A stretch of 64,000 bases of DNA from Echinarachnius parma (Eukaryota > Echinodermata > Echinoidea > Clypeasteroida > Echinarachniidae): assembly GCA_037951105.1 (NCBI GenBank), contig JBAMJV010008410.1:33547-97546 (forward strand). Reading direction: 5' to 3'. The position numbers and the translations under genes are program-made. The notes under the pieces were generated by a model. It was not told where the DNA came from. It did not search any database and worked only from the letters and a program-made list of their open reading frames with translations. Below are positions 1-64,000 of the stretch, in pieces (the first letter of the stretch is position 1; each line of letters opens with the position of its first letter).

Positions 1-214
1 ATATTTTTAAGTTCTCATTTTCCTATTTATATTGTACATGTCACAAGTGACCACCCCAAAATGTCACACATGTGACCAGACATCCCCAGATAATTAAAAA
101 CATTAAAAAACAACTGTTTGAGATAGTTTTTATTTTTAGTTAGCCTTGTCTAGTGGCTTCTCCATCTTGAAGGTGGTGGTCCAGTTTAAGCTGATTTTCA
201 TGTTCTTCTTACAG

Positions 215-9123
<8,909 letters not shown>

Positions 9124-10005
9124 ACAGGGCCACAAGGGATTACGACCATCAATATAAATCACTGGATAATGTGTACCCCATTTATTGCTCGAACCCACTG
9201 TGCAACCATCTTGTGACCTACATTTCGATGGGCACAGTTGACTTGTTATAACACACTCCTTATGGACCACAGAAATTATTTTCAAATTTACGACAACAAT
9301 GTTTTATCAGAGTTGCAAAAGCTGTCAAATAAAACAAAGGTAGCAGGAGAATTGATATCAAGGAATTTGTTAATGTCATACACCGTACCATTGATTTAAA
9401 TTACTGGGTAACATTTGCCCTATTCACAACTTGAACAGGTGAAATCACTCTGCAGCCATCTTTTAAACAAGACTATTTTTGGTTGTTTTTAGCCATTATA
9501 ATTATCCATGAGTGCTTAGACCCAGGAGCATCCATCTACATTAAACAAATAGTTTTATTGCGATGAGAGTACATTACGAAGAGGGCATAATTGTATCCAG
9601 TAATTAATATTGATGATTGCTACCTCGATCGATCATAGATTGATCTATTTATCCCCCTTCCCCCTCGAGCCTAATACAAAATACATGTCCAGGCACAAGC
9701 AGGCAGATCTTATCAATAGATAAATATGGGGCATTGGAATCATTATGCCCATCATACCAGTATTAGTTATCTCTCATCCCATGCCCTAACCCAAACTCAA
9801 CCTCAATGCTACATGTTCTCAACTAATTATTTGGAGATTGAAAGAGTCAAGAACATTTCTAACTGATTTTCCCGATTTGTAGAGTTGATTTGTGACTTAT
9901 AGCCCATATATGGGGTACTACAGTATGAGGGGAATGATTCACAACTATTATGCTTTGAATCTGAACATTCTCAAACAGATTCTTTCAGTTTATATTGATT
10001 GCTGA
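9124..10005 (+). other. NDUFS8 3' untranslated and downstream region
   Basis: No open frame or splice pattern of note. Candidate poly(A) signals AATAAA lie at 9328-9333, about 205 bp after the stop, and at 10006-10011. The nearer one is the more likely transcript end. Confidence 0.5.
9328..9333 (+). terminator. Candidate poly(A) signal of NDUFS8
   Basis: AATAAA hexamer 205 bp downstream of the NDUFS8 stop, followed by AT-rich sequence. A second AATAAA is at 10006-10011. The choice between them is inference. Confidence 0.5.
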
Positions 10006-10549
10006 AATAAAAGACCATTTATGAAGGTCAAGTTCTTTTATAAAAAATAGTATTTTCTTTGATGTGACACAAATATGTGTGGAAACATTGATTTGAAAAT
10101 GAAAGTAATTAAGAACATGTTTCTGATAATTGATCATATGCGTTTAAACCACAGCTTCTTGAAACCATGGTAGAGAGCTGACATGATATAAGTATAACAA
10201 TTTGTTTGCAGTCAGTTAAATCCAATGCCATTGGCTTAGATGACATCAGGCCAAGTATTTCTCCTCATGTGGAGTTAACATGAAGTGCAGGAAATGTGTA
10301 GTCTACATTGATAGATTACCTTATAACTACATGTATACCTAATCTGATAATATTTTGCTACAACCTGGTATATTGCTGAACACAAACTTGAATGTTATTT
10401 TAATGTGTTTGGACAGGAGAAATAGCAATATTGAATATGTAAAACATACAATTTAATGTAAATGAAAGTATTGTTGTATGCAGAAAAATAAAAAAAATGG
10501 TGTGACATTTGAATGTTATTCTATTTGTGATTATTTTGCTCCATGATAG

Positions 10550-10628
10550 ATTGGAATATGTACGTGACCCGCTCTGGCCAAATGAGGCTCTTGTCGACAA
10601 GCTGTTTTGGGCAGAATTGGCTTTGGAA
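10550..10628 (+). CDS. Candidate exon of an unidentified + strand gene
   Basis: After TGCTCCATGATAG an open frame reads LEYVRDPLWPNEALVDKLFW and continues AELALE up to a GTGAAA donor at 10629 (a second GT is at 10648). Base composition is more GC-rich than the surroundings. RDxLWPNxxL loosely recalls the C-terminal domain of some sorting nexins, but the match is too short to name. Its end phase does not join directly to the exon at 16241, so it may belong to another transcript, or be chance. Confidence 0.3.
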
Positions 10629-10679
10629 GTGAAACAAATGTACACAAGTGACCATAGTTATAACCACACATTGGGTGTA

Positions 10680-10742
10680 ATTGGTGTTTATGGCCGGTGT
10701 TAGTGTTTGTTTAACACCAACACTAACCGGCCATAAACACCA
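10680..10742. repeat. Inverted repeat (hairpin)
   Basis: Arms GGTGTTTATGGCCGGTGTTA and TAACCGGCCATAAACACC around a short loop containing TTTGTTTAACACC. A 3-base indel separates the arms. Confidence 0.7.
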
Positions 10743-11364
10743 TACTTGAAATGACTTAGTGTTGGATGGTGGATGGTGTTATCAGATTGACCTTGAATTT
10801 TGCCGTACTACAAACTTCCGTACTACAAACTTCCGTTTCCGGCAGGCAGTGTTTATTGTTGTTAATATAGGGTCGAAGGTGGTGTTTGAGTTAATATTAA
10901 TGGTGTTATTAACTATTCTAGATATCAAAACAATTGTGTTTTCTCCATAAATGCGGGGGGAAACTGGAAAAAATGAGAATTAGACAAAAATTAAGAATAA
11001 CAAAATTGGTCGATAAATGGCCGAGATCCAAGGGGAGGGGGGGGGGGGGGGGCCAAATTAGCCCCCTCCCACCCCCCCGGGCTATTCTCTTTCAAAATAG
11101 CCCGGGCTATATAGGGTTAAAGGGACAGTCCACCTTTTGCAAGCCAAATTTTAAAAGTTGCGAGATTATTGTCTTACATGAAAGAAAATGTCATTTACCA
11201 GCTTGCCTGAAAAAATTAGGGCTTGAAACCTCCTTTTCGTGGAGTTAAAAATAGTTATAAATCTCCATATAATAATATTTCTCAGTAATATTTATATTTG
11301 ATAAATATTTGAAGTGAATAAGTTAAATTATGAATGACATGAAATAACATGCAAACACTACAAC
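10743..11364. other. Repeat-rich stretch with no gene seen
   Basis: Contains a G-run followed by CCCC-rich sequence (about 11035-11085), the palindromic word AGCCCGGGCT, and a single TTAAAGGGACAGTCCACC end at about 11117 that may be a truncated TTAA MITE. No convincing exon. Confidence 0.4.
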
Positions 11365-11904
11365 TTAAAGGGATAGTTGAGTTCTGGTAAGGAGAGTACA
11401 GTTTTAGTGAAACTGAATTTTAGTAACCAAAACCTGCATCATTACATTACAAACTAATAGTTATAACTAGAAAGGAACACAAAATTACAAATGACGTAGT
11501 AAAGATCATGTTATCATTCAAAAAGAGCCGTTAAAACGTAAGAGGGCGCTCTCTAAACACTCATCGGTTTCAACCATTTTGAATAAAATATTGTGCATGT
11601 GATGCTTTGTTGAAATAGTGATTAGATAGAGAAATAACCAACAACTATTTAAATACCTATTTTGTAACTTTTTGAAAAGAGGAAGCATTTTTTTGAATTC
11701 TCTAATAAACCCGGAGCCCCGGGTTTATTACAAATTGTTATATTTATGGATATTTCAGCCGTTTCTGAACCGATTTTGATCAAACAAAGATGATTTTATT
11801 GTTTAAATATTATGCTCTTTCAAATTTTACACAGTTTTTCATTACCTCACAAACCAATTAAGTAGTCTAGCGCCCTCTCTACCAAAACTCAACTTTCCCT
11901 TTAA
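11365..11904. mobile_element. TTAA-flanked MITE, family M1 copy 3
   Basis: TTAAAGGGATAGTTGAG ... CTCAACTTTCCCTTTAA. The interior shares GAGGGCGCTCTCTAAA and ATATTTATGGATATTTCAGC with the other copies. Confidence 0.8.
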
Positions 11905-12314
11905 TAATACATAAATTCACCTTGATAAAGCAGAACAAAGTTGAAACAAAATTGGTAATTTAAGTCACATTTTATTGAAAAGAATGTCTTGCACTAGTCA
12001 AATATTAGCATCACAAAACATAGTCATTGGGTGATGGGGTTTTCACTTTTTTGAATAACCAACAACCTGCATGAAAATAGGTCATATTTTTAGAGCACAT
12101 AAGAAATACTTGTGCATTGGATTGCAGCAAATCATAAAAGACATCAGTCAGACTCAAGCCCTCATATTTGTACCAGAAGTATCTATGGAATGATCAAATG
12201 CATCAAATTTAACAGTAATACTATCATAATATCATACCCCATGAATACAAATGGTCATTTGTCCAGAACTTAATTAATACATACACACACACTCAATTTC
12301 ATAGGAATCTCAAT

Positions 12315-13390
12315 TTAAATACTTTATACGCCAATATTTTCGCGTACAGATATTTTCGCGAATGAGAGGGTCTCAGACATTTTCGCGAATTGTTAATTTC
12401 GCGATCAAAATAGCATCGCACAGAAATTAGAATATGACAAAAATGATGTGTACTTTGCACGAGAAAATCCTTTTAATAAATGAACAATTGTGTATTATAT
12501 CATAATGGCGACCTAACATAATGTAATTTCTACAGAAACATTGTTTAAATGTACACAAATTTTACCTCAGTTTCGGTCAAAATATGATTTATAGTAACTA
12601 GAAGCATTGTCCCGTGAATGGCGATTCTCGTACTTATAAATAATAATGAGTTTCGCATAGAGCTGAATACTGTACAAGTCTATGGTTACGCATTGTCTGT
12701 ATTGCGCTCTGTATCTGTATCTACTGCCATAGACCATGTAGACGGCATCGCAGGGCGGCGTGCCGCTGACGGGAACATGCAAACATATGGGAGATTGATT
12801 CAAGCACGAAAGTCAATGAGTATTGATATTAGAGCGCACGGAGAAAGCGCGCAATGAATACGTGCGCGTGTTTACGCACCGATATATAGTCTCAGTGGAT
12901 GTTACATTCATAGCATTTTTGTGAAGTACAAACGGACAAGACAGGCGTGAGTATGACGTGAATATGCCGCCATCTTGAGTTTATTTTGATTCCTTTTATT
13001 TTTAAATCGGTGGATACCAGTGATCACATGGTGTGATGCACCGATCTATAGTATCAATTGATTGGTAAAATATATACGGACAAGGTACGCGCTAGTAGTA
13101 CTACCAGCAGGAGTTTACAAAGTAAATGTTGAGTTTATGCCACATCCTTCTTTTTATATCGGTTGATAAGCACATGCACGTGATATTAGTGTTGAACTGT
13201 ACAGTACAGACTCCGTGGCTGGGGGTATAGCGCAAAATACAGCATTCTGTATTAATTGCGTTCTTATTTCATCGTGGCAAAAGTTGACATGAGGTCATGC
13301 CAATATATTCGCGTGTTGTTAATTTCGCGCTTTGGTAGTGATTCGCGAAATTAAAACCCTCGCGAAATTAACAGCTTATACAGTATACTG
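12315..13390. mobile_element. TTCGCG-rich element with inverted subterminal repeats
   Basis: Left end TACTTTATACGCC followed by four ATTTTCGCG words. The right end carries the complementary CGCGAAATTAA words and ends TTATACAGTA. The 0.9-kb middle is unrelated to any gene I know. The 79-codon + frame at 12618-12857 has no family signature and is probably fortuitous. Confidence 0.6.
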
Positions 13391-14877
13391 AAGTATGAAA
13401 TGTGACTTGAAGATTATATTTAAACTGCATCCGGCTCCATTTTGCTCATGCACATGAACAATAGAGGAGCCAGTTATTTTCTGTCAGTCTGAAATCCACA
13501 CTTCATTGGTGTAGGCTTTTGCAAGGTATATTTGACCCCTACACAGGTTAACCTGATTAAGTGGAGAAAATTTCTTTCAGAAACATACAAAGACAAAAAC
13601 CCTAATCCTACCTTTTGAATATAACCCCATTAAGCAGAGACTTCTCTACTACAATGTGTGAGAATTCAACGATGTTTTTTTTTTGTTTGCAATGTGATTA
13701 TGCTATGTGAAGAATTATGTGAACTTGGAATATTAATCAAAGTGTACAGGATCAATTTGGGGCCTCCAATTTGCAAAGTAACTTGCAATAAATTAACAGC
13801 ATTTTAGACGTTGCTTCAAGTATATTTGTTGCCTCGTTGAAGACCATTTAATTTTAGAATAACATGTACATTCTAATCTCCATAGACCCAAACCACAATA
13901 TTTGGGGGGGCAGTCCTGCAAAGTTTACAACGGACTACAACATACATGTATAAGATCCAAGATGGGCTAGACCAGTTCTAAGCAAGCACCTTCACCCTGT
14001 GCATCTGTTATACAATGAGTTCATCTCTTTATCTGATTAACAACAATAATCATTTGTGCAATCAAGGTCAAAATAGCTTCCCTTTTTATTTAGGTGGAAT
14101 AATACCCCCAAATTCCTTCATATGAAATAAACATTTCACAAATCCATTCAATAAAAAATAACAGGAATACATTTCAATAGGACTTTTATCCCATATGAAA
14201 TTTGTGATTGCTAATAAATTTTTTTTTGACAGATGCAAACTAGATAATTTACAATGACATTTCACTAGGAACTAAACCAGGATGGTATATAAAACAGTAC
14301 TATGTATCTCTTAAAAGGTTGGTACTAGTAAAAATAAATTTCTGATTCTGATTTTAACATTTCTGGAAACATATTTTTCTGGACTTTGGGGTGAAATCTG
14401 TTGCTCTTATTAAATACATGTAGTTGTTTTGCCAATATGCCAATATCTTCCAATAATATGCACAAATTATCAAGCATAACTACGTACAAAGATTCATACC
14501 AATCTTTACAAATATTTAGTACTTTTTTTTCCATTAATGCGCAAGCAGGACTTTTCTATTTACTCTGTTCACCCTGAGTCATACTACATACCACAAGTTT
14601 ATACTTAATTTGCATAAAATCACAAGCTTTTAATTAAAAAACAGGAACTATTATCAACTCTTATACTGTCTTGAGAACAATTACTCATAAAATACCGCAA
14701 TTAATTCTGTTCCAGTTAAAATAAGTTCGCAAATTGAAAACAAAACTGGAAAATAAAAAGAAAATACTGATTGCATATAACCGATACAAGGGAATCGCAA
14801 TATAAACTATTTTACTTTTGTTATTGAAAAAGTTAAGCATGCAAGATTATATGATCATAATAAAATATTAATATTAC
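13391..14877. other. AT-rich spacer, nothing recognised
   Basis: No exon with splice sites, no inverted ends and no tandem array is evident. Homopolymer runs only. Confidence 0.4.
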
Positions 14878-15000
14878 ATACCCTTTATATAGCGCTTAAT
14901 ACAAGTGGTATAAGTGCAGTAGAAACAGTACTATTGTTACCCCTGGTCAATGGGTACCAATGTCTAATCCCCTGGGAGCATACAACCATTATGAGCATCC
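14878..15000 (-). mobile_element. SINE tail fragment
   Basis: TTATATAGCGCTTAATAC, TTGTTACCCCTGGTC and CCTGGGAGCATAC occur in the same order as in the fuller SINE at 57693-58012. Only the tail half is present. Confidence 0.55.
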
Positions 15001-15044
15001 TTGAAGATGCATCGCACTAAGGAGGCGTTCACCGTCTCACCCTT

Positions 15045-15350
15045 CCAGGTACACACAGACTGCCTCACAGAAGGGGACACATGTGACATGGCTAGGTATC
15101 CAACCCTGTACCCGTCCAGGTACACACTGACTGCCTCACAGAAGGGGACACATGTGACATGGCTAGGTATCCCACCCTGTACCCTTCCAGGTACACACTG
15201 ACTGCCTCACAGAAGGGGACACATGTGACATGGCTAGGTATCCCACCCTGTACCCTTCCAGGTGTATCCCACCCTGTACCCTTCCAGGTACACACTGACT
15301 GCCTCACAGAAGGGGACACATGTGACATGGCTAGGTATCAAACCCTGTAC
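15045..15350. repeat. 71-bp tandem repeat, about 4.3 copies
   Basis: CCAGG starts recur at 15045, 15116, 15187 and 15258, exactly 71 bp apart. An extra 26-bp partial unit follows, then one more unit. Because 71 is not a multiple of 3, the overlapping open frames on both strands are by-products of the array rather than genes. Confidence 0.85.
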
Positions 15351-16240
15351 TCTCATATCAATAGACCAATGGTTGAACCAAAGTACCATGATCATAAATA
15401 AAGCAACGTTACATAAACTGAAAGTAATCAAATACTCAAGACAGTTCATAGAATTTCATAATGTAAATACTAATAATACGCCCAAATGGTCATTTCTAAA
15501 TGTCAGATTTGAGAAAATTATGTTTTCTCGATACATTTATTATAGGTTTTTCCATCCATTTTAACACTTTTGTCATTCAATTGTATAAATTTGTACTTCA
15601 TTTTTGTCTTGTGAAGCCGAGAATGCCAACTTCAATTGTGTCTATTGTACATTCAATTTAGTAATTTGCCACACATTATCGTCCAGTACAGTTCAAATTT
15701 GTCAATCACAGATGTGTTCAGCAACTGTGACCAACAAATTTGAATTGTAATCAACACCTCCAGTTTAAATTCTGGATGGAATATTTTTGAGGGAAATCAA
15801 CCAAGAACCAAGAACAAAACTGTGTGACAAACTAAATTGAATGTACTTTTTGTGAAATTGGTCGAAAATAGAAGAAAGTGAAGTTTGGCATTGGCACATT
15901 CTCGGGACCAAATTGAAATACAAATTTATAAAATTGAATGAAAAAGTGTTAATATGAACAGGAAAACCAAAAAAAAACAAATGTAAGCTTCAGGTACAAA
16001 ATGAGTGAATCAGATAGATTCCTTAAAATCACAAAAAAAGTATAATTGTTGTGTGCACTATGAAGCATAGTTTAGTACTTTTATTCAACATGAAACTTTC
16101 AAAACATTTCCCCTAGACCAATAAATGCATGATTTGTTTTTTGGAAGTCTTTCATATAAATAATAATACAAAAATAAAAATAACGCCAGCATTCAAACAG
16201 CCAAAATAATTTGTTCTTGATATACTTAATATTTCCCTAG
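15351..16240. other. AT-rich spacer before the unidentified exons
   Basis: Contains TTTATT (reverse AATAAA) near 16080 that could serve RANBP1 transcripts reading leftward, and TTTAAATTCTGG-type AT-rich sequence. No exon seen until 16241. Confidence 0.35.
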
Positions 16241-16925
16241 GGCACTGTCTAAACGTATAGAAAGGGAACAGTTGCCTTTCTGCTTTATTCATTCGGCACT
16301 ACGAGCTGTTAAGGAACAAGAGAGGCATGTTCACAGGAGTGGATTGCTGGTTACTGCTGTGCCCAATGGCAAAGTGTTCACACTATACAGTAAGCTATTA
16401 AGTTTCAACTAACAAGCTATGGAAGATAGCAATGCGCACATGGAAATGGAACCCATCAACAGCCAGTTTGCTGCTACTAGTCCAATATGAATTCCATTAC
16501 ATAACATTAAATCTCGCTGCAGACCCCAGTGGCAAATCCAGTGTGCCACACTAGTATTAAAGGACGAAGAACTAGTATTCAATATTGATTTTTGCTTCCC
16601 TTTGAATAGTATAGCCGACCAGCTGCTTCATAACTAAAGTGTCGCAAATGTCAGAAGCTCACAGACCGAAAATCACACCTTGGCTGATAATAATTGAATC
16701 AAGCTTTATAGTCCCTGTTATAATTCCCCGATTTCCTTTTCCCTGGTTATGTCAAAATCAGATCAAAAATCAAGTCACACTTCATGGATGGAAATAAATA
16801 ACAAACAGACATTATTGTGAGATAATCGCTAACTAGTATCCTCAAGATTGACAGAGCCAGCAGCTTTGATGGATGTTAAAGTCTCTGAGCCTACGGAGCT
16901 GAAGGTGGACATTCCTAAGGGTTAG
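16241..16925 (+). CDS. Unidentified + strand gene, last two coding exons
   Basis: join(16241..16389, 16855..16925). The first exon follows a TTTCCCTAG acceptor and is open for 49 codons (LSKRIEREQLPFCFIHSALR, then HVHRSGLLVTAVPNGKVFTL) to a GTAAGC donor. The second follows GATTGACAG and reads PAALMDVKVSEPTELKVDIP, then KG and a TAG stop. The two exons join in phase. GC content and codon-like order differ from the AT-rich flanks. I do not recognise the protein. The gene runs towards RANBP1: its stop at 16923-16925 is 41 bp from the RANBP1 stop at 16967, so the two 3' UTRs must overlap or terminate very tightly. Upstream exons were not found with confidence. Confidence 0.55.
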
Positions 16926-16966
16926 AATCACCCAATTAAAAAAGAAAAGTTCCTAGCAGTCCATTT

Positions 16967-17226
16967 TCAAGATTCTTCTTTCGCATCCCCGCTACCTTGC
17001 GAATCTTCCTTTGTCATTTCTGCCTTGCTTTCTCCTTTCAACTCCTCCTTGGTCTCTTCCTGGGTTTCCTCTGCCTTAGTCGGCTCCTTGTCTGATTCTT
17101 CCTTTGTCTTGTCTGCGTCGTTGACCGTCATTCCTCCGAGCTTCTCTGCGACCTCATCTGCCTCCTTTGACTTCTCTGCCTCCTCGGCCTTCGCGTCATT
17201 CTCTGGCTCTTCATCTTTTTTCTCAT
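16967..17226 (-). CDS. RANBP1: RANBP1 terminal exon, acidic tail
   Basis: Acceptor TCTGCTTCTAG ends at 17227. The frame opens [20 protein letters not shown] and closes SGDAKEES with a TGA at 16967-16969. It is Lys/Glu-rich and low in complexity. [13 protein letters not shown] matches the conserved patch of vertebrate RanBP1 tails. Confidence 0.88.
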
Positions 17227-20133
17227 CTAGAAGCAGAGAAAACAGTGCAAGATAAAAAGAATGATGGTTTGCCACGATTGCGCACACTAGGAGCTTCTGG
17301 TTTCCTTCAGCAAACACCTAGCCCTACAGTATTACATATTATTATCTCAAATTTTGGTGAAAATTACTTTTTTTGATATTTATGTGAAGTTTAAGGTGTA
17401 ATTCATCTTCTAATAACCACAGGAGTTTTTTCTTTCTTTTCTAATAACCACAAATCATCTTTTTGAAAACCTTGTATCTCCTTTTAGGATTTAGTTCAAA
17501 AACCTTGTAACTCAATTTCCCGCCTTCCAAATTATTTTTTGTGCATTTCAACCATTTCATATCGAATTGATTATCAAACATAGTCTTAAGTTCAAATAAC
17601 ATAGCCTACGCACATAATTTGTTAAAATAAGAATGTTTTTTCGCACTCCTGAAAATTTTTTTTTTTTTTGAGATATAAGGTTTTAACAGCCCAGCGACGA
17701 TATGATGTGACAAACTTTAAACACATTACACATTGTATACTGTATTAAAATGAATTGTAGGTGAACCAATCACCAGAGCCATAAAATCTTGACACTCATT
17801 CAGGAATAAGGGGTTTCCTGTTTGTAATTGTTCTGAAAATCTGCTAATAGTTGTCATTGTTGATAATAGAGTTTATCGCAGACTTGTCTCCCATAGGGCC
17901 AATAACATGAATGCAAGATAAATTCATACAATATAAAACTGAAGCAGGCACATGCAAATCTTGTCACTAGGCAAGGCATTAAACAAATTGACTTCATTTG
18001 ATCTACACATAGTTTATGGGAATGTTAGAAACACATGTAATTCTTACCAGTCTCTTCTTTCTCCAGTAATCTCTGGCATTCTTCAAATTTTTCTTTGAAC
18101 ATCTTTGCACCTGTGGTGAAGAAATCAAAGAAATTTGTGTAAAGAAATGGGCACAACATCACAAGTAGCAGACATACAATAACCTACCATACCATTAGTG
18201 GAGAGCTCCCAATGTTTGATATTAAAATACCCAGACATGAAGTATGCATAATTTATAAATTTGTTTTCCTCCAAAAAGTGGCACCCGGGAAAATGCAATC
18301 TTGTTAAAAATTAAAGATCTTTTGATGATTATTGGAGAATAAATGTATATAGTCACATAAACCCTTACAAAAAGTTCCACAATTCAAGTTTGAGCATTGA
18401 TATCTATTTTGTTATGAAATGATCCTACTAAAAATTGAAATAATTGACAAGCCTGTTTATTCCTGTAACATCAACGTTTCATTTGTAATGATTATGTTAT
18501 TATGGAATGTGCAGTAGTGTCAAAAGCGAAATGTCGCAAAATGCGTTATTATCAATGTGAATTCTTTATTTGTTTGGAGATTTATGTGTTTTGAATGGTT
18601 ACACTATAACAATGCATTTTGCAACATTTTAATCTTCACTCTGCCACATATTAAGGTGCAACGTATATTCCATAATTACATAACCATTACAAATGCAGAG
18701 ATGCCAACTTCTGAAAACCAGAATTAGAGAGGATTTTACAACTAAGCAAAAAGTGCGCGTAGCACACATCACGAGCCCGAAGCGGTCCCTTACGGCCGGG
18801 TCCAGGGCCCGCTTAAGGGCCCTGGATGCTCTCTGTTGCAATCTGAGCCTTATTTTGGAACATTTTACAGGTTTATTTAGTTCAATATTTTTCCCATCTT
18901 TTTTTACATAACACATATTTTACAGAAAAATGATAATATGTACACTTTTTGGGGAACATAAGAAATGGAAGGGACAAGAGATGATATAACCAAAACTACA
19001 TGCTGAAGTTAGCGCACAATATTTTGCATTCAGTTGTTGTTTTAATAGCGGTAGTATGTTTATTATATTGCTAAGTGGTCAGTACGAAACTTAACTGTCG
19101 CAATAAATAAATTAAAAAAAAATAACAATAATACAAAATAAACTAGATGGATCTTCGACTGAAATTATGCCTCCGCTATGACGCGATTTTTAATATCAAG
19201 CCCAAAATAACATGCACTGAAATTTTTTTTTTTCCATATATATATTTTGAGTTCTGTGACCTTGACCATAGACCACAAATTGTGGGTTTTTGTTGTTGAA
19301 ATTTTGGTGTCAAACATTGATGAATTGATCGTAAACATTCTATGCTCACGTTAATTATGCATGCACACTCACTGCCGAAGCTCAGATTCCATATTTGGAA
19401 ATTGGAATGCTCCATTCACAAAACGGGGGTGTGGGGATAAACAGAATGGAAAACAACACAAATTAAACTTTTACAAATCGGAACAACATTTCTCTAAATT
19501 TATTTCCGCAAGTACTATAGCAAATATTATTCTTGATATTTCCTATCATTTATTCAAGTTTTATATACAAACTGAACTGATAACAGAATTAATTTGATAT
19601 CCTTCTACCTATCCCAAGTGGAACATGCTGAACAACTTTTACATGGGGGATCGGATGGGGGGCGGGGCAGAAACAATGCTAATTATAATAATTTGCGCTA
19701 TGCATCTTTTCTGAGCTGTCGGCAGAAGAAAAAAAATTGCACAAAACTGTTCATTATTGACCTCTCTTTCCTCTCTTTTTAAACCACAAATCAAGTATTT
19801 TCTGTGAGGTATCAAATTTGCAATAAGTAACATAATATTGTGCACAATTGTTTCAACATTTGGTGGCCCGATCGGGCCAGCAAACATTGGAAATATTAGT
19901 TTTTTACTGGCCCGACAGCAAATTTGGGTGGCCCCGGGCCATCGGGACTGTGCTAATTTCGAGCGTAGCTATAGGGGTCATTATTTCCCATAGGTGGTCA
20001 CTATGCACAGGTAATGTATAACTAACGCTGTAACCGATCATCGGATCGGCATGCCGATCACGATCCGATCATACATGATCGGACCGTTTTTGCCCATTTC
20101 CGATCATGCAGAAAAAATCGGAAGATCGGATCG

Positions 20134-20170
<37 letters not shown>

Positions 20171-23100
20171 GTTTGTTTTTCTTTGGAAAATGATCCCAAA
20201 AAACATATTTTGGGAATATAAATGAATACCAAAGCAACATATATCCATATGAATAAGCCCAAGGTAATCTTGTATGGGTATGCTTTCATTTAAAACTGAT
20301 TACCTCTCCTTTTACAAAATTACTCACGCCGATTCTGAGCTTAGTCCCATGTGATTAATTTGGCGTAACCTTTCAGAATCACATGGGACTAAGCTCAGAA
20401 TCGGCGCGAGTAATTTTGTAAAAGGAGAGGTAATCAGTTTTAAATGAAAGCATACCCATACAAGATTACCTTGGGCTTATTAATATGGATATATGTTGCT
20501 TTGGTTTTCATTTATATTCCCAAAATGTGTTTTGGGGGATCATTTTCCAAAGAATTATTTTTTTTGTATTTATTTTTTTTTTAGCCGATCATATCCGATC
20601 CGATCTGCGATCCGATTTCGATGATCAATAAAATTTTGCCGATCCGATCAATCGATCCGATCATCAAGGTCAGTTACAGCACTATGTATAACCATCATAG
20701 ACAGATACTGCTGATTGCAACTCACTTTCTGGGTTTTTAAATCTGATGGCTAATGTCTCTGGCTTAGGCTCCTCATCTGCAAAGTCTGCTGGTGTGTTCC
20801 ACACAAACGCCTTGTCACTGCCACAGTTGGGTTTCAAGATCATCTGTGCTGAAACTGCAATCAAATATTGAGAAACAATAGATATATTTTCAAAAAATTT
20901 GCTTCAAAATGGTTTGCGTCGAAGCTGGCACGCCCTCTGTATAATTGGGTAGGCTGTTGCAGAACATTTATTACACATTGCACAGGATTACCCAACGAGT
21001 GGTGGAGATATATATGCTACAAAATTTAAGAAATGGTTGGTCAAACCCACCCCATTTAACCCTAAAAGGGTCGGGGGTAGAATCCACCACATTCAACGTT
21101 TCTCGGGATTATTCCGCAACCTGCGCAGGTACCGTTGCAAAACTTCATGAGTGTTTTCATTGAAGTCTTGCACAACTTCTGAAACCAAGTTTGCGACGAC
21201 CGAGTATACCATTCCAAAGTCACATGACCTTTTGTAAGCGACTTTGTGTACAAATCCTATGGAAAATGATTTTTTTCTTTCTTAGAATACACAAAACCTT
21301 CATAATTATTTTTCATTCTAATCACTGCAATTATTTAATTTGGGGCAACAAATGGTTGGACAATGGTCAATAATTAGTTCCATTAAAAAAAACAATAAAA
21401 AACATTTATAAGTTAAAAAACAAGGAAATACATATGAAATTCCCAAGACAAAGAAATACATTAAGGAACTAGATGGATCTTCGACTGCGCACAGTCGAAA
21501 ATTATGCCTTCGCTATCACGCGATTTTAATATCAAGCCCAAATTAACATGCACTGAATTAATTTAAAAAAAATATTTTTCCTATATTTTGAGTCCTGTGA
21601 CCTTGACTATATGACCCCACACTTTGATGGCTACATACACTCACTAAGAAACATTCAGGTACCAAGTTTGATTGAAATCTGACATTAAGTTCTTGAAATT
21701 TTGCCATTACAAGCTAGTTTGCATGTATGAGTCCTGTGACCGTGACCTCAACCTCATGACCCCAACATTTTATGGCTACATTGACTCTTTATGATACATT
21801 CAGTTCTTGAAATTTTGCCATTAAAAGCCATTTTCGCATATATATATCGAGTCCTGTGACCTTTGACCTCATGACCCCCCAAATATAATGGGATCATTGC
21901 CTCCCCAAAATATACACTCATACCAAGTTTGAAATTGATCCGTCAACCGGTTCTTGAGATTTCGCGAGAACAAGGCATTTTTGCACATATATTGAGTTCT
22001 GTGACCTTGACCTCATGAACCCCAAAATCTAATCAGATCATTGCCTCCCCAAAATGTACACTCATACAAAGTTAGAAATTGATCCGTCAACTGGTTCTTG
22101 AGATATCGCGAGAACGAAAACGGGATGGACGGACAAACCGAAAACATAATGCCTCCGGCCACTTCGTTGGCGGAGGCATACAAATTGGCTGTCACAATTT
22201 CTTATGTTGAAAACCTATTAATTAAGTCATAAAGAATATTCATGCACAAAATTAGCATATTATGAGTGCATATATTAAGTGCATAATTCCTATCACTTCT
22301 AATCTTATATTTCATCATGGGTACCACAAATAATGGAAATAAACAATGTTTTAGAACCCACTATCAACTGTTTTGACCAACAATGTTTGCCAACGGTTCC
22401 GCGCGAAACGTCATCTGAGTATATTTGAACATGCACCAACAAAAGCAGGTTATGTAACTTGTTGAACCTGCTTCTATGTCAATGATTACATAACACGCTC
22501 GTTAGTGCAACTTTTCATGTGGTTCAGTTGGACAACATGGCAGCCTCCAGTGTTCAGTTAAAACAGATGATAGTGGTTTCAAAAACATTGATCATTTCCA
22601 TTATAGGTTAGTATATACTCCGCAAAAAAAGAAACTGGACACTTGTAAAAGTTGAAATATTTATTATTAATGTACGATAAATTGTAGATTATCATATATT
22701 AAATTAAAGGGAATTTAGTCCTCTGCATGCAGGGCATACAATAAAGGTTTTATCGTTCATGCATGAACTGCCATGGTCAATTAACAATAGCAAGGTCTGT
22801 TTTCAAAAATAGCAAAAACAATGGAGGACCACACCATTCGACTTAAATTATTAGGATGATAGTAAGCGTTTTACTTAAAACAAGATGTGCGGGGCAAGTA
22901 AATTATGACATTATTTAACTTTATTGTTATGAACAAACACTGACAATACAAATTTGTCAAAAAACAGGGCCAGGTTATGAGAGCATCATCATACTGGTCT
23001 GTATTAGAGGCATGGAGCTTGTGTGTTTGAGTGTGTCCCAGTTACCTATAGAAATGTCATGTTAAAGACTGCCCAACTGTTTGACTAATGGTGACATCAG

Positions 23101-26100
23101 CTTTTGAAGATCTTTGGACTACGGTATAATTCTTGAGAAGAATTTATACCATTTTTCATGCAGAAATAAGGGCACAAACTGACGTTTTGACTGATAAACC
23201 TTTGCCATGAAATTCCCCATTTTGTTACTTTTGGATGAAAATAAAACCTATAATGTTCACAATTTGTCTTCATGTATACTTTTGATTGAGATGAAGATAG
23301 AAAAGTTCACATTTGTATTGAAACATTATGCCATGTCATGAATATAGCGTTTTAGATTATGCTTACCAACATGTATATGGTTGAGTGGATGTTCCATTTT
23401 TGCTATTTTTGAAAACAGACCTTGCTGTGGTTAATTGACCGTGACATGTCATGCATGAATGATTTCATCTGGATTTCATGCCAATACTGAAGAAGGTCGT
23501 TTTATCTTTAATTTGATATCCAATATCATATATTTTATCGTTAATGAATATGAAATATTTGGTCTTATACAAGTGTCCAGTTTCTTTTTTTGCGGAGTAT
23601 ATATCCAACTAGATGGATCTTCGACTACGGGCAGGAGAAAATGATGCCTCCTTCATTGCGCGATTCAAGCCCATACACTGAATTAATTCTGTCAACTCAA
23701 TTTTGATGGCAATCTGTCTATCAGATCTTGACATATACAATTATGAGCTATATATAAGTGACCTTGACCTTATGACCCCAACATTTTATTAGTTTATTAG
23801 CTCCCCAAAATTAAAATTATAGGTACCAAGTTTGACGGTTACTGGTCAACTGATTGAGATATATTTACAAAATGAGTCCTGTGACCTCATGACCCCAAAA
23901 TCTAATGACTACAAATGCTTCCTAAGATACTCTCAGGTACCAAGTTGGATTGAAATCTGACATTCAGTTCTTGAGATTTCCAATTACAAGCTATTTTTTC
24001 ATATAATGAGCCCTGTGACCTTTGACCTCATGACCCCCAAATCTACTCAGATCATTGGCTACCCACAAGATACATACATGTACTAAGTTTAGGCAGAATC
24101 CGTCAATCGGTTCTTGAGATATCGCGATCACAAGAACAGGACGTACGTACGGATAACCCGAAAACATAATGGCTACTGCAACTTCGTTACGGAGGCATAA
24201 AAATGTACAATTATATAAGACTACCGACAAGAACACTCACCATAATGATTAGCACAAATCTTAAATGTCTTGTCCCGCCTCATTAGTAACCTCACTTTGC
24301 CATCTGTGCTGTCCCGTTTCTTCAGCAGTTTGATTTCACCTGTTCCCCTCTCCTTCCATTCTACTGGGCTCTCCTCAATGGCATACCGATATAACTTTGC
24401 TCTCCTGTTTTTGATTAAGCCATAAATAAATTGGAAAGATTATAAAATCAATGATTAAAAGACTTTTGGGGGGACCTTCAAAGGAATAGGAAGGGGGTAA
24501 AATGTTCCTGCAGAGATCTCGGCTATTATTCACACCCAAATTTCGAATGCACATACTTTCCAATGTAAGAATCCATGGTTTAGATTCATTTTGGGGCAGA
24601 ACTATTCATATTAAAGGGGACCACCAGGCAAAGGACAACACATTATTATATGTTTTGGTACCGTTTTGTGATATCAAATAGATACCCAACATTTTGCAAA
24701 GGGTTGTGTAATTCATAAACAGAGCAATTAATTTCCACCACTTACGGAACCACGGCTATCTCGTGGTTCCACACGGGCCAGGCATTTGCGAGTGCGCCAA
24801 TGCAATTCACGCGTACGTCAATAGAATCCCGGATGATTCGTTCGCTCTGCGTAGAGCGCCGCATGGCTCTGCTCGCATAATAGTCTGCGCATTCAGACCG
24901 CATGATTGGATGGCTGAGAATGGTGATGCGTTTTCCAATCATATATTTTTTTCTGAAAACATATTTTGGTGAACTTATTGAAGGAATGGAATACTAAAGA
25001 TGTTACCTTTCTATAAAAAGATTATTATTTTTGGGTGGTGGTACCCTTTAAGGCTGAGTCGGTTCAGTCGATCAAATCGGGTCTCGACTGTTACAAGCGG
25101 GTTCCGGTTTCGATTTTTCGGAAACGGGTTCCGAAAGGTTCCGAAAAAAAAAAAAAAAAAAAAAAAAAACGGGCCACCGGTTCTGGAGAAACGAAACCGG
25201 ACTTAAAGTAGCATTTATCACCATATTATATTCAATTTTCTCATATTTTATATAATTATATTACGAATATTCATGACTCCTGAATATACATGACCTAACT
25301 TTTTACTAGTCATTTTTTGAAGAAATGATACACTTTACTGAATTTTGCTTCAAGTAGTAAACACAAATGGGCGCGTGCCTAGGCCAGTTTTATTCCTACG
25401 ACACTACAGGGTATTAAAAAAAAAAAAAATACATTTTAAAAATCGGTTTCCGATCTGTTAGTTTATCGGAACCCGGTATCTAAAATATCCGACATGACTC
25501 AGCACCTAATTCAATTAGAGCTAAATAACTTTATACAGTGGATAATTAACCCTAAAAAGGCAGGGGGGGGGGGGGCCATTATGGCGCTAATTTGACCCTG
25601 GATTATGAAGATTATGATCCCATATTCCGAGAAGTCGGGTAGGAAATAAATTCTTGTACAATTTATTCCAGAATTTCTGTCTCCAAAAGACAGTCTTCTG
25701 AAAATGAATCGCTTTGCACTAGAGCACTAGGAATGACATAATGATAATGTCCTATAATAATAATGTATGAAAATGCATCTTCCTAGCAAAAAAATCTAGG
25801 GAGGAGTACACATGATCATGGGCAAAATTAGTTTAGCTGTTGCTTGTAAGTATCGGCTTCCATGGTGGTGGACTGTTGGTATTCTTTCCTGAGCTTGTAG
25901 TTCTCAAGAGCATCAGCGCCAGTATAGTTATAGCAACGCTCGAAATTAACTTTTTTTGCTGGTGGCCCGATCGGGCAAGTAGAATCGGTATTTATCCAAT
26001 ATTGGTGGCCCGAAACAGAAATTTGGTGGCCCGAAAAAACAAGGAAAAACAAAAGAAAACAGTGACCGGTAATCTTAGCTTTTCATAAGAATTAATTAAT

Positions 26101-27245
26101 GAAAATAACATCTAAAATCACCACCCTGATCAAAAATCCGTAAAGGAATATATAAACCCAACATTGAATCAGTAAAAGGTAATTTGGAGTGATGAAATGT
26201 TACAATTTCAGCCCTTTCTCTGTGCGATTTTGTCAACTTACAAGTTCAAAGTTGAAATTATACACAAAACAACATGCATGGGACTGAACTGGAACTCACA
26301 CAAAATTGGCATGAAACATTTACAAAAGTACAAAACTAGATAAAACAAAATCTGTACTACCTTATTATGAGTCCTATATTTGAAGTTCTTTCAAATTATG
26401 TGATGCTTTGAAAGATAATAAGGCCTTTCTGGCTTTCTTGCCCAAACGAATTTGCGCAAATTGGACTGAATTGAAGACAAGTCAAAGCATAGTTGCAGAG
26501 TTGACTAGACTGTGTGTGGCTATGCGAATTGCTGTATTAAGCTGATCAATGTACATACCGTCCCCATTTATAATACATGGGGCCAGGTACAAGGTACCAG
26601 CATGTGTGTACACTTCTAGTTCTACTTGTATGCACTAGTAGTAGACGGGTAAATCAGTCTTTCTCTTTGTTGTTTGTCTCCCCAAGACGTCATAATTTTC
26701 ATAGGCACCTCCAGAACGAGATGATTTTTTCTGTCTAATCACGCACATTTCTCCAGATTATCGCCGTTAGCAGATTTGCGCTCGCTATTTTGCTGATTTT
26801 TTCCGCTGATTTCCTTTGTTTGTTATGCCTGGTTTCGGCGATGTTTGAAATGTCAAATTTTCAGATTTACATTAGGAAATCTTACTGGCCCAATCGGGCC
26901 ACTAAAATAGAGCAATTATGATTTTTTGGTGGCCCGACAGAGATTTTTGGTGGCCCCGGGCCATCGGGCCTGTGCTAATTTCGAGCGTTGGTTATAGTAA
27001 GGAGAGGGTGGGTGGTAGGAGTGGCTCGACGTTTCAAACAGGTTGACTGTCCGTCATCAGGACTACCACATTTCTTTTGAGCAATTTAGGACTATCCTAG
27101 AAAGAATACCAACAGTGACCAGTCCTTCTCAGGACTCTCCAATCCTTATCTCATACATGGTGCAACTGCAAACCACAGAAATTCAAATTAGTTTAGGTAC
27201 CGTATTTGTCGGTGTATTAACCGCTCCGGTGTATTAACCGCACCC

Positions 27246-27279
<34 letters not shown>

Positions 27280-28143
27280 TGGTTAATACGGTCGTGTATT
27301 AACCGCACCCCCCCTTTTTTTTTTTTTTTTTTTGTTGAAAAAAAGTGCGGGTAATACACCGACAAATACGGTACTAAATTTGAGTTTGACCACCCTGTAT
27401 CAAGTATTGAAAACTTTATATCACCAATATAGCATAGTTTGTGTAGTGAACAACATAGGAATTAAGAGAGTAAAATTACAAAATTATCACCATCACAACA
27501 AACTAGAGCTGAGTCAAATCGAATGGCTATTCGATATCCGACCATGAAGGTCGGATACCGAATACAAATTTTCGGATACGAATATCCTAAATTTTTATTT
27601 TATTTATTTTTAAATTTTTTTCCCCGTTTAATTTTGTAATCCCCATTCGATAAATTTGATCAGAAAATGGCACATTGAACCCTGCTTATATATTGCTAAA
27701 GTTTAGGTATTTTACATAAATTACAAATAAACAAAACAAATAATAAACCAAAGGTAAGAGGATTAATATGTTACAAGTGGTATAGTGAGTGCCAAATTTA
27801 GAAGAATCTATCATGAGATATCAAAGTATTTCATCTTGACAGCAGTTTGTACACTAACATCACACTGTACTGCCGATTCTAATTGAAAAAACGGACAGAA
27901 TATTTATTTAAACAAATTTATTACATTTTTAATTTATTTATTTTCAAATTTCGGATATTCGATATCCGACCGTTTTTTACACGACTCATATTCGAAATTC
28001 AAAATATTCGATTTGACTCAGCACACAGGACAAAATACTCACTCTTTGTATATCTCTTCTTCATCCTCCTCTAAGCTCTTTACTTCTACTGGCTTCAGTT
28101 GGACAATAGGCTCAAAGTAGATGTCAGGACTTGTATCTTCATG
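16967..28143 (-). CDS. RANBP1: RANBP1, Ran-specific GTPase-activating co-factor (first coding exon not found)
   Basis: Complement of join(16967..17226, 18048..18110, 20726..20854, 24241..24404, 28043..28143); all junctions are GT-AG and in phase, giving about 238 residues. RanBP1 binds Ran-GTP, releases it from exportins in the cytoplasm and stimulates RanGAP. Visible hallmarks of the Ran-binding domain are the acidic [12 protein letters not shown] lead-in, the basic [12 protein letters not shown] segment, [17 protein letters not shown], and [20 protein letters not shown]. After [13 protein letters not shown] comes an acidic, Lys/Glu-rich tail of about 85 residues, longer than in vertebrate RanBP1. 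It contains [11 protein letters not shown], aligned with the nuclear export region of vertebrate proteins. The initiator exon is upstream and unassigned. The nearest upstream coding exon on the same strand is vigilin, also in phase 0. Confidence 0.92.
17227..18047 (-). other. RANBP1 intron, no internal features
   Basis: AT-rich intron with a T-run near 17650. No repeats with clear ends. Confidence 0.4.
18048..18110 (-). CDS. RANBP1: RANBP1 exon, C-terminal helix of the Ran-binding domain
   Basis: Acceptor TTCACCACAG, donor GTAAGA. It encodes [25 protein letters not shown] is conserved in the family. Confidence 0.9.
18690..18870. repeat. GCGCGTAGCACACATCACGAG repeat remnant with GC hairpin
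   Basis: Starts GATGCCAACTTCTGAAAACC and holds TCCAGGGCCC...GGGCCCTGGA, a self-complementary GC block. It shares the CATCACGAGC, ATGCTCTCT and CAATCTGAGCCT words with the element at 41829-42828. In a RANBP1 intron. Confidence 0.5.
19142..19345 (-). mobile_element. CCGTCCG/AGGTCA element, end fragment (reverse)
   Basis: Starts with ACTAGATGGATCTTCGACTG, the terminal sequence of the family, then ATTATGCCTCCGCTATGACG and GTGACCTTGACC. Confidence 0.6.
19858..19968. repeat. GCCCGATCGGGC-type repeat, copy 2
   Basis: TTGGTGGCCCGATCGGGCC, GGTGGCCCCGGGCCATCGGG and GTGCTAATTTCGAGCG. The same layout as the right half of 25936-26990. Confidence 0.6.
20027..20680. mobile_element. GCTGTAACCGATCATCGG foldback element, copy 1
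   Basis: Opens GCTGTAACCGATCATCGGAT and closes CGATCATC...GTTACAGC. The outer parts are built from CGATCCGATC words and long A/T runs. The core is a near-perfect inverted repeat of over 200 bp per arm around ACATGGGACTAAGCTC...GAATCGGCG. Non-coding. A second copy is at 49568. Confidence 0.75.
20726..20854 (-). CDS. RANBP1: RANBP1 exon, second half of the Ran-binding domain
   Basis: Acceptor TTGATTGCAG, donor GTGAGT. It encodes [40 protein letters not shown] and PE. It contains the WNTxADFADE signature of the domain. Confidence 0.95.
21468..22182 (-). mobile_element. CCGTCCG/AGGTCA element, reverse copy
   Basis: Begins ACTAGATGGATCTTCGACTG and ends CTTCGTTGGCGGAGGCATAC. Inside, repeated GTGACCTTGACCTCATGACC and GGTTCTTGAGATATCGCGAG words mark three to four tandem units. 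In a RANBP1 intron. Confidence 0.7.
22613..23603. mobile_element. Tc1/mariner-like non-autonomous element
   Basis: Ends ATACTCCGCAAAAAAAGAAA and TTTCTTTTTTTGCGGAGTAT are inverted copies that continue CTGGACACTTGTA/TACAAGTGTCCAG. Weaker complementarity extends about 200 bp inward (GGTCTGTTTTCAAAAATAGC against GCTATTTTTGAAAACAGACC). It is flanked by TA, as expected for this superfamily. No transposase frame is present. Confidence 0.75.
23608..24202 (-). mobile_element. CCGTCCG/AGGTCA element, reverse copy abutting the mariner-like element
   Basis: Begins ACTAGATGGATCTTCGACT 4 bp after the mariner-like end and finishes ACTTCGTTACGGAGGCAT, about 40 bp before the RANBP1 exon at 24241. Confidence 0.7.
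24241..24404 (-). CDS. RANBP1: RANBP1 exon, first half of the Ran-binding domain
   Basis: Acceptor ATCAAAAACAG, donor GTGAGT. It encodes [20 protein letters not shown], then [11 protein letters not shown] and the [17 protein letters not shown] strand. Confidence 0.94.
24611..25051. mobile_element. TTAA-flanked MITE, family M2
   Basis: Left TTAAAGGGGACCACCA, right TGGTGGTACCCTTTAA. It holds a GC-richer core whose two overlapping open frames on opposite strands (24742-24972) have no family signature. Its right TTAA is followed after one base by the next element. Confidence 0.75.
25053..25503. mobile_element. GCTGAGTCGGTTC foldback element, copy 1
   Basis: Opens GCTGAGTCGGTTCAGTCG and closes GACATGACTCAGC. 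Contains GGGTTCCGGTTTCG-like words and an A-run. A related copy is at 44256. Confidence 0.65.
25936..26990. mobile_element. GCCCGATCGGGC-type repeat, long copy
   Basis: Bounded by GCTCGAAATTAAC on the left and CTAATTTCGAGCGTTG on the right, with GGTGGCCCGATCGGGC and GGTGGCCCCGGGCCATCGGG near the two ends. The roughly 850 bp between are unique in this window. No coding signature. Confidence 0.6.
27197..27374. mobile_element. Small foldback element with A- and T-runs
   Basis: GTACCGTATTTGTCGGTGTA on the left and ACACCGACAAATACGGTAC on the right form perfect inverted ends around a poly(A)...poly(T) core that itself folds. Confidence 0.75.
27508..28022. mobile_element. GCTGAGTCAAATCGAATGG foldback element
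   Basis: GCTGAGTCAAATCGAATGGC at one end and ATATTCGATTTGACTCAGC at the other. The words ATTCGATATCCGACC and GGATATTCGATATCCGACCG recur inside. It ends 20 bp from the RANBP1 donor at 28042. Confidence 0.7.
28043..28143 (-). CDS. RANBP1: RANBP1 exon, N-terminal acidic segment
   Basis: Acceptor TTTTGCATCAG, donor GTGAGT. It encodes [20 protein letters not shown] and the acidic [11 protein letters not shown] lead-in. It starts in phase 0 without a methionine, so at least one exon lies upstream. A foldback element ends 20 bp beyond the donor. Confidence 0.9.
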
Positions 28144-28765
28144 CTGATGCAAAAGGAAAAGATAATTTATATCAAGCATTGTGCAAAATACAATAGAGGT
28201 GCTTGTCCTCAAATTCAAGTTCTCGGATCAAGAATTAATTTACTCATAAACAAGCCCCACAAATAATGGAAAGACATTTCTACGATATAAGCACTACTAA
28301 CAGAATAACACAGCATCAAATTGATCAATGGTGTGAAAAACATCTAGTTTGAGGCTAGGAAGACAGTAGATCAACAAATCTAGCGCTTTCATGGCTCTTT
28401 GACTTTATTACTGAAATATTTTACCGTCGGCCTTCTAGCGCTAGACGTCGCGTGGGCCGATAACACCATCACTCACTAATGACTCACTAATGTTACGGAA
28501 AGTCATTACTGGCAGTCATAAAAACATGAAAACATCTCGTTCTGGAGGGGTCCTTTAATATTATGACGTCATACTCGGGGGGGGGGGGGGGGGGGGGCAC
28601 TAGAATAATTTGTTGACGGGGTGTGCCGCACGAAACTCTGAAATGGGGGTCTTAAGAGCCGACTACAAGCAAAAAACATAGGGTCTTTGGAGCTACAAAA
28701 ACCCTGAAACGGGAGTTAAGGGGTCCTGACGGGGGTGTGCCGCACAAAACTCTGAAATGGGGGTC
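28144..28765. other. Presumed RANBP1 upstream region with CpG-rich segment and CRE
   Basis: A CpG-rich patch (about 28424-28475, with CTAGCGCTAGACGTCGCG) and a perfect TGACGTCA at about 28564, just before a G-run, could mark a promoter for RANBP1. A possible minus-strand ATG at about 28470 reads 15 codons to a GTAAAA donor in phase 0, but the protein is not recognisable. G-run and GGTGTGCCGCAC direct repeats follow. Confidence 0.25.
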
Positions 28766-29050
28766 TTAAAGGGACTTGGTAACATTGTCCAAATCCTCAA
28801 AATAAAATTTGAATTCTAGCGGTTCCATCATACCTTGTTGTATTCGTATTAACAATAAAATCATGGGACAGGTTTCGTTTTTTCAAATATCCCTTTCGTT
28901 ACAAAGATATGTACGATTGAAGTATTCAGATAAGAAAAACTCCCCCAGAGTTTTTCATACCGTGTACAAAGTGAGTGCAGTGAGTCAGTGAATATCACTT
29001 TGCATTTTCGCTCATTACTTGGCCATGCAATGTCCATTTGACTTGAAATT
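28766..29050. mobile_element. TTAA-ended M5 repeat copy
   Basis: Starts TTAAAGGGACTTGGTAACAT and continues TGTCCAAATCCTCAAAAT, TTCTAGCGGTTCCATCATACC and GTGAGTGCAGTGAGTCAGT. The inverted copy ends at 32303. Confidence 0.6.
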
Positions 29051-29053
29051 AAT

Positions 29054-30322
29054 GCTGTTAGGTAAAGAAAAAATCCCGGATCGATCTCGGATCGGTAGAA
29101 TTCAAAATCGCTAACGAGATTCTCGGATTGGATCGGATCTCGGAAAAAAATAATATTGCAATTTGCTCTGAAAAAAATGCAGCGTTGTAGACTTATCTTT
29201 CTTGTTTTATATGCCAATAATATTAACAATGTTGACGCTTTGAGGCATGCACATATCAACCTTTACAGAAAAACAGTTACAGACTATTCAGAATTAACTA
29301 AGTTTCGCAAGAAAAGTATTTTTTCCGAAGTGAATTGGGCCTAGAAATCGATCGTTTGTTCAGCATCGCGCCACACATTCACAGAACTCAGCCGGCCAGT
29401 CACGGGGAAACATCACATGAAAATATGTACGATCTTCTTGGTGAGAGCCTTCAAAAAGTGGCTATAAATTAGCCTTTTTGTGATCAACACAATTTTGGTA
29501 GTCTACTTACATGATAACATGGCATTTGAAAGCTGAACAGATTTTTAAAAATACCCCCAAAACAATGAAAAACTGGGCTGAATATATTGATAAGTTTCCA
29601 AAGCACGTTCGTGAGGGAAGGTTGAAGTAGTTATGGTACCGGTAGCAGCAAGTTTTCGGGCCGCTGCACTGCTGGCATGTTTCACGCATATTCGCTCGTG
29701 TACGGGTCTTTGTTTCATACGCCGAATTCATCCGCGATCTGTTATGTATTATACATGTAGTTGTTATTTACCGATTTTTTTTAGTAGTTGTTTGCATTGC
29801 TTTGGGGCTCAGTTTTTTTCTGTTCAGCTTTTAAACGCCATGCAATCATGTAAGTGGAATATCAAAACATTTAAACATGGTGCAAATAACCAAAATACGT
29901 ATTTTGAGCCACTTTTAGAATGCACTGGCTGATCAGCTCGATCATACAGATATACATCTGAAGTCTCTCCGAGAGTGTCGGCCTAACCTTGTGTGCATTT
30001 CCGTCGGCAATATCGTTCAAATGACTAGCAATTTTGCGCATCCTGTTCAATTTTCGACTGCGAAACAAATTAATGAACCAAGAATTTCTCCAAAATAACC
30101 ACTCATAAATTAAACAATATTGATTCCCCCATTCTTTATTTAAATTACACTACTTAATGGACTGTCAAACATACACATTTTCAATAATTACTGGAGAAAA
30201 TGGGTCGGCAAAATCTTCTGATATTTTCTACCGAGAAAATTTATTTCTCGGATCCGTCTCAGATCCGGCTCAGAAGCGATTATCGCCGGGAAATCGGATC
30301 GTTCCCGGATCGGATAACAGCA
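29054..30322. mobile_element. GCTGTTATCCGATCCG foldback element, long copy
   Basis: GCTGTTAGG...GATCGATCTCGGATCGG on the left, and TCCCGGATCGGATAACAGC on the right. The roughly 1-kb interior shows no recognised coding sequence. Confidence 0.55.
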
Positions 30323-30373
30323 TTATTCATAACACACTACTCTCTGTAGGTATCTCATTCTCAATTCAGGTGT

Positions 30374-30893
30374 CTTGTCTCCTCCTTGGTCTGCCAGCCA
30401 GGCAAACAAATAAACACAATTGTTTCATCATTGATTGTATATTGATTGGAAACATAATAAAGATGATATCCTTGATCTGCGAGCCAGGCAAACAAATAAA
30501 CACAATTGATTTATCATCGATTGTATATTGATTGGAAACATAATAAAGATGATATCCATGATCTGCCAGCCAGGCAAATAAACACAATCGTTTTATCATC
30601 GATTGTATATTGATTGGAAACATAATAAAGATGATATCCTTGATCTGCGAGCCAGGCAAACAAATAAACACAATTGATTTATCATCGATTGTATATTGAT
30701 TGGAAACATAATAAAGATGATATCCATGATCTGCCAGCCAGGCAAATAAACACAATCGTTTTATCATCGATTGTATATTGATTGGAAACATAATAAAGAT
30801 GATATCCTTGATCTGCGAGCCAGGCAAACAAATAAACACAAGTGTTTTATCATTGATTGTATATTGATTGGAAACATAATAAAGATAATATCA
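30374..30893. repeat. Tandem repeat, alternating ~82/86-bp units (168-bp dimers)
   Basis: Six to seven units of GCCAGGCAAACAAATAAACA, TTTATCATCGATTGTATATT and GGAAACATAATAAAGATGAT. Alternate units differ by GATCTGCGAGCC versus GATCTGCCAGCC. Direct repeats containing ACACACTACTCTCTGT and TCTCATTCTCAATTCAGG flank both sides (about 30332-30373 and 30899-30945). The 157-codon reverse frame is a consequence of the array. Confidence 0.85.
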
Positions 30894-30993
30894 TTCGTAA
30901 CACACTACTCTCTGTTTTCTTATCTCATTCTCAATTCAGGTGTCTGTCTCCTCCTTGGTCTGCCAGCCAGGCAAACAAATAAACAGGAATTTG

Positions 30994-31372
30994 TTTGATT
31001 TATGTTTTATCGTCTTTATTCAACAACAAAATTAGAGTACATAATCAAATCACATCATCAAATTAACCGAATCATTTGCCATTGGCATATTGTGTTTACA
31101 CATTATTATGGCATGGTCCTGGGCTTCATAATTCATTGGATTTTATGTGCTACAGCTTTATTAAGAATTATATCTATTTGAATGCTGATGAAGATTGAGA
31201 CTCACAATGGCTTGTTTTCTTACTCTGTTTTTTTGTGTTGCCATAGAGTATTTATTTGACATGGAGTAGGCAATAGGAATACACAAACAATCAAAACCTT
31301 CAGACCCCCCCCCCCCTCCCTCCCTCGCAGGTTAGTGCAATATGGCTATGTTCAATGTGACTGCAGTCTTAC
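30994..31372. other. Sequence after the last vigilin exon, no exon seen
   Basis: AT-rich with a C-run near 31305-31320. No KH-coding stretch on the minus strand. Confidence 0.4.
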
Positions 31373-31459
31373 CTGATTGATGGTAGCACCTCCCTTGCCA
31401 ATAATGTTCTTGTGGAATTTCTTGAAGATTGGTAAAGACACCTGGTAGTTATTCTCCAC
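31373..31459 (-). CDS. HDLBP: Vigilin exon 12, first half of KH7; last vigilin exon in the window
   Basis: 29 codons: VENNYQVSLPIFKKFHKNII, then GKGGATINQ. Acceptor GTCTCCCCAAAG, donor GTAAGA in phase 0. The family continues with IREE...KIDLP, which I cannot find downstream. Confidence 0.92.
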
Positions 31460-34400
31460 CTTTGGGGAGACAGACAAAAACGTTTTATTTAACATGTATA
31501 TGAACAACAAGAAAGTGTTCAGTACTTTAGTTTGAAATATTTGGACACCATCATATTTCATACCTGCTAACAATTCAATTCTGGAAATAGGAACAAATTT
31601 GGCCGGGGGTCCAGGGGGCCACCTAGCGCCTCCAGCGAGGGTTCAGGGGCAGCGCCCCCTGAAGCTGACAAAAAAGCACCTTGAAGGGCCATTGGAGACT
31701 TACAATTATAGCAGAAAATGCAGTATATACATGTTTTGTTTTGTTTTTGTATTTGGTCATGCGTCGTGAGGTCGCCTCCTTTTGCGTTACATGCCATTTT
31801 GGGCTTCTGCGGGACAATGTTACAGTTGAGAGCAAATATTTGCTGAGGAAGACCCCCTACCCTATCGAAACTATACATTTTCTGAAAGGAAATTACCCAA
31901 GGAACCCAAATATGCACTCAGAAATAACACTGGGTGTACAGTTAATTGTTGATATTAACCAAAACATGAAATTTTGTTTACAGTTTTAGAGGTCAATAAT
32001 TTCCTGATAACTTTTTCTAAAGTAGCTCTAGACAAGAAATTATAATGTTTTATAATGAGCAAAAATGCAAAGTGATATTCACCAACTCATTGCACTGACT
32101 TTGTACACTGTTACGACTATCCAGTGGATAGTTTAACATCTGAACATTTCAATCGTTAATATCTTTTTATCGAAAGGGAAATTTGAAAAACCTGGACCTG
32201 TCCCATGCTTCTATCGTTAATACGATTACAACAAGGTATAAGGAAACCGCTAGAATTCCAACTGGATTTTGAGGATTTGGACAATGTTACTAGATCCCTT
32301 TAAGCAAGTAAATCCCTTACAAATTCTTTAGACAATTATGTTGCAGAACTGACCAATTCCTTGCTGAGCTCCTTGAGGAAGCGGTGGCAGAGGTCCACTT
32401 CTTGCTTTGGTCCACGCAGAGTGACCACATCGCTCTGCTTGCCTGGGTCTGGGAATGTGATTTGAACCTGTAGCAACCAAAGAGGAAAGAAACATTATGT
32501 GATGTATTGTGAGTAATGTTAATCACACTGATATGACAAAGCTTCTTGCTTTGGTCCATGCAGAGTGACCACATCGCTCTGCTTGCCTGGGTCTGGGAAT
32601 GTGATTTGAACCTGTAGCAACCAAAGAGGAAAGAAACATTATGTGATGTATTGTGAGTAATGTTAATCACATTGATATGACAAAGCTTCTTGCTTTGGTC
32701 CATGCAGAGTGACCACATCGCTCTGCTTGCCTGGGTCTGGGAATGTGATTTGAACCTGTAGCAACCAGAGGAAACATCATCTTAGGGTTAACCATTATGT
32801 GATGTTTGGGGAGTAATGGTAATTATTATCATTATTTTATTTGGCATCAAATACATTTACATCAAAACAAAACAGTAAGTTACAGAATAATTGTTATACA
32901 ATATTATATCCCTCATGAGATCGTTTTACCATTGAATTTGACCAACGATAGTTTTGGACAACTCGCAAAATAACGTGACCGGGGCGTTAGTAAAAAAATT
33001 AACTCTAAAAGTTCGTTACGCGCTCGTTCCATAGATCATGTGTTTAAGCAAAATGCACACGCGATCAAATTTGTGCAGTACTCTATGGCGCACACGTTCT
33101 AGTCACGTGATTGCCCTTGTTGGTAAAAACTATTCACCTAGGAAGAAGAACGCCAAGACAGCCAATAAGCACATCCGTGGGAGTGCTAGCACGCATTCAT
33201 CGCGCATGTGCGCAACTGCCAGCGCGTTGGTGCGCACTCAGTTTTGCGTCTTTGAGATTGTATGCGCAAAATAACAATGACTTTAAGCGTATTAGATGCG
33301 CCGTGGTTCTGGAGGCTCATACTGGCTTCATTAATGTCGATTGATTTTTATATCAAAATTTACAAGCGATTTTATGAAATATTCAAGAGATTTTCACTTA
33401 TTTTGCTATAAGCTGAACACAATCACTGATATTGAAGAGTGATATAAAACAACTAACGAATGTGCTTGATTGTGATAGGCAATCTATTACCTCGGTGGGC
33501 TCAAAATGACTATTACCCTCATCTACGCTTCGGGTAATAATCATTTTGAGCCCACCTCGGTAATAGATTTGACTATCACAAGAAGCCCATTCGTTAGTTG
33601 TATACTATCACATACATGCACCTAAATCTTGGTGTCAGCTGCACCTGGGCGAGCTGCCTGGGTATGGAAAAAGTGAACTTAATAATTGCTCTCCTTACCC
33701 GACCATGTGCAGCTGACAATATGAGAATAATTTCTTCAGCGGTTCAAGACAATTTATACAATTAATCAACTTATAATCACATTGATATGACAAAGCTTCT
33801 TGCTTTTGTCCATGCAGAGTAACCAGGGTCTGTTCGCAATGCATATACGGATCACTATTCATCATTTCTAAAAGGGTTCATTATTCCACCAATGACACCA
33901 ATAACGATCTATTTCAATCCTAAAGAACAAAACAAAGTCAAGAAAGTACCAGCAAGAAACACGCCAAGAAATGAATGTCTATATCACACACTTTGCCGTT
34001 ACTTTGTTTTGTTTACTACCAGACCTGTCCTCTAAATATACAGAACATTTTTCTTCCCAAAATGTCAATCAATGTTCATGTTTTATTGACAAGCTTGTAT
34101 TCCTCACCTGCTTGAATTTATCCCTGATTTCAATCAATGTTCATGTTTTATTGACAAGCTTGTATTTATTCCTCACCTGCTTGAATTTATCCCTGATTTC
34201 TTTGATGTAGTCTCCTTTGGAACCGATGATTGTGCGGTGGAATCGATGCTCAATCAAAATGTCCCTTGTCTTCTCATTCTCCTGTAAGCAAAATAAACAT
34301 TCAAATGTGAGATATTTTTATTGAAATGCATTTGTCTTGAACAAGCAGAAGAGAAAAACAATATATATTTTACAAAACAAAAGTACATTGCCATGAATGA

Positions 34401-37400
34401 TAATATCAGAAATTAAGTAGTTACCAGTTTACTTTGTCTTCTGGCAAACGAGCGATTGCAATATAACTTTCCATGGTCTGACAAATCAAATCTTTCTCAC
34501 ATAAAAAGTATTCTGTTAATCAAATGTAATTAGATTTTATCTACAGCAGCACATCGACTGGGCTACTAAGACTTACCAGTCTCTGAACTATCTCCAGCAG
34601 CTCTCTCTTGCCCTGCTGAATGCCCTTAATCCTACACTACTAGCACTTACCAGTCTCTGAGCTATCTCTAGCAGCTCTCTCTTGCCCTGCTGAATGCCCT
34701 TAATCCTACACTACTAGCACTTACCAGTCTCTGAGCTATCTCCAGCAGCTCTCTCTTGGCCTGCTGAATGCCCTCTGGGCTGCCCTCAATCCTGATCACA
34801 CTGCTCTTGTCCTCATCGCTGGGGATGCGGATGGAAACACCAGTCTCCTTCTTGATGCGGGTGACTGCACAGATAACAAAACACAAGGTTATGTCAGGTC
34901 AGGTTATGTTAGGTTACTAGTTACATGTAGGTCTGGGATTTCTCTCCCTTCTGAACTATAATTGTTCTTGCTTTGATTACCAACAGCACTAGTCCCTGAT
35001 ATAACACAAATATTATGAACTGATTGACTCCTCCTATTCAAGAAAACTAATCTTGGCACGTATGTTGATTTCATTACTATCTGCTTTAATTATTAAAGCA
35101 AATTCAGGCAGGTTTTGTGATAAAAAGCTTTGATAATAAGGGAGGTTGCTCACTGTTCCCATGAGGCTTGCAGATGGTGTTTGTGATACTTTGTGATTTA
35201 ACTCCTTGAGTGCCAAGCTTGCATTTTTGCGCATTAAAATCCCTGGCACTCGAAGCGTTAAGCTTTGATAATGAAAGAGGATACTTACTGTTTCCACCAG
35301 CCTTGCCGATGATGTGCTTGTGATACTTAGGGTCGATGTTGATGTCCTCGTACGACAGTCTGTTCTGAAGGTCCTTGGAGATCTCTTCCAGAGCAGCTTT
35401 GGCTTTCTCCACTTCCTCTGGAGGCCCCTCAACAGCAATGATGTCCCGGCCCTCTTGGAACTCCACATGGACCTACAAGTACAACACAATCAATATTCCT
35501 TACAGTGACCCTCCACAGCAATGATGTCCCGGCCCTCTTGGAACTCAACATGGACCTACAGTACAACACAATCAATATTCCTTACAGTGACCCTCCACAG
35601 CAATGATGTCCCGCCCTTCTTGGAACTCAACATGGACCTACAAGTACAACACAATCAATATTCCTTACAGTGACCCTCCACAGCAATGATATCCCGCCCC
35701 TCTTGGAACTCAACATGGACCTACAGTACAACACAGTCAATATCCCTTACAGTGACCCTCCACAGCAATGATGTCCCGCCCTTCTTGGAACTCAACATGG
35801 ACCTACAAGTACAACACAATCAATATTCCTTACAGTGACCCTCAACAGCAATGATGTCCCGCCCTTCTTGGAACTCAACATGGACCTACAGTACAACACA
35901 ATCAATATTCCTTACAGTGACCCTCCACAGCAATGATGTCCCGCCCTTCTTGGAACTCAACATGGACCTACAGTACAACACAATCAATATTCCTTACAGT
36001 GACCCTCCACAGCAATGATGTCCCGCCCTTCTTGGAACTCAACATGGACCTACAAGTACAACACAATCAATATTCCTTACAGTGACCCTCCACAGCAATG
36101 ATATCCCGCCCCTCTTGGAACTCAACATGGACCTACAGTACAACACAGTCAATATCCCTTACAGTGACCCTCCACAGCAATGATGTCCCGCCCTTCTTGG
36201 AACTCAACATGGACCTACAAGTACAACACAATCAATATTCCTTACAGTGACCCTCAACAGCAATGATGTCCCGCCCTTCTTGGAACTCAACATGGACCTA
36301 CAGTACAACACAATCAATATTCCTTACAGTGACCCTCCACAGCAATGATGTCCCGCCCTTCTTGGAACTCAACATGGACCTACAGTACAACACAATCAAT
36401 ATTCCTTACAGTGACCCTCCACAGCAATGTCCCGCCCTTCTTGGAACTCAACATGGACCTACAAGTACAACACAATCAATATTCCTTACAGTGACCCTCT
36501 ACAGCAATGATGTCCCGGCCCTCTTGGAACTCAACATGGACCTACAAGTACAATTTAGTCCATATTTCATACAGCGACCAACCACACAATGTATTGTTCA
36601 CATACCATAATACTTCGGGCTGATCTTTGAACGACCAAGATGTGAAAAGTTGTGGATTATACTTGTTTACCGTTACATTATTCTGCAAGCGACTTTCAAA
36701 ATGCTGTAATACATACTGTACAACTCAAAAGACAAGTAAAAGTGCAGATTTTGTGTTTATCTAGTACCAGGGAAAATATTAATCCGTTCCCTTTCGATAT
36801 TGTTCCAGTAAGCAACGGATTGAAATAAATTTGATGGGGCTACTTTTCAAGCTCACCTTCATGTAAATATCATTCTTAACCCGTTGAGGACTGTCCCAGA
36901 AATACTGAATGGGTTTAAACTGGTCTTGCATTGAACTCTATGCACATTACATGGCCTTATTACCCTGACACCCGAGGACTCGTAAGCTGCCTAGTACAGC
37001 CCCCTTTGAGCTAACTGACCTTGGGCAGGTTCTGTGTGATGTTCTTGATGGTCTTGCCCTGTCTACCAATGATGAAGCGATGCAGCCAGGCTGGGGCATA
37101 CACCTCCTCTAGCTTGATGCTGTTAGCCTAAAATGAACAAATGGTAAATAATAATAAGTAATTGTAAGCAGGGCTTGGCTTAGCAGTGGACCTGTCTGCC
37201 TATGATGAAGCGATGCAGCCAGGCCGGGCCATACACCTCCTCTAGCTTGATGCTGTTAGCCTGCAAACACACATAGTAAATAATAATTGTAAGCAGGGCT
37301 TGGCCTTAGCAAAGGAGCTCCTTGCTTGATGCTGTTAGCCTAAAATAAACTATATATAGTTAATAATTATTACTGTTAGTGTAATCATAAACCCTCTTGA

Positions 37401-40400
37401 GTACCATAGTCCATTCCAGTCACATGTGAATGTGTATACCTTTGCATAGACATGTGTGATGGCGATGTCAGAGCTACCAACATTGAAATTCAACAATCGG
37501 GAAGATTTAGGGCGATTTCATCAGCAATCAGGAAGATATCTATAAAAGGCATACAACCGAAGGACAATAATATTTTTTATAATCAGGAAGATTATCTTTC
37601 TGATGCAGTAATCTTGGTCCATTTTCAGAAAGTCTTATGCAAAATCAGGAAGACTTGGCAGCTCTGCAATGCATGTGTATACCTTTACATAGACCTATGT
37701 GATAGCACAGTGTGATAGCACAGTGATAGCACAGTGTGTGTGTGTGTGTATACCTTTGCATAGACCTATGTGATAGCAGTGTGTATGTATATGGCTCTGG
37801 TTTTTTTAAAGGTGCCAAAAGGCTTAATGGCACTTTGAGGGCCTGTATTTTTAAAAACATACTGAACTGAAAACTTATTTTTGTATTTTATTATAGCATC
37901 CACCTAGATTGATCTCCCATACCTTAACGAAAATATTTGGACTTCCCTTTATATAGGTCAGATAAGCCTAAAGGGCCAATTGTTAACGGAAATTTGTCAA
38001 CCAAAAATGGGTTCAATTATGTTCAGGTATAAAAAAACACTAACAGATTTTTTTGTTTTTTTATTTGGTGATAATTATGAACGAGTGAGTTAAACTTTCA
38101 GAAAATTAACAGCGCTTAATATGTAAAGTAATATTTTGACAGTACAATGCCATCAAAATTGGTGTTTCGGACGTTACATCCTCCGTTAACAATTTAACCC
38201 CTCATTACCCCTACCAGTATCATAATTTATTGAAATGATATCAGTATGAAAATTGAACTAACAGTTTCCTCATCATATTGCCTAAAAGGGAAATGACTGA
38301 TTTCTTAAGCCAGCGATTAAAAAAAAAAAAAACATGAAATGCACACATGCTCTCATTTTCCGTTAACAATTTTGTAACGTCCGAAACAATCTTTATTAGG
38401 ATATAATTAGAAAAAGGGGAATAACACAAACTACTTTTTATTTCACTTTTGAAGAGACTTGATGTACCCTCCCAACACAGAAAAAAATAATGTAATAGCT
38501 CATTGCGTTATGATTATATATTCAAAATCAACTTTCCTTTAACATTTGTAACATCCGAAACAAATGTAACGTCCGAAACAACAAATGTAACTTATAAGCT
38601 CATAAGTCACAGGAAAGGGCACATTATATGAATCAATCATCATAATATAAAATAGTATGCATTTTGAAACAATGTACACATGAATTGGGTAATTAATTGC
38701 CAAAACAAATGTTTGAGATCAACCAATGTAAACAAATGTGTTTCGGACGTTACATGGGGTAATTGTTAACACAAAATTGATATTTTAGTGCATTTATTTT
38801 CAAAATGATAATATATGGTTATTATTATTCATTTATATCATGTAAATGAAACATAATCATCAAAATACAGGATGCTTTAATAACATTTAGATGCTTAGTC
38901 TGCCCCACATCCACATTTTCACCAATTTTTCATCGATTTTTCTCAGCTAATTTGTAACCACTAAAGTTTTACAAGACACTTGATATAGTGAATGTTATGA
39001 CTAATCTAATTGGAACAATAACCTTTGTTTTGTGGAACTGAAACACTACCTGCTGCAACAACTCCTGTATTTTGTTTACCATTTACAGAATATTTTGTAT
39101 GGTATTGTGAGCTCGTTTCGGACGTTACAAAATGGTGTTAACACACATTTTGATTGCACAAAAAATTCAATTTGGAACATTTAAAAAAGTATTATCTACA
39201 TTTGTCATGATCTATATGCTTCCTGCTCCAGCAAAAGTGTTTTGAAAAATAAATGATCAGTTATTTGTCTCTGGGAAGGAACTTTTATTTATAAAATGTG
39301 AGGAATTGCTATTTTTCCTCATAATTGCTCATGTTGTAAAGTACACAGAACTACATGTATACTGATTTTGTTTTTTGTATCACATCAAATGCATTATTAG
39401 GTTGTTTGCCTTTATAATGTTCTATAAGAAACAAATGTTAAGTCTCTGTTTCATTATTCATTTATTGGAAATATAGATATTTTCATTAACAGAGCCTTTT
39501 AGTGGTATACAAAAGTACAGTATAACTATGCTAAATTTACTCTTCTGATATCATTCATTAGTTGCAAAACATGTTTTTCCATACTTAAACTTGATAAGAA
39601 GAAAATAATCTGCGTTGATCCACATGTTTTACTGACACTAATTAAAATGTTAATCATTTGTATTAAAAAAATCCACATGTTAAAACAAAAGTTAGTTTTG
39701 AAGTACTATATGGCATACACATGTACATGTATGCCATGTAAACTAAAGACCTGTACATGTACACCAAGATAATTCCTTATCTTATTCTTAAGACAATTTC
39801 CAGAACATTACTGGTTTATGATCAATTACATTTTTGTGTCAACTATCTTTGAAAAATGTAACCATACCTGCTGGAACAAATATATTTTCTTGACCGTAAC
39901 CTTATGTGGTAGATACAAGTGTACTGTACATGTGCCATTATAACTTGAATTTGAGGTTTTGCTAATATCATATTGATTAGTAATGCATTTATGACAGTTA
40001 TTCTAATTTTCGATAATAGTTTGATAAATTTAGTTTGAGCTTCATATTTTATCAAAATAAGAAAAAGGAAAATTCAAATCATATACAATGTATGTCATTG
40101 TACAATATATACTTTTATCTTTTGTATAAAAATGATGAAGGAAACTCTGGAAAGTCACATCGATCATCCTTTGACTGTATATAATAACAGTTTCTAATTG
40201 CATTTAATATTTGTACAAAATCTTGGATTTTGTCTATCAATATGGACTACATTCACTACCTCTTTCGTTGGGAGTTCAATTAATGCACATATTTATGGGT
40301 TTTGCTTGCAAAATCATGCAAACAAAGCGAGTTAAGATATGTTTTGAGTGATGTTAACACCATGTAACGTCCGAAACAAAATGGGGTATGTCATAACATA

Positions 40401-43400
40401 ATGCAACTTTACTACAATAAATTACAGATCACAATTCTCAAATTGTAGTTATTGTAGTACTAGGTACACAGTACTTCATAATTTCACTAAAAACCCTTAA
40501 AATTGTCTCTACTTTGGAGATCTGAACATATAATTATAGATAAATCAAGTTTACATGTACTGTACTGTATAATGTCATATATGGTTGATAGAAGACTCCT
40601 TTCTGTGCTATGAAGTTAATTTGACCATTTCAAAGAAGAATTTGGATAGATTTACATCTAAACATATATTTTCTGTATTTAAATATTCCAAAACAGCAAA
40701 GATTTAAACCACAACTTGTCATAGAAGTGTAAAAAAAGGGTAAATGTTAACAATGTGTGACGTCCGAAACACATACAAGAATGAAATTTGAATTTTTTTT
40801 GCAAGTGTCTTGCTCCAATTTTATATCATGTAAATATGTCCTATCATGTATTGTTTCCATACAATAAGTTTGAACCAACAACAGTAAACAAATTTTGCAT
40901 TACAAAAACTTCAAATTGCAAAATTCAAATTTTAAGGCTATTTTTCACTTTAAAATGGCCTAAAAAGTAAAATTTAAGAAACAGAAGCCCCCAAAATGGC
41001 ACACATGATGTCAGAAGCCCACTTTAATTATTTATATTATTTGTAATGCCATTTGGAATAGTAGGATTTTAGTATGGCAATGTGAAAATATATCATATTT
41101 TCTTTTAAATATAGGAAATCCTAAATGTTCATAGATATTTCGCAGAATTGGGGATAGATTAAGCCCAGATATTTATATTTCACGAAAATATAAGTTGTGT
41201 CAATGTTAAAAAAACATGTTTGAAGCTAGTTCACTTAATTTCAATTTTGACCATGTTGGTTGACACATTTGGCATCTTTAAAAAAACCAGTGCCATATAC
41301 CTTTGCATAGACCTGTGTGATGGCAGGCCCCAGCTGGACCTGTTCTCCCCTCAGGGTGATGGTCTCCGAGGAGCTCTCCGAGGGAGGTACTTCCACCGAC
41401 ACACCGGTCTCCTTCAGGATGGCCATCAGGTTGCTGCCCCGTGGACCAATCACGTAGCGGTGCTGAGATTTGCGCACCTCCAGGGCGACCGTCGTCGTAT
41501 TCAGTTTCTGTCAAGGACAATTGAAAAGAAATACAGGAGTTTTACATTTCTTTAAATAGATTAAAATCGAGAAAAGCAAATTAGTTCTTTTTTGTGACAA
41601 GACATTTTAGTTGATCTTGTAAATGTGCCAAAGTGTGATGTCACAGCCTTTCCCCTTGAGCAACAAGTATAATTCGCAACCCTACAGTATAGACATTGTG
41701 TCATTCCCCTTCATCAAGTTATATAAGGTAAAGATGCTCATATAAAATTGCTGCAAGTTCCTTTGGGGCAAATCCCATAACAAAATGATCTTAAGAATAG
41801 GGTTGGTTATTGAGCATATCTATAAGTTCATACTTGCCAACATTTGAAAGTCAGAAAACTGAACACCATGTGCACGAAGCGTACATCACGAGCACACAGT
41901 CCCTTTAACCGAGGAAGCTCTGGGGTCCCATATGCTCTCTGGTGCAATCTGAGCCTATTTTAGGGATCATTTCCCCTGAAATTCAACCCAAGTTTATGGG
42001 TAATTTTTGTGTCGTTCCAAAAAAAAAAGTGATTGAAGTGAATTGTGCTCAACTAAAAATTCGGTAAAACAAACCACTGCATTGATAACGGAAGTGTCTG
42101 CCTTTTTGCCGAACAATAATGTCATTTTCTTCGATGTCTTGGACGCATTCACTTCGGCTTGCTCATTGACATTGTCTTTATATGCTTTTTCTTCGATATG
42201 TGCATCATAATGTCGTTGGCTCCTCCACCACTGATCTAAGACTGTCTTTATGATCTTGCCAACAATAAATGCAGTATGCATATTCCTCCCCTTTTTTGCT
42301 TCTTCTAAAACGGGGAAATTGTTCCTTGTATTCCTGTCTGTACTTCTGAATTCGTCTCGCTGCTGTTCCGCTCATGGTTGCTTATATTTTGACAGATTTT
42401 CTTCCGAAAGGCGAAATAAATTGCAAATGCGCCGTATCAGATTTCTTACGAGATTGCCAGCGCAAATATTTACGTACGGAAACGTTTGTACATCAAGCGA
42501 GTTGATCGCGTAGCTCGTGAGCTCTACCGTCTTGGCCAAACCTATGCGATGCATGCAATGAACGGTATATTTAGGTACGGGTACGGTTCGGTCGCTTACA
42601 TTATTACACGCTGCACACATATTAGAGTTGCGCGTAGCAACACGCTGTCACTGATCTGTACGTTGTGCACGCTGCACACACCTTGCGCAATGCAATCTGT
42701 TCAGCACTCGATCGGATCGATGCTATGGAAAGCCGAATTCCCCCAAATCGGAACGTTCAGTTTTTTAGGGCTATAAAAACTTCAAAAACGGAACAGTTCC
42801 GTTAAAAACGGAACGGTTGGCAAGTATGAGTTATGTTAAGAGTAATTAGTAACACAAGACTCCAGCATCCACTATTATAACACACCGGAGTATTTAGAGG
42901 GTTAAACAACGTTTGACCATAACTACCTTATCCTCATAGGTCCTAAGGATGATATTCTTTGCCTCCATAACACCTTCCTTCTCCCCGGAAACCACAATCT
43001 CGTCCTTCTGGGCTCTGAGGGGCGGCACGCTGATCTTGGCACCGGTCTGTGCAGACAGCTCCTGGATGAAACGGTTCTCTGGGCCACAGATGAACGGGTG
43101 ATACTTGTATGGCACATGCAGACGCTCAAAGGCTCTCATGGCCTGCAATAGTTCAATGTTGGACAAACAATTCATCATTATGAGTAAGGGAATAAAATTA
43201 CAGATGAACTGGTGCTACTTGTATGGCATATGCAGTCGCTTGAAGGCTCTCTTGGCCTGCAATAGTTCAATGTTGGGCAAACGATTCATTAGTCGTTGCT
43301 GTAAAAATGTCTATGATAATAATTGGTATAAATACCACTACAGATGAACTTTCATGCTAATCATTCAGAGGGTTTCTTATTTAAATGTAAATTGTATGGA

Positions 43401-46400
43401 GCAGGCAGCAACTCAAAATCTATCTATCTATAAGTGGGTAGATAAATTGTTTAATTTTCATAAGGTTTATTAGGGACTGGTTATACAAGTTGTTGAATGA
43501 TAGAGTTGTACCAATCACAGCATAACAATAGCTAAAGATTGTATCATAATAAATTCAGTCATACTGCCCCCAACATACAACACACATGAAACGGTATGCT
43601 TGGTGTGCAATTCAAACCCCAGCATCAACACACACACACATGAAACAATTATGCCTGGTGTGCAATTCAAACAAGTACTGAGAAGAATGGATTCTGACCT
43701 GCTCATCCGATATGAGTTGCAATTCGTGCCTTGCTTGGTCGATACCTTCTTTGGGGCCCACAATCTTGATCATGTCTGAGTTCTCGGCGCTGTTAGGGAG
43801 GGTGATCTTGGTCATGGTCACCTGTTCCAACTCACGCAGTTTCTTGCCCTCCCGACCAATCACGAACCGGTGATGCTCTTTGGGGATTTGGATTGTGATG
43901 TTGGCCTGGAAAGAAAAAGGTTGCAAGAGGAATAATAACCCATACATTCTATGATAATACAATCTAGTGCTGAATTCATCAGCAAAACAAACTAAAAGAG
44001 ATCTTAAAATGATCATGTTAATTACCATTCTGCAAACGATGTATATCTTTGTCACAGCTGGCCACCATGTTAGGGTGATTTACAAGTTATCATTAACTAT
44101 CTTGTCATTAGTGCTAAGAGAGATATTTGAGCATCAATATAATATTCACTGCTCAAATTAAGCACTGGTCAGCATGCCATAGGATGCTAAAAATAAGCTT
44201 CCAGCCACACACATTATACTAAAGGCACTTGCCCACCTGGGCAACTAATAGTAAGACTGAGTCGGTTCGGTCGGTCACACGGGTTCCCGACCGTCACACG
44301 GGTTCCCGACCGTCACCACCGGGTCCCCATTTTGTTTTTTCGGAACCGGTGCCCGAAAAAACAACAAAAAAAACAAAACATTTTAATGCCCATGTATCAG
44401 AATATACAATTTTCTCATATTCAAAAAAAGTGGTTAGTAAAAAATTAGCTTATGAATATTTCGGAGCAGCAATATGTTACTGCTCATTCACAAATTTTTT
44501 ACTAACCACTTTCTTGAATATGAGAAAATTACTCCTTCAAGTAGTAAACACAAATGGGCGCACGCCTAGATAGGCCAGTGTGTTTCAGACAACGAAAATC
44601 ATGATTTAAAAAATATATATATATTTTTCGGGGCACTGGTTCCCGACCGGTGCAAGTCGATCAGGACCCGGTTAATGAAATAACTGTAATGACTCGGGCC
44701 AACTTATAGAAACAGACTTTTTTATGCTTTCTTCTTTCTTTGGGACCAGTTAATACTTGATATAAACCACCACAATTGTATATTAATAATTAAGTAGTCT
44801 GTTAGTCTGTAGTTTGTTAATTAATTACCAAGTACCCGAGTCTGTAGTTTATTTTTTACTAAGTACCTGAGTCTGTAGTTTGTTCATTACTAAGTACCCG
44901 AGTCTGTAGTTTGTTCATTACTAAGTACCTGAGTCTGTAGTTTGTTCATTACTAAGTACCTGAGTCTGTAGTTTGTTCATTACTAAGTACCTGAGTCTGT
45001 AGTTTGTTCATTACTAAGTACCTGAGTCTGTAGTTTGTTCATTACTAAGTACCTGAGTCTGTAGTTTGTTCATTACTAAGTACCTGAGTCTGTAGTTTGT
45101 TCATTACTAAGTACCTGAGTCTGTAGTTTGTTCATTACTAAGTACCTGAGTCTGTAGTTTGTTCATTACTAAGTACCTGAGTCTGTAGTTTGTTCATTAC
45201 TAAGTACCTGAGTCTGTAGTTTGTTCATTACTAAGTACCCGAGTCTGTAGTTTGTTCATTACTAAGTACCTGAGTCTGTAGTTTGTTCATGACTTCCCTC
45301 CTAGCCTTCAACACGACCTCCTCCTTGCCGGTCACTACAATGGTCAAGCTCTGATCTTTGGCCAGACTCATCTCAATGCTCGCATCTAAATGGAGCAAAG
45401 GGAACATTAAAGGGACTTGGTAACATTGTCCAAATCATACAATGCTCGCATCTGAATGGAGCAAAGGGAACATTAAAGGGACTTAGTAACATTGTCCAAA
45501 TCATACAATGCTTGCATCTGAATGGAGCAAAGGGAACATTAAAGGGACTTAGTAACATTGTCCAAATCATACAATGCTTGCATCTGAATGGAGCAAAGGG
45601 AACATTAAAGGGACTTGGTATCATTGTCCAAATCATGCAATGCTTGCATCTGAATGGAGCTGAAGGAACATTATTGAAATCAAATTAGTAATAGATAAAT
45701 TAAAGAAAAACAGGTTCAGAGCAGATATTCATGATTCATAAACACGTCTCCAGATCTGTGCCAGTCATCATATACAAATACCAGCAACGGCATATTTGGG
45801 GCGAGGAGCACCCCCCCCCCCCCCCCCCCCTTTACTCATCCCAACTAGCTCAGGCACAGCAATTTGTTTCATTTTGTTTTCTGCTTGCTTGCTATAATGT
45901 ATGCCACCTGGACCTGTGCTTATAGACTACCATATAAAATGATTACTAATGGCATATATCACACCCCCTTTCCCCTCCTCCCACACCCCCTTTCCCCTCC
46001 CCCCCCCCCCCCCCCACAAGCACAGCAATTTGTCTCCTTTTGTTTTCTACTTGCTTGCTTTGTATGGCCCCTGGACCTCTGCTAAGGCCCTGCCCCCTGG
46101 ACCCGGGCTGCCATGGGCCCAAGGGTAGAACCCTCGAGTACACTGGAATCGGCTATCGCTAATGCAATCACAGATTGCAGCTCGCCCTTTCCGGATTACT
46201 GGCTGCGCCACAGACTACTAACGTTCTAGACAAACAATGATCTGTACTGGCCGGTGGTATATACAGCAAACTACTATCTAGACAACAATAAATGTACTAC
46301 TATCAAGACTCACTTGTGTGTTTCATGACGTCAGCACATATTTTGCTGGACTGACTACCAGATTCACCAAATCCCTGGTTCATCTCTTTGTATCGACGCT

Positions 46401-46984
46401 CTTCTAAAGGCACATGGAAAACCTGCAGAAAACAAGAAAATCAAAAATTGCTAAAAAAATCAAGAGTTAGTGTTATTGCTAAAGAATCAAGTAAATATGA
46501 ACAAATAAAACTTATAAACAAAATATGTAACTTATCAGATGCAATGATAAGTTCTTCCAAAGGAATTAACTTCTTTAGTCATAAAAAAGAATGATTTAAG
46601 AAAGATATTTTTCAAAAGTACACGTACCTGAGTTACTACGGAAGACTTGACAGCCATTCTGGCATAAGAGGCGCCGTGTGTTTTGGCACCTGGCTTGGGG
46701 CCACGGCCAGCTGGGGCACTCTCCATGGGCGGGAAAGCTTCATCGTAGGTGGGTGCAGGGGGCTCATACGCCTCCTCCTCTACACTGAAGCTGTTGTTGG
46801 AGTCATTGGGGATGCTGCCCACTGGTCCAGGCCCTGGGCTACCTACTGGTCCAGGCCCTGGGCTACCTACTGGTCCAGGCACTGGGGTGCCCACTGGTCC
46901 AGGCACTGGGCTGCCCACTGGTCCAGGCCCTGGGGTGGGGAACGTGCTGCCACTGCCGGGCAGGAATTGAGGATCTGTACTCAT
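31373..46984 (-). CDS. HDLBP: Vigilin (HDLBP), start codon to mid KH7; C-terminal half missing
   Basis: Complement of join(31373..31459, 32354..32467, 34177..34281, 34725..34864, 35289..35472, 37020..37127, 41301..41507, 42927..43142, 43699..43905, 45270..45385, 46314..46422, 46628..46984); every junction is GT-AG and in phase, about 650 residues. Vigilin is a multi-KH RNA-binding protein that associates with ribosomes, ER-bound mRNAs and tRNAs. Visible: a Pro/Gly repeat N-terminus, the conserved VFHVPLEERRYKEMNQ and LAKDQ segments, then KH1-KH6 and the first half of KH7. The GxxG loops read GREG, GPEN (KH2, degenerate as in other vigilins), GPRG, GRQG, GKAG, GSKG and GKGG. Metazoan vigilins have 14 KH domains and about 1,250 residues; exons for the second half of KH7 onward are absent from 31.4 kb down to the window start. 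Many exons have duplicated junctions in adjacent introns. Confidence 0.93.
31565..31700. repeat. GC-rich repeat fragment
   Basis: TCTGGAAATAGGAACAAAT, GGGTCCAGGGGGCCACC and GGGGCAGCGCCCCCTGAAGC, unlike the AT-rich intron around it. Looks like the end of an element, boundaries uncertain. Confidence 0.4.
31995..32303. mobile_element. M5 repeat, inverted copy
   Basis: Ends GGACAATGTTACTAGATCCC TTTAA, the reverse complement of the start at 28766. Internal words AACGATTGAAATG-like and TCATTGCACTGACTTTG match in inverted order. Ends 50 bp before vigilin exon 11. Confidence 0.6.
32354..32467 (-). CDS. HDLBP: Vigilin exon 11, second half of KH6
   Basis: 38 codons: VQITFPDPGKQSDVVTLRGP, then VDLCHRFLKELSKEL. 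Acceptor GGTTGCTACAG, donor GTCAGT. Confidence 0.93.
32470..32765 (-). repeat. Two extra copies of the vigilin exon 11 acceptor region (~146-bp units)
   Basis: Units at about 32543-32616 and 32690-32762 repeat the first 67 or so coding bases of exon 11 with its TTGCTACAG acceptor plus intron sequence. Each copy breaks after ACCAAAGCAAG into intron. They differ from the real exon by CATGGACC for CGTGGACC. Confidence 0.9.
32766..33448. other. Intronic sequence, partly GC-richer
   Basis: AT-rich at first, then a patch at 32960-33330 with GCGCACACG, GCGCATGTGCGC and GTGCGCAC words that looks like an element interior. The open frames there lack family signatures. Confidence 0.35.
33449..33601. 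repeat. 153-bp imperfect palindrome
   Basis: Outer arms CAACTAACGAATG / CATTCGTTAGTTG and inner arms CTCGGTGGGCTCAAAATGA / TCATTTTGAGCCCACCTCGG, with CTATTACC/GGTAATAG between. The loop is TCATCTACGCTTC. Confidence 0.85.
33780..33830 (-). repeat. Remnant of the exon 11 duplication unit
   Basis: CACATTGATATGACAAAGCT followed by TCTTGCTTTTGTCCATGCAG repeats the 32.5-32.7 kb unit boundary about 1 kb away. Confidence 0.75.
34066..34140 (-). repeat. Duplicate of the vigilin exon 10 donor end
   Basis: CCTCACCTGCTTGAATTTAT CCCTGATTTC at about 34103-34132 repeats the last eight codons and the CAG/GTGAGG donor of exon 10, preceded by a shared ATGTTTTATTGACAAGCTTG segment. Confidence 0.9.
34177..34281 (-). 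CDS. HDLBP: Vigilin exon 10, first half of KH6
   Basis: 35 codons: ENEKTRDILIEHRFHRTIIG, GSKG loop, YIKEIRDKFKQ. Acceptor TTGCTTACAG, donor GTGAGG. Confidence 0.93.
34573..34724 (-). repeat. Two extra copies of the vigilin exon 9 donor end (~75-bp units)
   Basis: CTTACCAGTCTCTGA(A/G)CTATCTC and the CAGCAGCTCTCTCTTGCCCTG block occur at about 34575 and 34646 as well as in the true exon end at 34721. Each copy has the CTG/GTAAG donor. Confidence 0.9.
34725..34864 (-). CDS. HDLBP: Vigilin exon 9, second half of KH5
   Basis: Encodes TRIKKETGVSIRIPSDEDKS, EGIQQAKRELLEIAQRL. Acceptor TTATCTGTGCAG, donor GTAAGT. The split first codon completes to Ile, as in the family (GGNI-TRIK). Confidence 0.92.
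35289..35472 (-). CDS. HDLBP: Vigilin exon 8, end of KH4 and start of KH5
   Basis: Encodes VHVEFQEGRDIIAVEGPPEE, then INIDPKYHKHIIGKAGGN. Acceptor TTGTACTTGTAG, donor GTAAGT. Its first 45 or so bases and acceptor are repeated 13 times upstream in the intron. Confidence 0.93.
35500..36560 (-). repeat. Tandem array of 13 copies of the vigilin exon 8 acceptor (~83-bp units)
   Basis: Each unit reads, on the minus strand, TAG/GTCCATGTTGAGTTCCAAGA and on through GGGACATCATTGCTGTGGAG, then about 35 bp of intron. GGACCTACA marks fall at about 35550, 35635, 35715, 35800, 35883, 35966, 36049, 36132, 36215, 36295, 36378, 36453 and 36538. The variant with GATATCCCGCCCCTC recurs 416 bp apart (about 35690 and 36106), showing a five-unit higher-order period. 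Confidence 0.95.
36561..37019. other. Unique intronic sequence
   Basis: No repeat unit or exon recognised between the exon 8 acceptor array and exon 7. Confidence 0.4.
37020..37127 (-). CDS. HDLBP: Vigilin exon 7, first half of KH4
   Basis: 36 codons: NSIKLEEVYAPAWLHRFIIG, then GRQG loop and KNITQNLPK. Acceptor TTGTTCATTTTAG, donor GTCAGT. Confidence 0.92.
37188..37350 (-). repeat. Extra copies of the vigilin exon 7 acceptor end
   Basis: On the minus strand, TTTGCAG/GCTAACAGCATCAAGCTA with GAGGAGGTGTATGGCCCGG repeats the first 70 or so bases of exon 7 and breaks off after CAGACAG. A shorter third piece (CTTGATGCTGTTAGCCTAAA) is at about 37325. The copy's acceptor is at least as good as the real one. 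Confidence 0.88.
37430..37790 (-). repeat. Copies of the vigilin exon 6 donor end, with a TG tract
   Basis: TATACCTTTGCATAGAC(A/C)T(A/G)TGTGAT occurs near 37436, 37679 (TTTACATAG) and 37749, matching the true exon 6 end at 41297-41330 about 3.6 kb away. A (TG)n tract and GATAGCACAGTG repeats lie between. Confidence 0.8.
37930..41180. repeat. AT-rich intron block with eight TGTAACGTCCGAAACA words
   Basis: The 16-bp word or its complement occurs at 38163 (-), 38373 (+), 38547 (+, 1 mismatch), 38565 (+), 38739 (-), 39114 (-, 1 mismatch), 40363 (+) and 40756 (+, 1 mismatch). Six of the eight have GTTAAC within about 20 bp on the same relative side. Unit spacing is irregular and no terminal repeats or coding frames are clear. 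Confidence 0.8.
41301..41507 (-). CDS. HDLBP: Vigilin exon 6, KH3
   Basis: 69 codons in phase 0: TVALEVRKSQHRYVIGPRGS, ILKETGVSVEVPPSESSSET, ending AITQVYAK. Acceptor TGTCCTTGACAG, donor GTATAT. Confidence 0.94.
41829..42828. mobile_element. 1-kb element with CATACTTGCCAAC ends and a decayed coding fragment
   Basis: Inverted ends CATACTTGCCAAC and GTTGGCAAGTATG. A reverse-strand frame (41994-42281) reads KKMTLLFGKKADTSVINAVV, CFTEFLVEHNS and then degenerates; the FTxFLVEHN phrase is one I associate with a repeated, hAT-like invertebrate protein family, which is a recollection rather than a search result. Lies in the intron between KH2 and KH3 exons. Confidence 0.6.
42927..43142 (-). CDS. HDLBP: Vigilin exon 5, KH2
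   Basis: 72 codons in phase 0: AMRAFERLHVPYKYHPFICG, the degenerate loop GPEN, and EIVVSGEKEGVMEAKNIILR. Acceptor ACTATTGCAG, donor GTAGTT. Confidence 0.93.
43195..43290 (-). repeat. Diverged copy of the vigilin exon 5 acceptor end
   Basis: On the minus strand, ACTATTGCAG/GCCAAGAGAGCCTTCAAGCG, then CTGCATATGCCATACAAG and an in-frame TAG. It matches the first 50 or so bases of exon 5 with about 15% change, so it is older than the exon 8 array and could not be used in frame. Confidence 0.85.
43580..43690 (-). repeat. Small duplication beside the vigilin exon 4 donor
   Basis: GAAAC(G/A)...TATGC(T/C)TGGTGTGCAATTCAAAC occurs twice (about 43588 and 43642) just downstream of the exon 4 donor. Unlike the others it does not include exon sequence. 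Confidence 0.7.
43699..43905 (-). CDS. HDLBP: Vigilin exon 4, KH1
   Basis: 69 codons, phase 0 at both ends: ANITIQIPKEHHRFVIGREG through ELQLISDEQ. Acceptor TTTCTTTCCAG; donor GTCAGA is weaker than the others. Confidence 0.93.
44256..44690. mobile_element. GACTGAGTCGGTTCGG foldback element, copy 2
   Basis: Starts ACTGAGTCGGTTCGGTCGG and ends near TAATGACTCGGGCC. Inside, an inverted pair (TTTTCTCATATTCAAAAAAA...CTTGAATATGAGAAAATT) with AGTGGTTAGTAAAAAATT arms. Related to 25053-25503. Confidence 0.6.
44805..45269 (-). repeat. 31-bp tandem array, about 15 copies of the vigilin exon 3 donor
   Basis: Each unit on the minus strand reads AACAAACTACAGACTCAG then GTACTTAGTAATG, which is the last 18 coding bases of exon 3 (KLQTQ end) followed by its donor and 13 bp of intron. 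The unit touching the exon is the true junction. Outer units at about 44805-44870 are more diverged. Confidence 0.95.
45270..45385 (-). CDS. HDLBP: Vigilin exon 3
   Basis: Acceptor TTTGCTCCATTTAG, donor GTACTT. Encodes ASIEMSLAKDQSLTIVVTGK and ARREVMNKLQTQ. Both ends of this exon are embedded in tandem arrays, 66-bp acceptor copies on one side and 31-bp donor copies on the other. Confidence 0.92.
45386..45660 (-). repeat. 66-bp tandem array with four extra copies of the vigilin exon 3 acceptor
   Basis: CGCATCT or TGCATCT marks fall at about 45382, 45448, 45514, 45580 and 45646. On the minus strand each unit ends TTTGCTCCATTCAG/ATGCAAGCATTG, repeating the acceptor and first exon 3 bases. Each unit also contains TTAAAGGGACTTGGTAACAT, the start of repeat family M5. 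Confidence 0.93.
45661..46313. other. Vigilin intron 2 with C-runs
   Basis: Two long C-runs (about 45811-45830 and 45999-46015), each within copies of a CAGCAATTTGT(T/C)TC segment (45855 and 46023), so a local duplication. No other feature. Confidence 0.5.
46314..46422 (-). CDS. HDLBP: Vigilin exon 2
   Basis: Acceptor GTTTTCTGCAG, donor GTGAGT. Encodes VFHVPLEERRYKEMNQGFGE, then KICADVMKHT. Conserved non-KH segment. Confidence 0.92.
46628..46984 (-). CDS. HDLBP: Vigilin first coding exon
   Basis: ATG at 46984-46982, 119 codons, then donor GTACGT. It opens MSTDPQFLPGSGSTFP, carries five to six PGPGPVGS-like octapeptides, then YEPPAPTYDEAFPPMESAP and AVKSSVVTQ. PPTYxxAFPP and SxVTQ match the vertebrate vigilin N-terminus. 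5' UTR continues to an acceptor at 47018 (CCTTTTTGCAG), so a further non-coding exon lies upstream. Confidence 0.9.
46810..46935. repeat. 24-bp coding tandem repeat in vigilin exon 1
   Basis: Units of ACTGGTCCAGGCCCTGGGCT with small variants, about five copies in frame, giving Pro-Gly-Pro-Gly-Pro-Val-Gly-Ser/Thr octapeptides. 24 is a multiple of 3, so length changes keep frame. Confidence 0.85.
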
Positions 46985-47017
46985 GGTCTAGGGTCGTGAT
47001 CAGTGTCGACAGTACCA

Positions 47018-47280
47018 CTGCAAAAAGGACAACAATAGTGCATTCAAATTAGTATTTAAAATCATGTTGCGGACCAACTTTTATTCAACAATAAATCCTA
47101 CACATCTCTGAAAACATAAAATGTTTTTTAAAATGCATTTTATATCTCTAAGTAACAAACATTACGCACATATATTTTTTAAAAAGTTGAAACTTTGTGA
47201 CTGGAGGGCACCCTCTCATGTTTTAACAGAAATATACATGATAACAGGCTTCTTATTTAGCCGTTTATGTTTCCCTCCAT
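47018..47280. other. Vigilin intron upstream of the start-codon exon
   Basis: AT-rich. 47185-47280 resembles a diverged piece of MITE family M1 (GAGGGCACCCTCTCATGTTT, GATAACAGGCTTCTTATTTA). Confidence 0.4.
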
Positions 47281-47700
47281 TTAAAGGGACATTCCCTCTT
47301 TACCAAAAATTTCAAAATTCTTCAAATTTGGTACAGATCTGTATAATACTTGTATTATGCTGCGTATGAAATTTCATAGCCGTAGGTGCCATCATTCATA
47401 GCGATCACTGCTGTTGTGCAGATCTCTCGTTGGTGGCACTATCTTTTATGGGTGGTGGGCATCACATTCATACCACATATAATATCCAACAAACGTAGAG
47501 GGAGCTAGACAGATTATTGTGAGGTTCGGTTATTAAACCGTCGTCCAACATTTTATTAATCTATAGGTAATAACAAAAATCATAACATTCATAACTCCAG
47601 AATAAATTTTAAAAATCATGATCTATAATATTTGAGGTTAATATGGCAACTTATATTTTTTAATTATTTTTGGCTTGCAAAAGAGGGAATGCCCCTTTAA
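47281..47700. mobile_element. TTAA-flanked MITE, family M3
   Basis: TTAAAGGGACATTCCCTCTT at the left and AAGAGGGAATGCCCCTTTAA at the right. Inverted ends of about 20 bp, no coding sequence. Confidence 0.8.
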
Positions 47701-47989
47701 GCATTTGTTATTAATGATAACACAAGTTTTGGATCCTGAAATTCTGTTTGACCAGAACTGTACTATCCCTTTAAGATCTGAAGAAATATATCATGGATAA
47801 AATGAAATTCCATGACTATCCATATCCCATGAGATATTAGTTTTAATAAAGTTTCCACTCAGGACTTTGCCAGGAAAACACAATGTTAAAGTTCCGACCC
47901 TTTTCAGGTTTTCCAGGAACTGTAATAAACCCTGTGAGTTATGTGGTTGTCACCTGGGGTTAACACTATATGGAACTCTATAAAAGGAT

Positions 47990-48240
47990 CTAGTAACTTT
48001 GCTGATATGATGACACACGCAGTACCCCGGGGTACCGTTGTAGCCCGGTATCCAGCGTTGTGTTGCGCCATCTTGTGTCCACTCGAAGTACAACCGTACT
48101 GCGTTGTGCATGCAGTGCAGCGCGCGATTGTATGCACGCTATACCCACAGTACAGCCCTAAAAATTAAATAAATAATTAAACAAAATGGCGGATTTTCGT
48201 CTGGTACCCCAGGGTACCATTTATGTCATATGTGCAAAAA
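47990..48240. repeat. GGGGTACC-containing repeat
   Basis: AGTACCCCGGGGTACCGTTG and GGTACCCCAGGGTACCATTT form a spaced, partly inverted pair about 200 bp apart around GCGCGATTGTATGC. Probable element, ends unclear. Confidence 0.4.
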
Positions 48241-48326
48241 CTGGCAAATAGGCGATACAATGTGTATTTCACTATTTCTGTGATCTGATAGTGTCCACTT
48301 AAATTGCATGAAAATTGGGTAAATTG

Positions 48327-48530
48327 CCACTTGGTCTACAACCATTTGGTCCATTCCCATTTGGTCTACTTAAAAATTATGAATCTGGCGGCTTAATTAT
48401 GATTATGATTATGATTATGGATTATGATTAGGGTTAGGGTTGTGGATTAGGGTTAGGGTAAGAGTTAGGGTTAGGGTTAGGGTTTTGGAGGCATCAGGTA
48501 GTAGACCAAATGGGAAGTAGACCAACTGAG
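48327..48530. mobile_element. Small element with TTGGTCTAC ends and interstitial telomere repeats
   Basis: CCACTTGGTCTAC and CATTTGGTCTACTT on the left mirror GTAGACCAAATGGGAAGTAG on the right. The core is (GATTAT)n grading into (TTAGGG)n variants at about 48424-48486. Confidence 0.7.
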
Positions 48531-48667
48531 ATTAGAGAGATTAGAAATTGTATGGGAAATGAATGTCATGACAGAATAAGATTGTTAAACACATCACTGG
48601 GGATGCACAAACTCATGCACTGAGCTAAGCTAGGTCAGCAAATATAAGTTTCTGAACTTTCCATAAC

Positions 48668-49202
48668 TTAAAGGGGTAGTTTAGTTTTGGTAGAGAGGGC
48701 GCTGCACATCACAATTTTTTTGTGAGGTAATGCAAAACTGAGTGTCGAATTTGAGAGAACATACAATTTTCATGGCAGAATAAACTTTATTTGGTCAAAA
48801 TCGACCCAGAAACGGCTGAAATATATCTGATCTTATAATTATTTGGGGCCAAAATAATTAGATGATTTTTAGAAAAAAAATTTAAAATGCTTGCACTTTT
48901 TCAAAAATTTTCAAAAGCGTTTTTAAAATAGTTGTTGATGAACTCGCTATTTAATCATTATATCAATAAAACATCACATGCATAATTTTGTATGAAAAAT
49001 GGTGGAAACCAATGCCTTTTTAAAAAGCGCCCTCTTGTGTTTTAATGGCTCTTTTTGAATGATAACAGGCTTTTTACTTAGTCATTTGTAATTATGTATA
49101 TCTTTCGAGCATGGTGGAGTTATTACTATTAGTTTATAATGTAACTGTGCAGGTTTTGGCTACTAAAGTTCAGCCTTGCCAAAACCTAAACTACCCCTTT
49201 AA
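48668..49202. mobile_element. TTAA-flanked MITE, family M1 copy 4 (best preserved)
   Basis: TTAAAGGGGTAGTTTAG at the left, CTAAACTACCCCTTTAA at the right. Includes ACTATTAGTTTATAATG near 49128, the intact site corresponding to the insertion point of the 53.7-61.1 kb transposon. Confidence 0.85.
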
Positions 49203-49567
49203 CTTCACTGTTTTCTTTGTTATATGTATTCATTTACCATGGAATTCGCATATATATTTAGTCACTTAGTGGACATTCTTGATCAGAGAAATGCACAATT
49301 TATCAATTCTTCATTGAATTTATCAATTCTTCATTAACAATGAAGGGGACAATAATTTTTACTAATTTTCCCCAAAAAATATTTTAGATTTTGAAGGAAA
49401 ATGTGCCTTTTATTCTAATTTAGTAAAGACCCAAAAAAGGCTCATTTTGTATGTTATCAGTTATGCCAATTCAAGATCTTATATTCAAACACAGGTGGCA
49501 TTATTTGTAAACCCTATTGACCGTAACCAGGGCTCCACACATACTTTTTTTGTCAGTTGAAAGTAGT

Positions 49568-49674
49568 GCTGTAACCGATCATCGGATCGGCATGCCGATC
49601 ACGATCCGATCATGCATGATCGGACCGTTTTTGCCGATTTCCGATCATGCAGAAAAAATCGGAAGATCGGATCG

Positions 49675-49718
<44 letters not shown>

Positions 49719-50225
49719 TTTTTTTTTCTTTGGAAAATGTTATCGATCTTCGAAATCGGATCGATGATCGGGATCGGATGATCGGCTATAAAAAAAATTA
49801 ATTTTTTTTTTTTTTTTTTCTTTGGAAAATGATCCCCAAAAAACACAATTTTGGAATATAAATGAATACCAAAGCAACATATATCTATATTTATAAGCCC
49901 AAGGTAATCTTGTATGGGTATGCTTTCATTTAAAACTGATTACCTCTCCTTTTACAAAATTATTCGCGCCGATTTTGAGCTTAGTCCCATGTGTTTCTGA
50001 AAGGTTACGCCAAATTAATCACATGGGACTAAGCTCAAAATCGGCGTGAGTAATTTTGTAAAAGAAGAGGTAATCAGTTTGAAATGAAAGCATACCCGTA
50101 CAAGATTACCTTGGGCTTATTAATATGGATATATGTTGCTTTGGTATTCATTTATATTCCAAAATTGTGTTTTTTGGGGATCATTTTCCAAAGAAAAAAA
50201 AAAAAAAAAAATTTAAAAAGCTCTG
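49568..50225. mobile_element. GCTGTAACCGATCATCGG foldback element, copy 2
   Basis: Left end identical to 20027 for over 100 bp and the same core palindrome around ACATGGGACTAAGCTC. The right terminus is lost in AAAAAGCTCTGTGGG. Poly(A) and poly(T) runs are longer than in copy 1. Confidence 0.75.
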
Positions 50226-50824
50226 TGGGACTACGTGAGAAATCTGAAATGAAAAATATATCTTCAATATTGTTTAAGTTTAGTGGTACAGAAAAAGTCA
50301 GATCTGCCGTTTAATTAGAATCGGGCGACTTAAATGGAGACCAAAGCGCGATCAAAGCTTTCGTTTAAAAACATGTTCAAAGTCTCGTTATGACACGGAC
50401 AGAGGTCGGGCTGGTGCCTAAATCACTGATTTTACATGGGAAATGAGCTACAAATCATCATTTTCATCTAGCGTCAGGTTAGATCATATATTTGTGAAGG
50501 AGTACATGTAGATGGTAGTTCACGAGAATATCGTGCACACAAAATTGCAATTTAGGGGGTTTCTGTAGCCTGTAGGTGGTTGTAGAGTGCCAGCGCAAGC
50601 GCTCGCGCTCTGTTGAGTTAACTAGATTGGCGAGTTTATGCATCATATTTGCCAGAGATATATTGATATTTCTGTAAAACAAGCACAAAACCCATACAAA
50701 TTCATGTCTTTATGAAATGACTGCCAGTAACAGACTTTCCTTAATCCACAGGGCACACTCGTATCTGTGGTGGATGACGGATTGACGTAACTCTTGAGAA
50801 TGCTAGCGCTCTGCGCTAGTGTTC

Positions 50825-50943
50825 CGATGGCCGCCGATGCGTACGGCGAACGGCGCCATGCGATACACATGAATATGCGCGGTAATAGTTTCATGTGTAT
50901 CGCATGGCGCCGTTCGCCGTACGCGTACGCATCGGCGGCCATC
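50825..50943. repeat. GC-rich hairpin, ~47-bp arms
   Basis: GATGGCCGCCGATGCGTACG, GCGAACGGCGCCATGCGATA and CACATGAA are repeated in inverted order after a TATGCGCGGTAATAG loop, with a 6-base GTACGC insertion in the right arm. Many CpGs. Confidence 0.85.
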
Positions 50944-51198
50944 GCGATCATCTTTCGTTTCGGTCAAAATCTGTGTGGAGTCGCGCTAACACACAGAGAG
51001 GGACGGAGAGAAGTTGAGGAGGCGCATAAATCACTGATTTTTAGCGGAATGGAGGGAAAAATCATAATTTTAATCCACCCTCAAGTTGGATCACATATTG
51101 GAAATTTGATCGGTGGTAAAGGTACCGTATCATATGTATAATTTTAAGGTCAAAAAGCTTGCACACAAAAAGTTCATTTTCGGTCCAGTATTAGGAGG

Positions 51199-51236
51199 CT
51201 CTAGAACGCTAGCGCGGAGCGCTAGCGTTCTCTAGA
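51199..51236. repeat. Short perfect-arm palindrome
   Basis: CTCTAGAACGCTAGCGC and GCGCTAGCGTTCTCTAGAG around a GGA centre. Confidence 0.8.
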
Positions 51237-51309
51237 GTTAGGATTGACGGTGTTTTCAACCCGCACCACGGGCGGCAATCATAGCGTCCAACGGTCCAAC
51301 TCAGTCTAA

Positions 51310-52226
51310 CTAAGCGCTAGAAGTAGCAGTAGAAGATATATTTCAGTTATTATGTCAAATAAAGAGGCCATGAAAGTGCTGATTTGTCGATCTACGCAGC
51401 GTTGGGCAACTTGGCTCTGACACAATTACACTGACAGATCACTGTTTTTCAATTTTAGTTCTTTTTGTTTTTGTTTAGCTTTCATTATTTTAAATCTAAG
51501 TTAACAAGTTCATATTTAACAAATGCATATCTTTCAAATACAGAATTAAAAACAAAAAAACTCAAAATTGTAAAAGGCGACAAATTCAATTTCAAAGAAG
51601 AATCAAACTTTCAAAGGCAAAGTTGTCAAACTCCTCAAAGACAAAGTCAATTATTGAATTAGGCCGAGGACGAGGTCACATGTTTATTGTTCTGTTTTGT
51701 GTTGTCTTGTTTTGTTTTGTTTATTCGTTCCTCGGCATTATATCCGGACTTTTGGATCCTGCTGAGATTCGACGTAGAAGTAGAAGTAGAAGTCAAACTA
51801 GTCCGTCTCAGTCTCAGAGAGAGACTCTCAGTCTCAGACTCAGGCAAATGATAAATCATTCATTCATTCATCATAATTCATGATATTCATCCCACCTAAT
51901 CATGATAATTCTGTAATCCTAGACCTAGCTTCGTTGCACTTCACCATTGTAGCAACTTTGTAGATATGTTTTAATAGGGGCACTAGCCCCATGATAAGTG
52001 TGGTTAATCATGTTTTCTATTTGTTTCAATTTTAAATGGCGGTGTGTCAACGTGTCAGCAAAGACAGCTTGTCCGTGGCTGCACGCAGTAACACTGCGAC
52101 TCGACCGCCGCACTGCACTGGCGTTGCATGCACAGCAGCAGCAAGGAAGCAGTTGTTCAACTGCGCTATAAAACTTAAAAGTAAAACTCACACTCACAAA
52201 TCTGGCGATAAAAACGCGTTACTTAC
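51310..52226. other. Presumed vigilin upstream intron, no exon recognised
   Basis: Contains GTAGAAGTAGAAGTAGAAG and GAGTCTCAG-type simple repeats near 51770-51845. Open frames here are low-complexity. Confidence 0.35.
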
Positions 52227-52320
52227 ACTAAAGTGGATACTGTTTACCGGGAAATCCGTCCTAGTATCGCCTTCTTCCTTTATGCTGCTCCACTTTTCGG
52301 TATTTTCAGTATAAACTGAA
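52227..52320 (-). other. Possible non-coding first exon of vigilin
   Basis: On the minus strand a strong donor AGT/GTAAGTAA lies at 52226, preceded by GGAAGAAGGCGATACTAGGA. The start-codon exon has an acceptor at 47018 and needs an upstream donor, and this is the best one I see. CpGs and TACGTACGTACG lie just upstream (52400-52435). Purely predictive. Confidence 0.3.
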
Positions 52321-52549
52321 AATATTAAAAAAATTATAGCCGCCTGTGAACTGATTTCGTGTGTGAAATACACGACACGCAGACATAATACAGGAATCGA
52401 TCGGATATCGTACGCTATACGTACGTACGTTGCATGAAGCTTGTACTAATAATACGTCAGCTAGCTGTAATCAAATTCAATTGGTCAATAGCTGACACAT
52501 CGTTGATTTTCAACCAATAACAGTTCACGTTATAAAATATCTGCAACAG

Positions 52550-52650
52550 GGTTCATGCAGGCAGCTAGCTTCATCATTGAAAAAATAAAGGGGGCGGGGG
52601 AGGGGGGCGCGGCGGGGGCGAGCAGCTGCAATCTGGATGCAAGGGGGTCG
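52550..52650. other. G-rich tract
   Basis: GGGGGCGGGGGAGGGGGGCG and similar at about 52590-52620. Could form G-quadruplexes or mark a promoter. Nothing else supports a gene here. Confidence 0.35.
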
Positions 52651-53257
52651 TGAGGCGGCAAAGTGAAGATATCCCCGATAATATATAATTGTGTACATGA
52701 ACTTATGAATGATCGAGTATTATGGTATAAAATAATGTTAAATTTGATTGAATTCCTCCAAATAATTTATTTAGAATACAATCATTTTGGCTCATCAGTC
52801 GGCTCATTTTGGCTACCAAGGTTATTAAGTTTCAATAATCATTTAATATGCAACTTCGCTTTAGTCGATGGAGCGGTAATACCAATGTCCAATGTCTTTA
52901 TTACCGCGATATACAGTGCATGTTTTCTTTATATAAGTTATATTTTCCGTAAATTCATGTAAGTATGAGCCACATTAATTGATATAATCATTTCATCTAT
53001 GCATTTTCTATTATATGTGGTAGTATATTTAGCTAAATATGGACGTTGGTATAGATATAGGTATTTATGTTCCGTAATGCTGCATCTTCTGGAGCCAGTG
53101 TGTGAGGGTTCACATGCCCTAGGGCAACAGTAATGCACTTTACTTTTGTGAACCCTGACCCACACACTGCTTCTAACTATTTTCTTCTGTCTTGTAACTT
53201 GTATTTTTGTAATTTGTGCATATATAGTTGTGTTGTATTTTACATTGTATTGTGCTT

Positions 53258-53297
53258 TTTGGTCGAATAAATAATAATAATAATAATAATAATAATC
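53258..53297. repeat. (AAT)n microsatellite
   Basis: About 10 units of AAT/ATA. Confidence 0.9.
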
Positions 53298-53315
53298 CAT
53301 AATTAATACATATTG

Positions 53316-53729
53316 TGTAATGTGCTGTCAGGTACACTTGAGTATTGGTACTTCCCGAAATGCCCCTTGACACTAAATTTGTTGGTTTTAATTCCATTTG
53401 AAAGTTACTTGAATAAAACATGTAAAATGATAATCATTCCCTTGCAAATGCTCTCATAGTTGAACAATTTGATTTGAAGATATTATATTCATAAATCTAC
53501 CGGCCGGGGGACATTTTGACTTTTTATAAAAATTAAAAAAATGCTCATAGACTGCTAAAATAGTTGTTGATGATATCTCTATTGAATAATTATTCTAACA
53601 AAACATTCAATGCACAATTTTGTATGAATAAATGGCTAAAACCAGAGAGTTTGTAGATGAGCGCCCTCTTGAGTGGTTTATTGATAACAGCTAGGTTGTA
53701 TACATTTTGAGAATGGTGGAGACTATTAG
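53316..53729. repeat. Left copy of a ~400-bp direct duplication, ending in M1 MITE sequence
   Basis: AATGTGCTGTCAGGTACACT, GAGTATTGGTACTTCCCGAA and ATGCCCCTTGACACTAAATT recur at 61848-61910. The second half (GCACAATTTTGTATGAA, GCGCCCTCTTGAG, GAGAATGGTGGAG) is MITE family M1, cut at 53729 by the transposon. Confidence 0.8.
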
Positions 53730-53879
53730 TAGTCCGGCAGCCAAACCCTGATTTTTGGCCTAACCTTGTTTTGATGAAGTAAGTTTTTTTTTCAATGGAT
53801 TCCGATTGTCTAGGTATCTACTTTGAACAAGCAAAAAACTGGAGCTCTGTCACTCTTGAGCAATTTGAGATATAAGCAA

Positions 53880-55400
53880 AAACAAAATGGCCGCCAAAAT
53901 AGCCTATTTTGAGTAAAATTTGAATTATTTCATAATACATTACAAAATATTGGCAGAATAGGGTGCTTGTAATTCACGAAGACCATTGTGAACACATTTC
54001 TGATGAACATACATGAACATAGACATAATTTGAATATTTTCCATTTTATTTTTTGCTAATTTGCATATTCAAAATGGCAGAAAAATACAAAATGGCCGCC
54101 AAATAGCCTATTTTGAGTAAAATTTGAATCATTTCATAATACATTACAAAATATTGGCAGAATAGGGTGCTTGTAATTCACGAAGACCATTGTGAACACA
54201 TTTCTGATGAACATACATGAACATAGACATAATTTGAATATTTTCCATTTTATTTTTTGCTAATTTGCATATTCAAAATGGCAGAAAAATACAAAATGGC
54301 CGCCAAATAGCCTATTTTGAGTAAAATTTGAATCATTTCATAATACATTACAAAATATTGGCAGAATAGGGTGCATGTAATTCACGAAGACCATTGTGAA
54401 CACATTTCTGATGAACATACATAAACATAGACATAATTTGAATATTTTCCATTTTATTTTTTGCTAATTTGCATATTCAAAATGGCAGAAAAATACAAAA
54501 TGGCCGCCAAATAGCCTATTTTGAGTAAAATTTGAATCATTTCATATTACATTACAAACTATTGGCAGAGTAGGGTGCTTGTAATTCACGAAGACCATTG
54601 TCAACACATTCCTGGTGATCGTACATGAACATAAACATAATTTGAATATTTTTCATTAAATTTGTTGCTAATTTGCATATTCAAAATGGCGGATAAAAAC
54701 AAAATGGCCGCCTAATAGCCTTTTTTGAGTAAAATTTGAATTATTTCATAACTACATTATGAAATATTGTCAGAGTGGTGTGCTTGGTATTCACGAAGAC
54801 CATTGTCAACACATTCCTGATGAACATAGACATAATTTGAATATTACCAATTTAATTTTTGCTAATTTGCATATTCAAAATGGCGGATTCAAAACAAAAT
54901 AGCTGCCAAAATAGCCTATTTTTTAGTAAAATTTGAATTATTTCATAATACATTATTAAATATTGGCAGAATAGTGTGCTTGTAATTCATGAAGACCATT
55001 GTCATTGATCTCTTTCCTGATGACCATACATGAACATAAATATAATTTGAATATTATCCATTTTATTTTTTGCTAATTTGCATATTTAAAATGGCGGACA
55101 ATATACAAAATGGCCACCAAAATAGCCTAGTTTGAGTAAAATTTGATTGATTTCATAATACATTAAGAAATATTGGCAGAGTAGTGTGCTTGTAATTCAC
55201 GAAGACCATTGTCATTGATCTCATTCCTGATGACCATACATGAACATAGATATAATTTGAATATTATCCATTTTATTTTTTGCTAATTTGCATATTCAAA
55301 ATGGCGGACAATAGACAAAATGGCATCCAAGCAAAATAGCCTATTTTTAGTAAAATTTGAATTATTTCATAATACATTATCAAATATTGGCAGAGAGCTA
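53880..55400 (+). repeat. Left subterminal array, ~204-bp units, about 8 copies
   Basis: The AGCCTATTTT mark falls at 53901, 54105, 54309, 54513, 54717, 54913, 55124 and 55338. Units contain AAAATGGC(C/A)GCC, ATTGGCAGA, CACGAAGACCATTGT and AATTTGCATATTCAAAATGG. Confidence 0.92.
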
Positions 55401-55441
55401 ATGAGTGTGACATCGGGTTCTTGACAGATGTTGTGCAGTGA

Positions 55442-55878
55442 GATAACTGTCCTGAATGCAATGGATATGATACGCATTTGTGTCGCAATCCAGGAAAAGC
55501 CACACAACCCAAAACTAAAGCAGTGTATCTACCATTGATTGATATGCCCCCAGCCCATCCAGACACGATCATGACAGTCATGACCAAAGCACAGCAGTTA
55601 ACAGAGAAAACATGTCAAGGTTTCACTGTCTTCACACCAGATCAACAAACTGTATATTGTTGCAGAGGGTTACAACGGGCATATCCAAACCTATTTCTTT
55701 AGGTCATTCCACGATTAGGGGGTATGCATATGCTGATGAGTTTTGTAGGTGCAGTCGGAACATTGATGACTGACTCGTGCCTAATTGCAGATGTTCTGGC
55801 ATCTGCAGGTGTGGGTAAAACGCTTACAGGAAAGAAATTTCCTATGAACATGACAGCCATGTGCATGAGGAGGTAGCG
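55442..55878 (+). pseudogene. Transposon-borne gene, 5' fragment (PIN/FEN-like family, broken)
   Basis: Frames read AVYLPLIDMPPAHPDTIMTV, the gap-crossing TVYCCRGLQRAYPNLF, then after a frameshift MHMLMSFVGAVGTLMTDSCL and GKKFPMNMTAMCMRR. I recall this sequence style (GGMHMLMSFVGAVG...) from multi-copy uncharacterised invertebrate proteins. The second part of the same gene is at 58603. At least one stop and one frameshift, so non-functional here. Confidence 0.6.
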
Positions 55879-55996
55879 ACATTGTTGTGCAGGGACACCT
55901 GAATTATCACAGCGTTCTCATGACAACGCTTGAGGACCTTGCAAAGAGAAGTCGCACAACAAAGATGTGGGTCGACAACCTAATCAAGCACTATAT

Positions 55997-56076
55997 TCAA
56001 ACCAGTTTTGATAATGATGCTGTATGTACAGGCTGATCAGCCCGTACATACAGCATCATTATCAAAACTGGTTTGA
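55997..56076. repeat. Perfect 33-bp-arm inverted repeat
   Basis: TCAAACCAGTTTTGATAATG and ATGCTGTATGTAC are followed after AGGCTGATCAGCCC by the exact complement. It lies where the broken gene stops and shortly before the LINE insertion. Confidence 0.9.
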
Positions 56077-56165
56077 CGAGAAGGTGATTGGCTACGACAC
56101 CCGGATGCAGTGAAGCTCATGATGCCATACTTCTTCTTCTTCTTGCGTATGAGGCAGCACAGCTT

Positions 56166-56447
56166 CTACGCAACATCGCGCAAGTTTTGTAGCCAGTGAA
56201 CAGTGTCGGGGTCCAAGTTGTTTAAGTCCGGGTTTGGGTGGCCGGGTAGGCGAAGGGTGTGGCACTCTTCAATGATGTGGGAGGCTTTCTGCTCGGGTGC
56301 TCCACATGTGCAAGCCGGAGAAGGTCTGAGTCCCCAGCGGTGCATGTTGTCATTAAATCTGCCGACCCCTCTGCGGAGCCTGTTTAGAGTTACCCAATCC
56401 TTTCGGGGTAAGTCCGCACCTGGTGAAAGTTTAGTGTTTTGAGTCAC
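56166..56447 (-). pseudogene. LINE C-terminal Cys/His segment
   Basis: KDWVTLNRLRRGVGRFNDNM, HRWGLRPSPACTCGAPEQKA and SHIIEECHTLRLPG form the CxC...H...C segment that ends many non-LTR reverse transcriptases. The frame stops at LRDVA. Confidence 0.8.
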
Positions 56448-57226
56448 CGTGAATTGAGGGGGTCTGGCGGTCTGCTGCCAGCTGTCCTTCCATACAGTGA
56501 GGATGTTGTGGGTGCCTTCCCGCAGGGTGTCAGTATGGCGGCAAAACGGTCTGCGTGAGCGTAGGCGTTGGCGGCCCGGTTGTATATCCTGGGTGGTCTG
56601 GTGTAGAGGGTGAGTGCGGTCTTGGAGTGTTTTGCAATACCAGCGAGCACTGTCAAGAGGTCAGTTGGTTTGGTCTGAGGCATCCTGTGATGATCCCCAT
56701 GGCCTCGTTTAGGGTGGTGTCCAGTTTGGGTGTGTGTGAGCTTCGGCACCATGCAGGGGCGGCATACTCCGCAGCACTGTAGACTAGTGCGTGGGCGCCA
56801 GTACGAAGTGTGGGAGTTTATGCACCCCAGGTGGTGTACGCAAGGCGGCGGAGTAAGTTGTTCCTAGAGGAGGCTTTGGCTCGGAGTGAGTCGAGGTGTG
56901 GTTTGAAGGTCAGCTGTCTGTCTAGCTTTATTCCAAGGTATGGTGGGCTGGGGGTGCAGGGAAGTGGGTTCCCGTTGACTTTGACTGTGGGCTGGCGGTT
57001 TGCTTATTTGGTGTTGAGGTGGAAGGCAGTTGCGGTTGTTTTTGCAGCGCTCAGATTCAGTTTCCAGGTCTTCAGGTAGTTCGTGATCTTGGCCATGTCA
57101 CTGATGTAGATTTTGAAGAGCGACGAGGGAAGAGGGGACGACTGGACCGTCCGTTGCTGGTCTTCAGGACAAAGCTGCGATTAGATAAGATGCTGGAGAT
57201 GAATCCTAGTAGGTGGCGGTCTGGGA

Positions 57227-57690
57227 CTATCTGAGGAGCTTCAGGGTGAGGCCCTGGTGCCACACAGTGTTGTAGGCTCCAGTTAGGTCTACCAGGACGG
57301 CGTCAGCCTTGTGTCCTCTCCCAAAGCTGCTCTCGATGTCGTTGGTGAGCAAGACTACTCGTTGGACGGTGCTGCGTCCTCGGCGGAAACCTGCTTGCTC
57401 GTCCGGAAGTTGCGGATCGACGATTGGTTCCAGCCGGGCTAGGAGGAGTCTTTCGAGTAGCTTAAAGGGGATGCAGAGGAGAGAGATTGGTCTGTTATTC
57501 TTGGGGTTGTCCAAGGGCTTGTTTGGCTTGGGTAAGGCGATGATGGTTGCTTTGCGCCATATCTTGGGGATGGACTGGTGGGTGAGGCAGGTTGAGAAAA
57601 ATAGGCGGAGCCATTCCAGGTATTTTGGTCCGCAGTGCAGAAGAAACTTAAGTGTTTGATGGCAGTGGCGATCTCATCGGGAGAAAAGGG
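57227..57690 (-). pseudogene. LINE reverse transcriptase domain, N-terminal part
   Basis: On the minus strand: WRKATIIALPKPNKPLDNPK, NNRPISLLCIPFKLLERLLL, PDEQAGFRRGRSTVQRVVLL and ADAVLVDLTGAYNTVWHQGL. These are RT motifs 0-3 of the CR1/Jockey-like group, with the first catalytic Asp in DLTGAYNTV. The YxDD part is lost after a frameshift past 57227. Confidence 0.85.
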
Positions 57691-57692
57691 TG

Positions 57693-58012
57693 ATAATAAT
57701 ATATCGCACTTATATAGCGCCTAATGCAGAACAGCCTCTAAGCGCATTATTACCCCTGGTCATATGGTACAGTTCAGACCTGCACAATTATCTTGTACAC
57801 ATTCTCAACTCCCCGGGGAGCATACTATCGGCGGGCAACCCTATAGGTGCACCAAGCTAATTTCCACCAGACCAGGTACCAATTTATACACCTGGGTAGA
57901 GAGCAGCAATGTGGATAAAACGCCTTGCTGAAGGACAAACGGAGTGAGCAGGGTTCGAACTCAGGGTTTCATGATCAGAAAGCACGCGCTCTACCGATCT
58001 TGCCACACCACT
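57693..58012 (-). mobile_element. tRNA-derived SINE inserted in the LINE
   Basis: Read on the minus strand, the head has GTGGCAAGATCGGTAGAGCG (A box) and GAGTTCGAACCC (B box) with tRNA-like spacing. A body follows with CCCAGGTGTATAAATTGGTA and GGGGTAATAATGCGC, and the tail is GGCGCTATATAAGTGCGATA. Fragments of the same tail are at 14878 and 63340. Confidence 0.85.
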
Positions 58013-58602
58013 TCCACAGGAGTCCATCTACGATGACAGGAGTCCATCTACTCCTGGGGCCTGCCAGAGTTTGGAGGTTTCTTGTTTGATATGGCGAGTA
58101 TGGTTCTTATCTGCGTCTTTGAAGCAACCGTTCTCGAGGAGCTGTTCTGCGATTAAGTTAGCGGTCACGGGGCATTGTTTTGGCTTGGGACTTTTGCCAG
58201 TGAGGTGATTGGCGTTTTCCAGGCCAGTCTGCTGGAGTGGGTGAAGTCAATTAATTGGACTGTCTCATCCTATCTCTCTCTGCGTTTGTTGTCTAGGCAG
58301 GCGTTTATAAGGGTTGCCTTAGAGGCTGCTTCATCGCCGCGTTCGACCTCGAGGAAGTCGTTGTAGAGGTTGTTACATTCATCGTCCCAATTAAAATTTT
58401 AACTGGAATTTCGTCCTGGGACTTCACCTCTTCCATCTCAGAAACTGACTCTGACAGTCACACAAAACAAGAAACAGATGATAAACATTAGTTGACAACA
58501 TCTGCAAAGCGATGCAGGTTTCATCTTAAAACACAAGCTTGTGATCACCAGCCAATATGAAACTCCTGTTGTCCAGATGGTTTTCCAATCCAACGGCACG
58601 AT

Positions 58603-59060
58603 ATGGCCACATCTCATGGGGAGGCTGATGTGATTATTGTGCAGGCAGTCCAGCAGGCTATCATGCTGGCAGATGAAGGCAGATCCATCAGGTTGCTTGC
58701 AGACGACACAGATGTGTATGCTCTTCTACTTCATTTATACCAAAAGCCAGGCCTTTGGTCACCCTTGATAATCGAGTCGCCAATCAAAGACATTGATTTA
58801 TATGCCACAGTGGACAGAAACAGAGACATATAATCCCTTCTATGTTAGCAGGTCACGCACTGATAGGTTGTGATACTGTTGGTGCACATTTTGGAGTTGG
58901 CAAAGGAACTTTACTAAAAGTGCTGCGGCAGAAAATGGGTTCCTTTTGCCATCGATTGGAAACATGTATGCAGATATGGCCGACGCGATGAAAGATGCAA
59001 CATCACTCATTACATCATGCTATGGACAATCTAAGGCTACGACAATGTCACCTGGCGTAC
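58603..59060 (+). pseudogene. Transposon-borne gene, 3' fragment (PIN/FEN-like family, broken)
   Basis: MATSHGEADVIIVQAVQQAI, IRLLADDTDVYALLLHLYQK, then after a stop LAGHALIGCDTVGAHFGVGK and GTLLKVLRQK. The acidic series HGEADVI, ADDTDV and GCDT is laid out like the PIN/FEN nuclease core; that function is inference. Decay includes an in-frame stop at 58831 and a G/C homopolymer block from 59069. Confidence 0.65.
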
Positions 59061-59068
59061 TGGTGGTG

Positions 59069-59125
59069 GGGGGGGGGGGGGGGGGGCACTTGCCCCCCCC
59101 CCCCCCCCCCCCAAAAAAAAAAAAA
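59069..59125. repeat. Poly(G), poly(C), poly(A) block
   Basis: Consecutive runs of G, C and A. Interrupts the 3' end of the broken transposon gene. Confidence 0.9.
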
Positions 59126-59204
59126 TTCAAATCATGGCTTTTATCTAAATCGATAACATTGATTGAAAGAAAAGAGTCTTTCTGTAGACAAGAAAAGACA
59201 GATT

Positions 59205-59680
59205 TTACTTCATGTCAAGTCAAATTTTCCTTCCCAAGTATGCACAAGATTGCATCATTTCAATGAAAAACACTGCAAAAACACCTTTACCGTGCACCCA
59301 CCAACCATCACACCCTCCCATCACCTTTCCCTCTCTCGGTTTTCATTTTGCTCCCTCAGAAATCGGTCTTGTATACGTCTGGAAAACAAGGTTCATGTTG
59401 CTATGTCATAAAATAATGCTTTTGATGCACTGTTTGAACTGAATATGTCACTTTGAGAATAGTACATGTATTCCAGGGGTGCATTTTTGTTTTTCTTCAT
59501 GAACCAATCATAATCTCTTCTGGTTATGACGATGATGACACACTAACGCACATTATACTACATGTCGTCAAGACAGAACTTCCTTTCCAGGTATGCACCA
59601 GATTGCACAGTTGCAAGTCAAAAAATGCAAAAGTTCCCTACCGTGGCAGGGGGGACATCCCACTCCCACACCCTCCCCCA
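59205..59680 (+). repeat. Imperfect direct duplication
   Basis: TATGCACAAGATTGCATCAT at about 59238 and TATGCACCAGATTGCACAGT at about 59590 head similar segments of about 100 bp (ACCGTG...CACACCCTCCC). No gene recognised. Confidence 0.5.
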
Positions 59681-59684
59681 TACT

Positions 59685-60975
59685 CTGCCAATATTTCGTA
59701 ATGTATTATGAAATCATTCAAATGTTAGTCAAAATAGGCTATTTTGCTTGGTTGCCATTTTGTCTTTTGTCCGCCATTTTAAATATGCAAATTAGCCAAA
59801 AATGAAATGTATAATATTCAAATCATGTCTATGTTCATGTATGATCATCAGCAATGTATTAACAATTGTCTTTCTTGAATTACAAGCATCCTACTCTGCC
59901 AATATTTCGTAATGTATTATGAAATAATACAAATTTTACTCCAAATAGGCTATTTGGCGGCCATTTTGTTTCTTATCCGCCATTTTGAATATGCAAATTA
60001 GCAAAAAATTAAATGGAAAATATTCAAATTATGTCTCTGTTCATCAGGAATGTGTTGACAATGGTCTTTGTGAATCACAAGCACACAACTCTGACAATAT
60101 TTCATAATGTATTATGAAATCATTCAAATTTCACTCAAAATAGGCTATTTTGGCGGCCATTTTGTCTTTTTTCCGCCATTTTGAATATGCAAATTAGCCA
60201 CAAATAAAATGGATAATATTAAAATCATGTCTATGTTCATGTATGATCATCAGCAATGTATTAACAATTGTCTTTCTTGAATTACAAGCATCCTACTCTG
60301 CCAATATTTCGTAATGTATTATGAAATAATACAAATTTTACTCCAAATAGGCTATTTGGCGGCCATTTTGTTTCTTATCCGCCATTTTGAATATGCAAAT
60401 TAGCAAAAAATTAAATGGAAAATATTCAAATTATGTCTCTGTTCATCAGGAATGTGTTGACAATGGTCTTTGTGAATCACAAGCACACAACTCTGACAAT
60501 ATTTCATAATGTATTATGAAATCATTCAAATTTCACTCAAAATAGGCTATTTTGGCGGCCATTTTGTCTTTTTTCCGCCATTTTGAATATGCAAATTAGC
60601 CACAAATAAAATGGATAATATTAAAATCATGTCTATGTTCATGTATGATCATCAGGAATGTATTAACAATGGTATTCGTGAATTACAATCATCCTACTCT
60701 GCCAATATTTCGTAATGTATTATGAAATAATTCAAAATAGGCTATTTGGCGGCCATTTTGATTTTATCCGCCATTTTGAGTATGCAAATTAGCAAAAAAT
60801 GAAATGAAAAATATTAAAATTATGTCTATATTCATGTATGATGATCAGGAATGTCTTGACAATGGTCTTCGTGAAGTACAAGCACACTACTCTGCTGATA
60901 TTTCGTAATGTATTATGAAATAGTCCAAATTTTACTCAAAATAGGCTATTTTGGCGGCCATTTTGTTTTTTGCCA
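59685..60975 (-). repeat. Right subterminal array, ~200-bp units, about 7 copies, inverted
   Basis: AATAGGCTATTT marks fall at about 59729, 59945, 60140, 60348, 60540, 60738 and 60940. The 59825-60230 and 60230-60640 stretches are nearly identical, a ~406-bp higher-order dimer. Each unit has CCGCCATTTTGAATATGCAA ATTAGC. Confidence 0.92.
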
Positions 60976-61108
60976 TATCTTAAATTGCTCAACACTGACC
61001 TAGTTCCAGTTTTCTGTTTGGTCATCAGCAATGCCTAATGAAAGAGAATCCATCAAAAAAAAAACTTACTCCAACAAAACGAGGTATAGCTCCTTGGCTG
61101 CCGGACTA

Positions 61109-61175
61109 TAGTTTGTACCGTTATGATGCAGTTTTGTTTACTAAAGAATACTCTAATATACTATCCCTTTAAATG
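61109..61175. mobile_element. Right remainder of the M1 MITE split by the transposon
   Basis: TAGTTTGTACCGTTATGATG, CAGTTTTGTTTACTAAAG and ACTATCCCTTTAA match the M1 3' end. Confidence 0.8.
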
Positions 61176-61382
61176 GAACGTATATTATGAGCGATTTTTA
61201 TGAAGCTAAACAAAATCACAATTAATACAAATTGAAAGATCGTTGTATAATTTAATCACAATCTTCAAACAATATTCAGAATACCATATCTTGTATGACG
61301 TGAGATTTATATGTTTTGTTATGACTTATACACAATTCATCATACATGTGCCTGTGAATGTGCTATAGAGTACAGAAGCCAT

Positions 61383-61737
61383 GACGTCATAAAAACACTT
61401 TTTTAGAATTGTCAAATTTTGACTTCATTTTCAGAAAGAGCATAATAGTGTCCAAATACCGAATATCAAAATAAAAGGTTACGTATTTGCTGAGATTTGC
61501 CCATCCAAATTGATTTTACTTCAATGGGCAATCAGTGTTATAGTGCACTGGTTCCTAAATTTAGGAACCAGTGCACTATAACACTGATTGCCCATTGACA
61601 ACAAAAAATCATTCGGATGGGCATATCTCAGCCAATACGTAACCTATTCCTTTGATTTTCGGTATTTGGACATTATTTGTTATGAAAATGAAGTCCAAAT
61701 TTGAAAATTCTAGCAAAAAATGTTTATGACATCATTT
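61383..61737. repeat. 355-bp imperfect palindrome
   Basis: Perfect about 30 bp each side of the centre at 61559/61560 (CACTGGTTCCTAAA/TTTAGGAACCAGTG), then diverging but complementary to TGACGTCATAAA...TTTATGACATCA at the ends. Confidence 0.88.
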
Positions 61738-61844
61738 ATGACACCACTCTATACAGTCACTGTGGGGAAAGTAATAATGATAACAAGTCACGGGGCAGGT
61801 GGGCTGATTATAATGGGAATATTACGTACACATGTATATAATTG

Positions 61845-62218
61845 AATGTGCTGTCAAGTACTTGAGTATTGGTACTTCCCGAAATGCCCCTTGACACTAA
61901 ATTTGTTGGTTTTAATTCCATTTGAAAGTTCCTTGAATAAAACATGTAAAATGAAAAAATCTTTCCTTTGCAAATGCTCTTATTGTTGAAAAATTTGATT
62001 CAAAAAAAAAAAAAACTTAATAGATTTGTCAATAGTTGTTGACGATATCTTTTACTATTGAATCATTATTTTAACAAAACATTAAATGCACAATTTTGTA
62101 TGAAAAAAAGGCTAAAACCAAAGAGTTTTTAGAGAGCACCCTCTTGAGTTGTTTATTGATAACAGGTTTTTACTTAGTCGTTTGTAATTTATTATATATA
62201 CATTTTTAGCATGGTGGA
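61845..62218. repeat. Right copy of the ~400-bp direct duplication
   Basis: Matches 53316-53729 in order and orientation, including the M1-derived second half (ACACAATTTTGTATG-like, GAGCACCCTCTTGAGTTG, TTTTAGCATGGTGGA). Confidence 0.8.
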
Positions 62219-62396
62219 TGTGATGTATTTATATCCTTCTGTAGTCAACCAACGCCCTCTATCTATAATGTAACACGAACTATTATGTAACACGCCTACT
62301 GCGGCACCTTCACTTTCGATACTGAATAAACTGACACTCCTTATCTGCAACTTGACGTAGACGTGCCTCCTTTGTTCTGATTAATTCGAACATCAC
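62219..62396 (+). mobile_element. Probable LTR of a Ty3/gypsy-like element
   Basis: Starts TGATGTATTT, contains AATAAA at 62325-62330, ends ACATCACA, and is followed by TGGTGTCAGGAGTC at 62400, a plausible primer-binding site beginning TGG. The second LTR is not in the window. Confidence 0.5.
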
Positions 62397-62463
62397 ATTT
62401 GGTGTCAGGAGTCAAAGATTTTTTGCAACATGGCAGGACTATAAGGCCACCAGGACCCCTAAT

Positions 62464-62793
62464 AGCTTTGAGGGGAATGTTGCCAACAAATGGAAGGATT
62501 GGCTGAGAGCGTATGATTTTTATGAGACGGCAACGTACGGAACTTGCATCGAAAGGAGAACCGGTGCGCTATTATGCCACACTTCATTTCTCCACGTGGC
62601 GGGAGCCACAGCCCAGCAGATAGCAGAGACGTTTAACGACCTGGAAGACGAACTGTTAAAAGACAGGATTATGTGCGGCATTCATAGCCAAGTGCTACGT
62701 GAAAAGCTACTACAGGTCGATGATTTAGATTTGCAGAAATGCCTAACGATCTGCAATATCACCGAGAGCAGTGCCCATCAAAACTACCAATGA
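62464..62793 (+). pseudogene. Ty3/gypsy-like gag fragment with internal deletion
   Basis: SFEGNVANKWKDWLRAYDFY then HTSFLHVAGATAQQIAETFN, EDELLKDRIMCGIHSQVLRE and LQKCLTICNITES. WxxWLxxYxFY and DRIxCGIxxxxLREKLL are typical of invertebrate Ty3/gypsy Gag. The middle of the capsid between AQQIAETF and LEDELLKD is missing and the upstream ATG region has stops, so it is a defective copy. Confidence 0.7.
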
Positions 62794-62877
62794 CTTAGAG
62801 CTACCAAAGACCTACGGAAACCCTCAAAAGGACTTTCTGTAGGGTCCTCAAAATTATTGTATGTTACATTTTCTATA

Positions 62878-63290
62878 AGATTTTCCCGCTCAATTTCGCG
62901 ATTATGACAATCAAATTGATATAAGGAGCAAACGAATTCGCGCGATTTGCGATCGCCGTGTCAAAGCAGCATTCGAATTCGTAAACATGGTAAATAGTCG
63001 TTCAAAATCGTGTCTGAGCAAGTGAATTTGAACAAAGAGCATACCTTTTCATCAATGGTCATTCAAAATCGCACGTAGTTCACGCTGGCGCTACTGCACA
63101 TTCGCGAATTCGAGTGCCCATAAAATGAACTATCGTGTCTATTCACGAAACCGTATGCGTATGCATTAATTCGTTTGCACTTATTCGGAATTTGAAAGAC
63201 CGAAACCAACGATAACGCGGCAATTTGAATGACCCTTAATGAATTCGATTGAAAAAAGTGTAAAATTGAGCGGAAAAACCTATATTAGAC
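62878..63290. mobile_element. MITE with CGCTCAATTT ends
   Basis: TTTTCCCGCTCAATTTCGCG at the left and AAATTGAGCGGAAAAAC at the right are inverted. The interior is rich in AATTCGCG and CAAAATCG words. Non-coding. Confidence 0.65.
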
Positions 63291-63334
63291 TAACAGTCTA
63301 AGATTATTGTATTTTTCTCTTTGTTATTCTTATT

Positions 63335-63405
63335 GTAAAGCGCATTATAATTATGCATTTATTGTAATGAAATGCGCTATATAAAACCAGTTATTATCAG
63401 TATGT
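63335..63405 (+). mobile_element. SINE tail fragment
   Basis: GTAAAGCGCATTATAATTAT and GAAATGCGCTATATAAAACC resemble the tail of the SINE at 57693-58012. Confidence 0.5.
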
Positions 63406-63451
63406 ATATTGGTAATACGGGTTGTAGGCCTACATGAAAAGATCTTATTAA

Positions 63452-63640
63452 AAAGGTAGTTCAGTTTCGGTAGAGAGGGCGCTGCACATCACAATTTGTT
63501 TGTGAGGTAATCTGGTAATGAAAAACCGAGTATTGAATTTGAGAGAACATGCAATTTTAATGGCAGAATAAACTTTATTTGGTCAAAATTGGTGCAGAAA
63601 CGGCTGAAATATCAATAAATATATCTCATCTTATAATTCC
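63452..63640. mobile_element. M1 MITE, left part, interrupted
   Basis: AAAGGTAGTTCAGTTTCGGT, GAGAGGGCGCTGCACATCAC and GGTCAAAATTGGTGCAGAAA match copy 4. Breaks at CTTATAATT where the next element begins. Confidence 0.75.
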
Positions 63641-64000
63641 CAGATAACAATGCGACGTTGGCGGAACGTAGTCTATAGTCGGCACCGTCGCGGTTGGAAA
63701 AACAACGTTTAGCCAACGTTGGCCTACGGTAAATTCACAACCATATTTTTGCAGTCGGCGAACTGACGTTAAAACAACGTTAAGCCGACGTTGGCTGTTG
63801 ACTGTTGGCAAACTGGTCGGCAAATGTACGTTGAAACAACGTTGGGTGATAGTTAGACAAACAATCATATTTATATGGTCGAAAAGCAAACGTTGGGCCA
63901 ACGTTTCGCCTACTACGTTGGATATTGGTTGGCTAGTTGACGTCGTACTAACGTTTGACAAACAACCGCATTACGACGGTAGGCAAGCCAACGTAGGGCC
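63641..64000. mobile_element. AACGTTGG-rich element, runs off the window
   Basis: Begins CCCAGATAACAATGCGACGT and is built of CCAACGTTGG-, AACAACGTT- and GACGTTGGC-like self-complementary words about 35-60 bp apart. Inserted in the M1 MITE. Right end not seen. Confidence 0.6.

Follow-up and report, generated by a model that had tools for sequence, protein, structure and literature searches.

Tandem duplications spanning exon edges in the vigilin gene of Echinarachnius parma resemble the mirages of amphioxus

The window analysed here comprises 64,000 nucleotides of the Echinarachnius parma assembly GCA_037951105.1 (1.2 Gb in 14,790 contigs), corresponding to positions 33547-97546 of contig JBAMJV010008410.1, hereafter C8395. 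Besides NDUFS8 and RANBP1 it contains, on the minus strand, twelve exons of the vigilin gene (HDLBP), whose in-frame gene model gives 650 uninterrupted codons, its introns starting with GT and ending with AG. The 650-residue product carries KH_1 and KH_Vigilin domains according to Pfam, and the best solved structures for it among PDB chains include vigilin domains. Rfam, searched at the gathering threshold, gave no match in the window. The exons below follow from the in-frame model; the last two lines give a coding repeat and an element with inverted ends.

46628..47017, minus strand: vigilin exon 1 (ATG at 46984)
46314..46422, minus strand: vigilin exon 2, no crossing duplicate found
45270..45385, minus strand: vigilin exon 3
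43699..43905, minus strand: vigilin exon 4, no crossing duplicate found
42927..43142, minus strand: vigilin exon 5
41301..41507, minus strand: vigilin exon 6
37020..37127, minus strand: vigilin exon 7
35289..35472, minus strand: vigilin exon 8
34725..34864, minus strand: vigilin exon 9
34177..34281, minus strand: vigilin exon 10
32354..32467, minus strand: vigilin exon 11
31373..31459, minus strand: vigilin exon 12, the last vigilin exon found in the window, no crossing duplicate found
46814..46934, minus strand: 24 bp coding repeat within exon 1, keeping the frame and crossing no junction (self-comparison and gene model)
29047..30334, minus strand: element lying within the exon 13 acceptor array, its ends inverted as judged by eye (contig comparison)

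A sequence-only reading of the window had taken vigilin for a gene of twelve exons. The complete gene, found on contig C8498, has 23 exons and, with the modelled splice sites, encodes 1302 amino acids and one terminal stop. Over window positions 29047-53731 this contig is 99.91% identical to the window, and it carries exon 13; the absence of this exon from the window is put down to a probable chimera near 29,047 in the window contig, be it through assembly or through exchange between element copies. On C8498 the element at this position is flanked by the same 8 bp, GTTATGAA, on both sides, whereas in the window this motif stands on one side only and the far side differs, so that the chimera was probably joined here. 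An alignment of the two vigilin contigs is free of gaps for 18,054 bp and shows 99.98% identity, and judging from this match they probably represent the same haplotype; because they are so nearly identical over 18 kb, they do not provide independent proof that the arrays described below were assembled correctly.

Several features outside the vigilin exons deserve mention. The window contig holds a 7.4 kb insertion at 53732-61107, absent from C8498. Its ends, read by eye, are inverted, and close to them lie two arrays with units of about 205 bp; it also contains a reverse-transcriptase fragment. At 48396-48484, about 1.4 kb upstream of vigilin exon 1 and beside the tandem-duplication hot spot discussed below, lie degenerate, telomere-like repeats of the TTAGGG type. 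Elsewhere in the assembly, the mitochondrial contig C14600, with genes named by their reading frames, carries on one strand ND1, ND2, COX1, ND4L, COX2, ATP6, COX3, ND3, ND4, ND5 and CYTB, in this order, and on the opposite strand ND6 and the tRNAs for Ser, Asp, Val, Ala and Gln; this is the gene order of sea urchins and sea cucumbers. Its COX1 has an AAA codon at the MNxMSFW position, which is presumably asparagine in other animals, while six lysines are encoded by AAG. The mitochondrial contig is thus of echinoderm type and speaks against amphioxus, which had been the first guess for the source.

What surrounds the splice sites of the vigilin gene? When the window was compared with itself and with the gene model, local direct repeats (31-47 kb) were found to cross ten of the 24 splice sites that belong to the twelve window exons, namely the acceptors of exons 3, 5, 7, 8 and 11 and the donors of exons 3, 6, 8, 9 and 10. 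Thereby all eight exons for which the sequence-only reading had claimed junction-crossing repeats (exon 3 at both ends and exons 5, 6, 7, 8, 9, 10 and 11) were recovered, and an old copy at the exon 8 donor and the acceptor array of exon 13 were added. The following features come from self-comparison of the window, except for the last, which comes from comparison with C8498.

45374..45673, minus strand: exon 3 acceptor array, 66 bp unit, 4 extra copies
44804..45294, minus strand: exon 3 donor array, 31 bp unit, 14 extra copies
43086..43289, minus strand: exon 5 acceptor with one copy 114 bp upstream, 90% identical
37425..37784, minus strand: exon 6 donor edge in three copies, each with 24-26 bp of exon and 5 bp of intron, at a distance of 3.5-3.9 kb from the true donor (41301)
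37058..37387, minus strand: exon 7 acceptor with two upstream copies (84% and 78%)
35426..36592, minus strand: exon 8 acceptor array, 82-83 bp unit, 13 extra upstream copies, higher-order period of about 412 bp
35125..35328, minus strand: exon 8 donor with one old copy (80%)
34563..34774, minus strand: exon 9 donor array, 74 bp unit, 2 extra copies
34062..34200, minus strand: exon 10 donor with one copy 69 bp downstream
32398..32823, minus strand: exon 11 acceptor array, 144 bp unit, 2 extra copies, with a further fragment at 33774-33825
30322..30985, minus strand: exon 13 acceptor array, 86 bp unit, 7 copies

Across these arrays the anatomy is the same: the tail of an intron with the head of its exon, or the end of an exon with the head of its intron, is repeated on the intron side, with copies mostly 30-230 bp apart. 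Over the complete gene, the sites hit are 7 acceptors and 8 donors, or 15 of the 45 splice sites, and each has 1 to 14 extra copies, where the earlier estimate was one to about fifteen; seven sites have a single extra copy. Identities range from about 99% down to about 77%, bearing out the described spread from near-identical to old, but exon 5 (90%), which had been named as the oldest case, is surpassed in divergence by the exon 8 donor (80%) and by one exon 7 copy (78%). Likewise, the copies are neighbours of their sites, as described, at 13 of the 15, where the nearest one lies 31-176 bp away, but not at exon 6, whose copies start 3.5 kb downstream of the donor; for the exon 13 acceptor the nearest copy is 1.4 kb off. 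An inserted element in the interior of intron 6 may have split exon 6 from its donor copies. Two of the 15 families, at exons 6 and 18, cross the junction with only 5 bp of intron. As breakpoints and ages differ from site to site, with the nearest copies so close to most of them, the copies stem from recurrent, independent events, which is what the sequence-only reading had proposed.

The arrays were also considered as dispersed repeats, an explanation that we rejected: when 14 of the 15 crossing vigilin families, all but that of exon 6, were compared with 171,445 bases from elsewhere, the sole recurrence was a piece of 29-30 bp from the exon 3 acceptor array, which is found on three of the other sequence pieces. 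A dispersed element may therefore be partly contained in that array. Within intron 6, the AT-rich interior (38164-40770) holds seven copies of GTTTCGGACGT or its complement ACGTCCGAAAC, which are all such copies in the window.

As far as their sequence goes, the introns are indeed loaded with decoy acceptors and donors: 54 of 55 vigilin copies keep AG or GT, as do 20 of 25 copies in the CCT genes described below, and at the exon 3 donor 11 of the 14 downstream copies are identical to the true site over twelve bases around it. In eight genes (HSPD1 and CCT3 excluded), 74 of 80 copies keep these dinucleotides, compared with 62.3 expected from the copies' own divergence, and thus there is no sign that the decoy sites are eroding. 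Among 30 sites from vigilin and five CCT genes, extending the exon to the nearest intact decoy would change the frame at 22 and would lead to a premature stop at 29, so that the regulated splicing that had been envisaged is, as far as coding isoforms go, not favoured. Stops are, of course, expected wherever intron sequence is read through. In a search for copies that was restricted to the intron side and took in up to 100 bp of exon, the modelled splice site is always the innermost among its copies; use of the innermost site would fit exon definition.

Are these copies at junctions more often than expected? Of the 23 local duplication families in the complete vigilin gene, 15 cross a real splice site, while random placement of the units predicts 2.6 and did not reach 15 in any of 100,000 simulations. 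A more conservative test, in which the gene model was shifted against all copies, yielded a mean of 7.4 (P 0.0008, 20,000 shifts). Among young families, defined as at least 90% identical, 9 of 17 cross, with 1.5 expected. The first test used, a circular shift of the junctions at the level of positions, was not significant (13 of 45 vigilin sites, mean 11.1); in our opinion this is because the decoy arrays themselves fill intron sequence, and it is for this reason that the family-level tests were adopted.

For comparison we used seven chaperonin genes of one Pfam family, picked before their repeats were viewed: CCT1, CCT3, CCT5, CCT6, CCT7, CCT8 and HSPD1, named by their fit to the human proteins. 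Several of the models are partial, and further contigs with matches to the family lie outside the sample. All seven genes have crossing copies, at 22 of 133 sites and in 22 of 54 families, compared with 6.7 families expected; they are mostly old and two-copy, and at 14 of 19 CCT sites the nearest one is 107-226 bp away, with the others farther. Tandem families in eight genes are spaced by less than 250 bp in 54 of 55 cases, in a search up to 400 bp. Thus, the process is not specific to vigilin, and the observation that the sequence-only reading had itself named as telling against it, an equal frequency at ordinary genes, is partly borne out, in a sample rather than genome-wide. NDUFS8 and RANBP1 are free of such copies, as had been stated (0 of 16 sites, 0 of 9 families), in a contrast that is weak (P 0.07 against five CCT genes). 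Between these two genes, at 15039-15350, there is a 71 bp tandem array with AG- and GT-like sites in its unit, which could be a junction array of an unrecognised gene; one frame through it has no Pfam match.

For the nine non-vigilin genes together, crossing families number 22 out of 63, whereas unit placement predicts 7.3 and did not reach the observed number in any of 200,000 trials, and at spacings up to 300 bp the same test gives 17 of 42, with 5.3 expected. In the shift test, however, 22 compare with 16.7 expected (P about 0.06), and vigilin and CCT1 are the only single genes below 0.05; of the young families outside vigilin, 1 of 6 crosses, with 0.48 expected. Because of this shift result and the scarcity of young cases, the junction excess outside vigilin is not secure and depends on the null chosen, and old crossing copies are also easier to detect, since their exon half is conserved. 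What does set vigilin apart is, on the one hand, the overall share of crossed sites, 15 of 45 compared with 22 of 149 in the other nine genes (P 0.009; P 0.056 against five CCT genes alone), and, on the other, the age of the copies: young ones cross 9 of 45 vigilin sites and 1 of 149 sites elsewhere (P 8e-6). The density of young tandem families is 5.1 per 10 kb for the vigilin gene, compared with 1.4-2.3 for its flanks and 0-1.4 for ten other stretches. Old crossing copies are thus widespread within our gene sample, and vigilin looks like a present hot spot.

Two further observations were made in the CCT genes. In CCT7, on contig C5279, a 92 bp exon piece recurs 3.8 kb away at 97.8% identity, not in tandem. 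CCT5 is found on two contigs, C6105 and C8375, presumably two haplotypes, at 84-96% identity, mostly 94-96%, and with many gaps, compared with 99.98% for the vigilin contigs.

A precedent for these structures is provided by the mirages of amphioxus, as reported for Adh3, the globins BflGb6 and BflGb9, PGBD5 and troponin C (PMC3087553, PMC3902484). In these accounts a mirage is a minisatellite-like tandem duplication across an exon-intron boundary, be it at the start or at the end of the exon, with units of 10-72 bp in Adh3 and 150-160 bp in a globin and with varying unit numbers (PMC3087553, PMC3902484); many copies, not all, keep AG or GT (PMC3087553). The vigilin copies have the same anatomy, with tandem, boundary-spanning units of varied length and number at 15 splice sites, at either exon end (7 acceptors, 8 donors) and with AG or GT in 54 of 55 copies here and 20 of 25 in the CCT genes. 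They differ from mirages in where they are found, an echinoderm rather than a cephalochordate, and not in how they are built. They also appear denser: 15 of 45 sites in one gene and seven of nine further sampled genes of the same genome, compared with mirages in two of fifteen amphioxus globin genes and degenerate repeats in a third (PMC3087553). According to the same paper, mirages do not interfere with normal splicing, as seen by RT-PCR, and their lengths differ between haplotypes; their mechanism is called unclear, and they are proposed as raw material for new introns (PMC3087553). A likeness is also evident to the AGGT model of intron gain, as presented in a review, in that gene segments carrying splice signals are tandemly duplicated, but in that model a duplicated exonic AGGT segment becomes both ends of a new intron (PMC3443670). 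The vigilin unit, in contrast, holds an existing exon edge together with its intron flank, of at least 5 bp at the 15 sites, and the copies lie inside modelled introns. Tandem exon duplication with mutually exclusive splicing, finally, also repeats exon sequence beside an exon; in vigilin, however, exon edges rather than whole exons are copied (exon side searched to 100 bp), and the stops predicted at 29 of 30 sites on decoy use in vigilin and the five CCT genes do not suit such splicing.

We consider it likely that the repeats are the echinoderm counterpart of amphioxus mirages, that is, small tandem duplications whose unit spans an exon edge and which are tolerated as by-products. The copies would arise through ordinary tandem duplication, after which some arrays would expand by unequal exchange. 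They would persist if, by exon definition, splicing pairs the true innermost sites on the two sides of a short exon, and use of a decoy would mostly yield mRNA with premature stops. For the bias towards edges over intron interiors, the simplest candidate is exon-biased mutation combined with the loss of duplications inside coding sequence. The junction-prone repair suggested in the sequence-only reading may also be at work. At exons 9 and 10 the ends of the young units, read by eye, appear to have no more than one to three bases in common, as would be compatible with end-joining or template switching. At present, vigilin looks like a local hot spot for tandem duplication.

Could such a pattern have come about by chance? 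Where many exons meet many intronic minisatellites, some of the latter will include junctions, and the conserved exon half eases the detection of old ones. The non-significant position-level test, the borderline shift test outside vigilin, the lack of a clear excess of young copies there and the fact that many CCT matches are mostly exon sequence are all in line with this. We nevertheless judge chance unlikely, given that both family-level nulls are exceeded at vigilin and that the excess is found among its young families, for which detection bias should be small. It is also conceivable that the arrays are kept as functional decoys, their extra sites tuning vigilin output, for instance through unproductive splicing and mRNA decay. 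The nearly complete preservation of AG and GT in the vigilin copies, the near-universal premature stops on decoy use and the concentration of young copies in this gene would suit such a role. However, similar copies occur in chaperonin genes, units, sizes and sides vary between sites, stops are what any read-through of an intron would give, and normal splicing is reported or inferred in the amphioxus papers (PMC3087553, PMC3902484), so that we regard functional decoys as improbable.

Misassembled or falsely repeated copies might be suspected as well, given that the window contig is a probable chimera, with its join at about 29,047, and almost duplicates a part of C8498. Yet the copies carry their own substitutions, unit size differs at each site, the exon 8 array has a higher-order period, and crossing copies are present on seven other contigs, with identities of about 71-90%; an assembly artefact is accordingly very improbable. 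Starting from the preferred reading of the repeats as mirage counterparts, a more far-reaching scenario can be put forward tentatively. In it, exon edges would be a hot zone for tandem duplication in both echinoderms and amphioxus, many splice sites would regularly be ringed by fresh decoys, and vigilin would be caught in the middle of a burst, with exon definition strong enough to work with fourteen donor copies beside the true one, eleven of them identical over twelve bases.

A literature search of titles and abstract openings found no earlier account of such duplications in an echinoderm, a result that leaves their absence unproven; as far as this search shows, the phylum is new, as is the density at vigilin. 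While mirages were named in amphioxus from a handful of genes, in the cited accounts (PMC3087553, PMC3902484), the echinoderm case extends to one third of the splice sites of one gene and to seven of nine others. This suggests a continuing mutational process akin to the one in amphioxus, and a wider one, acting as a source of cryptic splice sites and perhaps also of new introns or exons. The donor of exon 3, with its 14 copies, and the acceptor of exon 8, with 13, are natural experiments on how a true splice site is chosen among look-alikes.
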